Below are positions 1 to 64,000 of a stretch of DNA of 64,000 nucleotides, one piece after another (the stretch's first letter is position 1; every line of letters starts with the position of its first letter). Position numbers and translations under genes: made by a program. The DNA comes from a virus. Location: positions 38,075-102,074 of the IMG/VR virus record IMGVR_UViG_3300021142_000013. One strand, given 5' to 3'. Below the pieces are notes generated by a model. That model saw nothing but the letters and a program-made list of their open reading frames with translations. It had not been told where the DNA came from and made no database searches.

Positions 1-1
1 A

Positions 2-958
2 AAATCTTTAACAGACTTAAAAACTGCTGCTGAAACATATGGTGCTGAACAAGTAAAGTTACCTGATCAAAATTTTGTAATTAAAGATAAATACGGAACA
101 ATTACAATTAATCCTTCACAGCATATAAATTTCATAAACAAACTCAAAGATATAAACAATTATATCCAAGAACATGCACAAGTAGAGGGTGGTACAAGTA
201 GTACAGGTATTTCTACAGGATATACTTCTAAAAAAGAATATGAAAAAGCACAACAAGAAATATTTGACAAATATAAGAATGATCCTGATTATGAATTATT
301 AAAAAGAATATATTCTCAAAATCTTCAAACAGAAATTGCTAAAACAGTAATAAATCCTTATGATGAAGCAATATCTAAAAGAAGACAAGCAGTTAACGAA
401 TATTATACCAATCAAGGTAAAACATTAAATCCTGAAGGTATTAATGTTCAAGGAAATCCTAAGTTAGAAAAAGAAGTAGAAGGATTAGCTAAAAATGCAT
501 ATACCGCAGCACACCCTGATTCAAAGTCTTTTCCTAAGAATTTTGAAGTATTAAATACTTATTATGATAGTAAAGGATTACCACATGTACAATATGTAGC
601 GGATGGTGTACGAGAAGATTCACCGCTTACTACTTCAGGAGAACTCTCTTTTATGAAAAGAGATCCTTATGATTGGGCTGAAAACGCAATTGAATATTCT
701 CCAGCAAAACAATTAACTACTACAAGTAGTAATGGTAAAATAACGTATTCAGTAGGTAAAGATAGTTATGGTTCATATTCTTTATATTTATTAAATAATG
801 GTAATCGTATAAGAATACCTACTCCACAACCATTAATTTCTGCAGGAAATGCAATATCTCAAATTGAAGATTTTGCAAATGCTAAAAATGGAGATGGTTC
901 TCCAATGACCTCTCAACAAATAATTGAAACAATACAAAACGAATATTTAAATAGATAA
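2..958 (+). CDS. C-terminal part of a large virion-arm protein (5' truncated)
   Basis: The frame is open from the left edge to a stop at 956-958, giving at least 318 residues of a gene that begins outside the window. The part seen is hydrophilic and Lys/Asn/Glu-rich, with no signal peptide, membrane segment or catalytic motif I recognise. An internal ATG at 653 is not needed as a start because the frame has no stop from base 2. The next gene begins 2 bases after the stop, so the two are co-transcribed. It probably belongs to the set of very large virion proteins of crAss-like phages. That is inference from position only. Confidence 0.7.
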   Translation, partial: KSLTDLKTAAETYGAEQVKLPDQNFVIKDKYGTITINPSQHINFINKLKDINNYIQEHAQVEGGTSSTGISTGYTSKKEYEKAQQEIFDKYKNDPDYELLKRIYSQNLQTEIAKTVINPYDEAISKRRQAVNEYYTNQGKTLNPEGINVQGNPKLEKEVEGLAKNAYTAAHPDSKSFPKNFEVLNTYYDSKGLPHVQYVADGVREDSPLTTSGELSFMKRDPYDWAENAIEYSPAKQLTTTSSNGKITYSVGKDSYGSYSLYLLNNGNRIRIPTPQPLISAGNAISQIEDFANAKNGDGSPMTSQQIIETIQNEYLNR

Positions 959-960
959 TA

Positions 961-3900
961 ATGCCTGAATACGCACCTATAATTAATCCAGATAATACCA
1001 GACCAATTCTACCTAATCAATCACCTTTAAGTGATAATATTAGTAAAGAACCTGTTATTGGTAATTCTAAGGAATTAGATGCACAATATAGGAAACAACA
1101 GTTCAATAATATATTTTCGGCTCCTTATAAAGATAAGGATGCGATGAAAACTTATTATACGCCTGAACCTGAAACTAGAAAATATCCTTTATTTAATCCT
1201 TTGGTTGATAATGAAGAGATTTATGCACAACAGCAAAGTCCTTTAACACAGACTTTTCACGGTATTACAAAAGGTGTAGCAGATGCAGGTATATCTTTTG
1301 CACAAACGTTATTATTTCAACCTAATGCACAATGGGCAGAAGATGCTAAATCTCGATTAGAAAATTTTCTACCCAATTATTATTCTCATTGGCAACAACA
1401 ACATCCTGTACAAGCAGCGATACCTTTTTTTGGTAGCGGAGCAAACTTTTGGTTTGATAAAGTATTTAAGGGTACAGCCGATATGCTTGGTATGATTGGT
1501 GCAAACTATATACAATCGGCTCTTATAGGACTCGCTACAGGAGGAATTGGTGAAATAGGTACTTTATCTGAAGGAGTAGGTAATATTTATTTAAAAGCAA
1601 GTAAATTTTTATCAGGTGTAGATAAAACAGCAGAATTTCTAAAAGATATGAATCTTGAAGGAAGAGAGCTAGAAGCTATACAAGGATTTGAAAAAACTTA
1701 TACTCAAAATGTAGGTAGGGAATTTCTTCAGAATACAGGACATGTTGCTACAAATACAATATTTTCTCATATGATGGCTTCACAAGGAGCTAAAGAAACA
1801 TATGATACAATACATAAAGATTTACATAATCAATTTGTTCAGGAAAATGGTTACGAACCAACAGGAGAAGATTTAACAAATATAGAGAAAACAGCTACAT
1901 CCGCGTCTAATGTAAAATATGGTACGGATTTCGCATTATTTATGGTTCAGGCACTTGCTATGCCACACTTACTTAATTCTTTTAAATCTGCTATAAACCC
2001 TTCTTTTAAAGGAGTTGAAGAACTTACCTCTAAAATGAGCGGTAAAGTTTCTTTGGAAGAAGGTGCTAAAACATTAACAGATGCGGATAAACTTAAATAT
2101 GAGAGTACTAAAGGTAATCCTTTTGTAAATAATTATATTAAGCCTTTTACCAAAAACATGATAACTCTTGGAGGAATTACTGTAGGAACAGAGACCTCTA
2201 AAGAAGCAGTTAAAAAATATTTTGAAGATAAATATAATAAAAAGATAGTAGGAAATTTAAATGATATTATAAAATCAACTGTTTCTGGACTAGAAAATAC
2301 TTTTGGTTCTAATGAGGGTTTAGAAGGCATTTTAAGCTCTATGATGACGGGTGGTATACTTGGTATAGTTGAACATGCTTTAGAGGCTAGAAACGCTCGT
2401 AAATCAGGTCAAATGACTCCTGAAGAAAGGGGTAATTATGCATATAATCAAATGAATAATTGGTCGGCGTCAGGTATATTTGAAAACAATTATGCTGAAG
2501 CTGCTGCTACGATGAAGTCAGTTGATGATATGAATCAAGCTATTAAAGATAACGATCCTTTGGCTTTTAAAGCGGCTAAAGATGATCATTTCTTTAATTT
2601 TATTACTTCAGGTATTAAAAATAATTTGTTTGATGTACGCATTGCTCAATTGGAAGCAATGAAAGAAATTCCTTTAGAAGAACTTAATAAATCATTAGGT
2701 TTACCAAAAGATACAGATTCTCATAAATATATAGATTCTTTAATAGATAAAGCGCATGAACTTAAAAGAGCACATGACGCAATGAATAAAACATTAGGTA
2801 ATCCTTTTGTTTATAAAAATAATCCCAAAACAGAAGAAGAATTAAAACAAAATGAACTTTATCAAACATTTGAAGATTATAAATCTTCTCTTGTTAAATT
2901 ATCTTATAATAAAAGAGAAATAGATAAAGATGTTAAAAATATTGAGCAAGAAGCTAAAAAAGTAGATCCTCGTATAGATAAAGATTTGTTATCTAAATTA
3001 ACAGATCCTAATAAATTGCGTGATCTCAAAGAAGAATATAAAGATAATATACGAGATTTAGAAGAACAACTGAGAGCAAAATTGTTTTCTGGTAAAGATC
3101 TTATTAATAAAAAAGAACAATTAAAACATTTAAATACGCTTGTTTCTAAAATAGAAAAGACATTAGATTCAAAAACATTTAATGGTGTTGAGTACCATCC
3201 TTTATTTAATGATTTATTGAATTATGAAGTAAATGGTAGAAATTTAGAAAATCAAGTACCTATTGATAAAGTACATATCGCTGATTTATACGATAAAGGA
3301 TATGATTTAAATAAACTTACGAAACAAGTTAAAATTGCAGATTTTGCATATGATTTCCAATTCTCTAAAGATGGCTATGATGATTTTATAGCCAGAACAG
3401 ATGAAGCAAGAAAAGCTTTAGATATATTCAGGAGTGAAGCTGAAATGAAAGCCTACTCTCCTATTAAGGATGCAGATGAAATCAAAGACAATAAAGCAAA
3501 ACCTGAAGAAAATCGCCAATGGAATCTTAATAAAGAACATAATCCTTATACAGTATCACAAGATGGTGATAAATGGAATGTAAAAAATCCATTCGGAGAA
3601 CCTATACAATCATTTGATACAAAAGCTGAAGCTGAAGAGAATAGAGATTATGAAAATAAAAATCTATCCGATTTAAAATCAATAACTCCTACTGGAAAGA
3701 AAGCAGATGATGGACGAATTGAAGTTGTAGATAGTAAAGGTAATGTTCAATGGTTAGATCCTAGAATGTTAGAAAACTATCAACCTACTAAAACAGAAGC
3801 GGAAATTGTTGCTGCTAGAAAAGAATTTAATAAAAATCTTCAAGTAAGTGTAAAAAAACAAACAGATAAAAATAAACCAACAGTTCTTCCTGAAAACGAT

Positions 3901-6900
3901 GATTTTGCAGAACAGATTGTAAAAGATAATGAAGCTAGACCTGAAGCTAAAAAACCTTCTTTATCAACATTATTTTTGAGAGGAACATATAATGAAAAAG
4001 ATGGTTCTCCAATACATAAACGTAGAGAAGCTTTTGCTGCAAAAATTGATAATTTACCTAATCACAATAATTTAAGATTAATTTTAATAACTCCTAACAC
4101 AGAAGAAGCATTTGGTCTTAAAGGATTAAGTGATGCTTTTTTAGATAATTTAGGGGAAGTTATTAATAAGAATGACCCTGAACAAGGTCTTGTAATGCGT
4201 GCGATGGTTGAACAAGATGCCGATGGTTCTTTGTATTATGTAAACAATAAAGGAGAACGTATTGGTAAAGCAGGTGAAGAAATACCTAATATATTAGAAA
4301 AAGGTATTTTTGATACCATGCCTACTACCGATTTATCGTGGAGAAGTAAACCAGATGAAAAACGCTTTCATTATCAACAAGGACAAACGGAAGAAGATGC
4401 TTTAGCTTATCAAAAAGCATGGAAAGCTAAACGCAAGCAAATATTTAAATGGAAAGGTGATAAAGAAAATCTTTTAGGTAATACTGAAGTTTATGAATTT
4501 TTAACTTCAAGAGGTATCGCGCAATTAAACGATTTGACTCCTACAGGAAAAGTAGATGAGAACGGAAAAGAAATTAATAAAAGAGCTAGAAATGCTGTAG
4601 GAGGAACTCTTATAGATGAAAGTAAAATAGGAAATGAAGGATTAATTGAAATATCTACTACAGGTAAAATCTCTCATAATGGAGAGGATATATCTGTTTC
4701 TAAAGGTGTTCCATTATTCCATAACGGTTCTACTCTAGAATATCTTTCCAATAGAAAATTAATAGATAAAGAAATATCTAATATTTATAATATTTTAAAG
4801 TATTCCGCAAAAGAAGGCAAATTTAATCAGGATGTTATAGATTATCTACAAGGAGTTATTAACTTTACAACTACCGAAACAGGTAAATCTATTTCAAGGA
4901 ACCAAGTATATCTTAAAGATGGTTTCTTATATTTTGGTAATAATGAAAACGGTGTACCCTTTACAGAAAAAGGTATTAAACAAAATAGTAAACTTATCGA
5001 AGAATACTTGGGTAAGATGTATAATGGTGTAAACAATAGATATCTTAAAGAAAATCGTCCGTTTACAGAAATATCTATCAACGATAAAGGAGAATTAGAA
5101 TCTTTTACTTGGAAATCTTATCAACATTATTTACTGTCTGATAAATATATATCTGATGACGCAGAACATAATTTACATAATAAATCTAGAGGAGGTGTAG
5201 ATTCTATTCCACTTACTACTCCAATTAGGAAAGTTGTGGAAGATGTTCCTAACGATAGTAATTTTATATATAAATCTTTTATAATTCAAAATCAACAAGA
5301 AGGTGCGGAATTTCTTAAAATAGAAAAAAAGAAAGAACAACCTGAACCTATAAAAGAAACTAAACCAAAAGATACTAAGGAAACGCCTATAAAATTCGAT
5401 ACTACTACTAAGTATAAATTCAAATCTTCTACAGGAGAAGATATTGCTTATACTGCAGGTATTGATGAAAATGGTAAAGCTCAAATAAATTGGGTAGAAG
5501 AAGATCAATTAGGTCTTAGACGAGCTGTTGCAAAAATATTAACTAATAAAGGAAAGGACTTAAATGATCCTGAAAGTCAATATGAAGCAGTAAATCAATT
5601 AGAAAAAGAAGTTACGGATTATCTTAATGAAAGGTTAGATAAAAAGCGTGCGACAACAGTAAAAGATGAAAAAAAGATAGATGAAAAGGCTAAAGAAATA
5701 AAAAAAGAAAAGAAACCTAATAGTAAGAAAAAGCCTAATCCTGGTTTTGGAGAAGAACAATATCGTATAGTAGATAATTTTGATTATGTAAAAGCCGATT
5801 TAAATAAAGAAGAAAAATGGATGAAAGAGAACTTGTCAACAGTTCCTTTTAATCGTTTAGAAAATATTATACGTACTACTAATGGAGGTACTGCTTTTGG
5901 TGTATTTAAAGATGCTGCTATTCATATATGGGAAAATGCTGAAGTAGGTACAACCTATCACGAGGCTTTTCACTCTGTATGGGATATGTTTACAACTTTA
6001 CCTGAAAGAGAAACTCTTTTAAAAGAATTTAATAGCAGAGAAGGTAGTTTTATTGATAGAGAAACTGGTGAAACTGTTGATTATAAAAATGCAGACGAAC
6101 ATCAGATTTTAGAAAAAATGGCGGAAGAATTCCGTAATCATGTTATTACTAATAATAAACCTCAAGGAAATGCTTTAACACGTTTTTTTAGAGATTTGGT
6201 TAACATGATTAAAAAATTAATATCTCCAGAATCTAAAACTATTGATCAATTATTTAAGAGAATAAATTCAGGTTATTATAATACAGGTACTTCAGTATCA
6301 GAAACTTTTGATAGAGCAGATTCTAAATATAGAGTTCCTGGTATAAGTGCGTCTAAAAGTTATCATCTAGTAAAAGATATTACTTCTCGTATTATTTCCA
6401 GATTATTTGCAACAGATGAAGGATTAAATACACTTGTTAATTTTGAAAATCCAAAAGATACTCCTTCTAAAGTATTTGAAGATATTTATAATGAGCGTGC
6501 AACTTATTATACAGATAACGATACCGAAGGAACTATTCCTGACCAGTTTGAAAACGGTTTAATAAATGAAGATCAATTCAAATCGTATCAAAATTTCTGG
6601 GCTAATGTAGATAAAGGATGGGATACTGTAAAAGCAGATATTGTAGATTATCTTAAAACATTAGGTATTGATACTAAATTCTCTGGAGAATATGTATCAT
6701 TAGCAAATGAAGAGTCTTATATTGAGAATAACTCTGAGAATGCAGATAGCGCAGATTATGACAAATCTGATAGACAAGAACAGTATCTTAAAGACGAATT
6801 TAAATTAGATGCTAAACGCTCTGCAGGAGTTCCTATTAAACTTTTATTATCTACTTTATTTGAAGCTAGTTTTCAAAAAGAAGCACAACCTATAAATGGA

Positions 6901-9900
6901 TTAATGCCTGTTTCAGATGTTATTGATCCTAATACAGGTTTGAGAAAGATGTTACCGTATGCTAAAACATTTAATACGTTAATGTCTACATTGTATAACT
7001 TAAATACTCCTAGTGAAAAACAAGAAAAACTTAAAGAACTTGCACAAAAAGACCCTAATTATGTACGTCTTTATAATCGTCTTGGTTTTAATAAACCTGC
7101 TGATCAAATAAATGCTGCAGAATTAAAACTTCAAACAATATTCTTCAGTGTTTTCTCTAAACAGAGACCTGAAACAATGACTACTATAAAAACTGAAAAT
7201 GGTAAAGAAACTTCTACATTTTCTTCTAACACAGTAGCTAATACAGGTAGATTGTTAGAATCTTGGATGACTAATCTTGTAGAAGAAGGTTTGAAATCTG
7301 GTTTAGTTGAAGAAAGAGAAGGTGTTCCTACATTTAAAGCAAGTAAACTTAGAGATGCCTCATTAAAAACAAATGCAGATAAATCTAAATTCTTATCTTC
7401 TTTTGGGATTCAGTTTGATCCTTCTTTAATGGAAAAGCTTTCTGCTAAAGATCAAAAAGATTTATCTAAAGCAATTAATGGATTAAAAGAAGGTATTATA
7501 AAAAATCCTATAATTGTAGATGTTAATAAAAAGACATTAGGCGAACAATCTAATCTAGAGCGTATTGCTGAAATTTTAACAAGAGCTAGTGGTGAAGGAG
7601 AAGAAAGTACTATATTTGGTCTTAAAAGCGAGCAGCGTCAAACATATTTAAATAATAATACAGTAAGTAACTGGTCTAACGATTTAAATAATGTTAAGAC
7701 TAAAGAAGAATTATTTAACAAACTTCCTTTTTTAGAAAACGATCCTTATAGACAAGATTCTTGGTATTTAAGTAATTTGTTTAATGAAGATGGTACTCGC
7801 AAAGCTATTAAATTAGAAACTAAATACACTCAAGGGATAAATGATCAATCAGATAATAGAAATCCCAGAAAGCCTATAGGAGTATTACCATATGCAGAAC
7901 GTGTAGTACATCAGATAAATCAAGAACTCAATAAAAATTATTATATACTTACTCCAGGAGATTCTAAAACAGAATGGATGTTAAGTATGGAACATATTAT
8001 TCCATATTCTAATTTCAAAGGTGCTTTAGTAAACGATAAAGTATATAATTTATTTAATAAATATTATAAAACTGAAAAAGAAATTGCTACTGAAGCAGAT
8101 GGTAAAATTAATGAATCTTATAAATCTTTAACATATCCTATCAACGGTGATTACAATACTGAAGAATTAGGTAAGGAAAAACTAACTAAATTCGTTACTG
8201 ATAGAGTAGAAGCTACCAAAAAGACGTTAATGGATTTTGGCTTTATTCAGGATACAGGTAAAGGATTTAAGTTAAAAGGCTTTGATAAGAATTTTATGAA
8301 AGCAAACGATCTTAATAAAAATTTATCTGCTCAAGAAGTACATGATTTTATTAAGTTTCGTGAAATTAATTATATGCTTAACAACGTTGAACAAACAAAA
8401 CTATTATTTGGAGATATTGTTAGTAAAGCAAAAGATTGGGAAAAACGTGTAAAATCATTTCTATCTCCAAGACAATCTTCTTATTATGGAAATGATGCAT
8501 ACAATAATATTTTAAACGACGAATATAATAAAGTAGGAGATACTCCTTTGAAACAAGGTGATCCTGGGTACTGGAATCATAAAGATAATATGAAGACAGC
8601 TACTATCAAAGATGTATATTCTACAGAAGATAGAGAGTATAACGGTAATCGTAAAAGTATCGTAAATGATGCTTCTTTACCTAAAGAAATTAGAGAAGCT
8701 TATGAGAAAAATAATGTTGCGGATGCTGGTGCATGGGTAAATGCGACTGCTTATAGAGAAATACTGACAAAAAGTCAGCAAACATTCACTAAAGAACAAG
8801 AACAACAGTATCAGTATGAATTAGCAAAAGATAGAATGCTGATAGATAAAGATAGTAAAGCAGGTATTTTACCTAAATCATTATCTTGGCAGTATTCTTC
8901 TGAAGAATTAAGAAAAGCAGATGAAGAACTTTTATCTAAAGGAGATCCTAAATCTGGAAAATTTGCAATTCTTAAAACAGTAGGTACTGGTGTAGATGCA
9001 GAAGGAAATACTTTCTTGCATAAAAAATCTATTGCCCCACAATTCTATTCTATGTTTAGAAAAGAAGAAAATGGTAAAGTGTCTATTGGAAATGGTGCAT
9101 TAGCTTATCTTAAAGATCTTCGTCAAGGAGTTTCTTATCACATTGCAGAAAGTGGTGTAAAAATAGGTGCTAAAGAAAAAGTAGATTTTTACAATAAAGA
9201 AGGACAACCTAATATAGAACAGTTTAATCTTAATCAAATATCTTCAATTCCTTTTAGATATTATGGTATACAGGTAGAAACACAAGGCTCTAAAGAAAAA
9301 CAAACTTTAGGTAGTCAGGTATCTAAGCTAGTTAAAATGAACTTTTTTAATGGTGGCTTACCTATTGATATTCAGGATAAATATAATTTAGATACATGGA
9401 ATGGTTTATCTGAAAAAGAAAAATTAGATAATTCTCCTGTATATAAAGCAATTAAAAGATATTCTGATGTGTATAGTGCGATGCATGATCACGGATACAA
9501 TATCTTTTTAAATAAATTAGGTATTGAGGATTTAGGTGATAGATTTGCTATACCTGATAAAAGTAAAGTACTTGCATTATTACAAAACGAACTTCTTCGT
9601 AGAGAAGCTCCTGAAAATATAAAAGATGCAATTAAACTTAATGATCAGGGAGAATTTGTAACTGCTTTTGAAGCATTACCTAATTATAAACAAATTAAAG
9701 ATATATTCTCTTCTCAAATAGAGAAGAATATTGCAAAGCCTAAAATGAATGGTGGTCCTAAAATCATGTTATCAAATCTTGGATTTGAAGTAGGTGATAG
9801 GAAAATAACTCAAAAAATGGTTAAAGGTAATCCTGTTTATGTATCTTCAGGATTAGAGTTTTATACTGCAGAATATGATAATGCAGGTAAAAGAACAAAA

Positions 9901-12648
9901 GTAAACCATATGGAAATAATGCTACCAATGTGGTTTAAAAACAAACTTAAAGGAAGTAAAAAATGGAAAAATTCATCTAATGAAGAAATCCTCAATCATT
10001 TAAACAATACAGAAGAAGGAAAGAACATTTTAAAAGGTATTGGTTTTCGTATTCCTACACAGGAAACAAATTCATCTGAAGCATTTATTGTAAAAGATTT
10101 CCTACCAGATATGCTAGGAGATACAATTGTAGTACCAGAAGCACTTACTACAAAAGCAGGTATCGACTTTGACGTGGATAAAATGAATACATATCTTAAA
10201 AATGTATATGTAGATTCAAATGATAACATTAAAGAAGTTCCTTTTTTTGGTATAGGACATGATGCATTAAATAAAGTAAAAGACTTTATACTAGGAAATA
10301 TATTTGAAAAAAAAGTTACTGAGAGATTAGATGCTATTGATAATTTAAGTGATGAAGATTTAGAATCAGATGGATTATATTCAGAATCTGATAGAATATA
10401 TAAAGAATCATTAGAAAATGAATATTTCAATTCAATGAATAATTTAATTCTACATCCTGATAACTATGAAAGATTAATTGTTCCTAACTCCGCAGATAAA
10501 TTTAAAAAAATAGCAAGTAATTTAACAGAATTAGCTCCTGAAGAGTTTGGTGATAAAGGTGTTAAATCTCCTTTAGATAGTTCTTATATGGCTAATGGAC
10601 GACATGGTGCGCTAGTTGTAGCACAGGGTGGTGTGGGTATCGCTGCTGTAGGACAAACAAACAATGCTTATAATCAATTACAACCAATATATCTAGATCC
10701 TGCAAAATTAGCAAATGTACCCAAAAAACAAAGAGATTGGTTAGGTACACTAGATATAAAACTTCCACACAATACAATTAATATTAACGGGATAGATCTT
10801 CCATCATTTTCTTCAAAGGAAGATACGAAAGGGAATTTAATATCTAACAATATTTCTCAGGTAATAGATGGTACTGTTGACTATGTTAAAGACCCTTGGT
10901 TATCTAAATTGGTATACTCTAAATCTTTGCTTTCTCCAGCATTAACTATAATGAAACTAGGTACAGATCCAGAAACAACTTTTATGTTTTTGAATCAACC
11001 TGTTATTAGAGAGTATCTTAAATTCATGGATAAAAATGGTGAAACATTTTTAAATAATGATAAATTAGTAAAATCTTTTTATAAAGTACAAGAGTTTAAT
11101 TCAGGAAAAGCAAAATCTACTGAAATTAATACTAAAGATCTTAAAAATAATATTTCTAAATACTATAAAGATAAAGGCAAGTTTACAGAAGCAGAAAACG
11201 CAGAACAAAAATTAATTTTACAAGAATTTTTAAAATATAATACAATTTCTTCTAATTTATTTGATGTTTCTCGTGTTAGTGATAACGATACAAATCCAAT
11301 TGTTACTGATGCTGATATTATAAAAGAAAATCTTAATCGAGAAAAAGCATTAAATAATAATGTTATATCTGGAATAAATAATCTTTTAAATAATACAGGA
11401 CAAGATAATTTGTTTAAAAAACAAGTTGATGCTGTAAATGCTGTTTCGGAATCATTAAGTAATTTAGATTATGTAAAAGATATTAGAAATTCTGTAATAG
11501 GAGATATTGCAAATATAAGTAGACTTAATAAAGAAGACTATAATAAAGCTGCTCGTGATATAGATAGTTCTTTAATTACATATATGGTTCAAACAGAATC
11601 TGGTTTATCAGATAGAATTAAAGAAATGATGATTGACAGAGAAACTTCTGTTGCAAATAAACTTTTAAATTTAAAGAAAAGTATTCCTAAAAACTCATCT
11701 CTTACCAGCAATAGTTTTTTAAATAAACTATTTGCTAATATCAAAGGAGATACTAAAAATATAGGTCTTTTAACTAAAGTAAATGATATATTAACATCTG
11801 ATACTTATACCAATGATCTACGTGAATTAAGAGATAACGCATCAACCAATGAACTATATAAGGATTTAGTTAATTTATCTTTTCTACAATCAGGTGTATC
11901 TAAAAATGCATTATCGTATTCAGAATATCTTCCACACGAAGATTATAGTGAAATGATACAACCATTAATAGAAAACATCAGTCATTATGATTTAACAGCT
12001 TTTAAAGAAAATGGTGCATATTTTAGAAATGCTTGGAGTAATACCCGTGTAGTTCCTGAAACACATGAAAGTAGATTTGAACCAACTTTCTATAATCCTG
12101 AAGGAGGTGTAAAAGTAGGTCGTATGGAGTATGAACCTTGGCACAAAAGTCTTAGAGAGAAATATAATATAAAAGAGTTTTGGAATAGACCTTATAAAGT
12201 AGGTACTGGTTATGGTGTAGCAGATGCTTCATATATAACAATGAACTTAATAGAAAAAGATAATTTCGGAGAAGATGCTAATTTTGGTAAAGTACTTCTG
12301 AAAAGATTAGAAGATTCTCAAGGTAATCCTATTATAGAAGGTAGTAATTTTACTAATTATGTATATATTCCAATAAATGCTTGGGGTAATGGTGTGAAAG
12401 CACAAGAATATTATTCTGAACCTAAACAATCAGAATTTAAAAATGGATATCGTAAAGTAACAGAAATACCTGCAGAAGAATTATTAAATTCTTATAATAA
12501 AACAGAAGAACTTTTGGAAAATCCAAAAATTAATCGTACTTTTGATAAACCTGAAGAAAAATCGTTATCTAAAGATAATGAGCCAGAAGTTCCTTGGGAT
12601 GAATGTACAAAACCTGCTTTTACTCCTAAAAAACCAAATAAAAAATAA
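961..12648 (+). CDS. Giant virion protein: crAss-like virion RNA polymerase with zincin protease domain
   Basis: This 3895-residue protein is much longer than the roughly 2200-residue virion RNA polymerase of crAss-like phage phi14:2. The decisive motif is D3069-F-D-V-D3073, preceded by SSEAF and FLPDMLGDTIVVP. It matches the DxDxD metal-binding loop in the second double-psi beta-barrel of YonO/crAss-type single-subunit polymerases. A preceding stretch near residues 2930-3000 may form the first barrel. H1667-E-A-F-H1671 in TTYHEAFHSVW, followed about 60 residues later by EKMAEEFRNH, is a zincin metallopeptidase site. The first 500 or so residues hold Gly/Ala-rich hydrophobic stretches, perhaps for passage through the envelope. 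Such polymerases are packaged, injected and transcribe early genes; the protease may mature the polyprotein. Domain limits are my estimates. Confidence 0.85.
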   Translation: MPEYAPIINPDNTRPILPNQSPLSDNISKEPVIGNSKELDAQYRKQQFNNIFSAPYKDKDAMKTYYTPEPETRKYPLFNPLVDNEEIYAQQQSPLTQTFHGITKGVADAGISFAQTLLFQPNAQWAEDAKSRLENFLPNYYSHWQQQHPVQAAIPFFGSGANFWFDKVFKGTADMLGMIGANYIQSALIGLATGGIGEIGTLSEGVGNIYLKASKFLSGVDKTAEFLKDMNLEGRELEAIQGFEKTYTQNVGREFLQNTGHVATNTIFSHMMASQGAKETYDTIHKDLHNQFVQENGYEPTGEDLTNIEKTATSASNVKYGTDFALFMVQALAMPHLLNSFKSAINPSFKGVEELTSKMSGKVSLEEGAKTLTDADKLKYESTKGNPFVNNYIKPFTKNMITLGGITVGTETSKEAVKKYFEDKYNKKIVGNLNDIIKSTVSGLENTFGSNEGLEGILSSMMTGGILGIVEHALEARNARKSGQMTPEERGNYAYNQMNNWSASGIFENNYAEAAATMKSVDDMNQAIKDNDPLAFKAAKDDHFFNFITSGIKNNLFDVRIAQLEAMKEIPLEELNKSLGLPKDTDSHKYIDSLIDKAHELKRAHDAMNKTLGNPFVYKNNPKTEEELKQNELYQTFEDYKSSLVKLSYNKREIDKDVKNIEQEAKKVDPRIDKDLLSKLTDPNKLRDLKEEYKDNIRDLEEQLRAKLFSGKDLINKKEQLKHLNTLVSKIEKTLDSKTFNGVEYHPLFNDLLNYEVNGRNLENQVPIDKVHIADLYDKGYDLNKLTKQVKIADFAYDFQFSKDGYDDFIARTDEARKALDIFRSEAEMKAYSPIKDADEIKDNKAKPEENRQWNLNKEHNPYTVSQDGDKWNVKNPFGEPIQSFDTKAEAEENRDYENKNLSDLKSITPTGKKADDGRIEVVDSKGNVQWLDPRMLENYQPTKTEAEIVAARKEFNKNLQVSVKKQTDKNKPTVLPENDDFAEQIVKDNEARPEAKKPSLSTLFLRGTYNEKDGSPIHKRREAFAAKIDNLPNHNNLRLILITPNTEEAFGLKGLSDAFLDNLGEVINKNDPEQGLVMRAMVEQDADGSLYYVNNKGERIGKAGEEIPNILEKGIFDTMPTTDLSWRSKPDEKRFHYQQGQTEEDALAYQKAWKAKRKQIFKWKGDKENLLGNTEVYEFLTSRGIAQLNDLTPTGKVDENGKEINKRARNAVGGTLIDESKIGNEGLIEISTTGKISHNGEDISVSKGVPLFHNGSTLEYLSNRKLIDKEISNIYNILKYSAKEGKFNQDVIDYLQGVINFTTTETGKSISRNQVYLKDGFLYFGNNENGVPFTEKGIKQNSKLIEEYLGKMYNGVNNRYLKENRPFTEISINDKGELESFTWKSYQHYLLSDKYISDDAEHNLHNKSRGGVDSIPLTTPIRKVVEDVPNDSNFIYKSFIIQNQQEGAEFLKIEKKKEQPEPIKETKPKDTKETPIKFDTTTKYKFKSSTGEDIAYTAGIDENGKAQINWVEEDQLGLRRAVAKILTNKGKDLNDPESQYEAVNQLEKEVTDYLNERLDKKRATTVKDEKKIDEKAKEIKKEKKPNSKKKPNPGFGEEQYRIVDNFDYVKADLNKEEKWMKENLSTVPFNRLENIIRTTNGGTAFGVFKDAAIHIWENAEVGTTYHEAFHSVWDMFTTLPERETLLKEFNSREGSFIDRETGETVDYKNADEHQILEKMAEEFRNHVITNNKPQGNALTRFFRDLVNMIKKLISPESKTIDQLFKRINSGYYNTGTSVSETFDRADSKYRVPGISASKSYHLVKDITSRIISRLFATDEGLNTLVNFENPKDTPSKVFEDIYNERATYYTDNDTEGTIPDQFENGLINEDQFKSYQNFWANVDKGWDTVKADIVDYLKTLGIDTKFSGEYVSLANEESYIENNSENADSADYDKSDRQEQYLKDEFKLDAKRSAGVPIKLLLSTLFEASFQKEAQPINGLMPVSDVIDPNTGLRKMLPYAKTFNTLMSTLYNLNTPSEKQEKLKELAQKDPNYVRLYNRLGFNKPADQINAAELKLQTIFFSVFSKQRPETMTTIKTENGKETSTFSSNTVANTGRLLESWMTNLVEEGLKSGLVEEREGVPTFKASKLRDASLKTNADKSKFLSSFGIQFDPSLMEKLSAKDQKDLSKAINGLKEGIIKNPIIVDVNKKTLGEQSNLERIAEILTRASGEGEESTIFGLKSEQRQTYLNNNTVSNWSNDLNNVKTKEELFNKLPFLENDPYRQDSWYLSNLFNEDGTRKAIKLETKYTQGINDQSDNRNPRKPIGVLPYAERVVHQINQELNKNYYILTPGDSKTEWMLSMEHIIPYSNFKGALVNDKVYNLFNKYYKTEKEIATEADGKINESYKSLTYPINGDYNTEELGKEKLTKFVTDRVEATKKTLMDFGFIQDTGKGFKLKGFDKNFMKANDLNKNLSAQEVHDFIKFREINYMLNNVEQTKLLFGDIVSKAKDWEKRVKSFLSPRQSSYYGNDAYNNILNDEYNKVGDTPLKQGDPGYWNHKDNMKTATIKDVYSTEDREYNGNRKSIVNDASLPKEIREAYEKNNVADAGAWVNATAYREILTKSQQTFTKEQEQQYQYELAKDRMLIDKDSKAGILPKSLSWQYSSEELRKADEELLSKGDPKSGKFAILKTVGTGVDAEGNTFLHKKSIAPQFYSMFRKEENGKVSIGNGALAYLKDLRQGVSYHIAESGVKIGAKEKVDFYNKEGQPNIEQFNLNQISSIPFRYYGIQVETQGSKEKQTLGSQVSKLVKMNFFNGGLPIDIQDKYNLDTWNGLSEKEKLDNSPVYKAIKRYSDVYSAMHDHGYNIFLNKLGIEDLGDRFAIPDKSKVLALLQNELLRREAPENIKDAIKLNDQGEFVTAFEALPNYKQIKDIFSSQIEKNIAKPKMNGGPKIMLSNLGFEVGDRKITQKMVKGNPVYVSSGLEFYTAEYDNAGKRTKVNHMEIMLPMWFKNKLKGSKKWKNSSNEEILNHLNNTEEGKNILKGIGFRIPTQETNSSEAFIVKDFLPDMLGDTIVVPEALTTKAGIDFDVDKMNTYLKNVYVDSNDNIKEVPFFGIGHDALNKVKDFILGNIFEKKVTERLDAIDNLSDEDLESDGLYSESDRIYKESLENEYFNSMNNLILHPDNYERLIVPNSADKFKKIASNLTELAPEEFGDKGVKSPLDSSYMANGRHGALVVAQGGVGIAAVGQTNNAYNQLQPIYLDPAKLANVPKKQRDWLGTLDIKLPHNTININGIDLPSFSSKEDTKGNLISNNISQVIDGTVDYVKDPWLSKLVYSKSLLSPALTIMKLGTDPETTFMFLNQPVIREYLKFMDKNGETFLNNDKLVKSFYKVQEFNSGKAKSTEINTKDLKNNISKYYKDKGKFTEAENAEQKLILQEFLKYNTISSNLFDVSRVSDNDTNPIVTDADIIKENLNREKALNNNVISGINNLLNNTGQDNLFKKQVDAVNAVSESLSNLDYVKDIRNSVIGDIANISRLNKEDYNKAARDIDSSLITYMVQTESGLSDRIKEMMIDRETSVANKLLNLKKSIPKNSSLTSNSFLNKLFANIKGDTKNIGLLTKVNDILTSDTYTNDLRELRDNASTNELYKDLVNLSFLQSGVSKNALSYSEYLPHEDYSEMIQPLIENISHYDLTAFKENGAYFRNAWSNTRVVPETHESRFEPTFYNPEGGVKVGRMEYEPWHKSLREKYNIKEFWNRPYKVGTGYGVADASYITMNLIEKDNFGEDANFGKVLLKRLEDSQGNPIIEGSNFTNYVYIPINAWGNGVKAQEYYSEPKQSEFKNGYRKVTEIPAEELLNSYNKTEELLENPKINRTFDKPEEKSLSKDNEPEVPWDECTKPAFTPKKPNKK

Positions 12649-12989
12649 TGAAACTAGAAGCTGTAATTATATGCGTAAACTACTCAGATTTTCTGGCGCA
12701 TACTTTACCACAAAATAAACAGTTTTTTGACAAGTTAGTAGTTGTCACAGATACGAAAGACACAAAAACAAAACAATTATGTGATTATTACAACGTGTTT
12801 TGCATTCAAACAGATGTTTTTTATAATGGAGGTAGTCCTTTTAATAAAGGAATGGGTATAAATGAAGGATTGAAGTGTTTAGATAAAGATGGGTGGGTAT
12901 TACATATAGATGCAGATATTTATCTACCACCTTTAACAAGAGAAATCCTTGAAAAAATAAATTTAAATCCTATTTTTTGTATGGGATAG
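12648..12989 (+). CDS. Glycosyltransferase, N-terminal part (frameshifted gene)
   Basis: This frame gives 113 residues of a GT-A type glycosyltransferase. It has a Rossmann-like start (AVIICVNYSDF), a central strand ending in a DxD motif (HIDADIYLP, the nucleotide-sugar metal site), and then stops. The rest continues in the -1 frame from about 12977. The frames meet at a run of six T (12973-12978). A slip of one base back there gives NPIF-LYGIDRMMCP, one continuous protein of about 273 residues. The ATG overlaps the stop of the giant gene (TAATG). Whether the slip is programmed, a sequencing error or a true inactivation cannot be decided from one sequence. Confidence 0.6.
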   Translation: MKLEAVIICVNYSDFLAHTLPQNKQFFDKLVVVTDTKDTKTKQLCDYYNVFCIQTDVFYNGGSPFNKGMGINEGLKCLDKDGWVLHIDADIYLPPLTREILEKINLNPIFCMG

Positions 12990-13468
12990 ATCGTATGATG
13001 TGTCCTACATATGAAGAATGGATTAAATTTAAAGAAAACCCTACTCCTACACATACAGCACATGTTTTTGTACATCCTACAATATTTCCTATGGGTGTTA
13101 GAATATGTGATTATACTACTAATCAAGGTTATCATCCTATAGGATATTTTCAGTTATGGAATCCAAAAGGTTCTGGAATATTCAATTATCCAATAGAACA
13201 TGGTCGTGCAGATAGGACAGATGTGCTTTTTTCTAAAAATTGGACAAGAGAAAATAGAGTATTAATTCCAGAACTAATATGCATCCATTTAGAATCAGAA
13301 GATTTGAATCTAAAAGAAATGGGTAAGAACTGGTCTGGTAGAAAAACAACTATTTTTTCTAAAAATGCCGAACCAATTATTATAAAAACCAAACCTATAC
13401 GAGGATATAAATCAGATATGTTTAGACATCTATGTATTCTAATAGGTCGAATATTTGATAAAAAATGA
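12977..13468 (+). CDS. Glycosyltransferase, C-terminal part (-1 frame)
   Basis: This frame holds the second half of the gene above, in the -1 frame. It carries YGIDRMMCPTYEEW and later GYFQLWNPKG, the acceptor-side half of a GT-A fold. The only in-frame start at its beginning is a TTG within the T6 run, so independent translation is less likely than frameshifting from the upstream part. Its stop overlaps the ATG of the peptidase gene by four bases (ATGA), typical of translational coupling. The coding pressure retained in this half argues against an old pseudogene. A sugar transferase among virion genes could decorate virion proteins or host surface glycans; the target is unknown. Confidence 0.55.
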   Translation: MYGIDRMMCPTYEEWIKFKENPTPTHTAHVFVHPTIFPMGVRICDYTTNQGYHPIGYFQLWNPKGSGIFNYPIEHGRADRTDVLFSKNWTRENRVLIPELICIHLESEDLNLKEMGKNWSGRKTTIFSKNAEPIIIKTKPIRGYKSDMFRHLCILIGRIFDKK

Positions 13469-14037
13469 TTTTAATTTCTGCACATAAAGATACTGTTTTT
13501 AATAATCCTAAAATGGATTACAAAGACGGTAAACATATTGGTTTACTAGATAATCAAATAGGTATACTTGTAGCGAATCTTTCATTATATAGTAACGATA
13601 TTATATATGAATTAGAAAAATCAGGTAAAATACAATATTATTTTAATGAAGGAGAAGAATTTGGATTATTAACAAATCCACCTAAATTAACTAAAAAAGA
13701 TATTGTAATTGTTGTCGACGTATGTTCAGATAAGAAATATAAAGGATACGATGTCGCTATTGAAAATATCTGGAATATCGAAGATATTGACGGAATAATT
13801 GAAAATCTTAAATGGGAGGGCTATAAGGTATTAAAATCTGACTATACAGGAGATCTTTCAGATGAAGATGAAGCTTTCTCTTGGGTAGAACAAAAAGTGC
13901 CTGTAATGAGCTTTATAATACCAATAGAGGCTATTAATGATGGATGGCATAGAATACAGCAAGATAATACAATAACCTATCAAAAGGTTAAAAAAGCAGC
14001 TAATTGTTTAACTAGATTAATTTGTTATACTATATAA
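13465..14037 (+). CDS. M28-like (M20/M28/M42 clan) zinc peptidase
   Basis: This 190-residue protein shows the metal-ligand order of co-catalytic zinc peptidases: H7-K-D9 in ISAHKDT, D29 in GLLDNQIG, the E64-E65 pair in NEGEEFG, D85 in VVDVC, and a late His in DGWHRIQQDNT. The family hydrolyses peptide or amide bonds, usually at chain ends. At 190 residues it is shorter than typical M28 or M20 enzymes, so it looks like a bare catalytic domain. It has no signal peptide, so it acts in the cytoplasm or inside the virion. It lies between a glycosyltransferase and an ATP-grasp ligase, which suggests a peptide-modification group with ligase and hydrolase side by side. The substrate is unknown. Confidence 0.65.
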   Translation: MILISAHKDTVFNNPKMDYKDGKHIGLLDNQIGILVANLSLYSNDIIYELEKSGKIQYYFNEGEEFGLLTNPPKLTKKDIVIVVDVCSDKKYKGYDVAIENIWNIEDIDGIIENLKWEGYKVLKSDYTGDLSDEDEAFSWVEQKVPVMSFIIPIEAINDGWHRIQQDNTITYQKVKKAANCLTRLICYTI

Positions 14038-14038
14038 T

Positions 14039-16378
14039 ATGAGCATTAAAGATAAAAAAATTCTAATATTTGACACAGGTTCTTTCTTTGAAACAGCTTT
14101 AAAATTAGCAGATTATTTTCAGCAAGTATACTATTATTGTGCTTGGGAATCTGGATTTCCTGGTATGGATAAAGCAGTTTTAGGTAGTGAATGGAAAGAT
14201 GGTAAACAATTAGATACTTTTGATGGTAAAAATCTTAAACGCGTTTTAAGTTTTTATGATTATATAGATGAAGTAGATGTTATTCTATTTACCGATGTAT
14301 ATTGGGGTGATTTGCAAGAATATCTTCGTAACCTAGGATATAATGTTTTTGGTTGTGGATATGGTTCTGAATTAGAACTTGATAGATGGGATACAGCAAA
14401 AACATTTAAAGAAAATGGTATGGATGTTGCTTCTATGAAAAAAATAATTGGAATAGATGCACTTAAAGAAGAACTACAAAAAGTAGAAGATAAATATATA
14501 AAAATATCACGATATCGTAAATGTACAGAAACTTTTCATCATGAAACTTATGAATTATCTTTACCTATAATTCACAAAATGCAAAGTGAATTAGGTCCTT
14601 TATCTAAAATAGCAGAATTCATAATATGTGATCCTATTGAAGCAATAGTAGAAGAAGGAATTGATTCTTATACGGTTAATGGTGAATATCCGAATGTGGT
14701 ATTAGTAGGTGCAGAAATAAAAGATGCTGCTTATGCAGGAGCCATTATGCAATACAAGGATTTATCTAAAGGAATATTAAAAACAAATAAACAAATTTCT
14801 CCATTATTTAAAGAGTGTCAATATAAAGGATTCTTTTCGACAGAAGTACGTTCTACTAAAGATGATAAGAATTATCTTATAGACATGACTTGTTTTTCAG
14901 AAGATACTGAAGTGCTTACTAACAACGGTTGGAAACTGTTTAAAGATTGTGTAACTGAAGATAAATTTGCTACTTTAAATATAGAAACTAAAGAGATAGA
15001 ATATCAATATGCTTCTAACTATATAGAAAAGGACTATATAGGTAAAATGATTCATTTATCGAATAAAAGAAATACATTTGATTCTTTAGTTACTCCTGAT
15101 CACGATATACTTAGATATGATGAAAAGAAAAGAAAACTTTTTAAACAAAAAGCAAAAGACTTAAATACTAAAGGATATATTCCTCGTACAGGTGTATGGA
15201 AAGGTAAAAATACTGAATTCTTTGAATTACCTTCTTATCATAAAGAATGGGATTGGAATAGTAATCTTCATGGGGGATATAAGATATGTACTAAAATAAA
15301 ACACGAAGATGTTAAGCAGATAAAGATGATTGATTGGGCTTCTTTTATGGGATGGTATTTATCTGAAGGGAGTAACAATGGTTATATAGTAAGTATAACA
15401 CAATCTAAAAGACTAATCGAATTGGAAGAATGTTTAAAAAAGCTTCCTTTTAATTATTCTAAAACTTCTTCAGGATTTCAAATTTCTTCTGTGCAATTAT
15501 GCGAATATTTAAATAAATATGGATTATGTAATGAAAAATACATTCCCGATTATATTTTAAATGCTAATAAAGAAATTATTGAAAGTTTTTTATATTCTTA
15601 TTGGTTAGGTGATGGATCTTCATCTAGTGATAGACAACGATATTTTACTACATCTAAAAAAATAGTAGACGGATTACAAGAATGTATTTTGAAAGTAGGT
15701 TCTGTTGCAAATATTAGAACAGGAAAAGGTGGTAAAGGTTCTGTAATGTCTGTTAATGGTGGAAAAGAATATATAAGAAATCATGATTTATATATTATAG
15801 AACGCTATCGTGAGAGAACAGATTATTGGTTTGAAACAACTTCTCGCAAAGATCGTTATATACACGAAATTGATTATAACGGAAAGGTATATTGTGTTAC
15901 TGTACCAAATGGCACTTTGTATGTAAGAAGAAATGGAAAACCAACATGGTCTGGAAATTGTAGAGAACCTCAACCACCGTCACATTTATATTGTGAAATG
16001 TTTGCGAATCTTGGAGAAATTATATATGAAACAGCTACAGGAAATCTAATAGATGTTATACCAAACGGTAAGTATGGATTATATGCAACAATAACTTCAG
16101 ATTGGTACGATGAAAGCCATCAGGCTATATATTTTCCTCCAGAGATAAGAGATAATGTAAAGCTTAATTATCCTATTAAAATAGATGGTAATTATTACTG
16201 TCTAAATATTAATAATTTTCCAGAAGTAGGTGCTTTAGTATGTTGTGGAGATTCTTTTGAAGAATGTAAAAAGAAAATGGAAGAAATGGCTCCTAAGATA
16301 AAAGGTTATGGTATTAGTATTAAAATGGATAGAATAGATAAAGCAATTGAAGAATTTAGTAAAATGCAAAAATCATGA
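14039..16378 (+). CDS. ATP-grasp ligase (PurD-like fold) interrupted by an intein
   Basis: The 779-residue precursor is an ATP-grasp enzyme with an intein at residues 285-640. Joining residues 1-284 to 641-779 gives a 423-residue host protein. The N-part is Rossmann-like (KILIFDTGSFFETA), followed by an ATP-binding region with KYIKISRYRKCTETFH. The splice junction falls in YLIDMT-CREPQPPSH, which corresponds to the conserved acidic/Asn magnesium site of phosphoribosylamine-glycine ligase-type enzymes (E-x-N-x-R). Inteins typically settle in such sites. The nucleophile after the junction is Cys641. The family joins a carboxylate to an amine using ATP. True PurD activity is unlikely, since no other purine-synthesis gene is nearby. 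A role with the adjacent peptidase is inferred. Confidence 0.75.
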   Translation: MSIKDKKILIFDTGSFFETALKLADYFQQVYYYCAWESGFPGMDKAVLGSEWKDGKQLDTFDGKNLKRVLSFYDYIDEVDVILFTDVYWGDLQEYLRNLGYNVFGCGYGSELELDRWDTAKTFKENGMDVASMKKIIGIDALKEELQKVEDKYIKISRYRKCTETFHHETYELSLPIIHKMQSELGPLSKIAEFIICDPIEAIVEEGIDSYTVNGEYPNVVLVGAEIKDAAYAGAIMQYKDLSKGILKTNKQISPLFKECQYKGFFSTEVRSTKDDKNYLIDMTCFSEDTEVLTNNGWKLFKDCVTEDKFATLNIETKEIEYQYASNYIEKDYIGKMIHLSNKRNTFDSLVTPDHDILRYDEKKRKLFKQKAKDLNTKGYIPRTGVWKGKNTEFFELPSYHKEWDWNSNLHGGYKICTKIKHEDVKQIKMIDWASFMGWYLSEGSNNGYIVSITQSKRLIELEECLKKLPFNYSKTSSGFQISSVQLCEYLNKYGLCNEKYIPDYILNANKEIIESFLYSYWLGDGSSSSDRQRYFTTSKKIVDGLQECILKVGSVANIRTGKGGKGSVMSVNGGKEYIRNHDLYIIERYRERTDYWFETTSRKDRYIHEIDYNGKVYCVTVPNGTLYVRRNGKPTWSGNCREPQPPSHLYCEMFANLGEIIYETATGNLIDVIPNGKYGLYATITSDWYDESHQAIYFPPEIRDNVKLNYPIKIDGNYYCLNINNFPEVGALVCCGDSFEECKKKMEEMAPKIKGYGISIKMDRIDKAIEEFSKMQKS
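14891..15958 (+). mobile_element. Intein with LAGLIDADG homing endonuclease
   Basis: The 356-residue intein is encoded in frame inside the ATP-grasp gene. It starts with Cys285 (CFSEDTEVLTNNGW, block A). It has TPDHD (block B, with the Thr/His pair), two LAGLIDADG-type helices (FMGWYLSEGS and YSYWLGDGSSS), a block F/G end (VYCVTVPNGTLYV ... WSGN640), and Cys641 as the first downstream extein residue. All residues needed for protein splicing (Cys1, B-block His, terminal Asn, +1 Cys) are present. The residue before the terminal Asn is Gly rather than the usual His, which may slow Asn cyclisation. The two helices suggest an active, mobile monomeric endonuclease. Confidence 0.9.
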
Positions 16379-16692
16379 ACATTCACGATTCACGAAAAAT
16401 CTTTTTGAATAAAAGATATATTATCCCAAACGATAAAAATATTTATTATTTTGCAAGTGGTGGTAATTTATTTATATTTAAAGAAGATGGCGGTCAATTA
16501 TCTACAAGATATACTATATATCAGGAAGGTAGTGATTGTTTTATAAAAAGTCCTGCTTTTTATGGTAATCAACCATTATTAGTTGATAAAAATAAAAAAA
16601 GTTTAATCAAATTAACTCCTAAAAATCCAAAAGATGAACACGATTTCATATATTTACAATTATATGCAATCTTTGGAATGTCTTTTTCATAA
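16375..16692 (+). CDS. Hypothetical protein, 105 residues
   Basis: I do not recognise this protein. It is a small beta-rich sequence (IFLNKRYIIPNDKNIYYFASGG and later FKEDGGQLSTRYTIYQEG) without signal peptide or membrane segment. Its ATG overlaps the stop of the ATP-grasp gene by four bases (ATGA), so it is translationally coupled. It is followed after 14 bases by the 1595-residue virion protein. A small partner of one of these neighbours is possible. Confidence 0.55.
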   Translation: MNIHDSRKIFLNKRYIIPNDKNIYYFASGGNLFIFKEDGGQLSTRYTIYQEGSDCFIKSPAFYGNQPLLVDKNKKSLIKLTPKNPKDEHDFIYLQLYAIFGMSFS

Positions 16693-16706
16693 TTTAAAAT
16701 AATCAA

Positions 16707-19700
16707 ATGGCTTGTAGAGTAACATATCTATCTAATGGTAATATATCTAAAGTTTTTGCACCAGATGGCAAAGAAAGCGATCTTTATAAAAAAATATTAG
16801 ATAAAGTGCTTGAATTAGATAAAACTGAAAGATTAGAATTACAAGACAAATATACTCCTTGGGTAGGTAAACATATACGTGGATTAGATGATAGGAATAT
16901 TGCTTTGGCTGTTTATAAAGGAACAGATTCTAAAGTATTCAAAGAAAAGTATCCTGATATAGAAAAAGATGCAAAAGGTGATCCTAAAATATCTCCTGAA
17001 GAGTTATTTAAAACTCAAATGAAAGAATTGCCTAAATTATCTCACGATTATGCTGTAGAGATAATGAATAGAATGGGTATTGATGCTAAAATGTTTGATA
17101 AAAAAGAATTAGCAGAACTCCCTAAAGGAGTAACAGCTTGGGCAGATGTTGGTGGAAAATTTATTCAATATGTACAAGGACATGAAACAGATATACCCCA
17201 TGAAATTTCTCACTTTGGTGTTGCAATTACCCGCAGTAAAAATCCTAAACTATACAAGGAATTAGAAAATAAAATAGGCTCTAGTAAAGAATATGAAGAA
17301 GTAAGAAGACTATATAGTAGTAGTGAAGCTTATAAAAATGAAGATGGAACGCTAAATATCAAAAAACTCAAAGAAGAAGCTATAACTCAACTAGTAGAAA
17401 AGCATCTCGTACGGAAACTTGAAACAAACGAGAACCCTGAGACTTTAGTTGCTGTACAAAATTGGTGGAACAAAGTAAAAGATTGGTTTAAAACTCTATT
17501 ACAAAAAGCAGGATATAAAGACCCGTTTGAAAAAGTTGCAGAAAATATTAAATCTGGAGATATAGGAACTACCAAAGATGTTAGTGAAAAACTATATCCT
17601 GAAGGAGACGAAGCTAAATACTTTAAATTAGAAGATGATACTAAGAAAATTACAGATAAACTTGAAAAAGAACATCTTGATACTGTAAAAACGAAAGAAG
17701 GATTTTTAAGAAATAACGAAAAAGTAAAAGACTTATTTGAAGTTAAATCAAAAGAAGATAAGACTAAAAAAGAAGAAGTTATCGAGAAGAAATCTGAACA
17801 AGGACATAATGATATGTCTGATGTAATGAGTAGACTTTTTGATGAAAATAATCATTTACATGAAAAACCTACGGATAGTAATTATGCTTCAGAATTAGAT
17901 CCTAAAAATAGGATATATGATAATTTCTTTAATAATATTAAAGAACGTATTGAAAACGAGCATTTTCCTGAAGGAACTAAATTTTATCATGATTTAAATA
18001 TTTATAATCCACAATTAGATAGAGCAGGGAGTTTAGACTTTTTAGCTGTTACACCTGAAGGAAAAGCTAGTGTATGGATGTTTAAATTTATTAATGGCGA
18101 TGGCACTAAAGATATTTCGCTATCTAAAAGAGAAAGTTTCCAAAAAGAAATTGGTAATTATAAAAGAACACTTAAAGATAATTATGGTATAAATGAATTT
18201 GACCAAACACGAGTTATTCCTGTGTTCATGAGTTTTGATGTTAAAAATGGCGAATATTCATTGAAATCTGCTAAAATAGGTAATTCTAAAATAGAAGTTG
18301 AAAAGAATGAAAAATTATTGCCTATTTCAACACTTGATGAAAGAACAGGTGATTCTTTTGTAGATCATCTTATTAAGAAATTAAGTGATTTATATGATGT
18401 AAAAAGAGAATTTCTAAAGGATAAAGAAAAAGTTAACGAAATCAATAATATTTATAAAGTAATACGAGAATTACAAACAAAGCATCAATTTAATTATTTA
18501 TTTAGTCAAATTGATTCTACTGTAGCAAATACTCATAAAATAGTAGATAAATATAAAGATAACTTTAAAAAAGAGAATCTTGCAAATATTTCTAATGAAG
18601 AATGGGAAAAACAAGCAATAGAACTCAATAAAACGCAAAATGAACTTTCTATATACAAGGAGTTAGATAATATCTTTGAAGATACATATCCTAATCCTAC
18701 AGATAAGCAAAAAGAAGAATTAGCTAAAATTAGAGAATATTCTAATAAAGCACGTAATGAACTTTTTCAGCTTAATAAAGTAATACGTGAATTTGCTAAT
18801 GAAAATGCTAAGAGATTTGGGATTGAAGATTTACTCACTCCTGAAAAAAAACCAGGATGGATTGCATCTATGTTTAATACTCAATCAGAATTCAATCTAT
18901 CAGGAGTATTAACTCTTAATAGAATGATGGATACTATGCAAAATTATAGAGATAATGAAACACGTACACATGTAAATGAATTGTTATCTATAGGTAAAGA
19001 TGTTAAAAACTGGTTAAAAGGTAAAAACGCTAAAGATCTTATTAAAGCTGTACGTAAAGAAGATAAAAATGAATTGATAGATCAATATGATAGAAAGTTT
19101 TATCAGGATTTATATTCTAACATTGAAAAAAAGAATGTTAAATGGATAAAAGAGAATGTTGATAAAAAAGCTTTTGCGCAATGGGCTGAAAAATATAAAA
19201 AAGAACGAATGGAAGCTATTCGTAATGAAGTTTATATTGGTACAGAAGAAGAAAAGAACGAACAAAAGCGAAACGACATTGAGAAACTAAATTCTATAAC
19301 AAATTTAGCTTCAGATTCAGCATGGCTGAATTATAGAAATATTAAAAACTTTCCGTTAGAGAAATGGCACTCTACAGAATATTCTAATTTAATAAAAGAA
19401 GAGAATAAACCCGTATTAAAACTTTATAATTTTATTAAAGATTTAAATCAACAAGCTGCAGAAGTAGGTTATATTGAACATGAAAGGAAACGTAATTTCT
19501 TACCTTTCATTAAAAAATCCCTAGCAGAAAAAGTTGTAATGGGTGGTTCTTATAATTGGGTACAATCCGTATTAGATTCCGTAACTATACAAGAAAGTGA
19601 TACTGACTATGGTGTTATTAATAAATTAACTGGTGACGTTATAGATACTATTCCTAAGTATTTTACAAGCGAGACAGATAACGTGGAATATGCCTCATCA

Positions 19701-21494
19701 GATTTATTAAAAAATATAGGACTTTACGCAGTCAAATTATTAGATTATAAATATAAACAAAGTATCGAAAATCAATTAAAGCTAATGCTTTATATTGAAA
19801 AGAATAAAGGTTCTTTACAAACTAACTTCTTAGGTAGAGTTGTTAAAGATGCTGAACCATCGCCTTTAAATGAAAATAATTCCAAAATATTGGAAGATTA
19901 TATCAAGAATCAAATATATGGACAATCTTATGTAAAAACTGATTTTTCAGATGCTGCTAGTAAAAAGATAGGTAAAGTATATAACGAAACTTCTGAGAAA
20001 ATAAATAAAAAACTTGGATTTGAATTATTTCCTAAAATAGGAGGTGAGGATAGGCTTTCACTTATTAAAGGATTAGATACTTTAATGCGTACTCAGCAAT
20101 TAAAAGTGTTAGGATTCAACTTAGGTACTTCTGCTTATCGTTTCTTAGGTACAAATATTCAAGCATTAATCAGTACTGGCACATACGGTACTGCTGCAGA
20201 TTATATGAGAAATGAGCTAAAACATACTCAAATGAAATTCTTAAAAAATGACTTTGATGTACATATAGCTGCTTTAAAAGAATTTCTACCTGTAGATGGT
20301 CAAATAATGCACGAATTAGGTAATTTATCTTTTAGTAAACTCACACAAGAATCAATAGGTGATTTTATGATGAGTTGGATACGTACTGCGCATGATTTTA
20401 TCCAATACGTTAATTTTGGTGTATTTATGGATAATGCAATCGTAATAGATGGTAAAATTCATAACGCAAGAGAATATTATAGAAATACTCCTGAATATAA
20501 GGCGAGATATGAATCATACCAGGATTTAAGACAAAAAGAAAAAGACTTTGAAGACAACGTTAAAAAGTTAATTGATGAACACGGATTGGAAAAAAGAATG
20601 TCTGTTAAAGATAGTCGTTTACAGATTGATGGAGTAGATATGAATGGCGAAAGTTTTGCTGCTTATAAACAACTAATTAGACAAATAGGTCGGAGATTAA
20701 GTGGTAATATAAGCAGAGAAGATGAATCGCGTATTAGAATGATCGTATTAGGTCGTCAAATTATGACTTTCCATAATTGGGTTCCTGGAATGATGAAGAC
20801 TCGTTTTAAAGGATTATCTTATAATGATGGTACAGATACTCATGAATGGGGTAGAATGCGCATGGTTGGTAAACTTTTATTTCAAAACGGATTAAATTCG
20901 GTTTCTCGCCTTATTTCTATGACAAAAGGTACAGATAAAGGTATTCAATTATTAGATAAACTCTGGGAACAAAAACAAAAAGAATATAAGGAACGTACAG
21001 GTAAAGACTTAAAAATGGATAAAGAACGTTTTTTCGATCTTGTTCGCGCGAATATTAAAACAGAAGCAAAGGAACTATTGGCTTTAACTTCTCTTATAGG
21101 AATGTTCATCGCAGCAAAAGCTTTATCTAAAGAAGAAGAGGACAAATATACTAAAGGTTATTGGAATTATGCTTTACGTATATTAGATAGAACAAAAGAA
21201 GAAATTAATTTTTTTTATAACCCAATAGCTTTACAAGGAATGCTCAACGGTTCTATTTTTCCAGCATTAGGTGTATTAACTGATTTTACTCGTTTCGCAG
21301 AGAATTTCCTTCGAGAGGGTTTAGGATATGTAATTCAAGATAAAAAAATAATAGATTCTGCACATCCTGCTAAATATTTCTTTAAGAGTTTTCCTGTTTC
21401 TCGTGAAATGTTAAAGTATTTTGCAATTTTTGAACCAGATGTAGCAAAATCAATGGGTGTTGAGTTTAATGCTCAACCATTCATACAAAGATAA
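16707..21494 (+). CDS. Large virion protein with zincin motif and degenerate PD-(D/E)XK-like segment
   Basis: This 1595-residue protein is the second giant product of the virion arm. Near its N-terminus H165-E-I-S-H169 (GHETDIPHEISHFG) is a zincin metalloprotease site, a second one besides that of the polymerase protein. Residues 400-470 resemble a PD-(D/E)XK nuclease core: D444 in GSLDFLAV, then VWMFKF. The acidic residue of the (D/E)xK pair is replaced by Met458 before Lys460, so nuclease activity is doubtful. The remaining 1100 residues are Lys/Glu-rich and largely helical with coiled-coil character. No signal peptide is seen. In crAss-like phages such proteins are packaged and ejected with the polymerase; that role here is inferred from size, position and motifs. 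Confidence 0.75.
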   Translation: MACRVTYLSNGNISKVFAPDGKESDLYKKILDKVLELDKTERLELQDKYTPWVGKHIRGLDDRNIALAVYKGTDSKVFKEKYPDIEKDAKGDPKISPEELFKTQMKELPKLSHDYAVEIMNRMGIDAKMFDKKELAELPKGVTAWADVGGKFIQYVQGHETDIPHEISHFGVAITRSKNPKLYKELENKIGSSKEYEEVRRLYSSSEAYKNEDGTLNIKKLKEEAITQLVEKHLVRKLETNENPETLVAVQNWWNKVKDWFKTLLQKAGYKDPFEKVAENIKSGDIGTTKDVSEKLYPEGDEAKYFKLEDDTKKITDKLEKEHLDTVKTKEGFLRNNEKVKDLFEVKSKEDKTKKEEVIEKKSEQGHNDMSDVMSRLFDENNHLHEKPTDSNYASELDPKNRIYDNFFNNIKERIENEHFPEGTKFYHDLNIYNPQLDRAGSLDFLAVTPEGKASVWMFKFINGDGTKDISLSKRESFQKEIGNYKRTLKDNYGINEFDQTRVIPVFMSFDVKNGEYSLKSAKIGNSKIEVEKNEKLLPISTLDERTGDSFVDHLIKKLSDLYDVKREFLKDKEKVNEINNIYKVIRELQTKHQFNYLFSQIDSTVANTHKIVDKYKDNFKKENLANISNEEWEKQAIELNKTQNELSIYKELDNIFEDTYPNPTDKQKEELAKIREYSNKARNELFQLNKVIREFANENAKRFGIEDLLTPEKKPGWIASMFNTQSEFNLSGVLTLNRMMDTMQNYRDNETRTHVNELLSIGKDVKNWLKGKNAKDLIKAVRKEDKNELIDQYDRKFYQDLYSNIEKKNVKWIKENVDKKAFAQWAEKYKKERMEAIRNEVYIGTEEEKNEQKRNDIEKLNSITNLASDSAWLNYRNIKNFPLEKWHSTEYSNLIKEENKPVLKLYNFIKDLNQQAAEVGYIEHERKRNFLPFIKKSLAEKVVMGGSYNWVQSVLDSVTIQESDTDYGVINKLTGDVIDTIPKYFTSETDNVEYASSDLLKNIGLYAVKLLDYKYKQSIENQLKLMLYIEKNKGSLQTNFLGRVVKDAEPSPLNENNSKILEDYIKNQIYGQSYVKTDFSDAASKKIGKVYNETSEKINKKLGFELFPKIGGEDRLSLIKGLDTLMRTQQLKVLGFNLGTSAYRFLGTNIQALISTGTYGTAADYMRNELKHTQMKFLKNDFDVHIAALKEFLPVDGQIMHELGNLSFSKLTQESIGDFMMSWIRTAHDFIQYVNFGVFMDNAIVIDGKIHNAREYYRNTPEYKARYESYQDLRQKEKDFEDNVKKLIDEHGLEKRMSVKDSRLQIDGVDMNGESFAAYKQLIRQIGRRLSGNISREDESRIRMIVLGRQIMTFHNWVPGMMKTRFKGLSYNDGTDTHEWGRMRMVGKLLFQNGLNSVSRLISMTKGTDKGIQLLDKLWEQKQKEYKERTGKDLKMDKERFFDLVRANIKTEAKELLALTSLIGMFIAAKALSKEEEDKYTKGYWNYALRILDRTKEEINFFYNPIALQGMLNGSIFPALGVLTDFTRFAENFLREGLGYVIQDKKIIDSAHPAKYFFKSFPVSREMLKYFAIFEPDVAKSMGVEFNAQPFIQR

Positions 21495-21526
21495 TGCTAT
21501 ATAATGGTCGTAAATTTTATACAAAA

Positions 21527-21558
21527 GTTGTCAGATTCATTAATTATACTTATCTTTG
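21527..21558 (+). promoter_or_regulatory. Bacteroidetes-type promoter for the tail-fibre genes
   Basis: GTTG at 21527-21530, a spacer of exactly 20 bases, then TATCTTTG at 21551-21558. This fits TTTG-N20-TAnnTTTG with one mismatch in the upstream box. It lies in the 109-base gap before the first tail gene, the largest gene-free gap in this part of the plus strand. Confidence 0.6.
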
Positions 21559-21603
21559 TTATGAAATAATAATATATTATTTTACATATTAAACAAATTT
21601 TTT

Positions 21604-21963
21604 ATGGGTTATAATCGTTCAAATGATCCAGGTCTAAATTTAGATCTTAATATACTACTCCAGAAGCAATTTAGAGATTTGCGGCAAATGATGTGTTGTA
21701 AATTGACAGAAATCGCTAATGGTTCAGGTATTGTTAGTAATTCTATCATGTTTACTATAGGAGATGGTCATGCAGGAACACCTCTTGTAGGAACTACTAC
21801 TTATACAAATACTGTTTTAAATAATAAAACACTACTCATTTTAAAAAATGGTGTAGGATTTTTAACTGCTGGAGTTGACTTTAACTCTTTAACAGGCGGA
21901 GGATTTGTACTTATAGGAGGAGAATTATTTAATACAGGTGAAACATATACAATTTTATATTAA
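21604..21963 (+). CDS. Tail-associated protein with small beta domain
   Basis: This 119-residue protein begins with a helix (LNILLQKQFRDLRQMMCCK) followed by a Gly/Thr-rich beta domain. The domain has the pattern FTIGDGHAGTPLVGTTTYTN ... LLILKNGVGFL ... FNTGETYTILY. The next gene carries the same domain. The layout of an N-terminal attachment helix plus a beta-sandwich tip is usual for tail or baseplate appendages. It is the first gene behind the promoter at 21527-21558, and its stop overlaps the next ATG (TAATG). Exact virion role unknown. Confidence 0.6.
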   Translation: MGYNRSNDPGLNLDLNILLQKQFRDLRQMMCCKLTEIANGSGIVSNSIMFTIGDGHAGTPLVGTTTYTNTVLNNKTLLILKNGVGFLTAGVDFNSLTGGGFVLIGGELFNTGETYTILY

Positions 21964-22199
21964 TGAATAGAAAAATTATCCAATTTCAAATAGGAGATGG
22001 TCAACTATATACTCCTATAACAGGTTCAAGTCAGTATATTAATCCTGATATTAAAAATGACAATTATTTAGTGTATAAAAACGGAACAGGCTATCTATTT
22101 GAAGGATTGCAGTTTTCTAAAATATATACAGGAGGTCTTTCTTTATCAGGAACCTCTACTTTTAATACTGGTGAACAATATACTATAATTCTATATTAA
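21963..22199 (+). CDS. Tail-associated beta-domain protein, paralogue of the preceding gene
   Basis: These 78 residues consist of little more than the beta domain of the preceding protein. FQIGDGQLYTPITGSSQYIN, LVYKNGTGYL and FNTGEQYTIILY align to its second half without large gaps. It lacks the N-terminal helix, so it may assemble onto the longer paralogue. A tandem duplication followed by loss of the helix is the simplest origin. Overlap of stop and start suggests coupled translation. Confidence 0.6.
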   Translation: MNRKIIQFQIGDGQLYTPITGSSQYINPDIKNDNYLVYKNGTGYLFEGLQFSKIYTGGLSLSGTSTFNTGEQYTIILY

Positions 22200-22208
22200 A
22201 ATAAAATC

Positions 22209-23912
22209 ATGAAGAAACTATTACTCATATTAGGTTTATTAATAACGTCTTTTGCATCGAACGCGCAATGGTATAATCAGCCATATTATAACGCACATAA
22301 CTATGGTAACGAATTTGGTAAACTGCAAATAGACAGTACATTCACTCTATTGTTATTAGATACAAATAATTTATATACAGGAACTGGACACTATCCTTTT
22401 ATTCTAAGGCTGAATAGTGCAGATAGTAACTTATATCTTTACAACGGTCTTAATTGGAAAAAAGTAGGTGGAAGTTCAGCTACTCCAACTTTAGATCAAG
22501 TATTAACCACTGGAAATACTTCGACACATGGTATAACTCTTACAGGTAGTTCTGGTAATATATCTGCACAAGGTATATCAGGAACTTCTTTCACACAAAC
22601 AAGTTCTAGTACAGCTAATCAGTTTCCTGGTGGATTACAGACACAATTTATAAATGTAAAAGGAACAGGTGCTACTTTTCAATATCAATTTTTACCTAAT
22701 CCTAATATATCTCGTAATACAAATTACTATTTTGGTGTACAATCAAATTTAGTAGATACTATTGTTACGGACACTAGGTTATTAAATGACACTTTGTCAG
22801 GAAGTGGTACTAATGCATTATTAATGACTACTGCAGGTACTAATACTAAACTTAGTACTATAACTTTAGATAAAGCAATACAAAACGGACCAAATACAGC
22901 TAGAACTCCAGATTTTATTAATGGTTTTACTGTCAATACACCAACTGCTGATGGTGCTCCTCGATGTTATCTCACTATAAATGGAGGAGTAAATATATAT
23001 GATACGGCAACAGGTAGTACTAAAGTAGGACCTTTTGGTGGAGAATATGGTGCAGGTAATGCAAATAATACTATTTTTGGTTATAATATACAAGTACATA
23101 GTGAACAATACGCTTCTTTATTTGGTTATCATGCGGGACAGAATATATCAGGACAAAGTTATAACTCTGGATTTGGTTGGATTGCGTTAGAGAATGTAAG
23201 TGGTCCAAGAAATAATGGATTTGGTGTGGGTGCTTGTGATGCTTGTGGTACAGATAATTGTGGATTTGGATATGACGCAGGAGCTTATAATACTGGTATA
23301 AATAAATCTATTTTTATAGGTAATAAAGCGGGTTATAATCTTGGACATGGAGTTCCTAATATAGATGGTATGTTTGTGATAGATTGTTCTGCTGGAAATG
23401 GATACAATTCTTTCCTAATAGGAAATGGTGCTGCAGATGGTGGTGGAAATATTACTTCAACTTCTTATTTAGCGAGAAACTATTCGCTAGATAGTCTTTA
23501 TGGTAAAACTGTTTATTATGATAAAGTTGGTACACAAGGAGAAGGTCTTGTACCTATATATGCCTATAATAAAATAACTGGACAAACTTCTGCAGGAAAT
23601 ATAACTACTTATACAACTACGGCAGACGGTGTATTTGAAGTAAGTGGTTACTTAGCAGTAATAGCAGTTGCTACAGATGTAATAAAATATCAAGTTAGTT
23701 ATACAGATGAAAACAATAACGCTAGAACTCAAGACTTTTATCCTCAAGGTACAACTACTGCTACAATAGCAGCTACAGGTAGTTATCCTTATAGTAGTAT
23801 GCAAATATGGGTAAAAGCGAGTACGGTAATAACATTAAAAACATTCCTTACTAATAGTTCAGGTAGTATAACCTTTGATGCTTGTGGTAGTATTAAACAG
23901 ATAGGTAAATAA
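22209..23912 (+). CDS. Tail-fibre-like protein with a Bacteroidetes signal peptide
   Basis: The 567-residue protein opens with a clear Sec signal peptide (MKKLLLILGLLITSFASNAQ; likely cut after SNA). A section typical of fibre attachment regions follows (PFILRLNSADSNLYLYNG). The middle repeats Gly-Phe-Gly/Asn-rich units (FGYHAGQNISG, GFGWIALENVSG, GFGYDAGAYNTG, IFIGNKAGYN), like the left-handed beta-roll of YadA-type trimeric fibres. The C-terminus forms a separate beta domain. Tail fibres normally assemble in the cytoplasm, so the signal peptide is odd. The gene may be a captured host adhesin module, or the product may be exported. It lies between tail genes in one operon. Confidence 0.65.
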   Translation: MKKLLLILGLLITSFASNAQWYNQPYYNAHNYGNEFGKLQIDSTFTLLLLDTNNLYTGTGHYPFILRLNSADSNLYLYNGLNWKKVGGSSATPTLDQVLTTGNTSTHGITLTGSSGNISAQGISGTSFTQTSSSTANQFPGGLQTQFINVKGTGATFQYQFLPNPNISRNTNYYFGVQSNLVDTIVTDTRLLNDTLSGSGTNALLMTTAGTNTKLSTITLDKAIQNGPNTARTPDFINGFTVNTPTADGAPRCYLTINGGVNIYDTATGSTKVGPFGGEYGAGNANNTIFGYNIQVHSEQYASLFGYHAGQNISGQSYNSGFGWIALENVSGPRNNGFGVGACDACGTDNCGFGYDAGAYNTGINKSIFIGNKAGYNLGHGVPNIDGMFVIDCSAGNGYNSFLIGNGAADGGGNITSTSYLARNYSLDSLYGKTVYYDKVGTQGEGLVPIYAYNKITGQTSAGNITTYTTTADGVFEVSGYLAVIAVATDVIKYQVSYTDENNNARTQDFYPQGTTTATIAATGSYPYSSMQIWVKASTVITLKTFLTNSSGSITFDACGSIKQIGK

Positions 23913-23924
23913 ATTAATTATATA

Positions 23925-24383
23925 ATGCCTTTTTTTGTACCTTCTTATCCAGGAATAACTAGTACCAATGTATCTATTAATACGGATAACATTGTAACTA
24001 CTGTTACAAAGGATTGTAAAAGTGCAAATAATTTAAATGTATTTCAAATAATATTAACCAATAATCATGGGAATAATATTATTTGGGAATATGTAGATAA
24101 ATCCAGAAGAGATAGTGATTATAGTCTATTATTAAGTCCTTCCGTTACAGCAAATGTAACTGTATCCGATTTTGTTTATGGAGAAATTGCAACAGGTGTT
24201 ATAAATGGTTCTAATAATGTTTTTACAACAGCATTTAATTTTATAATAAGTACTATACAAGTATTTGTTAATGGAATTGAGCAAACTGTTATAAATGATT
24301 TTGTACTTAGTGGTCAAAATATATTATTAAATACTTCTCCTATAACAGGAGATATTGTTACAGTTAATTACGTTAAATCTTAA
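23925..24383 (+). CDS. Tail-fibre accessory protein with repeated beta domain
   Basis: This 152-residue protein ends in a domain of about 70 residues with the pattern G-x-INGSNNVFTTAF ... VFVNGIEQ ... NDFVLSG ... PITGDIVTVNYVKS. The same domain closes the next protein. The N-terminal 70 residues form another Asn/Thr-rich beta region. No enzyme motif is seen. By position and composition it is a virion appendage protein. Confidence 0.6.
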   Translation: MPFFVPSYPGITSTNVSINTDNIVTTVTKDCKSANNLNVFQIILTNNHGNNIIWEYVDKSRRDSDYSLLLSPSVTANVTVSDFVYGEIATGVINGSNNVFTTAFNFIISTIQVFVNGIEQTVINDFVLSGQNILLNTSPITGDIVTVNYVKS

Positions 24384-24386
24384 AAC

Positions 24387-25283
24387 ATGAGTTCTACACA
24401 AATTGCAACTAGACAGATTCAAAACGGAGCTATTAATGATGCTCAGGTAAATGCTAGTGCTGCAATAGCGTCTAGTAAACTAGCAGATGGTGCTAACTTT
24501 GTAAAAAAAGATGGTACTGTTGCGTTTACAGGTAGTCCTAATGCGGGTAATAATAAAATTATAAATGTAGGTACTCCATCTTCTTCTACAGATGCTACTA
24601 CTAAAGGATATGTGGATACTGCTATATCTAACTTAACTTCTCTTTATCAATATAAGGGTGAGGCACGAGCAGCTACTACAGGAACACTTCCTGCAAATAC
24701 TTATGCAAATGGTACAGCGGGTACAGGTGCTACATTAACAGGTAATAGCAATGGTGCTTTGACAGCACAAGATGGCGTTACATTAATAGTTAATGATTAC
24801 CTATTAGTTAAGAATGAAGCTACTGGTGCTAATAATGGTTTATATCAACTTACTCAGGTAGGTGATGGTTCACATCCATATATCCTTACTAGGGCAACAT
24901 CAATGAGTACTACTACTCAGTATCCTGGTGCTATGATTATAGTACAGTCTGAAGGTAGTACATTAGCTAACACTATCTGGTTGTGTTCTAATGCGGAAGG
25001 CTTGACAGTAGGTACTACCGCAATTACTTTTGTACAAAGTGCAACAGGTGGATTACAAGCTTCTAACTTTGTAGATAATGAAGTTGTTTCTGGTACTATA
25101 AATGGTTCAAATACAACATTTACACTAGCAAATACTCCAGTATCAGGTACAGTCAAATTGTATTTGAACGGCGTTAGACAACAGTCAGGAGCAGGTAATG
25201 ACTTTACAATATCTTCAGGAACTATAACAATGCTTACTGCTCCGATATCAGGAGATATATTAATCGCCGATTATAGAAAATAA
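24387..25283 (+). CDS. Tail fibre protein
   Basis: The 298-residue protein begins with ATRQIQNGAINDAQV and KLADGANFVKKDGTVAFTG, and it has DATTKGYVDTAIS, a sequence style common at the N-terminal shaft of phage tail fibres. The C-terminal 70 residues (SGTINGSNTTFTLANTPVSG, LYLNGVRQ, DFTISSG, PISGDILIADYRK) repeat the end domain of the preceding protein. This suggests a shared trimer-closing or adhesion module. It is probably one subunit of the receptor-binding fibre. Confidence 0.75.
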   Translation: MSSTQIATRQIQNGAINDAQVNASAAIASSKLADGANFVKKDGTVAFTGSPNAGNNKIINVGTPSSSTDATTKGYVDTAISNLTSLYQYKGEARAATTGTLPANTYANGTAGTGATLTGNSNGALTAQDGVTLIVNDYLLVKNEATGANNGLYQLTQVGDGSHPYILTRATSMSTTTQYPGAMIIVQSEGSTLANTIWLCSNAEGLTVGTTAITFVQSATGGLQASNFVDNEVVSGTINGSNTTFTLANTPVSGTVKLYLNGVRQQSGAGNDFTISSGTITMLTAPISGDILIADYRK

Positions 25284-25290
25284 TAAATAA

Positions 25291-26319
25291 ATGAGTGCTA
25301 CTAAATTAGCTTTTAGACAAATGAAAGGTGGAGAACCTTCTCAAATGTTAACAGATGCATCAACTATATCTTGGGATTGTAACCTAGGATATGCTGCATA
25401 TGTTACTATAACTGCTAATAGAACCCTTTCCATAACTAATATGCAAGATGGTACTGCAGGTATGTTAGAGGTTATTCAGGATGGTACTGGTGGACATACT
25501 CTTACAGTTACAGGTGGTACTGTTACTTTAAATAGTGCTGCTAGTTCTAGTACAATGATAACTTGGGCATATGTAAATGGTACTTTCTTTTGGGGTACAG
25601 GTACAGCAATTCCTACAGCAGGAAGTATAACAAATGCCATGTTAGCAGGGTCTATAGCTCCTTCTAACTTACTATATAGAGGGCTATTAATTAATATACA
25701 ATATCTTACTTCAGGAACTACATATACCCCAACTACAGGAACTAATACTGCTGTACTACATATGGTAGGTGGTGGTGGAGGCGGTGGTGGTTGTACTGGT
25801 GTATCTTCTGATACTGCTGCTGGTGGTGGTGGAGCATCTGGAGCATTCTTAATGAAAAGAATTACTGGTGTTACAGGTACATATACTTATGCAATAGGTG
25901 GTACTGGTTCAGCAGGTTCTACTTCTGGTGGTAACGGTGGTGTAGGTGGCGATACTACATTTACAAATGGTGGTACAACATATACTGCAAAAGGTGGTAA
26001 TGGTGGAATTGGTATGACAGCAGGTACTACAAATGCTGTTTCTGCTGGTGGTGCAGGTGTTATAGCTACTAATGGTGATATAAATACGGGTGGTCAAGCT
26101 GGTGGACCTGGAATAAGATTTAGTGGTACAATAGCTATAAGTGGTAACGGTGGTTCTAATATATATGGTGGGGGTGGTGCTGGAATATCTACTACTGCTG
26201 CTGGTAATAATGGTACTGGTTATGGTTCTGGTGGTGGTGGTGCAATGTCATCATCTTCAACTGCAAGAGCAGGTGGTGTAGGTCAAGGTGGTATTATTGT
26301 AGTTTATGAATTTGCATAA
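25291..26319 (+). CDS. Glycine-rich tail adhesin
   Basis: The 342-residue protein has an N-terminal beta region (ITANRTLSITNMQDGTAGML) and a C-terminal half with many Gly runs (VGGGGGGGGC, GGGGASGAF, GGNGGVGGDTTF, YGSGGGGAMS) ending in GGIIVVYEFA. Alternating Gly tracts and short variable loops are the hallmark of polyglycine-helix adhesins such as the T-even gp38 type, where the variable loops bind the host receptor. The ending IIVVYEF is common in such proteins. It sits within the fibre gene run, so it is probably the distal, host-specific tip. Confidence 0.7.
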   Translation: MSATKLAFRQMKGGEPSQMLTDASTISWDCNLGYAAYVTITANRTLSITNMQDGTAGMLEVIQDGTGGHTLTVTGGTVTLNSAASSSTMITWAYVNGTFFWGTGTAIPTAGSITNAMLAGSIAPSNLLYRGLLINIQYLTSGTTYTPTTGTNTAVLHMVGGGGGGGGCTGVSSDTAAGGGGASGAFLMKRITGVTGTYTYAIGGTGSAGSTSGGNGGVGGDTTFTNGGTTYTAKGGNGGIGMTAGTTNAVSAGGAGVIATNGDINTGGQAGGPGIRFSGTIAISGNGGSNIYGGGGAGISTTAAGNNGTGYGSGGGGAMSSSSTARAGGVGQGGIIVVYEFA

Positions 26320-26321
26320 TA

Positions 26322-27122
26322 ATGCTAAATACAAATAGATATTATTTTAATAGTCCTGCTATTGTATCAGCATATGATACTGATGCCGTTACATATTTTA
26401 ATGCCGTTGCATTAGCTACCACAGCATTATCTACTACTGTAAAAGGTTATATAAATACATTAGTTTTAGTAGCTAAAGCACATGGTTGGTGGACAGGTTC
26501 TATTGCAATATATCCTGTACCTAATACAGATCCATTGGCTTGTGCTATTAATTTAAGAACTCCTGGAACATATAATTTGACATTACATAATTCTCCTACT
26601 ATAACAAGTAGCGGTATAACTTGGAATGGTACAAGTCAATATGCTCAAACAGGGTTAAATGCCAGTACTAATCTTACGGTTGACAACGTATCTTTTACAT
26701 ACTATACCCCAAGCACTACTTCGTCATCAAATGGGGCAGATATAGGATGCTATGATGGTACTAATGGAGATGAATTATGGATTCAATCTTTTGGTAGTAC
26801 TACAACAAATATGAATACCGCAAACGGGGTTATTTTTACCAATGCTGTAATAAAAGGTTTATATATAGCAAGTAGAGTTTCTTCTACAGATGAAAGACTT
26901 TATATAGGTGGTGTACAAAAGGGCTCAACTTACACAACGTCTTCTGGTAGTACAAAACCGAATTTAGAAATTTATTTAGGTTGTGATAATCAATCTGGGG
27001 CTCCATCAAATTATGTAGATAGAACTTGCGGATATGCTGATATTGGAGGAGGAGTTAATAGTACATTAGCTGCGACAAAATCAACAGATATACAAACTTA
27101 TTTAACATCAATAGGTAGATAA
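26322..27122 (+). CDS. Tail fibre protein with LamG/concanavalin-like domain
   Basis: In this 266-residue protein, residues 85-250 look like a concanavalin A-like (LamG) beta-sandwich. Markers are ITWNGTSQYAQTGLN at the domain start, then VSFTYYTP, LYIGGVQKGS and NLEIYLGCDN in the strands, and GGGVNSTLAATKSTDIQTY near the end. The N-terminal 70 residues are helical (YFNAVALATTALSTTVKGYI) and may join the fibre. Such domains usually bind carbohydrates. Together with the polyglycine adhesin it points to recognition of a host capsule or surface polysaccharide. Confidence 0.65.
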   Translation: MLNTNRYYFNSPAIVSAYDTDAVTYFNAVALATTALSTTVKGYINTLVLVAKAHGWWTGSIAIYPVPNTDPLACAINLRTPGTYNLTLHNSPTITSSGITWNGTSQYAQTGLNASTNLTVDNVSFTYYTPSTTSSSNGADIGCYDGTNGDELWIQSFGSTTTNMNTANGVIFTNAVIKGLYIASRVSSTDERLYIGGVQKGSTYTTSSGSTKPNLEIYLGCDNQSGAPSNYVDRTCGYADIGGGVNSTLAATKSTDIQTYLTSIGR

Positions 27123-27138
27123 AATTAAAAAACTAAAT

Positions 27139-27918
27139 ATGAATATTGCTCTTATATGTTGTACTTATAATCGTTATACTTGTTTAAAAAGAGCAATTAA
27201 ATGCTTTTTAGATCAAGAAATAGAAGATAACAAAGCAACATTATTAATATATAATAGTAGTAATATTCCAATTATATTAGGAGAATTTATAATTCCTTCA
27301 AATAAGAAGATAGTTATTGTAAATAATACAAAAGATGCTAAAACAGGAGAAGATTATACTTCAGTAGGTGCTAAATACAATGATGCGATTAATTATGCAA
27401 AAACATGGTTAGGAGATTTTGATTTATTTAATTCCTGGGATGATGATGATTTGCGATTGTCTTATTTTATACAAGATGGTATACAAGGAATAACTAAAGC
27501 ACATCTACAAGGAAAGAAAGCATTTAAACCCAAATATTCTTATTTTAAATATAATGGAAATATTGGATTAGCAAGTAATGTAATGGAACCTTCTATATTT
27601 GTTGATTTTCAGCATATTGTAGAGAATGGATTTCTAGAAAACTCTGTGAAATATCACGATGGATGGTTGTTACCTTTAGTTGAGAAGAATGAAATCTTAG
27701 TAGAAAATACAAGAAGTTCTTTTATATACGATTGGTCTGGAGAGATTCCTGTATATAAAATGAGTGGAAGAGGCGAAGATACTCAACAAAATTTTGTAAT
27801 GCATAAAAACAGCTCTGTTGATACAGGTAATAATGTACCAATACTTCCTATAACAGATGAAGAAATGCAGAGGTATTACAAAGAAATTGAATTTTTAGAA
27901 GTAAACCAAACAAATTAA
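27139..27918 (+). CDS. Family 2-like glycosyltransferase
   Basis: The 259-residue protein starts with a GT-A nucleotide-binding unit (IALICCTYNRYTCLKRAI). Near residue 100 it has FNSWDDDDLRLSYF, the DxD-type metal site of family 2 transferases. This fold transfers a sugar from a nucleotide sugar. There is no membrane segment. The gene directly follows the tail adhesins and precedes another glycosyltransferase, which suits sugar decoration of virion proteins or of the host surface; the acceptor is not known. Confidence 0.7.
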   Translation: MNIALICCTYNRYTCLKRAIKCFLDQEIEDNKATLLIYNSSNIPIILGEFIIPSNKKIVIVNNTKDAKTGEDYTSVGAKYNDAINYAKTWLGDFDLFNSWDDDDLRLSYFIQDGIQGITKAHLQGKKAFKPKYSYFKYNGNIGLASNVMEPSIFVDFQHIVENGFLENSVKYHDGWLLPLVEKNEILVENTRSSFIYDWSGEIPVYKMSGRGEDTQQNFVMHKNSSVDTGNNVPILPITDEEMQRYYKEIEFLEVNQTN

Positions 27919-27925
27919 ATATATA

Positions 27926-28951
27926 ATGAAACCAATTTTTTTAACGATTGTTCCCGATGATAATACTTTCGTCTGGGAATTAGAAGTACATCTGCAAAAT
28001 ATTTTAAATAAAGGTTATGATAATACAGTACATTGCCTTATATTTAGACCTATTATTAGAAGTACTTGGAATCCAAATATTCTTAAATTAGAAGAAAAAT
28101 TTAAAAATACAAATATTAAGTTTTTTTATTATGAAGGAGATGCTAAATTACAACAAGATACTTCGTTAATAGATTATATACCTCTATTAAGAATTTATAG
28201 TTTAATAAAGCATTTTGAAAAATATCCTGAGTTATCTAAAGAATCTATTTATTATAATGATAGCGATACTTTATGGGTAAAAAAATTGGATTTCTCTAGA
28301 TTTACAAACGATGATATTTGTTATCTTTCAGATACTTCCAGTTATTTAAATTTACAATATTTAGACAATAAAATAAACGATTGTTTACCAGAAAAGAAAC
28401 AAGAATTAATAGATTTTAAATCTGTAGATAAACTTTTTCAACTTTGTGGTATTTCTCGTGAAATTGTAGAAAATAATAACTTAGGTACAGGTGGAGCGCA
28501 GTATTTATTAAAACCAGGATTAACTAAAGAGTTTTGGGAAAGTGTATATAAAGATTGTATTGTTATTCGTTCTTTTTTAAAAATAGTTAATAAACAATTT
28601 TTTAAAGACGAGAATAATGGATATCAGTCTTATTGTTCTGATATGTGGTCCTTATTATGGAATTTATGGAAATTCGGTTATAAGACAGAATGTCCTGAAG
28701 AAATGAATTTTGCATGGGCTCCAGATAAAATATCTAAGTTAAAACAAGTTTATATATATCATAATGCAGGAGTATCCGCAAATACCATGCTGATAGAAGG
28801 AATCCCAACAAAACTATTTAATAAAATCAAATATCGTAATAATATAACTTCACCACATAAAAACGTAGCAGATATAGTAGATGTTTCACAGAACTATTGT
28901 AGTTATTTTTATGTAATGAATCTTATTAATATACAAAATCCCGTATTCTAA
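27926..28951 (+). CDS. GT-A-type glycosyltransferase
   Basis: The 341-residue protein has SIYYNDSDTLWVKKLDF near residue 110, a DxD-type motif after a hydrophobic strand, as in GT-A transferases. It also has a late acceptor-side region (NNNLGTGGAQYLLKPG) and a His near the C-terminal end (VYIYHNAGVS). I read it as a sugar transferase. Only the fold class is supported, not a family. It is separated from the preceding transferase by 7 bases and its stop overlaps the next ATG (TAATG). Confidence 0.6.
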   Translation: MKPIFLTIVPDDNTFVWELEVHLQNILNKGYDNTVHCLIFRPIIRSTWNPNILKLEEKFKNTNIKFFYYEGDAKLQQDTSLIDYIPLLRIYSLIKHFEKYPELSKESIYYNDSDTLWVKKLDFSRFTNDDICYLSDTSSYLNLQYLDNKINDCLPEKKQELIDFKSVDKLFQLCGISREIVENNNLGTGGAQYLLKPGLTKEFWESVYKDCIVIRSFLKIVNKQFFKDENNGYQSYCSDMWSLLWNLWKFGYKTECPEEMNFAWAPDKISKLKQVYIYHNAGVSANTMLIEGIPTKLFNKIKYRNNITSPHKNVADIVDVSQNYCSYFYVMNLINIQNPVF

Positions 28952-29136
28952 TGAGAAATATACCAAGCGTAGCAGAACAACATATCCGAGAGGATATTGG
29001 TAATATAAAAAATACAGATCATAAAGTCAAATGTTTTCATCAACTTGACTTATATCTTGCAGCAGACCTGCAGTTTTTAGACTTATCTAGTGATTTACAA
29101 GAAATCATACTGTCTCATATATTTGAGCAGGAATAA
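28951..29136 (+). CDS. Hypothetical small protein, 61 residues
   Basis: I do not recognise this protein. It is a short, charged, mostly helical sequence (SVAEQHIREDIGNIKNTDHK) without membrane segment. The ATG overlaps the stop of the glycosyltransferase gene, which supports real translation. It may be an accessory of the preceding enzymes. Confidence 0.45.
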   Translation: MRNIPSVAEQHIREDIGNIKNTDHKVKCFHQLDLYLAADLQFLDLSSDLQEIILSHIFEQE

Positions 29137-29165
29137 TGTATTTTTAACCTTAAAATAGAATTAAA

Positions 29166-29672
29166 ATGGCTTTTACAAACAAAAGAAATCCTCGTCTAAG
29201 ATTGTTCCAGAAATACGATAAAAACAATCAGGCAATACCTAGTTCAAGTGTATTGCGTTATCACATTCCTAAAGATGGTAAATGGAAAGATATTTCTATT
29301 TATAACGATCTTTGTTGCATAACAACAGAAGATTGTGGTGGTAATATTTATGTTGTATTTGAAAATGCTAGTACAAATGGTCAGACCATTACTGGTATAA
29401 GTTTTCCAGATTTTACTCCTACTATAACTCCTATTGCGTTAGGTGGTCTTTATGTAGTAGCCGTTCCTAAATCTACAACTAGTGTAACTATAACAGTAAA
29501 CCCTAATGGACATACTATAGCTGCTGCTAGTAGTGCTACATCAGTAGGTACTGGTACTGCGTCACCTGCTTGTCAGGCTGCTGGTGCAGGTAATCAGTAT
29601 ACATTCACCCTTGCAGGAAACGCTTGTGATACATTTTTAATACAATTACTTAATGTAACTACTTGTTCATAA
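29166..29672 (+). CDS. Putative virion structural protein, 168 residues
   Basis: The sequence is Thr/Ser/Gly-rich and beta-like, with an N-terminal basic stretch (NKRNPRLRLFQKYDKNNQ) and alternating strands (VYVVFENASTNGQTITGISF), a composition like that of the tail genes upstream. Five Cys are scattered through it. No enzyme motif is visible. It lies just before the probable lysis genes. A virion or decoration role is inferred from composition and place. Confidence 0.5.
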   Translation: MAFTNKRNPRLRLFQKYDKNNQAIPSSSVLRYHIPKDGKWKDISIYNDLCCITTEDCGGNIYVVFENASTNGQTITGISFPDFTPTITPIALGGLYVVAVPKSTTSVTITVNPNGHTIAAASSATSVGTGTASPACQAAGAGNQYTFTLAGNACDTFLIQLLNVTTCS

Positions 29673-29872
29673 TGAAAAATAATAATATTTTGGAACTATC
29701 ACAACAGCCAGACGACTTGCGAACAGGAACTACTATATTATTAGTGTCATTACTATCTGATTTGATTCATTATATAACAGAATCAAATATAACCTTTTTT
29801 CTATCTTCAACGGTAGCAATAATGGCTATAATATATTATTTTGTTATGATAAGAAAGAATTGGAAAAAATAA
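29672..29872 (+). CDS. Small membrane protein, holin candidate
   Basis: The 66-residue product from the ATG at 29672 (TAATG overlap with the upstream stop) has two hydrophobic segments, TTILLVSLLSDLIHYI and FFLSSTVAIMAIIYYFVMI. They are joined by a short turn and end in the basic tail RKNWKK. Two membrane segments, small size and a basic C-terminus are class II holin features. The next gene encodes a membrane-anchored protein, as in lysis cassettes. No endolysin was recognised nearby, so the call is tentative. A TTG at 29663 would add three residues. Confidence 0.5.
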   Translation: MKNNNILELSQQPDDLRTGTTILLVSLLSDLIHYITESNITFFLSSTVAIMAIIYYFVMIRKNWKK

Positions 29873-29891
29873 TGAATTAAAAACCAAAAAT

Positions 29892-30551
29892 ATGAATTTT
29901 ATCAAAGAATATTGGGCTAGTATGTTGTTATATCTAGCCCTTCTTTTACTTTTTGTGATTTCAATAGAAGTAAAAACATGTAAAACATACATTAAACCTG
30001 TATCTTTACAATTACAAGCTCCTATAAAGCAGTTTAAAGACCCTTCAGGTGCTCAACATTCAATTGTAAACTTGCAAGAGACTACAAGTATGCAAAATAT
30101 AATAGATTCGCTTAAATTAGCTCTAAAAGCTAAAAAAGTGCAAACTGTTATAAGAACTGTTGTACAAATAGATACTGTATTTCAAAATTTACCTGTTTAC
30201 ATAGATACTACTACAGGTGAAATTAGCACAGATAAACATGATGATTATATAGATATAACGGTCGCAATAAATCTAAAAAACAAAATGTCTAGTATAGGAC
30301 TTGTTTCAATAGATACTTTAACGCAAGTTATAGAAAAGAAAAAACACTGGTTTAAAGCCAATGAATTATTTATAGAAAATATTAACAAGAATCCTTACAA
30401 TCATATTGTAGCAGGAAACGCTATAACTCTAAAAGAACCTAAAGTATTATTTACAGTAGGACCTGCTCTAATCTATAATCCTTTTACAAGTAGAGTAGAT
30501 CTTGGTATAGGAATTACGTATAATTTATTTTCAATAAAAGCCAAAAAATGA
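29892..30551 (+). CDS. Membrane-anchored protein, possible spanin-like lysis component
   Basis: The 219-residue protein has an N-terminal membrane segment (MLLYLALLLLFVISI) after a short charged start. A long soluble region with a helical stretch (LKLALKAKKVQTVIRTVVQ) follows, and then a beta-rich C-terminus (VLFTVGPALIYNPF). The N-in, C-out layout and position next to the holin candidate fit an inner-membrane spanin or cell-wall-facing anchor. I see no catalytic residues. It overlaps the next gene by four bases. The assignment is by context only. Confidence 0.45.
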   Translation: MNFIKEYWASMLLYLALLLLFVISIEVKTCKTYIKPVSLQLQAPIKQFKDPSGAQHSIVNLQETTSMQNIIDSLKLALKAKKVQTVIRTVVQIDTVFQNLPVYIDTTTGEISTDKHDDYIDITVAINLKNKMSSIGLVSIDTLTQVIEKKKHWFKANELFIENINKNPYNHIVAGNAITLKEPKVLFTVGPALIYNPFTSRVDLGIGITYNLFSIKAKK

Positions 30552-30835
30552 AAATAAAGTCAAATATTGCCAGTATGCTTACTGACAATTCATATCTTTA
30601 TCTTGAATTTATTAAATGTGTTTGTGTTTATTCTGATCCAGGCGCAGATTTAGAAATAAATAAAAAAGAAGATTTTATAGGAATAACTATAAAACCATCT
30701 GATCCTATTTTTAAACAAGATATTATAAGAAATGTACTTGGGCTACATCATCTACTAGGAATCAAAATAGTATTCAGTAGTTCATTAGCAATACAGAAAA
30801 ATATATTTTTTACAGTAAATTTGGTAAATTCGTAA
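30548..30835 (+). CDS. Hypothetical protein, 95 residues
   Basis: I do not recognise this protein. It is mixed alpha/beta with an ATG overlapping the preceding stop (ATGA). The 3' end overlaps the upstream box of the promoter for the next gene, so this is the last gene of the long plus-strand operon before a new transcript starts. Confidence 0.45.
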   Translation: MKIKSNIASMLTDNSYLYLEFIKCVCVYSDPGADLEINKKEDFIGITIKPSDPIFKQDIIRNVLGLHHLLGIKIVFSSSLAIQKNIFFTVNLVNS

Positions 30836-30851
30836 ATTTGTTGTACATTTG
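30820..30851 (+). promoter_or_regulatory. Bacteroidetes-type promoter
   Basis: TTTG at 30820-30823, 20 bases, then TACATTTG at 30844-30851, a perfect match to TTTG-N20-TAnnTTTG. The ATG of the following gene is 16 bases after the box, so the leader is only about 9 bases. Confidence 0.8.
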
Positions 30852-30866
30852 TAGAAATTAATAAAT

Positions 30867-31124
30867 ATGCCAGAAGATAAACCAAAATTTGTACCAGGTA
30901 CTAAGTATACTTGGGAACCTACTGCTCAAATAGTAATGACTGGAGCAGAATTCAATATCCTTTATAATCATTTAAAGCAAATTATGCAAGGACAAACTAA
31001 TCAAATTCAAATGGCTCTTATGATAGCTGATATATTTGGATTAGGTCAGTTTATATTAGAGCGTAACATTGAAAATGGTATTATTATACCAGAAACACAA
31101 CCAGAAGTAGTACAAGAAAGTTAA
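30867..31124 (+). CDS. Small protein in its own promoter-terminator cassette (paralogue of the gene at 40112)
   Basis: This 85-residue protein of unknown function contains TWEPTAQIVMTG followed by amphipathic helices (FNILYNHLKQIMQGQTNQI). The motif W-E-x-x-A-x-I-x-x-T-G is shared with the product at 40112-40381 (IWEDNAKIEVTG), and both are 85-89 residues with an acidic C-terminus. It has a perfect promoter immediately upstream and a strong terminator downstream, so it forms a single-gene unit at the point where the two arms converge. A small virion or regulatory protein made in quantity is possible. Confidence 0.6.
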   Translation: MPEDKPKFVPGTKYTWEPTAQIVMTGAEFNILYNHLKQIMQGQTNQIQMALMIADIFGLGQFILERNIENGIIIPETQPEVVQES

Positions 31125-31149
31125 TCACCTTCGCTGCATCATAAAAATT

Positions 31150-31175
31150 AAGCCCTGTTTCTACAGGGCTTTTTT
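31150..31175 (+). terminator. Intrinsic terminator between convergent arms
   Basis: AGCCCTG (31151-31157), loop, CAGGGCT (31164-31170), then a T tract. On the minus strand an A/T-rich tract also flanks the stem, so it may stop transcripts arriving from both sides. It separates the last plus-strand gene from the end of the minus-strand operon. Confidence 0.85.
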
Positions 31176-31201
31176 ATTTTTCACAATTAAACAAGAAGTA
31201 T

Positions 31202-31528
31202 TTATACAGATTCTCCTATATGGATATCTGTTTCAATGTTCTTTTTAGGTTTTCCTGTCTTGAAAATATCAAGAAAACGAGAAGTATCTTCTGCATCTAA
31301 ATGAATTTCTGAACATACCTGCACTTTACGTTTTTCCAAACGTACTGCTTGAGCTTTATTAGTTTTCATTGGTACAGGAATTTCACGAATATCTTCATGA
31401 AAATCATCAAGAAGTATTACAGATTCTCCTTTTTCTAAACCAAATAGACGAATTACGTAATCTAAATTAAAAGCATCCGTAAAGACTTCATCTCCTTCTT
31501 TACGATTGTACACAAACAAATTAGGCAT
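31202..31528 (-). CDS. Hypothetical protein, 108 residues
   Basis: I do not recognise this protein. It has a beta-rich start (MPNLFVYNRKEGDEVFTDAF), acidic patches (VILLDDFHEDIREIP) and a Lys-rich end. It has no signal peptide or membrane segment. It overlaps the preceding membrane protein gene by eight bases and is the last gene of its transcript. Confidence 0.5.
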   Translation of the reverse strand: MPNLFVYNRKEGDEVFTDAFNLDYVIRLFGLEKGESVILLDDFHEDIREIPVPMKTNKAQAVRLEKRKVQVCSEIHLDAEDTSRFLDIFKTGKPKKNIETDIHIGESV

Positions 31529-31727
31529 TTAGATCTTTTTTAACGTTAGAAATTGTTGCTTTAATGTCTGCAACGTGATTGTTCAAATTTGTATCCAAAT
31601 TATCTACTTTAGTAGTAGTCGCATCAATTTTAGCTGCTATCTTCTGAGATAATTTACCGTTCTTATAAACCATTACAAGAATCCAAAATAAAGATGTAGC
31701 CAACGCTACAATAACATTTGTTACCAT
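31521..31727 (-). CDS. Small membrane-anchored coiled-coil protein
   Basis: This 68-residue protein has one N-terminal membrane segment (VIVALATSLFWILVMVY), a basic patch (KNGKLSQK) and a heptad-like coiled coil (IDATTTKVDNLDTNLNNHV). The layout resembles small phage membrane proteins related to the DUF1515/XhlA type, but no family is certain. It is the first gene after the promoter at 31746-31777. Confidence 0.55.
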   Translation of the reverse strand: MVTNVIVALATSLFWILVMVYKNGKLSQKIAAKIDATTTKVDNLDTNLNNHVADIKATISNVKKDLNA

Positions 31728-31745
31728 GAGTTTAATTAATTTTTA

Positions 31746-31777
31746 CAAATTTACAAATAAAATTTCATTTTACCAAA
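31746..31777 (-). promoter_or_regulatory. Bacteroidetes-type promoter
   Basis: Read on the minus strand: TTTG (31777-31774), 20 bases, then TAAATTTG (31753-31746), a perfect match. The ATG at 31727 follows 19 bases after the box. Confidence 0.8.
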
Positions 31778-31778
31778 T

Positions 31779-32114
31779 TTAATCACAGATATATTCTTCT
31801 TCCATATCTTCCCACGGTTCTTTAGTTACTAAGTAACCCATTCTATTTATCCAATGATATCCTGTTACAATATACATATTTCCATCATCTCCATCTAATA
31901 TAGTCCATACATTATTAGGAAAGACTTTTGCTTTTTCTAATACATATTTACCTTCTTCGCCAAAAGTTTCATACATTCCTCCTTCAAAAGGTGCTATATC
32001 TTGAAAATTTTTGATATCTTTTTTATCTTTTGCATACTTCTTTACAAGGATTTGATTAGGTTCTACTGTATATTTCTTAAAGAATATATCATCTGAAGGA
32101 ACTTTTCTATTCAT
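31779..32114 (-). CDS. Hypothetical protein, 111 residues
   Basis: I do not recognise this protein. It is an acidic sequence with YETFGEEGKYVLEKAKVF and a C-terminal Trp/Glu-rich stretch (PWEDMEEEYICD). It overlaps the upstream gene by eight bases. Single-domain size and acidic charge would suit a host-interacting early protein, but nothing specific supports that. Confidence 0.5.
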   Translation of the reverse strand: MNRKVPSDDIFFKKYTVEPNQILVKKYAKDKKDIKNFQDIAPFEGGMYETFGEEGKYVLEKAKVFPNNVWTILDGDDGNMYIVTGYHWINRMGYLVTKEPWEDMEEEYICD

Positions 32115-32331
32115 TTTCTAATTCTTTTAATATATTTAACAATTCGGCAGAATTCAACTTACATATTTCACAAGGAATAAGAAAATTTATTAAATATTGC
32201 TCATCTTCAAAGGAAATTCCACATTTTACTTCACCTTCTGCATTATTCCTCCAAAAATGATATTTAATTGCTACTAAAATCCTCATTTTAACGTTCTCGT
32301 ACAATCTATTTAACTCGATACTATTCTTCAC
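32107..32331 (-). CDS. Hypothetical protein, 74 residues
   Basis: I do not recognise this protein. It is a short helical protein (LYENVKMRILVAIKYHFWRN) with two CxxC-like cysteines near the end (PCEICKLNSAE), too few for a sure zinc site. It overlaps genes on both sides within the operon. Confidence 0.45.
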   Translation of the reverse strand: MKNSIELNRLYENVKMRILVAIKYHFWRNNAEGEVKCGISFEDEQYLINFLIPCEICKLNSAELLNILKELENE

Positions 32332-32764
32332 GATATTTCCATTTAAAAGTAAAACAATCTTGATCTGCGTCTTTAGATTTTTTATAGTTATTGATATAAC
32401 TTTGAATATTAGTAGCTCCCATTGGATTAAATGAGTGTACTGCTATTTTTGTATCCTTTAAGGAAATATTATTTTCTTCACAAAATACACATAACCATTT
32501 AGCACAATCCATGCCTGTTTTCTCTTTAAACTTAGAATACATTATAGGAGAACCTAAAGGCTTCATTTGGTAATCTGTATAGTGCTCTGTCGAGAGATCG
32601 TGATCTAGCGATAATAATTTAGGTAATTCTTTATGATTACCGTAGAAAGTAGTTATAAATTCTACAAATTCGTTGTAACTTCTAACTGTATACCATTCAT
32701 CTATATATCGTGGTTTTTCATCTATAATTCGCACATCATCTAAAAATAATCCGATTCTATTCAT
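32321..32764 (-). CDS. cREC-type (cyclic-phosphate processing receiver-like) protein
   Basis: The 147-residue protein starts with IGLFLDDVR. It has LLSLDHDLST near residue 52, GMDCAKWLCVF, and a C-terminal VHSFNPMGATNIQSYINNY. This set is the signature of the cREC family, a receiver-like fold with a conserved Asp-Asp and His. That family has been predicted from domain associations to act on cyclic phosphate ends of RNA or nucleotides; its biochemistry is not well established. In a phage this could serve RNA-end repair or disarm cyclic-nucleotide signalling. No RNA ligase is recognised nearby. It overlaps both neighbours. Confidence 0.7.
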   Translation of the reverse strand: MNRIGLFLDDVRIIDEKPRYIDEWYTVRSYNEFVEFITTFYGNHKELPKLLSLDHDLSTEHYTDYQMKPLGSPIMYSKFKEKTGMDCAKWLCVFCEENNISLKDTKIAVHSFNPMGATNIQSYINNYKKSKDADQDCFTFKWKYREE

Positions 32765-33020
32765 TTACAACCTCCAATTTAATACAGTCTTCTTCTATAG
32801 TTATGTTTTTAACTATATTTCCTTTTAATTCTTTGCCAAAACCTCCTAAATCTTCTCCTTTTCTTATCCAAGGACCTCCTGAAGGATCTATTCCTACAAT
32901 TTTATCATTATCATTGGTAGTTACTTGCAAAAAGTCTAATAAATAACCTCTCATAATAACAAAACTGCCTTCCTTTTCAAAAGTAATTTTATCTTTATAT
33001 CTATTTATATATGTTACCAT
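32757..33020 (-). CDS. Hypothetical protein, 87 residues
   Basis: I do not recognise this protein. It is a small beta-rich sequence (YKDKITFEKEGSFVIMRGYL and a Gly-rich GIDPSGGPWIRKGEDLGGF). It has no signal peptide. It overlaps the cREC gene by eight bases, so the two are probably translated together. Confidence 0.5.
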   Translation of the reverse strand: MVTYINRYKDKITFEKEGSFVIMRGYLLDFLQVTTNDNDKIVGIDPSGGPWIRKGEDLGGFGKELKGNIVKNITIEEDCIKLEVVNE

Positions 33021-33079
33021 AATGTATATTTTTCTTTTGCTCTAAACTATAAAAGGTAATAAATTTATTCTACGTTCAC

Positions 33080-33658
33080 TTATAATTGTATTATTTTTGT
33101 TATAGGATGAATTTCCCAAACGGTATGTCGCCAAAGATTACCTTTGCCATTATCTATAGTAGAGTTAGCTTTATGTTCATCATCTCTAAATAGATATCCA
33201 CATACTCGTACATGTTTCCCTACTAGTTTCTTTAAATCATTTGTTGTTCCTAGTATAGATTTAAATCTAGGAGTTGCTTCTACTATTATTGCGTTTGCTT
33301 TATTAGTTTCATTAGAATCTTTTACTATATAAATATGCGTATCTTTATATATAGAACTATGGCAATTACAACTTTCTAAACCACCATCCTGTATTTCAAG
33401 TATATATCCATCTAAATATACAGAAGTATCCCAAGTCATATTATTAGTAACAGTAAGAGAAGCCATATCATCAAACTTTATCTCTGTATACCTATAATTA
33501 CTTATAGTAGAGCTTCTATTTTTGCAGGAATCTACAAATTTATGATGATTTGCTGCAACAGTATTGCCTTTAGTGTCTCCATATATAGAACAAGTATTCC
33601 CTGTTTGAGAGAATACTTGATTACTACATAATAGAATTAATATTATTAATTTTTTCAT
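33080..33658 (-). CDS. Exported OB-fold-like protein
   Basis: The 192-residue protein starts with a Sec signal peptide (MKKLIILILLCSNQVFSQ). The mature part has YLDGYILEIQDGGLESCNCH, DTHIYIV, IIVEATPR, GKHVRVCGYLFRDDEHKAN and a C-terminal WRHTVWEIHPITKI. I recognise this as a family of small exported bacterial proteins whose strand pattern suggests an OB fold; its function is unknown. Export means it acts in the host periplasm, perhaps changing the envelope. It is followed directly by another exported protein. Confidence 0.6.
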   Translation of the reverse strand: MKKLIILILLCSNQVFSQTGNTCSIYGDTKGNTVAANHHKFVDSCKNRSSTISNYRYTEIKFDDMASLTVTNNMTWDTSVYLDGYILEIQDGGLESCNCHSSIYKDTHIYIVKDSNETNKANAIIVEATPRFKSILGTTNDLKKLVGKHVRVCGYLFRDDEHKANSTIDNGKGNLWRHTVWEIHPITKIIQL

Positions 33659-33970
33659 TTATTTAGATTTTTCTATGATATTCCAAATATAATATTTATT
33701 ATCTAATTTATTGTAAAACATATCATAGTAGGATATTATATATGAAATATCATATCCTACTGTTTTATAAACCATATATCCTTGTATAGCTAGTACTAAA
33801 TGTGTATTAAACACGGTATCTTTCTCAGATACCATGAACCAGCATTTAATTGTATCTAGTTTTATACAAGTACGAATACTATAAATAGTATCTGTTGAAA
33901 ATATTTTAGAAGGTTGCGCAAAACAAGTATTACATATTAATACTAATATTAATGTATATATTATTTTCAT
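33659..33970 (-). CDS. Small exported protein
   Basis: The 103-residue protein has an N-terminal signal peptide (MKIIYTLILVLICNTCFAQ), likely cut before or after the Gln, and a Tyr-rich beta-like mature part. I do not recognise the family. It lies between the MazZ-HAD fusion (four-base overlap) and the exported OB-like protein, with one base between the two exported genes. Confidence 0.55.
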   Translation of the reverse strand: MKIIYTLILVLICNTCFAQPSKIFSTDTIYSIRTCIKLDTIKCWFMVSEKDTVFNTHLVLAIQGYMVYKTVGYDISYIISYYDMFYNKLDNKYYIWNIIEKSK

Positions 33971-34773
33971 AAAAATCTATCTTTAAAATCATTAAAATCC
34001 TTTATTCTCTTATATCCTGCAGAAACATGTTGATTATGTTTTGCATCCATAAGAAAACAGCATATACCAGCTTCATTAAGCTCATTAAAGTTCATTTCTC
34101 TATCGTCTATAAACCAATCTATATCTAGACTTTTTATAATATCTACTTTAGATTCTAGATGTTTTACTGTATAAACTGGAACACACGGAAATCCATTTTT
34201 TTGAATCCATTCTTCAGTCCAAGAAGTAGGAATCATACGAGAGGTTATATAGGCTACTGGCTCTAAAGGTAAATCTTTAGCGTCTAATTTTGGAGGAATA
34301 GATAACCAAAATTCCTTATTATCTTTTAATATTTCAAATTTTGATGCTATATCCATATCAAAATTCCAGAATGAAGGCAGATCTTGTTTATGATATCTAG
34401 TCCAATGTCCTATCCAATCTGCTATGACTTCATCAATATCTAGAGCTATTCTAGGTTGTTTCTTATTTACATATAATCTGTTATCCAATTCTGGACAACT
34501 TTTATAATATTCTAACAAAAACATAGCGTTTGTTATCAAATGAGATAAGTGTAATAATCCACTCTCTGAATCATAATCTACGCCCTTTTCATACTCATTA
34601 AGATGTCTTTTTAAAGAACCTATGCACTTTCTCCATTTCATTCCTGACATCCAGTCATTTTCATTATATTTAGCACAACCAAAAGTTAAAACCTTTCCAA
34701 CTTCCTCTAGTAATACTGGAGGAACTAAGTCTAATCGATTCTTATTTTGATCATACCTCTTTGCTTGATTCAT
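33967..34773 (-). CDS. MazZ-like dNTP pyrophosphohydrolase fused to HAD 5'-nucleotidase
   Basis: From the ATG at 34773 the protein has 268 residues. Residues 1-95 match the dATP/dGTP diphosphohydrolase (MazZ/DUF5664) domain: KRYDQNKNRLDLVPP, FGCAKYNENDWMSGM, KCIGSLKRHLNEYEKG, LLHLSHLITNAMFLLEY. Residues 110-268 are a HAD phosphatase of the 5'(3')-deoxyribonucleotidase type: RIALDIDEVIADW (motif I), AYITSRM (motif II) and DWFIDDREMNF (motif IV). Together the domains could take a dNTP to dNMP and then to the nucleoside. This could shape the dNTP pool with MazG and the reductase upstream. No PurZ-like gene is visible, so I do not claim 2-aminoadenine DNA. A start at 34815 would add 14 residues; its start overlaps the endonuclease gene. 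Confidence 0.75.
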   Translation of the reverse strand: MNQAKRYDQNKNRLDLVPPVLLEEVGKVLTFGCAKYNENDWMSGMKWRKCIGSLKRHLNEYEKGVDYDSESGLLHLSHLITNAMFLLEYYKSCPELDNRLYVNKKQPRIALDIDEVIADWIGHWTRYHKQDLPSFWNFDMDIASKFEILKDNKEFWLSIPPKLDAKDLPLEPVAYITSRMIPTSWTEEWIQKNGFPCVPVYTVKHLESKVDIIKSLDIDWFIDDREMNFNELNEAGICCFLMDAKHNQHVSAGYKRIKDFNDFKDRFL

Positions 34774-35776
34774 ATATTTTCCAATTATAATCCATATAGT
34801 ATTTTCTACTTCCATTAAGTATTCTTAATATATACTTTTCTTTGTATTCTATATTTTCCTTTGTTATTTGCTTTATATTATCCCATAACCTAATAACCTG
34901 TCCACTTTTATCTATTTGTTCTATTTTACAAAATTGATAAGTCGTTTTTAATACACATTTTTTAGGAAATTGTTCATATCTAGTTATTATGAAATTTTTT
35001 ATCCTATTACGTTTATTAGTATAACACATTCTTATTTCTGCATCTTGACAATTTAGAAAATCAGTAGCATCTTTTATTAAAACTCCCGACTTTATTAATG
35101 TATATTCTAATGTATATATATCTACTTTAACCCTTTCTGTTCTCTTTTTAATATATAATAAATCAGATTCTGTAAGAACATCATTATAATATAATATAAC
35201 ATATTCATTATACACTAATTTTCTTTTATTTAGTATATTTGATATATGTGGTCTAGACAAATGTGTATCTTCCGATAATAATTTACAAGAGGGATATTCT
35301 TTTATTAATTCTCCATTAAGATTATATAATGTAACTGCTTTATTTAAGCCTATTTCTTCACTATCATGCCCACTAACTCTAAAAGCTTTTTCTTTCTTTC
35401 TTTCAGAAGTTTCTTTTAAATGCGATTCTGATATTTTATATTTAAATTTATACTCTTTTACTGAAGCTATGTTATATCCAAATTTTTTATCATTTGAATT
35501 AAATATTTTTATAAATTCCGCTTCGTATTTTTCACATTCATTAGATGGGCATAATAGTAAAATTTCAAAACTAAAGTTTTCTTCACCGTATTTATTCCAA
35601 GCATTTTGTAAATGTTCGTTATAATGAGTGTTATTAGTAAGGTGTGACAAATGACTTCTTTTTCTATGTCCTACTCCTACTTTAGAGCTACCAATATAAA
35701 GTTTACTATTGATTAAATTTTTAATACAATATATTCCTGATTTTTCTGAATTTCCTTTGTAATTTACAAGTTTCAT
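34751..35776 (-). CDS. Free-standing GIY-YIG homing endonuclease
   Basis: The 341-residue protein begins with a GIY-YIG nuclease domain: SGIYCIKNLINSKLYIGSSK with the GIY and YIG elements, HRKRSHLSHL, then NAWNKYGEENFSFEILL and a conserved Glu in CEKYEAEFI. The remaining 240 residues look like DNA-binding repeats of the NUMOD kind (AVTLYNLNGELIKEYPSC; VDIYTLEYTLIKSG). It has its own promoter (35798-35829) and overlaps the start of the MazZ-HAD gene, so it looks like a selfish insertion between recA-side genes and the nucleotide enzyme. Confidence 0.8.
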   Translation of the reverse strand: MKLVNYKGNSEKSGIYCIKNLINSKLYIGSSKVGVGHRKRSHLSHLTNNTHYNEHLQNAWNKYGEENFSFEILLLCPSNECEKYEAEFIKIFNSNDKKFGYNIASVKEYKFKYKISESHLKETSERKKEKAFRVSGHDSEEIGLNKAVTLYNLNGELIKEYPSCKLLSEDTHLSRPHISNILNKRKLVYNEYVILYYNDVLTESDLLYIKKRTERVKVDIYTLEYTLIKSGVLIKDATDFLNCQDAEIRMCYTNKRNRIKNFIITRYEQFPKKCVLKTTYQFCKIEQIDKSGQVIRLWDNIKQITKENIEYKEKYILRILNGSRKYYMDYNWKIYESSKEV

Positions 35777-35797
35777 ATTTAATAAAAAAGGTACTTA

Positions 35798-35829
35798 CAA
35801 ATATACATAATATAATTAAAAATACCAAA
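35798..35829 (-). promoter_or_regulatory. Bacteroidetes-type promoter of the endonuclease gene
   Basis: Minus strand: TTTG (35829-35826), 20 bases, then TATATTTG (35805-35798), a perfect match. The ATG at 35776 lies 22 bases after the box. Confidence 0.75.
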
Positions 35830-35867
35830 TTTATTTTATATTTTATTATTTATTGTATCGCAAAGCT

Positions 35868-36071
35868 TTATTTTCTTCCATATTCTTTTTCTATTAGTGC
35901 TCGAATTCTTTCTCCTGCTACAGTATCATTACCTTCTTCTTTTAATATCTTTTTTATGCGATTAACTACATTAATATTTAATTCATTTTCTCGCATAAAT
36001 TCCATAAAATCATTCTTTTTTGTTTTTATTCCTTCAGAAGTGAATTCAAAAGGTTTTTCTTTATCTTCCAT
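35868..36071 (-). CDS. Hypothetical protein, 67 residues
   Basis: I do not recognise this protein. It is a small charged helical sequence (FMEFMRENELNINVVNRIKK) that ends basic (EKEYGRK). One base separates it from the next upstream gene. It is the last gene of the recA transcript before the endonuclease promoter. Confidence 0.5.
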   Translation of the reverse strand: MEDKEKPFEFTSEGIKTKKNDFMEFMRENELNINVVNRIKKILKEEGNDTVAGERIRALIEKEYGRK

Positions 36072-36072
36072 A

Positions 36073-36342
36073 TTAATGATTTTCTAATATATTAAAACAT
36101 TCATCAATTGCTAATTCTGTAGCTTCTTGACGACTTTTTGCGAAATCTAAAAATATACCATTTATCTCTATTATCCAATCAATACCATCTTTATCAACTG
36201 TAATACCTATTAATAGTTTTTCATTGTCTAAAAAATTAATGAAATCAGAATAATTTGTAATTATACCTTTTTGTTTATCTTTAAACCAATTGAAAAAGGT
36301 ATCATATATATTGGGATATTTTTCTCGTAATTGTTCTATCAT
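36073..36342 (-). CDS. Hypothetical protein, 89 residues
   Basis: I do not recognise this protein. It is a mixed alpha/beta sequence (LLIGITVDKDGIDWIIEING) ending in an acidic helix (EATELAIDECFNILEN). It overlaps the end of the recA-like gene by four bases, so it is co-translated with it. Confidence 0.5.
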   Translation of the reverse strand: MIEQLREKYPNIYDTFFNWFKDKQKGIITNYSDFINFLDNEKLLIGITVDKDGIDWIIEINGIFLDFAKSRQEATELAIDECFNILENH

Positions 36343-37325
36343 TGTCTCATTTTTTCTTTTATCTGTTGTTCTATTTCCAATCTTAATTCGTCATTATCCT
36401 TTAAAATCTGAGTTAACACATCCACTCCCTGTACTTTTATGTCTTTATAAGTACACCATCCTGCACCTGCTTTGTGAATTATATCTAATTCTATAGCCAT
36501 ATTCACAAAATCTTTCATTTTATCTATTCCTTGACCATAGATACACTCTACTTCTGTTGTTAAAAATGGAGTTGCTAATTTATTTTTAACACATTTTACT
36601 TTAATTGTTACTCCTTTTACTTCAGTTCCTTCTTTAATTTGCGATTTTGATAATTCAAAACGTAAAGAAGCATAAAATCTCAACGCATTTCCTGCAGGAG
36701 TTGTTTTCATAGGAACATATCCTCCAAGAGCTTCACGTAACTGATTTAACATAACTAGTGTTGTTCCTGTTTTTCCTATTTTAGCAGTTACTTTTCTAAA
36801 AAATTGACCCATTAAACGAGCCATAACACCCATATTAGAGGCTCCAAAAACATTTTGAAGTTCCGCGTTTGGTGATAAAGCAGCAATACTATCTAATATA
36901 ATTAAATCTATTTTTTTTGTTTCTACTAATTTATCAATTATTCCTAATGCTTCTTCGGCTGAAGCGGGATGTATCAATATAAGTTTTTCATTATCTACAC
37001 CAATTGTTTCAGCATATTCAGGATAATAACTATATTCAGCATCAATAAATGCACAAGTTAACCCTTGAGATTGTGCTTGTTTAACTAATTCTAACGTGAA
37101 AGTTGTTTTAAAAGTACCATCCATTCCATGAATTTCTGTAACACGTCCTCTTGGTACTCCTCCTATTCCTGTAATAGCATCTACTGATAGTATTCCAAAA
37201 GGAATCACTTCTAAATTTCCTATTTCTTCAGATGCATATGTTATAACTCCTTCACCAAATTCTTTAGATATTTCATTCAATGAATCTTGTAAACTTTCTT
37301 CTTTTACTACTTTTTCTTTAGCCAT
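36339..37325 (-). CDS. recA: RecA/UvsX-like recombinase
   Basis: From the ATG at 37325 the protein has 328 residues, near the usual RecA size. It has the Walker A loop GMDGTFKTTF, Walker B LIILDSIAALSP, the L2/ATP-cap region VMLNQLREALGG with MKTTPAGNALRFYASLRFEL, and a short C-terminal domain. RecA binds single-stranded DNA and drives strand exchange, needed for recombination-dependent phage replication. The ATG at 37325 was chosen because a perfect promoter ends 18 bases upstream; a start at 37373 would add 16 residues inside the promoter and terminator. It heads a short transcript with two small genes. Confidence 0.9.
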   Translation of the reverse strand: MAKEKVVKEESLQDSLNEISKEFGEGVITYASEEIGNLEVIPFGILSVDAITGIGGVPRGRVTEIHGMDGTFKTTFTLELVKQAQSQGLTCAFIDAEYSYYPEYAETIGVDNEKLILIHPASAEEALGIIDKLVETKKIDLIILDSIAALSPNAELQNVFGASNMGVMARLMGQFFRKVTAKIGKTGTTLVMLNQLREALGGYVPMKTTPAGNALRFYASLRFELSKSQIKEGTEVKGVTIKVKCVKNKLATPFLTTEVECIYGQGIDKMKDFVNMAIELDIIHKAGAGWCTYKDIKVQGVDVLTQILKDNDELRLEIEQQIKEKMRQ

Positions 37326-37342
37326 TAATGATTTATTTGGTA

Positions 37343-37374
37343 CAAAATTACAATAAAAAAGGGAGAATAACAAA
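37343..37374 (-). promoter_or_regulatory. Promoter of recA, nested in a terminator
   Basis: Minus strand: TTTG (37374-37371), 20 bases, then TAATTTTG (37350-37343), a perfect match. The upstream box lies in the loop of the terminator hairpin at 37354-37384. Confidence 0.8.
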
Positions 37375-37384
37375 TATTTCTCCC
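37354..37384 (-). terminator. Intrinsic terminator after mazG
   Basis: Minus strand: GGGAGAA, a short loop, TTCTCCC, then a run of T. It ends the reductase-mazG transcript 25 bases after the mazG stop and shares its loop with the recA promoter. Confidence 0.85.
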
Positions 37385-37408
37385 TTTCATGTATAGTAAT
37401 AAACCATA

Positions 37409-37741
37409 TTAACGGTTATCTCCTGATCCTTGTATTACTCCTCGTTTTTGTCTATCTTCTAATTTTGATAGATTGTTTATAGCAATTATCTCTAAATCAA
37501 TATCTATATCATTAGATAGTGCGGCCATATACCATAAAACATCTCCAATTTCATCAGAAATTTGTTTTCGACTTTCTTCATCAAAATTACCTTCTTTGTC
37601 TCGAAGAACCTTTTTGATTTTACCCAAAACTTCTCCTGCTTCGTTAGCTAATCCTAATGCGGGATATATAATTTTATTTCCTGTTCCGTAAATTGCTGTT
37701 TTTATTGCTTTTTTTTGATATTCTTTAAAATTCATATCCAT
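37409..37741 (-). CDS. mazG: MazG-like nucleotide pyrophosphohydrolase
   Basis: The 110-residue protein has the MazG fold signature: YPALGLANEAGEVLGKIKK (with the ExxE metal site), then ISDEIGDVLWYMAAL (ExxD). MazG hydrolyses NTPs or dNTPs to the monophosphate and pyrophosphate, and phage versions may lower (p)ppGpp or clean the dNTP pool. It starts three bases after the ribonucleotide reductase stop, so both act on nucleotide supply. Confidence 0.85.
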   Translation of the reverse strand: MDMNFKEYQKKAIKTAIYGTGNKIIYPALGLANEAGEVLGKIKKVLRDKEGNFDEESRKQISDEIGDVLWYMAALSNDIDIDLEIIAINNLSKLEDRQKRGVIQGSGDNR

Positions 37742-37744
37742 AAT

Positions 37745-40030
37745 TTAAATTCTTACAATTTCACATGAATTTCCACTACATGCCATAGCACCCATTTCAT
37801 CCATATTTTTATATTCTGGTTTATTTAATATTTTTGTAAAATCAACTTCTTTAAATTCTCTATTAACTAGATTCCATTTGTGTCTAAGATGAACATCTTT
37901 TAAACAATAAATCATAAAATTAATATCTCCTTTAAAGTAGTTTTTAGCAAATTTCTTTGCTCTTTTGATCCAATCTTTTTTTATAAATACATCTGTCCTA
38001 TGTCCATGTATTTCACGATCTCTATGTAATATACATTCACAAGCTTCCCAAAGATTATCTTTAAAAGCATGTAATCCATCAACAATTAAACCTGATGCAA
38101 ATAAAGAACCTTCACCATATTTAATATATATTTCTTCAAAAGATAGAACAGAAGTATTAGGTGCTTGATTATAGTCTTTATCTCCAAATACAGACATGAA
38201 ACTAACAGCACTAAAACTATCTTGATTATCAAAAATATAATTAGTTATATCATTATAATTATCTATTATAATTGTATTTGATACATTATGTGAAGTAGAA
38301 GGAACAATACAATTTTCCTCATTTTTACCTTCTTTTATCCAAGAATTCATTATAAGTTTAATCTTTTTAAGATGTTCTACTCCTTGTAGATCTGACTTAT
38401 AAATAGTGCCTTTAGGATTTTCAATAGGAACATAAACAACATAATCTGTATTTCCCTCTGAATATACACTTTCTTCTATTAAATAAGGCATACTCTTTTG
38501 AATATATTTTGCTGTTTCAGTTTCCTTATTAAGTTGCATTACTCTAAAATAATTTTTAGAATGCTCAGGTGTAACTCCACTAGCACACATTAAAACAACA
38601 GGACCATTACCTCCTGGTTTTACAGTTGTTCCTCTCGCTGTTGAATTAATACCTAAAATATCTGCAACTTCTTTATTTGTATCTAATACTATTTTTGCTG
38701 CGTTTTTAAGAATTTCTTCATTGAATAACCATGGAGAATTAGTCCATCCTGCAATAGAAACACCTAAAAGAGCCTCTTTTTTAGTTATTATAATAGATTC
38801 CTCAAGACAATCTTCTAAATGATTGAAATTAGTATATCCTGCTTGTAAAGTTCCTGTTATAGCGGCGGCTCGACAAGCTTCGTAGAGGTCATTTGGATTT
38901 TTAAGAATAGCTCCATTTATTTCGTTTAAATTACAAGCTTGAACACCAGTAGTAACTCCTTCATCTAATATTGTAATATCAGATGACATTATTCTATTTA
39001 TAATATTTTTATTATCATAACCGAAACACAAAGGAGTGAATCCTATTTCAAAACAAGGATTATATATTTCAAATATATTATTTAGAAATACAAATCCGAT
39101 ATCAGAAGTTCCTTCATTTATTTTTAATAATTCTAAGAATTCTTCTTTAGTAAAACTTCCTTTAATAAGTCCGACTGAATTATTAGAACGTTCTCGTTGT
39201 CTATTTTCTTTTCTCCAATTACCTGATTTAGCAAAAATCATATCTTTATTTTCAGGAGATATTATAATTGAACAAGCACTTCTTCTAACACCTCCAGACA
39301 ACACCGCATCTGCTAAATGCATAAACACATCATATAATAGAATTGCTTTAAATTCTTTTGGAAAATCTTCTACATAAGAATTTAATAATTTCTCAATTTT
39401 TTCAAAAGCATTTCTGATTCCATCAGAACCTGGTGCTTTGAATCTTCTTCCTACTTTTGCTCCTTTTTCTCTTATTTGAGAGTAATCGAACTTAATTTCG
39501 TATCCTTGATATTCTTTAAATTTATCAGATACTCCTTCATATAAATATGAATTTATCAGAATATGTTCTGCTTCAGCCCACCCTTCAATACTATCTTTTA
39601 TAGTAAAACTTTTAATTCCTTTATTTCTTTTTACTACTGTAGGAATTCTTTCGATAAAAGGATTCATCATGTTAACGCCTACACCACAACCACACAATAA
39701 GAGATAAAAAGCATTTCCTAAAAAAGAAATCTTATCTGCATACATTGTGATACAATTATACATGCGAAATTCATGTTTAAATATATCGTTTCCTCTGAAT
39801 TGTAAATTTCTTTGAGAAGCTAGGAAAATCTTTTCTTTATACTTCTTTTTAGCAAAATTCACATAAGGTTCTAGTTTTTCAATTTTATCGGGATATTTGT
39901 AAGCATGAGTATCAAATACCTCGTCTACAGCTTCCTCCCATGTTTCATACCTATCTGCTAAATCGTTCCATCCTAAATAGTCAGAATATAATTTCAAATC
40001 TGACAAAAATTTCCGTCCTTTTTTATCCAT
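37745..40030 (-). CDS. nrdJ: Adenosylcobalamin-dependent (class II) ribonucleotide reductase
   Basis: The 761-residue protein makes deoxyribonucleotides for phage DNA. It has the thiyl-radical site Cys326 in NPCFEIGF, a first redox Cys in FRMYNCITMYAD, a second in VQACNLNEING, and the C-terminal Cys751-x4-Cys756 pair (MACSGNSCEIVRI). The last matches the CxxxxC re-reduction pair of the monomeric Lactobacillus leichmannii enzyme, which is also close in length. Other markers are LCGCGVGVNM and VKPGGNGPVVLMCASG. It requires vitamin B12 from the host and works without oxygen dependence. About 20-30 extra residues lie between NPCFE and ACNL. It is the first gene of a two-gene transcript with mazG and has its own promoter. 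Confidence 0.9.
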   Translation of the reverse strand: MDKKGRKFLSDLKLYSDYLGWNDLADRYETWEEAVDEVFDTHAYKYPDKIEKLEPYVNFAKKKYKEKIFLASQRNLQFRGNDIFKHEFRMYNCITMYADKISFLGNAFYLLLCGCGVGVNMMNPFIERIPTVVKRNKGIKSFTIKDSIEGWAEAEHILINSYLYEGVSDKFKEYQGYEIKFDYSQIREKGAKVGRRFKAPGSDGIRNAFEKIEKLLNSYVEDFPKEFKAILLYDVFMHLADAVLSGGVRRSACSIIISPENKDMIFAKSGNWRKENRQRERSNNSVGLIKGSFTKEEFLELLKINEGTSDIGFVFLNNIFEIYNPCFEIGFTPLCFGYDNKNIINRIMSSDITILDEGVTTGVQACNLNEINGAILKNPNDLYEACRAAAITGTLQAGYTNFNHLEDCLEESIIITKKEALLGVSIAGWTNSPWLFNEEILKNAAKIVLDTNKEVADILGINSTARGTTVKPGGNGPVVLMCASGVTPEHSKNYFRVMQLNKETETAKYIQKSMPYLIEESVYSEGNTDYVVYVPIENPKGTIYKSDLQGVEHLKKIKLIMNSWIKEGKNEENCIVPSTSHNVSNTIIIDNYNDITNYIFDNQDSFSAVSFMSVFGDKDYNQAPNTSVLSFEEIYIKYGEGSLFASGLIVDGLHAFKDNLWEACECILHRDREIHGHRTDVFIKKDWIKRAKKFAKNYFKGDINFMIYCLKDVHLRHKWNLVNREFKEVDFTKILNKPEYKNMDEMGAMACSGNSCEIVRI

Positions 40031-40046
40031 TTATTTTTTATTTTTA

Positions 40047-40078
40047 CAAAAATAATAAATATTTTTGGTAATTACAAA
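40047..40078 (-). promoter_or_regulatory. Promoter of the ribonucleotide reductase gene
   Basis: Minus strand: TTTG (40078-40075), 20 bases, then TATTTTTG (40054-40047), a perfect match. The ATG at 40030 follows 17 bases after the box. It interlocks with the opposite promoter at 40064-40095. Confidence 0.8.
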
Positions 40079-40095
40079 TTTTTTTTGTAGTTTTG
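40064..40095 (+). promoter_or_regulatory. Divergent promoter for the gene at 40112
   Basis: Plus strand: TTTG (40064-40067), 20 bases, then TAGTTTTG (40088-40095), a perfect match. The ATG at 40112 follows 17 bases after the box. Fifteen bases are shared with the opposite promoter. Confidence 0.8.
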
Positions 40096-40111
40096 TATAA
40101 AATATACAATT

Positions 40112-40381
40112 ATGCTACCTTTTAAACAAATCCCAATATGGGAAGATAATGCAAAAATAGAAGTAACAGGAAAACAATTAAAAGAAATCAAAGAATTTTG
40201 TGATTCTATTTCTAAATTCATTCCTATTATTGAAGATATTTTTGCAACAAATTTAAATTCAGGTTTAATTAAAGTTCATTATGAAGACCTTGAAGGAAAC
40301 GAGTTATCGCAAGAAGAAGTTGAAAAAATGTTTATCGAACTTTCTATTAAACATAGTACTCCTGAATTAAACGCAAATTAA
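40112..40381 (+). CDS. Single plus-strand gene in the minus-strand arm; paralogue of 30867-31124
   Basis: This 89-residue protein has PIWEDNAKIEVTGKQL, then helices (LKEIKEFCDSISKFIPIIED) and an acidic stretch (YEDLEGNELSQEEVEKM). The first motif matches TWEPTAQIVMTG of the 30867 product at the same distance from the start. It is the only plus-strand gene between 31.2 and 64 kb. It has its own perfect promoter and its own terminator, so it is an autonomous cassette. I cannot assign a function. Confidence 0.65.
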   Translation: MLPFKQIPIWEDNAKIEVTGKQLKEIKEFCDSISKFIPIIEDIFATNLNSGLIKVHYEDLEGNELSQEEVEKMFIELSIKHSTPELNAN

Positions 40382-40401
40382 TTTATTTAAAATTAAAGTT
40401 A

Positions 40402-40430
40402 AGACTAGCTTTACGGAGCTAGTCTTTTTT
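40402..40430 (+). terminator. Intrinsic terminator of the 40112 gene
   Basis: AGACTAGCT (40402-40410), a short loop, AGCTAGTCT (40417-40425), then a run of T. It ends 2 bases before the stop codon of the convergent minus-strand gene, so it may serve both sides. Confidence 0.85.
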
Positions 40431-40431
40431 T

Positions 40432-40647
40432 TTATATATTTTCGTTATATGCCTTATATTTTACACGGTCATTATAAATAGTAATTAATTCCCTATATTC
40501 TTTTTTTAAAGAACGTGTTTTCTTTCGATCTTCACATTCTGCAATATCAATATAAAGGTCATCTATTTTTTCTTGTAAAATATCCAAAGGCATATCTACA
40601 GGATTTTCTTTTTCTAATTCAAACTCCATAAGCATTTCTTCAATCAT
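40432..40647 (-). CDS. Hypothetical acidic protein, 71 residues
   Basis: I do not recognise this protein. It is a two-helix, Glu/Lys-rich sequence (MEFELEKENPVDMPLDILQE) with coiled-coil character (IDDLYIDIAECEDRKKTRSL). It is the last gene of the long minus-strand operon that includes the nuclease and the amidoligase island, and it overlaps the upstream gene by four bases. Confidence 0.5.
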   Translation of the reverse strand: MIEEMLMEFELEKENPVDMPLDILQEKIDDLYIDIAECEDRKKTRSLKKEYRELITIYNDRVKYKAYNENI

Positions 40648-41129
40648 AAAATGTTTCTTAATATATTAAGGAAATATTGTTTCTTTACTTTATATTCAAT
40701 TTCTACTTCTGGTTTTAAATACCATCCCTCTTCTTTAACCATTATATTTTGCCCATTGTCGTCCATAAACTGAGCATCTTGATGAACAAATAGATCGGGA
40801 TTAATTTCATGATCTATTTCTCCATATTTCTCCCGCATATAAGATTTTGTTAATGCGTCAATTGCTTCTCGAAGATCTAACCTTCTCAATTTAGGATCTT
40901 CAACATCTAAACTTTTTCGTAATTTGAATGGAAGTTCTTTTATTGATTCAATTTTAAAATAATGGTAATCAATTTCTCCACGTTTTATATACGAATCAGT
41001 TAATTCCTGACGAAAATCACTCCACGCTTTATTTTCAGCATCTCTATAAGGAGTATCTTTCAATAACATTGGAAGTGGATAAGTGAATTCTTTACAAAAT
41101 TTTACTATGATCCTTGTTCTATTACCCAT
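40644..41129 (-). CDS. Hypothetical protein, 161 residues
   Basis: I do not recognise this protein. It is mixed alpha/beta with charged helices (LRKSLDVEDPKLRRLDLREA, IDALTKSYMREKYGEID). There is no export signal. It overlaps both neighbours by a few bases. Members of this gene group (40.4-43.0 kb) may be replication accessories, since they sit downstream of a PD-(D/E)XK nuclease; that is inference from position only. Confidence 0.5.
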   Translation of the reverse strand: MGNRTRIIVKFCKEFTYPLPMLLKDTPYRDAENKAWSDFRQELTDSYIKRGEIDYHYFKIESIKELPFKLRKSLDVEDPKLRRLDLREAIDALTKSYMREKYGEIDHEINPDLFVHQDAQFMDDNGQNIMVKEEGWYLKPEVEIEYKVKKQYFLNILRNIL

Positions 41130-41718
41130 TATTGTTCTTTTTAAATCTTAATATATTTCGTATATGTTTTTTATGACATTTGTTATATTCTTCTAAATGT
41201 GTGTCTATCGCAAAACAAGGTATGATAGTAGTTAGTTCTATTCGTGCATAGAAATCAGCTAATTCATTCATATTAACAATAACTTCTTCTTTTTTATTAA
41301 TAGATTCTTCTTCTTCGATTTTAGCAAGTACTTTCCTACCTTTACTATCGATCGTGACTTTCTTGTTTCTCTTTTGATCATTTGCTGGTACAAATTCCAC
41401 TTCCATTGGTGTAGGAACAACCTTTTCATATCTAAGTGCAAAATTTTCATCGATTCTGAAGCTTCTTGGAGTCTCCCTATTTATAAAATATATACTATTG
41501 TCAGGATTCCGTATAGCATGTAAATAATTAGGAGGTCTAATACCAGCTTCTAATTCGTTATAAAAACCGACCATCTCTTTAAATCGTTCTTCTTCTATAA
41601 GCATAGCACCTCTATCCAGAGGCTTGCATGGAACAGGTACTCTACCATCCATATAATAGTAGGTATGTTTTTTTTGTTTAGCTATTAATTCATCAAGACC
41701 ATTTCTTATGTCTGGCAT
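41122..41718 (-). CDS. Hypothetical protein, 198 residues
   Basis: I do not recognise this protein. It has RAMLIEEERFKEM-like helices at the N-side, a beta section (AIRNPDNSIYFINRETPRSF), a Lys/Glu-rich linker (KVLAKIEEEESINKKEEV) and a basic Cys/His-containing C-terminus (EEYNKCHKKHIRNILRFKK). There are too few Cys/His pairs for a classical zinc finger. It sits in the tight minus-strand operon. Confidence 0.5.
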   Translation of the reverse strand: MPDIRNGLDELIAKQKKHTYYYMDGRVPVPCKPLDRGAMLIEEERFKEMVGFYNELEAGIRPPNYLHAIRNPDNSIYFINRETPRSFRIDENFALRYEKVVPTPMEVEFVPANDQKRNKKVTIDSKGRKVLAKIEEEESINKKEEVIVNMNELADFYARIELTTIIPCFAIDTHLEEYNKCHKKHIRNILRFKKNNNG

Positions 41719-41719
41719 A

Positions 41720-41992
41720 TTAAATATTTTTTATTAAAAGATGTTTATAACCTTGCATTTGAGCAGTTGTTATGAATTGATTAAATTTTAAACTATTTTC
41801 ATTCATATTTCCTTCTACACGAGTGTTTATATTTATTATATAGTAATCGCAATCTTCAAATTTACCTTTCTTACCCATAGGATGCAATGTGTTATTTTCA
41901 GGATTACAAATCATTTCTAAAAGTTCTAAAGATAGACCTATTTGATTATTATCTATATATAATACTTTAACATCCTCCTTGGTATTTTCCAT
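41720..41992 (-). CDS. Hypothetical protein, 90 residues
   Basis: I do not recognise this protein. It is mixed alpha/beta with MENTKEDVKVLYIDNNQIGL at the start. It overlaps the end of the MazG-like gene by 26 bases and is followed after one base by the next gene. Confidence 0.45.
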   Translation of the reverse strand: MENTKEDVKVLYIDNNQIGLSLELLEMICNPENNTLHPMGKKGKFEDCDYYIININTRVEGNMNENSLKFNQFITTAQMQGYKHLLIKNI

Positions 41993-42317
41993 CTTTAATG
42001 TAATTAATTATTTTTTGTGTTTTTTCATCTATACAAAATTCACCTAATTCTGCAATTTCTTCAGTAGATAATTCTTCAAAAATATTAAACATTATAACAC
42101 CTCCACGTAAAAGAACATCCATAAATTCTCTCATTATAAGAGTTTTATCAGGTTTATGTAAAATATCTTTAGTGTGATACTTTACCAAAACTTCTTGTAA
42201 TTCTGATAATTCCTCTAGGAGTTTTAATAAATTATATTCTTTTGTGTTATGTTGTGATAAATATTCAAGCAGTAAATCATTCTTTTCAAGTAGTTTTTCT
42301 TTAGTTATCTTGTTCAT
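41967..42317 (-). CDS. MazG-like helical protein
   Basis: From the ATG at 42317 this is a 116-residue helical protein with NLLKLLEELSELQEVLVKYH and IMREFMDVLLRGGVIM. The first resembles the ExxE half of a MazG-type all-alpha NTP pyrophosphatase. The second (E-F-M-D) could be the ExxD half. If right, it is a third nucleotide-pool hydrolase besides mazG and the MazZ-HAD fusion. The match is weaker than for the gene at 37409. An earlier start at 42380 is possible but would overlap the upstream gene by 80 bases. Confidence 0.5.
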   Translation of the reverse strand: MNKITKEKLLEKNDLLLEYLSQHNTKEYNLLKLLEELSELQEVLVKYHTKDILHKPDKTLIMREFMDVLLRGGVIMFNIFEELSTEEIAELGEFCIDEKTQKIINYIKDGKYQGGC

Positions 42318-42999
42318 GTTCTTTTGTTTTGTATCTATAATATTCTTCATCTCTCCTAGGAGCATCCCATATTTCATCAACTTTATCTAAAATACTTCGT
42401 ATTTCTTTATAGCCTACTTCATCTAAAATAACTCCTTTGTTATCACAGGGAGTCAATTTCTTAGCAACCATGTTCTTTAAATTTGCAGATTTATACATAG
42501 CACCCCAAACAATAGATTCTGTTAGTTTACCATCTGATCCTTTTACATCTTTAGGAAATAATTTCTTATATATCTCGGAAAATTTAGAATATCTACCTGC
42601 TTTGAAATGATAATAATCTTCTTTCCATCTATCAGGAATCCTGAACACAAACATTATTAAATCAGCTTTATCTTCTTTGCCAACATTATAATCCAAGATT
42701 AAATGTTTTGCCAAAGGTTCTTTATAACGTATTACTTTAGTGAACTCAATCCATTCCCTTGAAAATACATCTGTTACTTTAAATAATACAAATAAAGGAC
42801 GTACCAAATCATGTTCATATTCTTTATCATCTAAATATGCATTTACAAAATATTTAGCGACAAGTCGTTCTCTAATATTTAACTCAATCATATTTAATAA
42901 GAAAAGGGAAGTTTTGTTATACTTTCCATTGAAACTAGATTCGTGTGGTTTCCATTTTTCTTGAATTATTTCATCTATGTCAATTTCATTTTTTGTCAT
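42301..42999 (-). CDS. Hypothetical protein, 232 residues
   Basis: I do not recognise this protein. It is a soluble, mostly helical sequence with many aromatic and charged residues (KWKPHESSFNGKYNKTSLFL, VFRIPDRWKEDYYHFKAGRY). It overlaps the nuclease gene by four bases. A helper of the nuclease or of recombination is possible from coupling alone. Confidence 0.5.
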   Translation of the reverse strand: MTKNEIDIDEIIQEKWKPHESSFNGKYNKTSLFLLNMIELNIRERLVAKYFVNAYLDDKEYEHDLVRPLFVLFKVTDVFSREWIEFTKVIRYKEPLAKHLILDYNVGKEDKADLIMFVFRIPDRWKEDYYHFKAGRYSKFSEIYKKLFPKDVKGSDGKLTESIVWGAMYKSANLKNMVAKKLTPCDNKGVILDEVGYKEIRSILDKVDEIWDAPRRDEEYYRYKTKEHEQDN

Positions 43000-44114
43000 C
43001 CGTTTAGTAAATTTACCATTAAAAATCCATTTTCATACATTTCTTTGGGTTTATCCCATTTATTATTAAAATAATGCCAAGCAATATCTTTCAATACACT
43101 TTTCCATCCTTTTTTGATTTTCATATTATGATCGTGCGTTTGAAATATACTGAATAAATATTCTCGATTTCCCTCAGAAGATAAAAGCAAATCATTCCAA
43201 TTATATTTGTATACATATGGAATTTTATCACTAATATCTATCACAATATTTATAGGAGGAATTACCTGATATCCACAATATTTTCCTTCACAATATATTG
43301 AAAGCCATTCTCTTAATAAATAATCATAAAAACTTAACTGATCGCAATAACCATATTGTTTAATACTTTTTATAAAATCATGTGCAGAATATGAACTTTT
43401 AAAATCAATTATCTGTACTGTTTTATTCTTATGATCAAATCTAACAATATCTAAAGCTCCCTTTAAAGGAATCTTCTTATCAACATCGTATTCAAAATCT
43501 ATGAATATTTCGTGTTGAAACAATAATAAATTATCTGCATTTTCAACAAAATAATCTTTTACTGTAGAATCTGTTCTGAGTATTTCACAAAGTTGTATTG
43601 CTTCCATATTCATTTGAGGAGAAATTATTTTTCTTCCTTGTGATTTACATAAGGAATTAAAATAATCTGTTCCTTGTTCTATCAATTTACTTATACGAGT
43701 TTCTGCTTTCCAGTTATTATTCCATCCTATTACATCTTCATTTTTATAATTATTTGCATAATATAATAATTTTTCATGTAAATCTTCTAAATTCTCTTTT
43801 ACAGGAATTTCTTCTGGTAGTTGTGAAGATAATTCCAACGCTTTTTGCATACTATCATAAACATTTTTTATAATAATCGCAACTGCTTTAGAAGGGAGTT
43901 TTTCTTCTCCAATGTAAAATCTATCATTTAATGTATCAGGAGAGAATAACATGGTATCTATCAAAGAACCCATTGTGAAATTATCTTCATTTTTATCTAA
44001 ATCTTGCTCTCCATCTATCCACAAAGCTTTCCACTTTTTTGGAGATTTTAACATAAATTGCTTTATTGCTGACTGACTGATCCCAAATCTACTTCTATAA
44101 TCATCTTTTTGCAT
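42996..44114 (-). CDS. PD-(D/E)XK nuclease (RecB/Cas4/lambda-exonuclease-like)
   Basis: The 372-residue protein has the nuclease core: LKGALDIVRFDHKNK (motif II Asp), TVQIIDFKSSYSA (the DxK pair) and GYCDQLSFYDYLLRE (the QxxxY helix). The N-terminal part SRFGISQSAIKQFMLKSPKKW resembles the entry segment of RecE/DUF3799-type exonucleases. Such enzymes resect double-stranded DNA ends to feed RecA or annealing proteins. Here it could work with the RecA-like, Sak4-like and SSB-like proteins. No Cys cluster for an iron-sulphur centre is seen. Confidence 0.8.
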   Translation of the reverse strand: MQKDDYRSRFGISQSAIKQFMLKSPKKWKALWIDGEQDLDKNEDNFTMGSLIDTMLFSPDTLNDRFYIGEEKLPSKAVAIIIKNVYDSMQKALELSSQLPEEIPVKENLEDLHEKLLYYANNYKNEDVIGWNNNWKAETRISKLIEQGTDYFNSLCKSQGRKIISPQMNMEAIQLCEILRTDSTVKDYFVENADNLLLFQHEIFIDFEYDVDKKIPLKGALDIVRFDHKNKTVQIIDFKSSYSAHDFIKSIKQYGYCDQLSFYDYLLREWLSIYCEGKYCGYQVIPPINIVIDISDKIPYVYKYNWNDLLLSSEGNREYLFSIFQTHDHNMKIKKGWKSVLKDIAWHYFNNKWDKPKEMYENGFLMVNLLNG

Positions 44115-44123
44115 ATATCCTGT

Positions 44124-44525
44124 CTATTTTTCTAATTCTAAATCGCGCCTGAAGAATCTAGAGAGCACGTTATCATTGTATGTATCTTTATTTAACACGT
44201 CATACTTAAATTGATAATAAACTTCAAAATATGTAAGTCCTTTTCTGGTTTTACACTTTTTTAAAATTTTCATTGAAAAGTTTTCTTTACCATATTTTTC
44301 AATATCTTCTTTTAATCTTTTGGAAGAACCCCAATAATCTTTCCATCCACTATCTACATACTCTATTTTATATTTTGGTTTTCTACCTTTTTTCGTGATT
44401 GCGTCTAATTCTTTTTTAGTTAATTTCTTTTTTATTCTATGCAGATACGCTTTTTTACCTATATATATCTGTTTAGTTAACTTATTAGTTATTAGATATA
44501 TATATCCATAGTATTTTTGTTCCAT
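44124..44525 (-). CDS. GIY-YIG endonuclease, SegE-like
   Basis: The 133-residue protein has YYGYIYLITNKLTKQIYIGK (GYI and YIG elements), then GWKDYWGSSKRLKEDIEKYG, ENFSMKILKKC and a Glu-containing helix (LTYFEVYYQFKYD). The pattern DYWGSSK ... NFSMKIL is typical of the SegE-like group of free-standing phage homing endonucleases. It lies 90 bases downstream of the intron-bearing amidoligase gene, and that intron has no reading frame of its own. A near-perfect hairpin precedes the start codon. Confidence 0.75.
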   Translation of the reverse strand: MEQKYYGYIYLITNKLTKQIYIGKKAYLHRIKKKLTKKELDAITKKGRKPKYKIEYVDSGWKDYWGSSKRLKEDIEKYGKENFSMKILKKCKTRKGLTYFEVYYQFKYDVLNKDTYNDNVLSRFFRRDLELEK

Positions 44526-44534
44526 AAATGTAAA

Positions 44535-44572
44535 GGTAAGAAATATTTAGCATAATACCAAATATTCTTACC
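44535..44572 (-). promoter_or_regulatory. Long hairpin before the SegE-like gene
   Basis: Minus strand: GGTAAGAATATTT, an 11-base loop, then AAATATTTCTTACC; 13 pairs with one bulged T. It ends 9 bases before the ATG at 44525 and has no T run after it. It is therefore more likely a translation-control or RNA-processing hairpin than a terminator. Confidence 0.5.
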
Positions 44573-44615
44573 TTCATTTATGAATTAACAACCAATCTAT
44601 AGTACTAAATCCAAA

Positions 44616-46369
44616 CTAAAACAATCTTGTAACTCCTTTATAAGTAAAAGAGTACTTTTTATCTTTTGTGAGATCGTGATTACTTACATAATCTCCTTCT
44701 TTAAAATCTCTTGCAAATATTCTGCATTTTTCTTCATAGTATGCGATTAAATATTCACTTAAAAACGAAGCTGTCTTATCTCCTTTAAAGAATTCTCTAT
44801 AATGATTTAGGACTCCTGTAAATGTTATTTTTTCAGGAGAAGTTATTATTTTTTGTTGATTATATTCTGTATATTTAATAATAGCTAAACACATAAATAA
44901 CCAATTAATCATCTTTTGAGGATTTAAAGTAGCTGAAGATAACCTTGATTCAGCAGTACCTCTTTCAGAAAATATCATGTTCTGATAATTCCACCAATAA
45001 TCATTGTGTTAACATATAGGCTTTTTATCCTACATTTCTATATATTTCTATATAGTTCAGACTATATCTTCACCTAAATAGGTGTTGGATGCTCGTGGTA
45101 ATTTCATAACCGTTCTGGTCGTTTATTACTAGTCGTTGAACCTGCTATCTATTCCTAGATAGGTCGGCTGCTGATTGGCATAGATTTCTCCTTAGCGTCC
45201 CAGCAATTCTTCCAATTTATAGTCGGCAGTATTGGAGTTTACCGACTTTTTCTATTCCATTTTTCTCTGATAGGATGCTTTTTTCTTTGACGATTGTAAT
45301 TTATATCTGCAGGAGCACCGTCAGATAAAAACTTAAATATATCTTCATATACTTCATTGACATATCCTTTATATCCTTCTTTAGATTTATCCTGAAGAGG
45401 GTATATATGTAAGCGATCAAGTTTTTGACAATAATTCTTATGTTTAATACCGTCAGGATTTGTCTTATAATAAGGAAACATTTTAAATACATCATCTTGT
45501 ATCTGATGGCAAAGAATATAAAGAGCTACCATATAACCTCTGTCTAAAGGAATATTTCCAAAATGTATATGATAAGAACAATTAATGTCTACATTACATC
45601 TTTTAGATAATTCCTCTGCAATAGTTACAATGTTTTGCAAACATTTTACTCCTCCCATAGGTACTGTAACCCATTCTGCGCCTCCTATAGAACCATCTCT
45701 ACAGGATACTACTCCGTGACGATATTGAAAATTATTACTACAGTTTCCTGCAGAAGTTTCAATTTCAATACCTATTGTAGTATCTCCAAGAATTTTTCCG
45801 TAAGGAATTACTTCTCGACTAATAGATAAAGGATAATTCTTATATGTTTTTTTCTTTTCTGCAAATTCTTCTACATTATCTTCAATATTGTATCCCTTAT
45901 GTTTGAAGTCTTTTTCCGCACGAATTGATTGAAATTTTTTAATATCCGCTTCAGACCATTCATCTTTATCATACCAAACACAATTTGAAATTTCTTCAAT
46001 ATAATTGTTTTCCAGAAGAATTTCTTTATTTATAGCAGTAAAGTTACCAAATTTCTTACTACGTCCTGCTACATTATTATAAACATTTGGAGTAAAGAAT
46101 TCAAAGATAGGTGTTTTATCTTTGAATCCTATAACTCCTTTTATTAATTGAGGGTTGTCTTGAATAACTTTCCATTCACGTAATTCATAGTCAAAAGCTA
46201 TTTTTCCTGAACATTTACGATACCACTTTCCGTTTATTTCAAAACAATCTTTATCAATTACATGATATGCATCTAATATATGTTTACAATTTATACGATA
46301 TTCCTTTTCACCAGTAACTGTTTTTACTACTTTTAATTTCAAGTTAGGATTATCACTATATAAAATCAT
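44616..46369 (-). CDS. Amidoligase (amidoligase_2 type) split by a group I intron
   Basis: The gene reads as two exons, 46369-45241 and 45001-44616, giving 504 residues after removal of 45240-45002. Exon 1 has GDTTIGIEIETSAGNCS, GGAEWVTVPMGG and NCSYHIHFGNIPLD, the ATP- and metal-site motifs of the glutamine-synthetase-like amidoligases. Exon 2 supplies the last core motif, SERGTAESRLSSATLNPQKM. Splicing restores KSR-Y-YWWNYQNM across Tyr377, whose codon is divided t|at. The family joins a carboxylate to an amine using ATP. It overlaps the class II amidotransferase gene (ATGA) and closes the amidoligase island. Unspliced mRNA gives a 376-residue truncated protein. Confidence 0.85.
45002..45240 (-). 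ncRNA. Group I intron (239 bases) in the amidoligase gene
   Basis: All four core elements are visible on the minus strand: P (AATTGCTGGGA), Q (AATCAGCAGCC), R (GGTTCAACGACTAG, 45142-45129) and S (GAAGATATAGTCTGAAC, 45071-45055). P1 forms between exon AGTCGGT plus one intron A and the intron segment TGCCGACT. It has the required U-G pair at the 5' splice site after base 45241. The intron ends in G at 45002. The exons then join in frame. It has no internal reading frame. Confidence 0.9.
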
Positions 46370-48441
46370 ACATTAACTGTTGTTTTTTTATTTAATTCTT
46401 CGATAAATTCTTTTAACGCGTCTTGATTTGCTTCAGAAATAGTTTCTAAACTCTTTTTGATATTATCTATTACTTTATACAAAGCATTTGCTACTTCTTG
46501 AGCTAAATCATTGTTTTCTAATCCTTGAAGATCATCTGCAACACTATTAATATCTTGTGTAAAAAGAACGGTATCTTCCATTAAAGCCTTAATTTCCATA
46601 ATTTGTTTTTCTTTTTTTTCAGTTAAATCTTCATGTTCAGTTAATGTTTTCTCTATTGTCTTTTCTTCTGTTTTAGCTCCTACTCTTATCCATTTAGCGA
46701 CATCTTCCAGAGAAGCATCTTTGTCAGATGAATTCTTAGAAATTTCAAAGAAATAATCTAAAGTTTCAAAGGTATCTCCTAATTGAGCACGAATTGAAAC
46801 TCCTGTAAGTACAGCTTTGTTGATAGAATTAAATAAAAATGCCTCTACTTCTTCTGTATCAGGATCTAATTCGCAAGTTCGTGTTAAATAATCTGCACAA
46901 TATTGTAAAAGTGCATTAAACTCATTTTTAGAAAATCCTCGTAAAGCAGTTTCAAATTTATCAAAAACAATATCAAAACCTATACCATCATCTTTAATAG
47001 ATGTTTTACAAGCAATATTACAAGAACCAACATTTTTTTGAATGTTAAAGGGAAGTTGCGATTGAAATGATTCATCTATATCCAAGGCTTTATCTCCACG
47101 AACGGAAGAAGTTATGCCTGTAAGATAACCATTACTTACAATATAAACCCGTGAACTGAATTTAAAATCAATATTCTTTTCATAAGGACGACCTGAAAGA
47201 TACCACATAAATCGTGTTTCAGGTGAAATTTCCAAAGATTCTGTAGGTAAATTTGTTACGGGATATATGGAATAATGGCTTATCAATACAGCAAAATTGG
47301 TTCTATTGGAAATCCAATGTCCTTTCGTTGCTTCTTTTGATAAGTATTGAAAATTATCCAAACTCTTAACCATAACTCCTGCGTAAAAGAAATATTGCTT
47401 TGCAGTAACATCTTTCATATCAGAAATTTCACCCCTATGTTTCAACCAGTAAGTGCCATTACAAAGGAGTCCTTTATAATAATATCTACCAAATCTAACA
47501 TATATACTATCTTTATCTGCTTTTTCAGGAATAGTTTCTTTCCATACCAGAGAAATCTTACTATTTTTCTCAAATACAGAAGCACTTTCAGAAGCGGATT
47601 TTATAATATTTTTTATAATATTATTGTTTATTCCCTGATTCTGGTAAGTAAATTCCAAATTAGCATCTTTTCTATTAATTTCCTTACGATATCCTGTGAT
47701 AACTCCATTAGTAACTCTAAATATCGTGTTGTATTCGAGAGTTTCAACTTTTTGGCGATTTTCGCGAATAGATTCTAAAGCAGATGCCATAGAACTAAAA
47801 TAGATACCTTCAGGCGTTTTCATATAGTGCATTGGTCTCTCCTCATAGAGTTCTCCTTTAGGAGTTTTACGCGTTGCACCATGATATAAATAAAGACTAT
47901 TAGGCTGTCCTTTTTTAGTCCAAACTAATGCTGCAGCACCCTTATACTTTTCAAGGATTTCCACGCCTACTTTGTCTATTAACATTCCTAAAGCTTTACT
48001 ATCTACATGTATTTTAATGTGATCTATATCATTTACTCTACATAATTCCCATATGTTTTCAATACGTCCGTTATGTACAATAATCATGTCATTTTTTTCA
48101 TCACCACTTACACTTTTGATGTAAAATGGATGATTATTTTCAACAGTCTGTGCTCCATGAGTAGCTTGCCTTGCGTGGCATATCATCAAATTACCTTTTG
48201 TTATATCTATTAAAGGTAATTCGTAATTTGCAATATAACTACTAAAGAGTCTAGTGTCTAATTTAACTTCTGTATCATTATGTCCTTTGTAAATACTCCC
48301 GTTTACAAAAAATCCACAACCATGTTCGCCTCTACTCTGATTATAAAGACCAAGAATCGCAATCTTCATTCTAATCATGTTTAATTGGACAGGTGTAGGA
48401 GCTTTTATTGCAGAAATACCCCAAATACCACAAAATGTCAT
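46366..48441 (-). CDS. Class II glutamine amidotransferase (Ntn-type) with long C-terminal region
   Basis: From the ATG at 48441 the protein has 691 residues. Its start MTFCGIWGISA carries the class II nucleophile Cys4. It also has HARQATHGAQTVENNHPF (substrate Arg/His region), IVHNGRIENIWEL and HVDSKALGML, all expected for glutaminase sites that release ammonia from glutamine. The C-terminal 450 residues have no synthase domain I recognise and end in coiled coils. Three residues must be removed to expose the Cys. An alternative start at 48510, 4 bases after the upstream gene, would add a hydrophobic leader (LLVQLLFSFIF). It probably feeds ammonia, or transfers glutamyl groups, for the amidoligases encoded around it. 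Confidence 0.8.
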   Translation of the reverse strand: MTFCGIWGISAIKAPTPVQLNMIRMKIAILGLYNQSRGEHGCGFFVNGSIYKGHNDTEVKLDTRLFSSYIANYELPLIDITKGNLMICHARQATHGAQTVENNHPFYIKSVSGDEKNDMIIVHNGRIENIWELCRVNDIDHIKIHVDSKALGMLIDKVGVEILEKYKGAAALVWTKKGQPNSLYLYHGATRKTPKGELYEERPMHYMKTPEGIYFSSMASALESIRENRQKVETLEYNTIFRVTNGVITGYRKEINRKDANLEFTYQNQGINNNIIKNIIKSASESASVFEKNSKISLVWKETIPEKADKDSIYVRFGRYYYKGLLCNGTYWLKHRGEISDMKDVTAKQYFFYAGVMVKSLDNFQYLSKEATKGHWISNRTNFAVLISHYSIYPVTNLPTESLEISPETRFMWYLSGRPYEKNIDFKFSSRVYIVSNGYLTGITSSVRGDKALDIDESFQSQLPFNIQKNVGSCNIACKTSIKDDGIGFDIVFDKFETALRGFSKNEFNALLQYCADYLTRTCELDPDTEEVEAFLFNSINKAVLTGVSIRAQLGDTFETLDYFFEISKNSSDKDASLEDVAKWIRVGAKTEEKTIEKTLTEHEDLTEKKEKQIMEIKALMEDTVLFTQDINSVADDLQGLENNDLAQEVANALYKVIDNIKKSLETISEANQDALKEFIEELNKKTTVNV

Positions 48442-48514
48442 ACTATGATCTCGTTTAAATATAAACGAAAATAGTAGTTGAACTAATAAATAGATTGTTA
48501 TTATTGTCATTGTT

Positions 48515-49339
48515 TTAGTTTTTTTCTAAGAATTTTAGTTTAGCAATTTTTGGTACTTCTTCAATATATTTCTGTAAAGTGATAACTCCCATTGATGGAG
48601 CAGATGCGCTTTCTATAACAATCCACTCTGGATTTTCTCGTTTACGATTCTTTTTATCCTGAGCAGATTGTACTCGAACATCAAATGCAGCTATGTCAAG
48701 ACCTAAATGTTGAAGAGCATCTACACAATCTTTAACAATAGAATCCCAATTAACAGGCTTATTGAACTCCTCATTGTTTTCAAGAATCCATACACAATTA
48801 TCATCATGTCTTTGCCATTTGTTTTTTTCAGGAGCATCTCTTTTCAACATTTTTCTACAAGTATAGAAACATCCATTTTTAGTTACATGTAGACGATATT
48901 CTCTTGTATAAGAGTAATATTTTTCTAATATGTAATTGGAATTATTTTTCCCTTGTATAGTTATATTAAATTCTTCAAGATTATCACAGAGATAATTACC
49001 TGTACCTCTAGATCCTAATACATGTTTAATAACTATAGGAAAAGGTAACTCTTTTGTTGCGATTTCTTGTTTCGTTTCAGCATCAATGATAATCCCTTTA
49101 TCAAAATAAAACCATTTAGCTGTTTTGATATTCCCTTTATTGAAACATTCCTTCATCAAATGTTTATTTGATGAGTTTTTAACCCCTTCTACGCTATTTA
49201 TTTGTATATATCTAGGATCTACTATCTCTGTAGTGCTACCTAGCCTTAAAACGCTTCTAAATGGCAATAATGGTAGTAAATTTCTCAGTTCTTGATGGCT
49301 GGGATGCCTCGACCTCAATCTTGTTCTAAAGAGTTTCAT
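48515..49339 (-). CDS. ATP-grasp ligase of the amidoligase island
   Basis: The 274-residue protein has the ATP-grasp core: LPFPIVIKHVLGSRGTGNYL (ATP-binding Lys and flexible loop), NYILEKYYSYTREYRLHV (hinge Glu and Arg), DIAAFDVRVQS and EWIVIESASAPSM (metal-binding Asp/Glu). N-terminal RSVLRLGSTTEI is like the R-x-G-S-T entry of phage ATP-grasp proteins. Such enzymes make an acyl phosphate and couple it to an amine (RimK, D-Ala-D-Ala ligase type). It overlaps the class I amidotransferase gene by 14 bases. Together with the amidoligases it suggests successive additions to one product. Confidence 0.8.
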   Translation of the reverse strand: MKLFRTRLRSRHPSHQELRNLLPLLPFRSVLRLGSTTEIVDPRYIQINSVEGVKNSSNKHLMKECFNKGNIKTAKWFYFDKGIIIDAETKQEIATKELPFPIVIKHVLGSRGTGNYLCDNLEEFNITIQGKNNSNYILEKYYSYTREYRLHVTKNGCFYTCRKMLKRDAPEKNKWQRHDDNCVWILENNEEFNKPVNWDSIVKDCVDALQHLGLDIAAFDVRVQSAQDKKNRKRENPEWIVIESASAPSMGVITLQKYIEEVPKIAKLKFLEKN

Positions 49340-49940
49340 CTAATAGTTTATTTAATAAGTTTTGGAAATATTTAACAGTTTCATGATTCTCAGGCATATA
49401 TTCAGGATGAGGTTGTATACCTAATGCTTTTATTTTAGGATAATATACTACTTCGCACTCTAATGGCGGATTCATTTCTTCCTCATTACCGCCTTCATGA
49501 TAAGGAGAGATATCTTTTGTCCATCCAAGAATTTTATAATCTGTTTTAGGTAAATTAAACGGATATTGTGCCTGATGATGAGTAGATGTTACCATTAACT
49601 CCTTACCATCATACGTTTTCATTTTATGATTACCTGGATTATATTGATGTTGAACGAGTTTTCCTCCTGCAAGTATCGAAGAAATGAATTGTGATCCCCT
49701 ACATACACCGCATATGGGTATACCTAAATTAATTGCTTTTTCAGCTTCTTGTTTTTCTTCAACATCGCGCTGTTTATTATTTCCTGTACGAGGATGTTTT
49801 TTTTCACCATACATTGAAGGGCTTACGTCTTCGCCGCCTGTGAGAACTACAAGATTAGCTTTTTCCATTTTATTGGTTATTTCTCCTTGCATCCAGTTGG
49901 CATATCCTTTAGAGCCACCTATGACATAGATTTTTCGCAT
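49326..49940 (-). CDS. Class I glutamine amidotransferase / gamma-glutamyl hydrolase (peptidase C26-like)
   Basis: The 204-residue protein has the triad of the family: nucleophile Cys in IPICGVCRGSQFISSIL, and His/Glu in LGIQPHPEYMPEN. VVLTGGEDVSPSMYG near the start and TSTHHQAQYPFN fit gamma-glutamyl-GABA hydrolase (PuuD) and C26 peptidases better than synthase-linked domains. The reaction would be cleavage of a gamma-glutamyl amide, or ammonia release. In the island it could trim or recycle the ligated product. Overlaps with genes on both sides show tight coupling. Confidence 0.8.
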   Translation of the reverse strand: MRKIYVIGGSKGYANWMQGEITNKMEKANLVVLTGGEDVSPSMYGEKKHPRTGNNKQRDVEEKQEAEKAINLGIPICGVCRGSQFISSILAGGKLVQHQYNPGNHKMKTYDGKELMVTSTHHQAQYPFNLPKTDYKILGWTKDISPYHEGGNEEEMNPPLECEVVYYPKIKALGIQPHPEYMPENHETVKYFQNLLNKLLDETL

Positions 49941-50614
49941 TCTATTATTTTTAAGTAGTTATTTAATAATTCTTCTTTAGTCTTACTATCCTTTAGAGCT
50001 TTTTCTAGTTTTGTATTTGCAGGATAAGTTTCATACATATCTTTTAGCTTTACAATACCGAAGTTCTTTTTTAAATATGCATTCACTAAAGTACCCTCTG
50101 GTGTATCAGAATTCAAAATGTATTTTAAGTATTCTTCATGATTTACAAATCGTACTAATACATGCGCAGGACGAAAAGAATGCATCTGATCACATACATA
50201 TGTACATAAAACAAATATATTCCATAATTCAGATATCTCAACAACATCTTTTGAGAATTTTAAGAACGCTTTTACAATTAAATAGAAATCTCCCTCATAG
50301 ACATAACGAATACTATTAATAAGTATCTTACCTACTAAATAAGAGTTTTCACTAACAATTATATCCACGATCCATTTTTCTTTTGTATTTTCATATGTGA
50401 ATATGAAACCTAATTTTTTCAAAAGAGAAAAATATCTTATTACTTGATTTTCACTTAATCCGTCGTACCAATCTTTAACAATATATATTTTAATCGATTT
50501 AACTTTGGATAATTCACAATAAATGTGTGAAAAACAAGAACTTCTGTCAATTTTTACTTCCTTGTCTGTATTTGTTATATAATCGTAGGTTACTATTTGA
50601 TTACAATATTTCAT
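49919..50614 (-). CDS. Unknown protein of the amidoligase island, paralogue A
   Basis: This 231-residue protein of unknown family is clearly related to the next gene upstream. Shared marks are IKIYIVKDWYDGLSENQV against VQVFFVKKWSNALTEEEI, LKKLGFIFTYENTKEKWI against LKKMKFKFTYRNTEEEWI, and LVGKILINSIRYVYE against LVNKILLNCFRFLYA. It is soluble, mixed alpha/beta, with no catalytic motif I know. It may be the substrate carrier, a structural partner or the acceptor of the ligases. It overlaps the class I amidotransferase gene by 22 bases. Confidence 0.6.
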   Translation of the reverse strand: MKYCNQIVTYDYITNTDKEVKIDRSSCFSHIYCELSKVKSIKIYIVKDWYDGLSENQVIRYFSLLKKLGFIFTYENTKEKWIVDIIVSENSYLVGKILINSIRYVYEGDFYLIVKAFLKFSKDVVEISELWNIFVLCTYVCDQMHSFRPAHVLVRFVNHEEYLKYILNSDTPEGTLVNAYLKKNFGIVKLKDMYETYPANTKLEKALKDSKTKEELLNNYLKIIECEKSMS

Positions 50615-51248
50615 TTAATAATTCTTTACAATTTTTAGAATTTTTTACAGCATCAATATACTTTTGTTTACAGTTATTGTATTTGTCTTGTCCAGGTAGT
50701 CCAAATTCATGTTCTATATAATGTCTAATGTGTTCGTTAGTACTTGCTTTTAAAATTTTTTCTTGAAATTCTTGCAATGTAACTAAACGTACTCCTATAT
50801 ATGGATTAAATGAATGATTTGAATTAGACCGTGTATCTACGTAAGTAGACAATAACAAGATATTCCATAAAGGTTGTTTCTGCTTGTTTTTTACAAATTT
50901 TAGAAATGTTTTAACAATATCTGGAAAATTTTCAGCATATAAAAAACGAAAACAATTCAATAGAATCTTATTAACCAACATACTATTCTTTTCAGGTTTT
51001 ATTTCAAATATCCACTCCTCTTCTGTATTCCGATATGTGAATTTGAATTTCATTTTTTTTAAATATCCTAAAAAAGATAATATTTCCTCTTCTGTTAGTG
51101 CATTACTCCACTTCTTCACAAAAAATACTTGAACCGTTTCTATATTATATAAGTTTCTATAAAAACGATTGTAACACGCATAATTTTCGCGTAATTGAAA
51201 ATTTTCATCTGCTTTATATTTTAAACGATATTCTACATCACAATGCAT
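50601..51248 (-). CDS. Unknown protein of the amidoligase island, paralogue B
   Basis: This 215-residue protein is the tandem relative of the preceding entry, with the same order of strands and helices and a conserved end (LWNILLLSTYVDTRS against LWNIFVLCTYVCDQM). It begins MHCDVEYRLKYKADENFQLR. The pair arose by gene duplication within the operon and has diverged strongly, so both copies have probably been kept for distinct roles, perhaps as a heterodimer. It directly abuts the amidoligase gene (no bases between). Confidence 0.6.
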   Translation of the reverse strand: MHCDVEYRLKYKADENFQLRENYACYNRFYRNLYNIETVQVFFVKKWSNALTEEEILSFLGYLKKMKFKFTYRNTEEEWIFEIKPEKNSMLVNKILLNCFRFLYAENFPDIVKTFLKFVKNKQKQPLWNILLLSTYVDTRSNSNHSFNPYIGVRLVTLQEFQEKILKASTNEHIRHYIEHEFGLPGQDKYNNCKQKYIDAVKNSKNCKELLNEIL

Positions 51249-52046
51249 TTATACTAAATTTATTTGAAAGTCTTTAATTAAATTCTCAGCTAATTCTCTA
51301 TTAGAATTATTTATTGTTTGTTGAATAATATCGCCCAATCCTTCTATTTCATTAATGCGATTATTGTTCACAAAATCAACAGCTTTTTTAGTATTTTTAA
51401 AAGTCCATGTTATCAATCTCTTATTGGAAGAAAAAAATGAAGATAAAGTTCTGTATTCAGCACCCCATTGAGTGTGGCGCATATTACCTGCACAACCATA
51501 TCCAACTTGTTTTCTTTCATTTTCTGGTTCAATGAGTATAGATGGTACTCCTAGAAATAAATCACATGCTTTTATTAATGCATAATTTGCCTCTTCAGAT
51601 GGATTATCATAGCCCATATGAATGTGATATCCACAAGCACGAAGATTATCTCCTGTTGGTTGAGGACGTATTTCTTCCAATGTCCAACAATTCCATGACG
51701 GGTCACAACCGAAATGCTTTGCATTATCTGTTTGCAGATATTTTTCATCTAATCTTGCAGAAGGCATTGCTATCGCTTCTAGATTAGCAGGAATAGTTGC
51801 GTTAATATAATTAATTAATTTAGCAACATTCTTATAGAATTCATAAGCAGTCTTTACAGGTGGAATATTTCCTTCTGCAGATACATTATCCAAAGAAGTT
51901 GCGAAAAACTTATTTCCTGCTACAAATTTAAAAGGTTCGTCCTTTGTTCCTCTTATTATTCCTTCTGCGGATACTACTTCTTTAGTTTTTTTATCTCTTA
52001 GGAAATACTCAATATCGCTACCTAGCGTTAAATTATTTATTTTCAT
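51249..52046 (-). CDS. Phage-type amidoligase (phiEco32-like COOH-NH2 ligase type 2)
   Basis: The 265-residue protein has LTLGSDIEYFLRDKKT (first acidic metal/ATP site), VSAEGNIPPV, ARLDEKYL, RACGYHIHMGYDNPSEE (HxH strand) and WGAEYRTLSSFFSSN (late Glu-Arg motif). These are the motifs of the phage COOH-NH2 ligase type 2 family, a glutamine-synthetase-fold group that forms amide bonds using ATP. It is distinct from the intron-bearing amidoligase in the same operon. The cyclotransferase gene lies three bases upstream. Confidence 0.85.
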   Translation of the reverse strand: MKINNLTLGSDIEYFLRDKKTKEVVSAEGIIRGTKDEPFKFVAGNKFFATSLDNVSAEGNIPPVKTAYEFYKNVAKLINYINATIPANLEAIAMPSARLDEKYLQTDNAKHFGCDPSWNCWTLEEIRPQPTGDNLRACGYHIHMGYDNPSEEANYALIKACDLFLGVPSILIEPENERKQVGYGCAGNMRHTQWGAEYRTLSSFFSSNKRLITWTFKNTKKAVDFVNNNRINEIEGLGDIIQQTINNSNRELAENLIKDFQINLV

Positions 52047-52049
52047 ATA

Positions 52050-52490
52050 TTAATGTTTATTATTCCAATTACCAGATTTAATTATATTTTTGCGTTCAAA
52101 AGCATCATCATTATGCATTACATACATGTATCCTTTACCATACGGAGTATCTACTGCAATTATATCATACCAATTATCACTATCTCCAGGAATCCCTGTA
52201 CATCCTTCTAAGCGATGTACTCTATTTAAAACAGTGTTACTTGTTATTTTAAATACATCACATTCAATAGAACCTTTACCATTATCTATAACAATAGGAA
52301 AATGATCATTTTTTCCATACATTGTATAATTTGCATCAGTTCTAAATGTGCCTAAATATTCTGATTTGTGTTCTAGAAACGCTTTGTAATTATTTCTTCC
52401 TAAGCGCAAAGTTCCATAAACACATATGAGAACTTCTGGATTTTCTTCTGTAATTTCAATTCTTTTTGTTTGTTTTAGTACTGCTTCCAT
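52050..52490 (-). CDS. Gamma-glutamyl cyclotransferase-like (AIG2/GGACT) enzyme
   Basis: The 146-residue protein has VLICVYGTLRLGRNN (the YGTLR loop that binds the glutamyl group), SIECDVFKI, and RVHRLEGCTGIPG with the catalytic Glu of the family. Cyclotransferases release 5-oxoproline from gamma-glutamyl amines such as glutamyl-lysine isopeptides or glutamyl amino acids. As the first enzyme of the amidoligase island it may remove or edit a glutamyl tag. Its ATG overlaps the stop of the small gene upstream. Confidence 0.8.
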   Translation of the reverse strand: MEAVLKQTKRIEITEENPEVLICVYGTLRLGRNNYKAFLEHKSEYLGTFRTDANYTMYGKNDHFPIVIDNGKGSIECDVFKITSNTVLNRVHRLEGCTGIPGDSDNWYDIIAVDTPYGKGYMYVMHNDDAFERKNIIKSGNWNNKH

Positions 52491-52648
52491 TAGTTTGTTA
52501 TTTTTTTAGTAAAAATTCCATTATTAGAATGTATGATTATTTTATCTCCTTTCTTTTGTAATCTTTTAACAATATTATCAGTGATTTTATAGTCGATAGT
52601 CATATCGTAATAAATCTTAATCGCTTTTTTTGTGTTAAAATTACTCAT
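52490..52648 (-). CDS. Hypothetical small basic protein, 52 residues
   Basis: A short frame from ATG 52648 gives MSNFNTKKAIKIYYDMTIDY ... NNGIFTKKITN, a Lys-rich alpha/beta protein. It fills the 158-base gap between two sure genes. Its stop overlaps the cyclotransferase ATG (TAATG) and its start abuts the upstream stop, which supports real translation. Function unknown. Confidence 0.55.
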   Translation of the reverse strand: MSNFNTKKAIKIYYDMTIDYKITDNIVKRLQKKGDKIIIHSNNGIFTKKITN

Positions 52649-52918
52649 TTATAGTTGTTCAGGGGTTACTAATAGCATGTCGTATCCATAATTTACTAAT
52701 CGCGAATTAATATTGTCACATAATTCTTCTACAGTGAATTCCTCACATAGAAATTCATAAGAATTCGCTTCATCTAGAAAATTGTAATCTTCTAATTCTC
52801 TATTTTTAGCAAAACTCTTAAAAATATCTATAACTTTTGAATACAATTTCTTTTCGCTACTAGAAACATAACTTTCTTGTACAATTCCATTTCTTAGAAC
52901 TAAGATTACTTTCTTCAT
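52649..52918 (-). CDS. Hypothetical protein, 89 residues
   Basis: I do not recognise this protein. It starts MKKVILVLRNGIVQESYVSS and has an acidic helical end (EEFTVEELCDNINSRLVNYG). The MKKVILVLRNG start is a beta strand rather than a signal peptide. It overlaps the primase gene by four bases. Confidence 0.5.
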   Translation of the reverse strand: MKKVILVLRNGIVQESYVSSSEKKLYSKVIDIFKSFAKNRELEDYNFLDEANSYEFLCEEFTVEELCDNINSRLVNYGYDMLLVTPEQL

Positions 52919-53925
52919 AATAGATTTTTACTAATGAATAATTCTTTTAACATATCTAATCCATAATATTTTACATAATCACTTGCATCTTTAATTTTGA
53001 ATCGTTCGTACTCCTTGTATGGTATATTGAAGTAGCCAAAACCTTTATTATTCAATTTAATAGATGAATTTACACCTGTAACATCATTATCAAAAAAAAT
53101 GACTATCTTCTCAAAAGTATTCAGTAGTCTTTGTTGTAATTCCTCTGGAAAAGCTCCTTCTGATTCATTTTGCGTTGCAAGAACATTTTTGAAAAGTTTA
53201 CGGCAAATTATTAAATCTTTTTTACTTTTCGTAATAATACAAATCTTTTCATTGGAATTCCAATCAAAGTTAGATAATCCAAATGGAACTGTTAAAGGTA
53301 AAGAACTAACCCATTTCATTTTATCATCATGTGGACTATATATTTTTACTCCTACTTTATCCTCGTAGGGTTCAGGATATGCGAAACGCAATATGTTTTT
53401 AGTCCAAATTTCTTTTTTATTGATAAAAAGTTTCTTTATTGGATAGACATTTTCTCTTTCTAATTCTTCTTGTTTTATTTCATATTGTCGCCAAAAAGAT
53501 AGATTTTCTTTATTCCATTTATCTTTAACAAATTGAATGATTGTAGATTCTTTAATTTCTTTATCCAACGAATTGCTTTCTATAAATACCTTTTCAGGAA
53601 CCCTATTAGTAGTTCTATCTATTAATCCAAAGTCTTGTGCTATTCTTTCTAATGCTTGATAAAAATTACAATTATATAGAGTTTTAACAAAATCAAAGCA
53701 ATCCCATGTCTGATTATTACGAAAATCAGTATATATAATTTTGCCATTTTTACCAATAAAGAAAGAACATGAAGGATTTTTATCTTTAGAAAATTTTGAA
53801 CAATACGCACGACCTATCTTGAAGGAACCATGATAATACATAAATATTGCTTCTTCAGTTATCCTGCTAAGAATCCATTCTTTAGATAATAAAATTTTTA
53901 CAGTTGCTTTGTTAAAATCATACAT
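52915..53925 (-). CDS. DnaG-type primase
   Basis: The 336-residue protein has an N-terminal domain like the DnaG zinc-binding domain, partly degenerate (GRAYCSKFSKDKNPSCSFF with DCFDFVKTLYNCNFYQALER), and a TOPRIM domain. The TOPRIM Glu position is weak (EKICIITKSKKDLIICRKLF); its metal site is KIVIFFDNDVTGVNSSIKL and IKDASDYVKYYG. DnaG-type primases make RNA primers for lagging-strand synthesis. It lies with helicase, SSB-like and Sak4-like genes. The conserved Glu of TOPRIM seems replaced in ITKSKKD, so the exact catalytic site should be aligned before activity is assumed. Confidence 0.75.
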   Translation of the reverse strand: MYDFNKATVKILLSKEWILSRITEEAIFMYYHGSFKIGRAYCSKFSKDKNPSCSFFIGKNGKIIYTDFRNNQTWDCFDFVKTLYNCNFYQALERIAQDFGLIDRTTNRVPEKVFIESNSLDKEIKESTIIQFVKDKWNKENLSFWRQYEIKQEELERENVYPIKKLFINKKEIWTKNILRFAYPEPYEDKVGVKIYSPHDDKMKWVSSLPLTVPFGLSNFDWNSNEKICIITKSKKDLIICRKLFKNVLATQNESEGAFPEELQQRLLNTFEKIVIFFDNDVTGVNSSIKLNNKGFGYFNIPYKEYERFKIKDASDYVKYYGLDMLKELFISKNLL

Positions 53926-53941
53926 ATATAAGATTTAAAAT

Positions 53942-53972
53942 AAAAAAAAAAGAGTGCCTGGAAAGACACTCT
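53942..53972 (-). terminator. Intrinsic terminator after the SSB-like gene
   Basis: Minus strand: AGAGTG, loop, CACTCT (53972-53951), followed by about 10 T. It ends the replication transcript before the primase gene; some read-through must reach the primase and the island unless a promoter is missed. Confidence 0.85.
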
Positions 53973-54020
53973 GTAACTTATTAACTATAAAAACAAAACT
54001 ACACATTACAATTATTTATA

Positions 54021-54611
54021 TTAAAATGGAAGATCGACAAGAGGATCTCCTTCTTTTGTATCTGAATCTGGAAGTATTACATCGTTTGTTGTTGTAGATA
54101 GATTCTTATCTTTAGTAACAAACATATTCCAGTTAGCAGAACCTTTTTCAAAAGGACCTTCGTCTATATCCATTTTATCAGGTAGTATATAATTTGAGTA
54201 AGGAAAACATGCATATACTTTACCAGTATTAGTTTCTTTTCCTCCTACACAATACATTTTCTCAATTTTTTTATGCATAAATACTTTTTCAAAATATGCA
54301 GCAAGTAGATCTGAACTAGCAAAACTCCTATCACATTTTTTATCAAAAAGCATCAAATGCAAATATTGCAAACGATCAATTGCTTTTGGTGTTAAGAAGA
54401 ATTTTTCAGTCATTTGACCTTCTTTTCCTTCAAATTTAATCGCTAAATAAGGAGTTTTCTTTTCCATTGTACCCGTTTTAACTCCGTCGGGTTGTACATA
54501 CTCTACTTCACTAATAACCAGTTTATAATGGCCTGGTTGTAAATATTTGGTATCTTTTGGTATTTCCGTTGCTGCAAAATCAAATGTTTCGTCTACTCGA
54601 ACTTTTTCCAT
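54021..54611 (-). CDS. Single-stranded DNA-binding-like protein
   Basis: The 196-residue protein has an N-terminal OB-like beta domain (LQPGHYKLVISEVEYVQP, TPYLAIKFEGKEGQMTEKFF) and a Ser/Asp-rich tail ending DLPF (residues 193-196). The acidic tail with a terminal hydrophobic pair copies the bacterial SSB tip (DDIPF) that recruits repair and replication proteins. Together with the adjacent Sak4-like ATPase, a single-strand-binding role is likely. The family is not a canonical SSB. Confidence 0.7.
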   Translation of the reverse strand: MEKVRVDETFDFAATEIPKDTKYLQPGHYKLVISEVEYVQPDGVKTGTMEKKTPYLAIKFEGKEGQMTEKFFLTPKAIDRLQYLHLMLFDKKCDRSFASSDLLAAYFEKVFMHKKIEKMYCVGGKETNTGKVYACFPYSNYILPDKMDIDEGPFEKGSANWNMFVTKDKNLSTTTNDVILPDSDTKEGDPLVDLPF

Positions 54612-54614
54612 ATT

Positions 54615-55352
54615 TTATATTTTTTCTTTTACAATTTTTTCTTTAACTATTACTTCTTGGTCTTCTTCATTATAATATGCGTTTATAGTATCGTTTACAT
54701 ATTGTAAATCATTATCTATAAATGCTTCTTTAAACATACCTATAGGAGTTTTAACTGTACTATAGGCATCTCTTGTTTTAAAATAATACTTTATTTCATC
54801 GTTTTCATTAACTTTACAAGCTAGAAATACAATTTCATATTGTGCTTCAATACTTGCGAGTTTATCAGATATCATCTTTCCTGAAGATTGTGCTTTAATT
54901 GTTTTAGATTCAATTATACCATCTCCTTCTACTTGGATATGATGCAAAAAGTACACATTTAAATCATCTCGTAGAGTATTCGCAATTTCAGATAGTACTA
55001 AGAATTCATGTGCAATATCTCCAAATTTAAAATATCCTTGTTCTTCCCTTCTCCTATCTAGTTCTTTTGCTGCGAGGAAAGTACTATCGTCAATAACTGC
55101 CATTTTTATATGAGGCATTTTATCACTGATATGCTTCAACCAAGCAGCAATTGCTTTAGACGAAGAACTGTTTATTACATTACCTTTAGGATTTTTCTCT
55201 TTATCCCAAATGGTATAATTCTTTTTACTCCCACGAAAAGGTAATCCTTTACCTAATGCTGAAAATATTATTACTTCTTTTGGATTAACTGTTCGTAAAG
55301 AGGATGTTTTTCCACTACCAGCTTCTCCTAAAATTAACACGCTTTTTCCCAT
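54615..55352 (-). CDS. Sak4-like P-loop recombination ATPase
   Basis: The 245-residue protein starts at once with the Walker A loop GKSVLILGEAGSGKTSSL. It has Walker B at IKMAVIDDSTFLAAKEL and a sensor-like NVYFLHHIQVEGDG. This short RecA-core ATPase (AAA_24/Sak4 type) is found beside phage SSBs and helps single-strand annealing. It lies three bases upstream of the SSB-like gene. Its C-terminus has a repeated VKEKIVKEKI end. Confidence 0.75.
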   Translation of the reverse strand: MGKSVLILGEAGSGKTSSLRTVNPKEVIIFSALGKGLPFRGSKKNYTIWDKEKNPKGNVINSSSSKAIAAWLKHISDKMPHIKMAVIDDSTFLAAKELDRRREEQGYFKFGDIAHEFLVLSEIANTLRDDLNVYFLHHIQVEGDGIIESKTIKAQSSGKMISDKLASIEAQYEIVFLACKVNENDEIKYYFKTRDAYSTVKTPIGMFKEAFIDNDLQYVNDTINAYYNEEDQEVIVKEKIVKEKI

Positions 55353-55382
55353 CTATTAGTCATATTTTGTTTTACAAAGTTA

Positions 55383-56814
55383 CTAAAATAATTCCTGTTT
55401 TCCAAATTTTTCTTTTCTTTCTTTTTCATAAATTATTATCCTGTCATATATCTCATTTAATTTTTCTTTATCTGTTGGAAGAGGCATTTCTTTAAAAATT
55501 TCACGTTTACCATCAAAATATAAACCACATCTGGGAGCCATTTCACCCTCGTTATTTTTAAGCATTAGAAGCGATTTGAACCTATCTCGTAGTATTTCTA
55601 TATTATAACCATCTGCATTGGGATACCATGGAATTTCATATCTCCAAGGAGAAAATAAAGCAAACATTACAAAGAACATTTTGTTATCATACAAGCTCTT
55701 TATCTTGTATATCTGTATTTTATTTTGTTATATATACAGCTCAGACTATGTCTTAATCAATTTTCATTGATTTCCCGCTTTCGTGGTAGAATTATATCCT
55801 CGACTTTACGTTAGGAATCACTACTAGTCGTTACACATTCTCCTTTATTTCTAAAGGGTTTAGCTCGGCGTTGCCTTCTTCAAGGTTTTCACCGAATTAA
55901 CGGGATTTCTCGTGACTTCATATTTTGTATTTCATACTATCATAAATATAATCTTGTATTAAATGAAAAAACAATTTTAAACTATTTCTTCTTATATAAA
56001 TTTCAATTTATTTTATAGTATTTGTTAAAATATTTACTCTATCACGCATAATTACTTTTGCGTCTCCTATGCTGGAAATATTAGGTTCAACTGCAGATAA
56101 ATTTACTTTTCCAGCATTACGAAAAGTATGTTTCTCTGTTTCAGCATCTACTTGTAATACTGCTACTACAGTCATATTTAATTTTTTACATAGATCTAAT
56201 CTTATTACATTCCTGGATAAGGTTTTGATTGCCTCCCATTCTGTATTATGATGTGCGTCTTTTGTAATATTTGAATAATTATCTATAATAGCTATTAAAT
56301 GATGCGTTTCTCCATATTTTTTATGTAATTCATGAGATACTTTTTGTATTTCAGAAGGAGAAGAACAATTATTTATAATATAAACGCTTTCGTCGAACTC
56401 CTTGTAAAAATCTGCATCCTGTTTCAAATAATTTAAATATTTATCAGGAATAGGTACATCTTTTGAATCGAGATATTTAGCAGATATATCTATATGATGA
56501 CGAGTATATAAATAATGTATCATCATTTTTTTATATATAGCTTCATCACCATCTTCCAATGCGAAATATAATATTTTTACAGGATAATTATTTTTTTTAG
56601 AAAATTCCAGCGTTTTATAAACAAAAGCATCTCTTATCCATCTACTTTTACCTATACCAGAAGAGCCTAATATTCCTATATAAGAACCTTTATCTATTGA
56701 AGGAATATAATCTTTATATCGTTCAAAGGGAAATGGTATTCCATTGTGTAATCCCTTTTCTTTTCTTTCTTTTTTATTGATAATACTCTGTAAAACTCGT
56801 TCATATAATCCCAT
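55383..56814 (-). CDS. DnaB-like replicative helicase split by a group I intron
   Basis: Exon 1 starts at 56814 and has YIGILGSSGIGKSRWIRDAF (Walker A), VKILYFALEDGDEAIYKKMM (H1a-type Glu) and LIAIIDNYSNITK (Walker B). It ends in SIGDAKVIMRDRVN just before an in-frame stop at 56008. The C-terminal part resumes at about 55690 with YDNKMFFVMFALFSPWRYEI and FKSLLMLKNNEGEMAPRCGL, the H4 region and arginine-finger side of DnaB helicases. Splicing gives about 360 residues, a RecA-core-only helicase. It unwinds DNA at the replication fork. The exact splice sites are uncertain by about 20 bases. Confidence 0.8.
55696..56032 (-). ncRNA. Group I intron in the helicase gene (approximate ends)
   Basis: Minus strand core elements: R as GTGTAACGACTAGTAG (55836-55821) and S as AAGACATAGTCTGAGC (55754-55739), with P/Q-like CGAGAAATCCCG and GGCAACGCCGAGC. 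Both flanks continue one DnaB-like protein. The 5' site is probably after GTAAAT or ATTTT near 56032-56025 (U-G pair in P1) and the 3' site near 55690-55700. No internal reading frame is seen. Confidence 0.8.
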
Positions 56815-57031
56815 TTTTTAATCCTTTTACTAATCTTAATAAGCTTTCTCTATCAAATTTGTCTTGTACATTATTTTCAGGTATTAATTTATGCGTTATA
56901 CAAAATTCAAGAAGTTCTTTATCTGTAAACGCGTTGTAATATTCTTCCATTTCCTGTGTTATATTCATCCATTCTTTTTTTAATTTTTCTTGTCCAGCCT
57001 TTTGTAAAACATCTCTACTTGTCTTTTCCAT
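56801..57031 (-). CDS. Hypothetical helical protein, 76 residues
   Basis: I do not recognise this protein. It is a charged helical sequence (VLQKAGQEKLKKEWMNITQE, KFDRESLLRLVKGLKNG). It overlaps the helicase start by 14 bases and abuts the winged-helix gene, so it may be a helicase loader or adaptor. That is inference from place. Confidence 0.5.
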   Translation of the reverse strand: MEKTSRDVLQKAGQEKLKKEWMNITQEMEEYYNAFTDKELLEFCITHKLIPENNVQDKFDRESLLRLVKGLKNGII

Positions 57032-57681
57032 TACACTAAATCCATTATAGAAGTATCTACAACATCATCTTTCTTATCTAAGAATTTATCACACCATGCT
57101 GCTAAATCAGATACTCTACCTTCTTTTTCATTTTTAAATATAAAAAATATTGCTTTTCTTGTAAAAGCATGTCCTGAATCACTGTTTTCCTGATGTTTAA
57201 TATACATTTTAGTAGCTCCTAGTATAGTGTCTTTATCAAAGTTGTAAAGTTTCATAAATTTATCTAGGCGCACTACTATATCATTAACATTCGATCTATG
57301 TGATTTAGGGAAAATTTCTACATACTCTGTAGCCCAATGATCTACAGGAATTCTTAATGTTTCTGCGGTTACTTGTATTCCATTTTCGGAAAATTCTTTT
57401 TTTATCTGATATACTAATTCTCTACCTTTCTTTGTTAAATTAAATAGAGGTAATTCATCTTCATCAGAATGTATTAATAATTCTCTTCGTTCTAATTGTC
57501 GATATAGAATAATTGCACGTTTTTCGCGATTATTGTCATCAAATTCATCTAATAAATCATATCTCATTTCATCAAGAGCAAACATAATAAATAAAGCAGA
57601 ACCAAAATAATCTACATGTAAATTATGTGATTTTAACTTTTTTATTATGTTTGCGTTGAATTGTATTATTATATTATTCAT
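57031..57681 (-). CDS. Winged-helix protein, possible replication initiator or helicase loader
   Basis: In this 216-residue protein, residues 40-95 form a winged-helix DNA-binding domain (NREKRAIILYRQLERRELLI, LFNLTKKGRELVYQIKKEF). The C-terminal half is helical (DIVVRLDKFMKLYNFDKDTI, TRKAIFFIFKNEKEG), like the second domain of phage replication proteins of the DnaD/DnaT kind. It is transcribed just before the helicase. The function is inferred. Confidence 0.55.
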   Translation of the reverse strand: MNNIIIQFNANIIKKLKSHNLHVDYFGSALFIMFALDEMRYDLLDEFDDNNREKRAIILYRQLERRELLIHSDEDELPLFNLTKKGRELVYQIKKEFSENGIQVTAETLRIPVDHWATEYVEIFPKSHRSNVNDIVVRLDKFMKLYNFDKDTILGATKMYIKHQENSDSGHAFTRKAIFFIFKNEKEGRVSDLAAWCDKFLDKKDDVVDTSIMDLV

Positions 57682-57684
57682 ATA

Positions 57685-59253
57685 TTAACATAGTTTTTCT
57701 ATATTCCTTCGTACTTGTGATAAAGTAGTTTGATTGTAAAACGCACCATTTTCATATATAACTTGCAATATTCCTTTATCTTCTTCTTCAGGAGTACATT
57801 GAGTATATACATTGAAATTATGATCCACAGCAACCATTCCTTTCAAAGATTTCTTAGTACCATCATCCGTTATAGGATCTTTATATATGTCATACGCAAT
57901 TCGTTCTACTTCATATTCATAATCTACAGGAATTCCTTGTGCATTTTTTACAACTCTTGCAAAACCACCTTCTTTTTTTTGAAGGATTTCAAACCAAGAG
58001 CCCTTAACAGCAAATCCAAAAGTATCGCGAGTATTCATTTGATAAGTAAAAGAACCTACACCGAGAACAATATTAGTACAAGCAAATCCTTTAGCTTCTA
58101 AACGTCTATAAATCTCCATTTGTCTATCTAGAGTAATAGAATCACCATAAATAGCTCCTATATGAGAATCAAGTACTTTATAACCTTGTTTGTTAACTGT
58201 ACCACCAAACATATCCCAAAGTAATTCAATTACACCCTTTTCTTTAGAATTTGATTTGATTTTAGAATGTTCATTTTTCCATTCTTCTTTATTATCCCAT
58301 ATAACTTCACCACAAATTATATCTACAGGATCACCAGAATCAGGACGTATTACTAATTTACCATCACGAGCCATTATGGCTTCTTTATTAGCTGGTAAAT
58401 ATTCGGTAATGAGTTTCCATAAATCAAATGTATCTGAAACAATTGATAATATACCTATTGGAAATTCTTTTAACCAGTCAGCAATCATTTGTTGTTCACC
58501 TACAGTAAATATTTTTGTTGTGCTTACTGAGTGTTCAGACGCATTGACAGAATTGATAGAAACCTCATTCTCAGGCTCGTTATAGAAGTATCTAGCTCCT
58601 GGTATAACTATAAGTGTATCAGAACCTCTAAACGAAGATGCGTGACCTAATCCACTAGCTAGCATATCAAAAGGAGATAATCCTCTAGCACTAAAATCAT
58701 GAGCTAAATATGGAAGAAGTCCAATATTCTTCTCATCTGTTTTATTTATCCATTCTTTTAGATTTCTACGATATTGTAAAGCAATAGTTGCAGAAGTAGA
58801 AGATTTCCAAGATAATGCAGAAATAATTGTTTCTAGGTATAATGTTAACCAAGCATATCCATCTATTGTATTAATAAATGTCATATGTGGAACATTTGCA
58901 GAAGTTTCTATACCTTCTGGTAAAGCTTTAATTTTAATAGGTAAATAACCTAATTTATGGAGTTTGATAAAATGATCTCCTTTAAATTCCATATCAAGAT
59001 ACATAGACATATCTCTAATAAAACTAGCTGCTTCTTCTTGTGTTTTATCAAAGAAATTCTCTTTAAATTCGTCATGTAACCATTTAATCATAAGCTGATG
59101 ACCAAATGAAAGAATTTTAGTTATTCCTTTAGGTGCATGTTTTACACTTCTCGGTATCAATGTTCCATATAAACGAACTGTTCCAGGAGCTAACATTTTT
59201 TTGTGTCCCACTTTATATCCATCTGAATAGTAGAGACTTAATGGTTTAAACAT
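57685..59253 (-). CDS. Nicotinamide (phospho)ribosyltransferase-like enzyme (NAMPT/Namat family)
   Basis: The 522-residue protein matches the NAMPT fold throughout: LYYSDGYKVGHKKM, AHDFSARGLSPFD, GLGHASSFRGSDTLIV (base-binding Asp), NASEHSVSTT with catalytic His241, IVSDTFDLWKLIT, KLVIRPDSGDPVDI and YGDSITLDRQM. NAMPT joins nicotinamide to PRPP to give NMN. The related phage Namat of NARP1 joins nicotinamide to pyrophosphorylated ADP-ribose to give NAD+ directly. The PRPP-synthetase-like partner is two genes upstream. Which substrate is used cannot be read by eye; see the finding. Confidence 0.9.
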   Translation of the reverse strand: MFKPLSLYYSDGYKVGHKKMLAPGTVRLYGTLIPRSVKHAPKGITKILSFGHQLMIKWLHDEFKENFFDKTQEEAASFIRDMSMYLDMEFKGDHFIKLHKLGYLPIKIKALPEGIETSANVPHMTFINTIDGYAWLTLYLETIISALSWKSSTSATIALQYRRNLKEWINKTDEKNIGLLPYLAHDFSARGLSPFDMLASGLGHASSFRGSDTLIVIPGARYFYNEPENEVSINSVNASEHSVSTTKIFTVGEQQMIADWLKEFPIGILSIVSDTFDLWKLITEYLPANKEAIMARDGKLVIRPDSGDPVDIICGEVIWDNKEEWKNEHSKIKSNSKEKGVIELLWDMFGGTVNKQGYKVLDSHIGAIYGDSITLDRQMEIYRRLEAKGFACTNIVLGVGSFTYQMNTRDTFGFAVKGSWFEILQKKEGGFARVVKNAQGIPVDYEYEVERIAYDIYKDPITDDGTKKSLKGMVAVDHNFNVYTQCTPEEEDKGILQVIYENGAFYNQTTLSQVRRNIEKLC

Positions 59254-59263
59254 ATTAATAATT

Positions 59264-59683
59264 TTAACCTATTTCATCTAGGTGTGTTTGTGAACGAATA
59301 AATGCTCTTTGTCGATACATCGCTTCTTGTAAAGTATCTAATGCTTGATCTAGACCTGCACGATCATCTAGAAATATATTAGCATATATTTTATTTTGAT
59401 TACCATATGGTAAATCGATAGGATTTTGATTAATTGTATCTATATGTAAATCTTTAGAATCACAATATTTACGAATTTCTTCATAACGATTTTGTTTACA
59501 AGCAGTAAAAATTACAATATATGCACCAACTCTTCTTGCTTCTTTTAATAGTTCAATAACTTTATCACATTTTTGTTGATTTGTTAACTTCCAAGGACAA
59601 ATTGTATCATCAAAATCAACTGCGACGATTATCTTACCATGAAGATTCCATTCTTCAACTAATCTTTTTATATAATCGTTCAT
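59264..59683 (-). CDS. HAD-family phosphatase
   Basis: The 139-residue protein has KIIVAVDFDDTICPW (motif I, Asp nucleophile), AYIVIFTACKQNR (motif II) and ANIFLDDRAGL (motif IV). There is almost no cap domain, as in small HAD hydrolases that act on nucleotides or sugar phosphates. It is encoded between the two NAD-pathway genes with a four-base overlap upstream, so its substrate may be a pathway intermediate or a by-product such as a pyridine mononucleotide. Confidence 0.75.
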   Translation of the reverse strand: MNDYIKRLVEEWNLHGKIIVAVDFDDTICPWKLTNQQKCDKVIELLKEARRVGAYIVIFTACKQNRYEEIRKYCDSKDLHIDTINQNPIDLPYGNQNKIYANIFLDDRAGLDQALDTLQEAMYRQRAFIRSQTHLDEIG

Positions 59684-60528
59684 ATATTTATAATTTTAAC
59701 GTAATCTTTAATTCCTGAAAATTGTTCAAGTATTTTTATGTGTTTTTCATCACTATAAAAAGAATTTGTAGTGTAAACATTTTTAAAATACTCTTTTAAT
59801 TCACTAAAACCATTATGGAAGATACCATGTGATACAACGAGATATAAATTACCACAATTCAAAAGTTTTAGTCTCTTTGCAATTTCTATAAAAGTTCTAC
59901 CACCATCACAAATATCATCAATAATGTAGACATCTTTGTTCTGTAGATCTACTATTGTAGTATCTACTTTAGTTTCAATGATTTTTCCAGTAGATAACTC
60001 ACGTATTTTTTGACATTTAATTAAATCTCCAGTAAATTTTAGATATTTACATAGTTCATATATCTTTTTTTCACTACCTGCATCAGGTGAACATATACAA
60101 TAGTTAGTTCTTGTTTTTAGAATGCTCTCTACAAAAGTATAATTTGTTAGACAAGTTAAATTATTTATACAAGCATCTGCTAAAACTTCGTTATGTACAT
60201 CGTAACATATAATTTCTTCTAGATGTAACGAATTCAGAATAGGAGCAATTACATCTTTTAGATATTTAGTTCCTCCATTTTGAAATTGTCTATCAGAACG
60301 AGCTCCTAGTAGATACGGAATGTATAGAATGATATTTGCTCTATTATTTAGATTTCTAATCGCTGTAACAGCACAAATTATTAATTCTAAATGTTGAAAA
60401 TTGTTAAAAGAAGAAACAATTTGATAATGTTTTTCATAAATATTAATCACTACATTTTGTTGTCCATCTGGATAAGAAAATTTCTTGAAAAATAAAGAAT
60501 CCTCTTTTCGTAAATCTATTGTTATCAT
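59680..60528 (-). CDS. PRPP synthetase-like enzyme (Prs or ADP-ribose pyrophosphokinase)
   Basis: The 282-residue protein is shorter than the roughly 315-residue bacterial Prs. It has LYIPYLLGARSDRQFQNGG (ATP/metal region), ICYDVHNEVL, CSPDAGSEKKIYE, the flexible loop LIKCQKIRELSTGKI, and the PRPP loop VYIIDDICDGGRTF. Prs moves pyrophosphate from ATP to ribose 5-phosphate. In the NARP1 system a homologue acts on ADP-ribose instead. The pairing with a NAMPT-like gene in one operon supports an NAD-related role. Confidence 0.85.
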   Translation of the reverse strand: MITIDLRKEDSLFFKKFSYPDGQQNVVINIYEKHYQIVSSFNNFQHLELIICAVTAIRNLNNRANIILYIPYLLGARSDRQFQNGGTKYLKDVIAPILNSLHLEEIICYDVHNEVLADACINNLTCLTNYTFVESILKTRTNYCICSPDAGSEKKIYELCKYLKFTGDLIKCQKIRELSTGKIIETKVDTTIVDLQNKDVYIIDDICDGGRTFIEIAKRLKLLNCGNLYLVVSHGIFHNGFSELKEYFKNVYTTNSFYSDEKHIKILEQFSGIKDYVKIINI

Positions 60529-60539
60529 AATATTTTTAT

Positions 60540-61019
60540 TTATTCATTCCAATCATACATCATATCGTATTTAAGTACATGTGTTTTATACAAAATAGAT
60601 AGTGTTTTTAATAAATTATTTTTCAATGCACCTTTTTGAATAGTACTCCAATAATGAGAATCTAAAAAAGGTATTGTATTATGCCTAAAATGCGAAATGT
60701 ATACATGTAATTTCCTACCATTATAATCTACTTGGAATCTTTCATATAAACCTTCATGAAAATCTAATGTTCTCAACTGTTGATATGTCATTTCGTATAT
60801 GACTCCTTCTACAGATTCGTTTGCATTTTCTCTGATATTTGCAAAAGTTGGTACTTTTACTCCGCAATCAAATATTAACTCATATCCAGGAATAACATGT
60901 GTTGCAATTTGTTCACAAAAACCTACTCTTACATCAAGACGATATTTATGAAGATTAGAACCATATGCAAAATATAGAACTTTTTGATTCAATTGTTTTT
61001 GAGTGAACTTCTTTTTCAT
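60540..61019 (-). CDS. Gamma-glutamyl cyclotransferase-like enzyme, second copy
   Basis: From the ATG at 61019 this 159-residue protein has VLYFAYGSNLHKYRLD (the YGSN loop of the GGCT group), VEGVIYEMT and TLDFHEGLYERF with the catalytic Glu. It belongs to a different branch from the enzyme at 52050 (YGTLR type). It probably cleaves gamma-glutamyl amines to 5-oxoproline. The start at 61019 leaves 7 bases after the upstream stop; a start at 61052 would overlap it. Confidence 0.75.
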   Translation of the reverse strand: MKKKFTQKQLNQKVLYFAYGSNLHKYRLDVRVGFCEQIATHVIPGYELIFDCGVKVPTFANIRENANESVEGVIYEMTYQQLRTLDFHEGLYERFQVDYNGRKLHVYISHFRHNTIPFLDSHYWSTIQKGALKNNLLKTLSILYKTHVLKYDMMYDWNE

Positions 61020-61026
61020 ATAGTTT

Positions 61027-61263
61027 TTAAGTTGTTTCAGGATATTTCTCATAGAATTCTAATATAGCTCTATATATTGTTTGTTGAAATGTTTCTTTTG
61101 GTTTTTGCTCTACATATACAAGTTGTCTTTCTTCGTAAGCATCTATACTTTCTCTAATATGTATTCCAGAAGTTTTAGGCTTTAAAATTTCAACTTCATC
61201 ATTATACCAAATATGTACTTCATACTTTTTACCAATTTTATTTAATTCTTCTAGTATATCCAT
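61027..61263 (-). CDS. Hypothetical protein, 78 residues
   Basis: I do not recognise this protein. It has KKYEVHIWYNDEVEIL strands and a helical end (FQQTIYRAILEFYEKYPETT). The ATG follows the next small gene by five bases. The end helix resembles that of small phage single-domain proteins, but no family is certain. Confidence 0.5.
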   Translation of the reverse strand: MDILEELNKIGKKYEVHIWYNDEVEILKPKTSGIHIRESIDAYEERQLVYVEQKPKETFQQTIYRAILEFYEKYPETT

Positions 61264-61268
61264 AATTA

Positions 61269-61433
61269 TTATTTTTTAGCTTCCCATCCAGCTTCAAAAG
61301 CACGAAGAAGTAATTCATAATATACATATTCATATTTTAAATTACTGTCTTGAAATTCATCAGAATTATTTTCTGGAGGATAAAAGTTATATTCTTCACA
61401 GAATTTCTTAAAAGCTTCATACATATCATCCAT
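61269..61433 (-). CDS. Hypothetical small acidic protein, 54 residues
   Basis: A short frame gives MDDMYEAFKKFCEEYNFYPP ... LRAFEAGWEAKK, an acidic helical protein. It lies in perfect series between two small genes (5 and 2 bases apart). The ending AFEAGWEAKK is common in small phage proteins. Function unknown. Confidence 0.55.
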   Translation of the reverse strand: MDDMYEAFKKFCEEYNFYPPENNSDEFQDSNLKYEYVYYELLLRAFEAGWEAKK

Positions 61434-61435
61434 AA

Positions 61436-61606
61436 TTAATCTTCATTTATAGTTAAAAATAAAGCACCTATCAAGATATATAAAAGAAACCATAATTTAT
61501 TATAAGTTACTGCTAAATATGCAGGTACAAATAATACACCTAATATTATTCCAATTGCAATAAAAGACTCTATAACTAGAACGATATTCATTAAAAACTT
61601 TTCCAT
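61436..61606 (-). CDS. Small membrane protein, 56 residues
   Basis: The frame from ATG 61606 gives two hydrophobic segments (FIAIGIILGVLFVPAYLAV and LWFLLYILIGALFL) with a short link and an acidic end (TINED). No family is known to me. It is followed by the small gene at 61269 and preceded by another small membrane protein, forming a pair. Confidence 0.55.
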   Translation of the reverse strand: MEKFLMNIVLVIESFIAIGIILGVLFVPAYLAVTYNKLWFLLYILIGALFLTINED

Positions 61607-61608
61607 AA

Positions 61609-61788
61609 CTAATGTAATAATAAGTATTGATTAAGAAATAGTGTTGCTATGAATATTCCTATCAAAATCATTGCAGTATATATTTTTCTATTACAATCTT
61701 TTGTAAATTGTGTAATAAAAAGCACCACAAATATACTTAACATCGCAGATATTAAAATTAAATTTACTGCTTCCATTATTTCTTTCAT
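61609..61788 (-). CDS. Small membrane protein, 59 residues
   Basis: The frame from ATG 61788 gives two hydrophobic segments (AVNLILISAMLSIFVVLFI and AMILIGIFIATLFL) around a basic loop (TKDCNRK). It lies two bases before the next membrane protein. A superinfection-exclusion or envelope role is possible for the pair, but nothing specific shows it. Confidence 0.55.
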   Translation of the reverse strand: MKEIMEAVNLILISAMLSIFVVLFITQFTKDCNRKIYTAMILIGIFIATLFLNQYLLLH

Positions 61789-61798
61789 ATATTTTATT

Positions 61799-62395
61799 TT
61801 AAGGTATATATAATATTGTTAGATTATCTTTATGTAAATCAAATAATTTCCAAGTTTCTGTATAATTTCTTTGAAATTCTTCTACATTAAATGGTTTACA
61901 TATTACATGAAATCCATTCTTTGTTCTTAGAATATCTTTGATTTTGTCACCTACTGGCAAAACATTATAAAGTTCCTTACTTAATTGATTAGTAAAATTT
62001 CCACGATCTTTAAAGTCAAAATCTAATATCCAACTTTTATCAGACTCATTTGAATAAGTTCCTGCTACAGATTCATAAGCTTTTCTTACAGATTTGAAAT
62101 CTTTGTTCATTATTTGATCTGTAACTTTTTTCAAAGTATGAAATGCAAGTTTCTCGAAAGAACGTTTATTAAGATTTATTCCTGCACGAGCATTATGATA
62201 ATTACAAAGAACTTTAATTTCTTCGTACTTCCTATCAAGATATTCCAATGAAGATACATAATAAGTTTTTACTATATAAGAATTATTTCCTAATTCAGGA
62301 TGTTCTTTTTTACGTTTAATTATTTGAAGATGATAGAAATCATCCTCATTATTAAACTTTAATAAAAATTTTATTTTATCAATATTATCTATCAT
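61799..62395 (-). CDS. Hypothetical protein with primase-like DxD and GFH motifs
   Basis: The 198-residue protein has KSWILDFDFKDRGNF, a strand ending in DxD, followed 30 residues later by LRTKNGFHVICKPF. This order resembles motifs I and II of archaeo-eukaryotic-type primases (hhhDhD, then a small/His strand). An N-terminal helical region (LNKRSFEKLAFHTLKK) precedes it. The protein is shorter than usual primases and no third motif is certain, so this is a suggestion only. A DnaG-type primase is also encoded in this arm. Confidence 0.5.
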   Translation of the reverse strand: MIDNIDKIKFLLKFNNEDDFYHLQIIKRKKEHPELGNNSYIVKTYYVSSLEYLDRKYEEIKVLCNYHNARAGINLNKRSFEKLAFHTLKKVTDQIMNKDFKSVRKAYESVAGTYSNESDKSWILDFDFKDRGNFTNQLSKELYNVLPVGDKIKDILRTKNGFHVICKPFNVEEFQRNYTETWKLFDLHKDNLTILYIP

Positions 62396-62645
62396 CTTTC
62401 TTGTTTTTTAAATCACCTATTTCAGAATACATAGCTAGTAATTCAGGTAACAATGCTCCAAATCCTATCCAAGAACCTAATATGAAGAATCCTAGATAGT
62501 CTATATCCTTCAAGTAGATTTTGAAAATATTTGCGTTTGTTTTAAAAATTAAATTATTTATATAGTTATTTAAAATAACTAATATATACAGTAAGATAAT
62601 GGTGCATCCTACACCTATTAAATAAATCCATAACAACGTTGTCAT
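62385..62645 (-). CDS. Membrane protein, 86 residues
   Basis: Two membrane segments are visible: IYLIGVGCTIILLYILVIL at the start and YLGFFILGSWIGFGALLPEL near the end, with a charged C-terminus (GDLKNKKDDR). The family is unknown. It overlaps both neighbours by a few bases. Confidence 0.6.
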   Translation of the reverse strand: MTTLLWIYLIGVGCTIILLYILVILNNYINNLIFKTNANIFKIYLKDIDYLGFFILGSWIGFGALLPELLAMYSEIGDLKNKKDDR

Positions 62646-63427
62646 ATTTTTGATTTTACGAGGTTAAGCATGTCTCCTTTAGTTACTACATATACATTAC
62701 TAGTGCTAACAGATAAATTGTTTTCTTTCAAATCCTTTAAACTCAATACTGGTTTATTCCATAGTATATATTCATCTCTAGCAGATTCTGTAGAAAAAGC
62801 AATTAAGTCGCTATTTTTTATTATATCTGCAGGAAAACAAACAATTTTATTAAAAGATTTATCTGTAGCATAAATAAAACTATCTTCTTTATAAACGTCT
62901 ACTCCATCATTAGTAGTAAGTATAGGCACTTTAGCTTTTTTAACATCTTTTAGATATTCAAAATAAGAGGCACATCCTTTAGTACCTGTAATCATAACCC
63001 TATCGTTTTCACAAATGGTAATACGAGAAATTATTAAATCATTATGTCTATTAATATCAATTCTGTCTCCAATAGTGAATATTTCTTCATCCAAAAGTCT
63101 CTTAACAGAATGTATACGATACAAATTGTTTGTTAATATATGTGATATATGCATAGGAGAAGTATAATCATCAGAAGCAGACCATTCATCTATTCCACGA
63201 TTCTCTAACCATATTCTACCAGAAGTACGTTGAATAAAAGATAGTATTTTATAACTTGTATCTACTATTTCTTGCCAGAATTCGGAAAAATCTTCTATAT
63301 TAGGAAGATAAATTCTATTTTTACTATCTTTTAAACAATACCATCCTTTTCCTACAGAATTATAAATAACAGTTCCTTTTATTAAATTACAATTAGGATA
63401 ACTCTTTATTAGTGCATATCGTTTCAT
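62642..63427 (-). CDS. Hypothetical protein with repeated small beta motifs, 261 residues
   Basis: I do not recognise this protein. It has an N-terminal SH3/KOW-like beta segment (LIKGTVIYNSVGKGWYCLKD) and recurring lines of the type ERPVL-x-TNDG or KPVLSLKDL (VPILTTNDGVDVYKED, NKPVLSLKDLKENN). The same short motifs occur in many large-phage proteins of unknown function. There is no signal peptide. It overlaps the downstream membrane protein gene by four bases. Confidence 0.5.
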   Translation of the reverse strand: MKRYALIKSYPNCNLIKGTVIYNSVGKGWYCLKDSKNRIYLPNIEDFSEFWQEIVDTSYKILSFIQRTSGRIWLENRGIDEWSASDDYTSPMHISHILTNNLYRIHSVKRLLDEEIFTIGDRIDINRHNDLIISRITICENDRVMITGTKGCASYFEYLKDVKKAKVPILTTNDGVDVYKEDSFIYATDKSFNKIVCFPADIIKNSDLIAFSTESARDEYILWNKPVLSLKDLKENNLSVSTSNVYVVTKGDMLNLVKSKI

Positions 63428-63448
63428 AAGTTATTTGCTTTATATAGT

Positions 63449-63625
63449 TTAGTAATCTGTTTTAGGCAATAAAGTTCCAAAAGCATTTTCAACCTTTTCT
63501 AAGGTTAATACATTATTCATAAGATCTTTAGTTGTAGTTTTATCTCTATAGCTAGCAAATAAATCTACTAATTCTTCATATGACATTTCTAAGAATTGTC
63601 CATTATAATATATACCATTTTTCAT
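63449..63625 (-). CDS. Hypothetical small protein, 58 residues
   Basis: A short frame from ATG 63625 gives MKNGIYYNGQFLEMSYEELV ... NAFGTLLPKTDY, an acidic alpha/beta protein. Its ATG overlaps the stop of the gene at the right edge (TAATG) and it fills an otherwise empty 198-base gap. Function unknown. Confidence 0.55.
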   Translation of the reverse strand: MKNGIYYNGQFLEMSYEELVDLFASYRDKTTTKDLMNNVLTLEKVENAFGTLLPKTDY

Positions 63626-64000
63626 TAGAATAATGTTAATTGTCTTTTATTAATTTCAATTTCTTCTATTATTTTTCGTGTTTTTGCAACGTAATGATTA
63701 TAATTTATATTATAATCTTGCCATTGTTTCTCCTTATAGGTATTAAACAATATTACAGGATCACCTACATGCAAATGTTCCATTGTATTTTTTCCTTTCT
63801 TTCGTTTGAAAAGTAGTGGCGCAGGTGTTGAAAAATAATATCTATTTAAATTTTGTTGCTTTTCATTATTATAAAAGATTTCATATCCTTTATTAACTTT
63901 TTTACTACAACAATAATCATAAATATGCAAATTGTGTTCTTCAGGATTCTTTATAGTGCTTTCTATAGCAATATTTTTAATAAAATAATTTTCTAGAGCT
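63625..64000 (-). CDS. C-terminal part of a protein running off the right edge
   Basis: The frame is open from the window edge to the stop at 63627-63625, about 124 residues. It has YYFSTPAPLLFKRKKG, MEHLHVGDPVILFNTYKEKQ and a helical end (KIIEEIEINKRQLTLF). I do not recognise it. A TTG at 63930 and an ATG at 63783 lie within the frame, but nothing requires them as starts. Confidence 0.5.
   Translation of the reverse strand, partial: ALENYFIKNIAIESTIKNPEEHNLHIYDYCCSKKVNKGYEIFYNNEKQQNLNRYYFSTPAPLLFKRKKGKNTMEHLHVGDPVILFNTYKEKQWQDYNINYNHYVAKTRKIIEEIEINKRQLTLF

Follow-up and report, generated by a model that had tools for sequence, protein, structure and literature searches.

Known amidoligase modules and the gene content of the locus

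A phage amidoligase module of the phiEco32/LUZ24 type was reportedly predicted by Iyer, Abhiman, Burroughs and Aravind in 2009. In putrescine use (PuuA/PuuD) and in the butirosin pathway (BtrJ/BtrG), a gamma-glutamyl group is first ligated and then taken off again, either by a C26 hydrolase or by an AIG2-type cyclotransferase. The phage module resembles these pathways in its protect/deprotect logic, although its ligases are GCS-like, not GS-like as in the PuuA/BtrJ pathways, and come without putrescine or butirosin partners. According to PMC10580990, Iyer et al. 2009 proposed a cell-wall and superinfection role for phiEco32. No experimental data on ligase activity or on the product of any module member were found in the literature.

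The window examined here (i.e., the whole 64,000-nucleotide stretch of viral DNA) contains the following features:

52915-53925, minus strand: DNA primase (phrog_12622), upstream in the same gene run and a module neighbour in most relatives
52050-52490, minus strand: GGACT, AIG2-like gamma-glutamyl cyclotransferase, 146 aa (PF06094)
51249-52046, minus strand: amidoligase 1, phiEco32-type COOH-NH2 ligase type 2, 265 aa (PF14395)
50601-51248, minus strand: CFG-family paralogue 2, 215 aa, sharing 38% identity with paralogue 1
49919-50614, minus strand: CFG-family paralogue 1, 231 aa, with C27 and R103 (AlphaFold2 model)
49326-49940, minus strand: Peptidase C26-type protein with a class I GATase fold, 204 aa (PF07722), probably a gamma-glutamyl amide hydrolase
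48515-49339, minus strand: ATP-grasp (RimK/D-Ala-D-Ala-ligase-like) amino-acid ligase, 274 aa (phrog_2599)
46366-48510, minus strand: class II (Ntn) glutaminase with catalytic Cys27, 714 aa (PF13522)
45241-46369, minus strand: amidoligase 2 (PF12224), exon 1, reaching up to the first base of codon 377
45002-45240, minus strand: predicted group I intron, 239 nt, without internal reading frame (RF00028)
44616-45001, minus strand: amidoligase 2, exon 2, carrying the catalytic residues E394 and R396 (numbered on the spliced product; exon junction computed)

The tight operon with overlaps or tiny gaps described in the initial annotation was borne out, in that all named genes lie on the minus strand with a spacing of –22 to +4 nt from GGACT to the ORF containing amidoligase 2 exon 1 (45239-46369). 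Upstream of GGACT, the run continues unbroken via two small ORFs to the primase. As in phiEco32 and LUZ24, a COOH-NH2 ligase, an Amidoligase_2 protein, a class II glutaminase, an ATP-grasp ligase and GGACT are thus encoded in one run beside the primase, which are defining features of the phiEco32-type module. Those two phages likewise have tandem CFG-type proteins, located just upstream of the COOH-NH2 ligase. In contrast to them, the window adds the C26 hydrolase, lacks the phrog_4877 protein between the ligases, has a permuted gene order, and displays a membrane-like glutaminase N-terminus and an intron-split amidoligase 2.

Among Crassvirales, the Steigviridae phages phi14:2 and cr108_1 encode homologous enzymes in one operon adjoining the primase. 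The former shares the N-terminal glutaminase extension with the window but lacks C26 and any detected CFG pair, whereas in the run of the latter, which shares the C26 gene and the CFG pair, no GGACT is annotated; neither carries the window's intron. The closest annotated amidoligases (47% and 40% identity) are those of Leptolyngbya phage Lbo-JY46, which has the same relative order (GGACT-AMD1-C26-ATP-grasp-GATII-AMD2). Unlike the window, it is intronless, has no detected CFG pair, and encodes an ATP-grasp ligase with a 240-aa C-terminal extension. The pathway had been called undescribed, but the same cassette is already annotated in Cellulophaga phage phi14:2, cr108_1, LUZ24 and phiEco32, and is also found in Lbo-JY46, GAP52, P59, SE131 and LAh_6; for the COOH-NH2 ligase, 315 records from more than 300 named phages were retrieved.

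Relatives were further collected via the ATP-grasp gene alone, yielding 47 loci with 7.5 kb or more of flanking sequence on either side. In 47/47 loci, amidoligase 2 lay next to the class II glutaminase on the same strand; amidoligase 1 was present in 43/47, and the primase adjoined GGACT in 36/47. Co-conservation of the gene set and order, and retention of catalytic residues, had been set beforehand as the points on which the proposal could fall. Both were found, the residues being near-invariant in each enzyme (67–103 members compared). The window primase (ca. 30% identity) matched mainly crAss-like and Bacteroides/Flavobacterium phages, and the window's structural proteins yielded either no matches or non-crAss matches. 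Judged from its predicted genes, the window carries a phiEco32/LUZ24-type amidoligase module and probably stems from a crAss-related phage. A cellular origin of the module was rejected, as the only close match in bacterial and archaeal genomes came from an uncultured MAG (9-kb contig), next to weak partial ones.

Two amidoligases, one of which is split by an intron

The initial annotation correctly recognised two amidoligases but overlooked that the second is interrupted. Amidoligase 1 matches PF14395 (E 4e-11) and phrog_3815 (E 1e-53), and its GCS-like residues E13, H141, E197 and R199 are conserved in 83–84 of 84 members (H143 in 71/84), as is typical of the phiEco32-type ligase. Amidoligase 2 is a single 504-aa gene, of which the ORFs 45239-46369 and 44616-44978 represent the two exons. 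The intervening stretch (45002-45240) is predicted to be a group I self-splicing intron, matching RF00028 with 79.7 bits (E 8e-21; gathering threshold of 50) and showing, when read by eye, a 7-bp P1 with a U.G at the splice site. While Rfam at the gathering cut-off missed both introns when run on the whole window, restricted searches recovered both.

The intron follows the invariant Arg376, and its computed removal restored an open frame and the invariant motif, including E394 and R396 (67/67 members). Moreover, the spliced protein clears the PF12224 Amidoligase_2 cut-off (E 1.1e-4; 22.6 bits vs. 22), whereas unspliced exon 1 matched no Pfam family. Together with the RF00028 match, this rules out 44616-44978 as a separate small gene. 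A pseudogene or assembly break could be dismissed as well, since splicing brings all catalytic residues together in one open frame, and since introns occur at the identical site in three distant phages (L024, L044 and L060). Introns of this kind fall on active-site codons, which causes gene callers to break up amidoligase 2, and sometimes amidoligase 1 as well; amidoligases are therefore under-annotated.

Predicted ammonia supply, ligation and gamma-glutamyl editing

Of the two amidotransferases named in the initial annotation, the class II enzyme stood (PF13522, E 1e-12; a model with the GlmS/PurF fold), and its catalytic Cys and glutamine site (C27, R114, N147, G148, D170) are intact in 73/73 members. 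Its C-terminal region gave no fold match, the predicted model being too weak there. Residues 1–26 form a membrane-helix-like extension ahead of Cys27. In 36/77 glutaminases, a hydrophobic helix of 24–34 aa and then basic residues lie ahead of the catalytic Cys; the extension is missing in the other 41, including those of phiEco32 and LUZ24, and in the close relatives L065 and L074 the enzyme begins directly at Met-Cys. The extension in 36 members, taken with the Met-Cys start, implies that residues 1–26 would be processed off to leave a free N-terminal Cys27. A lipoprotein signal was rejected because basic residues lie between helix and Cys. The extension would also suggest that the enzyme is born near the membrane, on its cytoplasmic side by the positive-inside rule.

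The supposed class I amidotransferase is closer to the C26 gamma-glutamyl hydrolases (PF07722, E 3e-17; 63.5 bits vs. 32.4 for GATase), and is probably a gamma-glutamyl amide hydrolase. The ammonia supply proposed in the initial annotation fits the class II glutaminase and is less likely for this protein. Its best NCBIfam match is a gamma-glutamyl-CDP-amidate hydrolase (NF045546, E 5.5e-9, far under the cut-off), and its catalytic residues are widely conserved (Cys80 in 100/103, His178 in 95/103 and Glu180 in 96/103 members). The Lbo-JY46 homologue, unlike the window protein, scores highest with GMP synthase subunit A.

The cyclotransferase and the ATP-grasp ligase were identified as originally annotated. 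GGACT matches PF06094 (E 2e-13), phrog_2520 and YtfP (1xhs, E 2e-5), with its YGTLR motif retained in 60–72 of 73 members, depending on the residue, and Glu95 in 66/73. Its presence beside a protein with C26 affinity points to gamma-glutamyl editing. The ATP-grasp ligase matches phrog_2599 (E 2.5e-23), while its Pfam scores remain under the curated cut-offs (PF02222, 5.5e-5; PF08443, 6.4e-4). K105, E139, E147, R149, D220 and E243 are present in 86/86 members. The Mg-site Asn at position 245 (Asn in 62/86, Cys in 20/86) is Ala in the window, so activity of this ligase is not certain here. In relatives, the ATP-grasp/amidoligase slot can be filled by four other families (C9, C4, C16 and C22) for which no assignment was obtained, C9 looking GNAT-like by eye only.

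The CFG family

The two paralogues (38% identity, E 1e-38) had been described as belonging to no known family, which holds for Pfam and NCBIfam; relatives do exist, nevertheless. The window pair carries the N-terminal Cys-aromatic motif and downstream Arg by which we define the CFG family, and Cys27 and Arg103 each recur in 55/56 aligned members. A C[FYW] at residues 11–41 was found in 14/14 such proteins of named module phages vs. 1/73 other CDS. The window pair aligns with crAss-like members (hhalign probability 95%, E 3e-8). Comparing it with the cr108_1 pair, using profiles of two sequences each, was negative, but L008 intermediates bridged the two, with probabilities of 82–97% for L008, L011 and L100 and for this L008-cr108 bridge. 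Scans queried with the CFG alignment or with a single protein returned no result.

Paralogue 1 was modelled with AlphaFold2 (pLDDT 85.8, pTM 0.87), and a fold search of the PDB with this model returned nothing better than E 0.14. Its BFVD matches were module-linked proteins of other phages, and fold matches of the family include GAP52 and Lahexavirus proteins. When the crAss CFG profile was searched directly against the tandem proteins of phiEco32, LUZ24 and GAP52 (Grimontviridae), no significant match resulted, so this link is based on structure, motif and position; the phiEco32 and LUZ24 proteins were assigned to the family by motif and gene position. In the modules of crAss-like phages, Grimontviridae, phiEco32 and LUZ24, the COOH-NH2 ligase is flanked by tandem CFG copies. 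By these comparisons, CFG appears to be a large, previously unrecognised family accompanying the amidoligase module.

Since the Cys and Arg are invariant, an enzymatic or covalent role would be at least as likely as one of acceptor or scaffold. It is a long shot that the usually paired CFG proteins form the catalytic centre that the module otherwise lacks, in which the invariant Cys would hold the amidoligase product as a thioester and hand it to the target while the invariant Arg binds the carboxylate of this product. If true, such a relay would constitute phage-encoded non-ribosomal peptide conjugation, with E1/E2-like logic on a fold without a solved relative.

Possible chemistry and target of the module

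What the sequence itself demonstrates is the gene set with its order, the intactness of the catalytic residues, the splicing architecture and the membrane-helix-like glutaminase N-terminus. For the function, we tentatively favour, at somewhat less than an even chance, gamma-glutamyl ligation, trimming and amidation of an envelope precursor by this crAss-lineage module. The two glutamate-cysteine-ligase-like amidoligases and the ATP-grasp ligase would couple an amine to a carboxylate, probably the gamma-carboxyl of Glu or Gln, with the class II glutaminase providing ammonia for amidation. GGACT and the C26 hydrolase would strip gamma-glutamyl groups, so that the product would be built and trimmed as in putrescine use or the butirosin pathway. 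The target might be an envelope precursor on the inner side of the cytoplasmic membrane, e.g., the lipid II peptide. Its modification would take place early in infection, and the phage would likely gain superinfection exclusion or protection of the wall. Since the module occurs in phages of widely differing hosts (Cellulophaga, Leptolyngbya, Pseudomonas, Escherichia, Aeromonas), the target should be nearly universal. Against an envelope target, peptidoglycan is no better a fit than a conserved protein, the primase/replication neighbourhood could point to DNA or nucleotide chemistry, and 41 of the 77 glutaminases lack the membrane-like extension.

The near-universal target and the position of the module in an early/replication block adjoining the primase would also suit tagging, in which a conserved host protein (e.g., a ribosomal protein or RNA polymerase) or a virion protein receives a short non-ribosomal peptide or amide and CFG selects or carries the substrate. 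RimK-like ligases act on proteins, and phrog_2599 is named ribosomal protein S6 glutaminyl transferase. Such tagging nevertheless seems rather unlikely, as the ATP-grasp ligase resembles RimK weakly, with about equal scores for D-Ala-D-Ala ligase, PurK and cyanophycin synthetase, and no module component is known as a protein binder.

We consider it improbable that the product is a diffusible gamma-glutamyl amide that alters host physiology, blocks a defence signal or acts extracellularly. The enzyme set does resemble gamma-glutamyl protect/deprotect pathways, and the nearest, low-scoring NCBIfam relative of the C26 protein belongs to capsule phosphoramidate synthesis. However, the gene run contains no transporter or export gene, and six module proteins compared with the PADLOC defence models gave no match beyond a 32-residue stretch of one CFG paralogue (E 5e-4) taken as chance. 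Finally, production of a nucleotide that bears an amino acid or amide and is used in phage DNA or attached to it appears similarly improbable: it would fit the constant primase adjacency, the uracil-DNA glycosylase, exonuclease and ribonucleotide reductase genes nearby in crAss-like relatives, and the NAMPT gene near the module in the window, Lbo-JY46, 4_4572 and SE131 (with PRPP synthetase in the latter three), but NAMPT and PRPP synthetase represent NAD salvage and neither adjoins the module in phi14:2, and no hydroxymethyl-pyrimidine kinase or known base-hypermodification gene was noticed beside the module.

Whichever target applies, the amidoligase 2 intron, the CFG family, the putative membrane-helix-like propeptide of the glutaminase and the C26 affinity of the supposed class I amidotransferase are new here. 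The cassette is widespread, occurring in more than 300 named phages and in crAss-like phages of many environments, and no member appears to have been examined experimentally. What was a vague "AMG" is now a defined module, with a core gene list and near-invariant catalytic residues for the design of mutants, and the companion CFG family with its invariant Cys and Arg joins this definition. Moreover, a membrane-near pro-glutaminase hints at the site where the chemistry of the module may take place.

A minus-strand amidoligase module in a crAss-related phage

The window comprises the final 64 kb of a 102-kb virus record. The minus-strand run named in the initial annotation was indeed present and tight (intergenic distances from –22 to +4 nt), and the family calls made there for the module genes proved sound. 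The module genes, as read here, are:

52050-52490, minus strand: gamma-glutamyl cyclotransferase (GGACT)
51249-52046, minus strand: COOH-NH2 ligase (amidoligase 1)
50601-51248 and 49919-50614, minus strand: paralogues around which the CFG family was defined here
49326-49940, minus strand: Peptidase C26-type protein (C26)
48515-49339, minus strand: ATP-grasp ligase
46366-48510, minus strand: class II glutaminase
45239-46369 and 44616-44978, minus strand: predicted exons of amidoligase 2 (Amidoligase_2, PF12224)

Upstream, the run continues via two small ORFs up to a primase that is closest to those of crAss-like phages (~30% identity; nearest, Leptolyngbya phage Lbo-JY46). Since the structural genes bear no obvious crAss likeness, the phage is called crAss-related, with no closer placement. 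A nicotinamide phosphoribosyltransferase gene (57685-59253, minus strand) lies near the module, as it also does, accompanied by PRPP synthetase, in three unrelated phages (L003, L120, L125). One single plus-strand ORF of 3895 aa spans 961-12648.

The locus is almost certainly a phiEco32-type amidoligase module. Cassette and primase are annotated in phi14:2, cr108_1, phiEco32, LUZ24, GAP52, P59, SE131, and LAh_6, and the COOH-NH2 ligase occurs in 315 named phage records. The operon as initially described was confirmed, with details corrected, but the supposedly undescribed pathway is already known in outline. The phiEco32 module has been proposed to modify the cell wall and so counter superinfection (Iyer et al. 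2009, as reported in PMC10580990); our literature search found no published experiments on any module member. Grimontviridae, phiEco32, and LUZ24 modules carry a phrog_4877-type protein between both amidoligases, whereas none was found in the window. Such proteins, besides the C2 ORFs, are:

L122:7817-8434, phrog_4877-type protein
L123:3290-3859, phrog_4877-type protein
L119:5830-6408, phrog_4877-type protein

In seven loci (L026, L027, L030, L047, L052, L082, L064), a C9 protein (~190–235 aa, with a C-terminal part that is GNAT-like by eye) takes the C26 slot between ATP-grasp ligase and amidoligase 1.

Conservation of gene set and catalytic residues

Searching IMG/VR with nothing but the ATP-grasp alignment yielded 151 relatives, 80 of which were kept; gene content was counted in the 47 loci that had 7.5 kb or more on each side. 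The initial proposal presupposed genes kept together in related phages and catalytic residues retained in most members, and both were found. Class II glutaminase and amidoligase 2 occurred on the same strand, and in that order, in 47/47 loci, together with amidoligase 1 (43/47), GGACT (39/47), C26 (38/47), and primase (37/47) on the same strand. Catalytic residues were almost invariant among the 67–103 members compared per enzyme family, with two exceptions, i.e., the ATP-grasp Mg-site Asn position (Asn in 62/86, Cys in 20/86, and Ala, as in the window, in 4/86) and the second His of amidoligase 1 (kept in 71/84). Because close relatives are almost absent from bacterial and archaeal genomes, the module is viral.

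Introns in module genes

Exon 1 of amidoligase 2, searched alone, matched nothing in Pfam or PHROG. The sequence separating it from ORF 44616-44978 matched the group I intron family (RF00028, 79.7 bits, E 7.8e-21):

45002-45240, minus strand: group I intron of 239 nt, from the RF00028 match and in-frame exon joining

With the cuts set at the T that follows ...AAAAGTCGG and at the G of ...AACACAATG, in silico excision removes these 239 nt and joins the exons in frame into a 504-aa protein (reading ...KSRYYWWNYQNMIFSERGTAESR) that scores above the Amidoligase_2 cut-off and can be aligned over its full length with intronless homologues in Lbo-JY46 (40%), cr108_1, and phi14:2. Judged by sequence, amidoligase 2 is one split gene. 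The intron follows the invariant Arg376 and lies 18 codons ahead of catalytic Glu394.

In L024, L044, and L060, amidoligase 2 is likewise interrupted behind this Arg, and the cores of the introns there are 75–88% identical to the window intron over the aligned parts (with Rfam support in L060); these introns contain an additional ORF, HNH-like by eye, whereas the window intron has none. In L032, L059, and L060, the interruption falls in amidoligase 1, two residues ahead of the catalytic His; in L053 and L069 this gene is interrupted at other sites. Group I introns usually insert at conserved active-site codons, and gene callers consequently split the module enzymes.

Three ORF families, homing-endonuclease-like by eye (LAGLIDADG-like, HNH-like, GIY-YIG-like), are located within or next to module genes, i.e., C15 (L053, L060, L069, L084), C8 (L024, L025, L043, L044, L050, L060), and C10 (L044, L057, L084, L091, L093, L102); in this respect the module resembles a hotspot for mobile introns. 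The window itself has a free-standing ORF, GIY-YIG-like by eye, directly downstream of amidoligase 2 (44124-44525, minus strand) and a free-standing homing endonuclease ORF by PHROG (34751-35776, minus strand). Between a DnaB-like helicase ORF (56008-56814) and ORF 55383-55694 lies a second group I intron (55677-55990, minus strand; RF00028 match 55726-55959, 53.3 bits, E 3e-12); the latter ORF may be a further exon of the helicase gene.

The CFG family

The two window paralogues are 38% identical. Operons of this kind in L008, L011, L024, L049, L069, and L100 contain relatives, and through L008 the window pair can be linked to the tandem cr108_1 pair. A second group of 31 ORFs (about 180–230 aa) from crAss-like module phages, mostly upstream of primase, matched the window family by hhalign (95% probability, E 3e-8). 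In the 56-member alignment, Cys and Arg (Cys27 and Arg103 in 49919-50614) were each kept in 55/56. A CFG gene was detectable in at least 24 of the 51 crAss-like loci whose upstream sequence was long enough.

The AlphaFold2 model of 49919-50614 was good (pLDDT 85.8) and had no match in the PDB. In a viral structure library it matched both cr108_1 proteins and proteins of Cronobacter GAP52, Aeromonas LAh_6 and 4_4572, and Citrobacter CVT22; those of GAP52, LAh_6, and 4_4572 lie within or adjoining the amidoligase modules of these phages. A tandem pair sits directly upstream of the COOH-NH2 ligase in GAP52, 4_4572, phiEco32, LUZ24, P59, and SE131. These six pairs and two further 4_4572 ORFs all share a Cys-aromatic motif at residues 19–32 (14/14 vs. 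1/73 other CDS). By sequence profiles alone, the phiEco32/LUZ24 and crAss CFG groups could not be connected; what links them is fold (for GAP52 and Lahexavirus proteins only), motif, and position.

A putative pro-glutaminase and the proposed chemistry of the module

The GlmS/PurF-like glutaminase domain is preceded, in 36/77 relatives including the window, by a hydrophobic 24–34-aa segment and then basic residues ahead of the catalytic Cys; the other 41/77 start at Met-Cys or Cys. The close relatives L063 and L065 differ only in this extension: L063 has MVKIILILALLQYIYNFIFGYKSNILS ahead of the Cys, whereas L065 begins with MCG, and the sequence before it does not encode such a segment. Glutaminases of phiEco32 and LUZ24 type likewise lack an N-terminal extension. 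Since an Ntn glutaminase requires a free N-terminal Cys, the extension would have to be removed for activity. The enzyme looks like a membrane-held proenzyme whose catalytic part, judging from the positive-inside rule, would face the cytoplasm, and this favors an envelope-side target for the module chemistry.

Because the module combines three ATP-dependent carboxylate-amine ligases, which would build gamma-glutamyl products, one glutaminase, and two enzymes predicted to cleave gamma-glutamyl bonds, which would trim them, build-and-trim gamma-glutamyl chemistry is the best reading of the gene content. The C26 protein resembles gamma-glutamyl hydrolases more than it does ammonia-donating GATases, though its Lbo-JY46 relative is ambiguous. 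Modification of envelope precursors, in line with the membrane-held reading, is the favored but still tentative candidate for the full explanation. The same enzymes could instead tag proteins, which is rather unlikely, or make a metabolite, which is doubtful; action on DNA or nucleotides is slightly less probable still. The locus stays of interest for its CFG family, for the N-terminus of the putative pro-glutaminase, and for the introns that recur at active-site codons.

Follow-up and report, generated by a model that had tools for sequence, protein, structure and literature searches.

NADases (TIR, SIR2 and SEFIR effectors) are common bacterial anti-phage defences, and the NARP1 pathway counters them broadly. 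It has been described in phages (PMC12774641, PMC11559045, PMC13232231) as well as in some bacteria (PMC12774641), and its two enzymes, Adps and Namat, suffice for the pathway both in vitro and in E. coli tests (PMC12774641). Structures of the Namat of Bacillus phage SPbetaL1 with nicotinamide and NAD+ are available (PDB 9W5X, 9W5W; PMC12774641), and the NrsAB pair of Vibrio phage ICP1 counters the SIR2-HerA defence Nezha in vivo (PMC11559045). In mycobacteriophage DyoEdafos the NARP1 operon contains a third gene, RyDEP, whose product was shown to supply ADP-ribose (ADPR) to the pathway (PMC13232231).

The window analysed here, a stretch of 64,000 nucleotides corresponding to positions 38075-102074 of a 102,074-base IMG/VR virus record that is probably incomplete, contains a group of three genes that we believe, with good confidence, encodes the NARP1 pathway together with a HAD phosphatase that is likely an optional third enzyme. 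The genes and their upstream neighbour are as follows.

59680..60528, minus strand: Adps-like gene (a Prs relative), 282 aa, first of the three, recognised by PHROG 619 and Adps motifs
59264..59683, minus strand: small capless HAD phosphatase gene, 139 aa, in the middle, recognised by an NCBIfam match, its fold and its catalytic residues
57685..59253, minus strand: Namat-like gene (a NAMPT relative), 522 aa, recognised by Pfam NAPRTase, PHROG 448 and clamp residues
60540..61052, minus strand: gamma-glutamyl cyclotransferase-like (GGCT) gene, directly upstream, Pfam GGACT 1.1e-9, given as context outside the pathway

The Prs-like, HAD and NAMPT-like genes listed in a first-pass annotation of this DNA are indeed three tightly spaced minus-strand frames. 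An ATGA overlap of 4 nt joins the first two and only 10 nt separate the last two, and we therefore consider it likely that they form one operon; given their gene families, their close packing and the conservation of their linkage, they are not chance open reading frames. A replisome-organiser-like gene and a DnaB-like gene lie downstream of the NAMPT-like gene. The GGCT gene was considered as a pathway member and rejected, as its linkage does not recur: among the first 32 loci, it was found near NARP1 only in Leptolyngbya phage Lbo-JY46. That phage also provides the sole match to the phage head protein (24% identity), the gene for which, like the terminase and portal genes, belongs to a poorly known PHROG. 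A nucleotide search for the phage itself returned only a 45-nt intron-like match, and the window contains no tRNAs and no RNA families at gathering score. Sequences 5′ of the start sites are AT-rich and have no obvious Shine-Dalgarno motif, a pattern that would suit a Bacteroidota host.

From the work on SPbetaL1 and ICP1 (PMC12774641, PMC11559045), we infer both the chemistry and the counter-defence role of these genes. Host defences would cleave NAD+, leaving ADP-ribose; Adps would then use ATP to place a pyrophosphate on ADP-ribose, yielding ADPR-PP and AMP; and Namat would combine nicotinamide with ADPR-PP to give NAD+ and PPi in a single step that needs no NMNAT. As in SPbetaL1, homologues of Adps and Namat are encoded in one operon and in the same order, with the residues of the clamp and the nicotinamide (NAM) site largely kept; in SPbetaL1, however, the two genes are directly adjacent, without a HAD gene between them. 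The ICP1 system likewise pairs a Prs-like with a NAPRT-like protein (PMC11559045) and shares the Adps and Namat signatures. The stretch of ICP1 that was examined contains no HAD gene, unlike its nearest relatives in our tree, Achelous and PhAER-3, in which a HAD gene lies between the two.

The NAMPT-like protein matches Pfam NAPRTase (8e-29) and PHROG 448 (E 3e-148), and its best sequence matches in the PDB are the SPbetaL1 Namat entries (9W5X/9W5W, 351 bits). Its predicted monomer (mean pLDDT 75) superposes on 9W5X with a Z-score of 38.6, vs about 33 for human NAMPT. We had considered such overall similarity as proof of identity and dropped it, since the next solved relative, HdNadV (9KE8, 9KEO), an NMN-forming NadV crystallised with NMN that shares the overall fold and about 40% identity, scores almost equally at 343 bits; only the selectivity clamp discriminates. 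This clamp holds the adenine of ADPR-PP and separates Namat from NAMPT; its consensus, which is described as a tendency, is GSX(T/S)X(Q/N)X(N/V)TRD with aromatic residues at positions 3 and 7, and the accompanying clamp loop carries either Arg or a Lys/Tyr with a stacking residue after it (PMC12774641). The window protein has GSFTYQMNTRD at residues 400-410, fitting the consensus at 10 of 11 positions. Position 3 is Phe402, which is replaced by Gln, Ala or Gly in HdNadV and in the proteins of Mucilaginibacter and phage K571, and the sole departure is the non-aromatic Met at position 7 (Tyr396 in SPbetaL1). Most Namats have Tyr or Phe there, and Met occurs in 15 of 62 HAD-linked Namats; with Met at this position, binding of adenine might be weaker. 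In the clamp loop, Lys38-His39 occupies the position of SPbetaL1 Arg40, and relatives have Lys-Tyr or Lys-His. The Nampt-like core is entirely kept, with SPbetaL1 Phe189, Arg192, Asp215, Arg306, Asp308, Asp13′ and Tyr15′ corresponding to F187, R190, D212, R303, D305, D11 and Y13 of the window protein; among these, D11, Y13, F187, R190, D212 and R303 are conserved NAM-site residues.

The same residues bear on whether the operon instead serves ordinary nicotinamide salvage, in which the Prs-like protein would make PRPP from ribose 5-phosphate, the NAMPT-like protein would make NMN, and the host NMNAT would complete NAD+. The close score of the NMN-forming HdNadV and the Met at clamp position 7 both leave room for this scheme, as does the retention of PRPP activity by Namat in vitro; since Namat can use PRPP (PMC12774641), the window protein may do so as well. 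Against it, Phe at clamp position 3, the Lys-His loop, and Thr, Gln and Asn at positions 4, 6 and 8 all match Namat, whereas the corresponding region of HdNadV (GAQTYQRNTRD) has Gln at position 3 and Arg at position 7, hence no aromatic residue at either, and its loop is Glu-Gln rather than Lys or Arg with an aromatic. The NAMPTs of phage K571, Serratia phage BF and Mucilaginibacter have GG or GK at the clamp and no aromatic residue. In a tree of 69 proteins, built by a quick method and containing several long branches, the three NAMPTs fall on one side of a branch with a support of 99 and the window protein is placed among the Namats, joined to that of Tenacibaculum phage PTm1 (support 96). 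By its sequence, we class the NAMPT-like protein as a Namat.

Evidence from the partner enzyme points the same way. The Prs-like protein belongs to PHROG 619, ribose-phosphate pyrophosphokinase (E 2.7e-56), and is only distantly related to solved Prs proteins (best E 1.8e-10). The TGGT phosphate loop found in E. coli Prs is missing from it, which also argues against salvage: its loop, DDICDGGRTF, recurs unchanged in the Adps-like protein of Felixounavirus VpaE1, vs DDMIDTGGTL in E. coli Prs, and the first Thr of the E. coli phosphate-binding loop is changed in all aligned Adps-type proteins. A second segment, KIRELSTGKI, fits the motif KxR(D/N/E)xxTG(K/E/D) found in the SPbetaL1, mycobacteriophage, ICP1 and Felixounavirus proteins but not in E. 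coli Prs. As these changes are common to proteins that are proven or NARP1-linked Adps, we classify the window protein as Adps-like on its motifs; the changes may open space for the ADP moiety of ADPR. Its length, which the first-pass annotation had regarded as short, is unremarkable: at 282 aa it lies between the SPbetaL1 Adps (819 nt, 272 aa) and E. coli Prs (315 aa).

The first-pass annotation had preferred NARP1 to salvage on the grounds that the window lacks a gene for NMNAT. The gene is indeed missing, with no match to the NMNAT family PF01467 in either the window or the remainder of the 102,074-base record, in a search that found matches in 14 of 14 control genomes. Bacterial hosts all have their own NMNAT, however, so a salvage pathway would certainly be supplied with one; because of this, and because the record is probably a fragment, the missing gene, though in keeping with NARP1, is weak evidence, and we set it aside as the main argument. 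The preference for NARP1 stands instead on the Namat clamp, the Adps-type motifs and the separation of Namats from NAMPTs in the tree, and we judge ordinary salvage to be quite improbable. The probable incompleteness of the record also bears on NARP2, a pathway of NAMPT and NMNAT, for which the NMNAT gene would have to lie on the missing part of the genome. We consider this highly improbable, given the Namat-type clamp, the Adps-type partner and the lack of a PF01467 match in the 102-kb record; moreover, Serratia phage BF, in which a cytidyltransferase-family gene is a neighbour, has a NAMPT-type clamp region.

The gene between Adps and Namat was listed in the first-pass annotation as a HAD phosphatase, with no question raised as to its role; it turns out to accompany NARP1 repeatedly. 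Its match in Pfam is weak (E 0.08), and its closest profile is that of the BT0820-family HAD phosphatases (NCBIfam NF046079), at 5e-6 and 26.8 bits vs a curated cut-off of 165 bits. All 16 aligned HAD relatives match this model at E 0.5 or better, and their alignment matches the family profile at E 1.2e-8. The closest fold is also that of the family, with the AlphaFold model (pLDDT 88.6) superposing on BT_0820 (PDB 2OBB) with a Z-score of 10.6; at 21% identity and a score well under the family cut-off, the window protein is, judged by profile, related to the BT0820 family but not a member. It has the DxD nucleophile, Lys, acidic pair and fold of the HAD superfamily, and the 16 relatives all share D23, D25, T27, K98, D106, D107 and R108, a set that includes the catalytic DxD, Lys and DD. 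An attempt to read the substrate from the fold was abandoned, as only BT_0820 stood out clearly and other phosphatases scored between 5 and 7, the range of common arrangements. No function for BT_0820 was found in the literature covered.

To what extent the HAD gene accompanies NARP1 was examined in several collections. A tblastn survey of annotated phages with the window HAD alone, which is free of alignment bias, returned 33 records. The HAD gene occurs with both Adps and Namat in Crassvirales (DAC15, cr126_1, cr111_1), Phass-1, Vibrio phage VPT02 and Aeromonas phage PhAER-3, with Namat alone in Tenacibaculum phage PTm1, and with Adps in Prevotella phage Lak-A2; about 4 kb separate it from a NAMPT-like gene in a 735-kb record (LR756501), and in Vibrio phage Achelous a divergent HAD copy sits between Adps and Namat. 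Burkholderia phage FLC8, with neither Adps nor Namat, is the only such case among the groups examined. Vibrio and Aeromonas phages repeatedly show the order Adps-HAD-Namat, and Crassvirales the order Namat-HAD-Adps.

Searching IMG/VR with the HAD alignment yielded 80 loci, at 62 of which Adps and Namat both lie within 5 kb; at least one of the two lies within that distance in 71 of the 80, or in 50 of 59 clusters at 90% identity, rates that are upper estimates because the alignment was drawn mostly from NARP1-linked HADs. Two loci counted as having Adps only (L070, L101), and one of the nine with neither gene nearby (L113), have a Namat elsewhere on the contig. All locus counts given here used our own HMMs at E 1e-4 and flanks of 4-6 kb, and are lowered by short contigs. 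As neighbour controls, the upstream GGCT and downstream DnaB-like genes had no relatives in IMG/VR, so the comparison rests on the rate at which any Namat or NAMPT occurs in phage records, 1914 of 50,697 (3.8%). On bacterial genomes, both genes lie within 6 kb of the HAD gene at 26 of 42 loci. Namat-type partners were found at 23 bacterial loci, from Flavobacteriia, Saprospiraceae, Cohnella, Paenibacillus and others, and canonical NAMPT and Prs partners at three Mucilaginibacter loci; some of the MAG contigs among the bacterial loci may be phage. A relative of the ADPR-responsive regulator NrtR adjoins the cluster in the Winogradskyella and Mucilaginibacter loci examined.

It could be argued that the HAD gene merely happens to lie nearby often, having been passed on with the operon or having a role in another process such as RNA end repair: the model also resembles the phosphatase domain of T4 polynucleotide kinase (Z about 6.5), and some relatives (L108, L121-L123) are distant from any NAD gene. 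We find this improbable, as the linkage survives rearrangement, with eight arrangements among the viral loci (the commonest, Adps-HAD-Namat, in 33 clusters) and the linked genes always on the same strand. It also spans phages of Bacteroidota, Vibrio and Aeromonas and extends to bacterial chromosomes beside the ADPR-sensing NrtR, and the Namat tree requires 12 gains or losses of the HAD gene. In the reverse search with the Namat alignment, only 22 of 65 clusters have the HAD gene within 5 kb, vs 53 with Adps, which indicates that it is optional; about two thirds of the NARP1 clusters (43 of 65) are without it. Nor can it be required, since NARP1 works with two enzymes alone (PMC12774641). Given the linkage and the intact catalytic residues, the most likely role of the HAD protein is that of a third, optional enzyme in NARP1.

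What such an enzyme would act on is a more tentative matter. Our leading guess, which we hold at somewhat less than even, is that it removes a phosphate from phosphorylated ADP-ribose, either 2′-phospho-ADPR from cleaved NADP+ or ADPR-1″-phosphate, and that the freed ADPR would re-enter the NARP1 pathway. The guess draws on the analogy with RyDEP, likewise encoded by a third gene inserted in a NARP1 operon and feeding the pathway with ADPR, although RyDEP, a glycosidase that carries a ryanodine-receptor domain, is unrelated to HAD phosphatases (PMC13232231). At loci without the HAD gene, the space between Adps and Namat often holds macro-domain, NADAR or nucleoside-deoxyribosyltransferase-like proteins, which belong to families acting on ADP-ribose, and the macro-domain proteins weakly match ADPR-1″-phosphate phosphatase. 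Macro-domain proteins occur in 16 of 43 clusters without the HAD gene vs 2 of 22 with it (Fisher p 0.02, uncorrected, six tests). Strict replacement of one by the other was not borne out, the inverse trend being weak.

Some contexts of the HAD gene suggest a different substrate. At the Mucilaginibacter loci it accompanies canonical NAMPT and Prs, and its substrate there may be a product common to these settings rather than a phosphorylated ADPR; it also lies beside NadD-NadE without NARP1 in a Clostridia MAG, and beside NadE in one phage contig. PPi is a product that all of these contexts share with NARP1, and the HAD protein could hydrolyse PPi released by Namat (or by NAMPT, NadD or NadE), pulling a reversible reaction towards NAD+. 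This reading ranks second, and we regard it as unlikely: cells already hold abundant pyrophosphatase, a known HAD pyrophosphatase, BT2127, has a cap domain whereas the window protein has none, and NadD-NadE without NARP1 was seen at one locus only. With phosphorylated ADPR still our first choice, the chances seem to us evenly balanced that NARP1 commonly comes with a dedicated capless HAD that returns a phosphorylated by-product (2′-phospho-ADP-ribose, ADPR-1″-phosphate or PPi), and that the module has two roles, counter-defence in phages and NAD+ salvage in chromosomal operons linked to NrtR.

As far as can be told, it is new that a HAD phosphatase is linked to NARP1 so widely and in such varied gene orders; no mention of it was found in the NARP1 literature covered, which was partial and did not include the founding paper. 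If the third gene is truly a conserved part of the module, the two-enzyme scheme would be incomplete for many phages. The need for a third enzyme may arise from the destruction of NADP+, too, by NADases, or from a by-product of the pathway that is harmful; the authors of the ICP1 study were unable to clone both genes together (PMC11559045). Finally, NARP1 operons also lie on chromosomes, next to the ADPR sensor NrtR, and one may ask what role the pathway has in bacteria when no phage is present.

In the window, a gamma-glutamyl cyclotransferase-like gene adjoins NARP1; one also lies close to NARP1 in Leptolyngbya phage Lbo-JY46, and the Namat (the NAMPT relative) of that phage is 63% identical to that of the window (coordinates following an L-number are those within the locus compared):

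Window, 60540-61052: gamma-glutamyl cyclotransferase-like gene, adjoining NARP1
Lbo-JY46 (L002), 2843-3346 and 11395-11784: gamma-glutamyl cyclotransferase-like gene near NARP1

Elsewhere in the window, 45 nt (45036-45080) share 97.8% identity with a sequence from several 812/Kayvirus-type Staphylococcus phages, where it carries a group I intron annotation; an Rfam search of the window at the gathering score returned 0 matches.

At some of the loci compared, Namat is split or HAD partly duplicated. Namat is divided in two at L032 and L088, and at L132 (331-2727 of the locus; contig IMGVR_UViG_3300036893_000013) a single open frame of 799 aa holds it as two pieces, an interruption resembling an intein or in-frame insertion. 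At L018 (4647-4724 and 5480-5929), the first 26 residues of HAD are copied ~0.8 kb ahead of the full HAD gene, a layout resembling the outcome of a gene insertion that duplicated the HAD start. Among the NARP1 loci L183-L257, those lacking HAD carry other genes between Adps and Namat, namely macro, NADAR, nucleoside-deoxyribosyltransferase-like, metallophosphatase, Thg1 and YqeY genes.

Two chromosomal clusters of bacteria include an NrtR-like regulator:

L160, 3734-7111: Winogradskyella; NrtR-like regulator, in the series NrtR-Namat-HAD-Adps
L156, 1478-6342: Mucilaginibacter; NrtR-like regulator, NadM-Nudix-like protein, NAMPT, Prs and HAD

Mucilaginibacter kameinonensis (L161, 3660-5339) has SIR2-like and TPR-like open frames, both assigned by eye, separating Prs from HAD; the first frame had no match in a Pfam search. 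A stretch of a Clostridia MAG (L147, 1742-4073), in which no NARP1 genes were found, holds HAD followed by NadD and NadE.

Two phage loci group Adps, a Namat homologue and HAD with a nicotinamidase-like gene and NadE:

L006 (Phass-1), 4861-9299
L180, 3159-13752 (nicotinamidase and NadE assigned by eye)

In both Namat homologues, the nicotinamide-binding Asp (D215 in Bacillus phage SPbetaL1) is replaced by Ala, a residue found at this position in only 2 of the 133 aligned Namat/NAMPT proteins. Judging from sequence, these gene sets may represent a nicotinate version of NARP1, and their composition suggests a route in which nicotinate and ADPR-PP would yield NaAD and, from it, NAD+.
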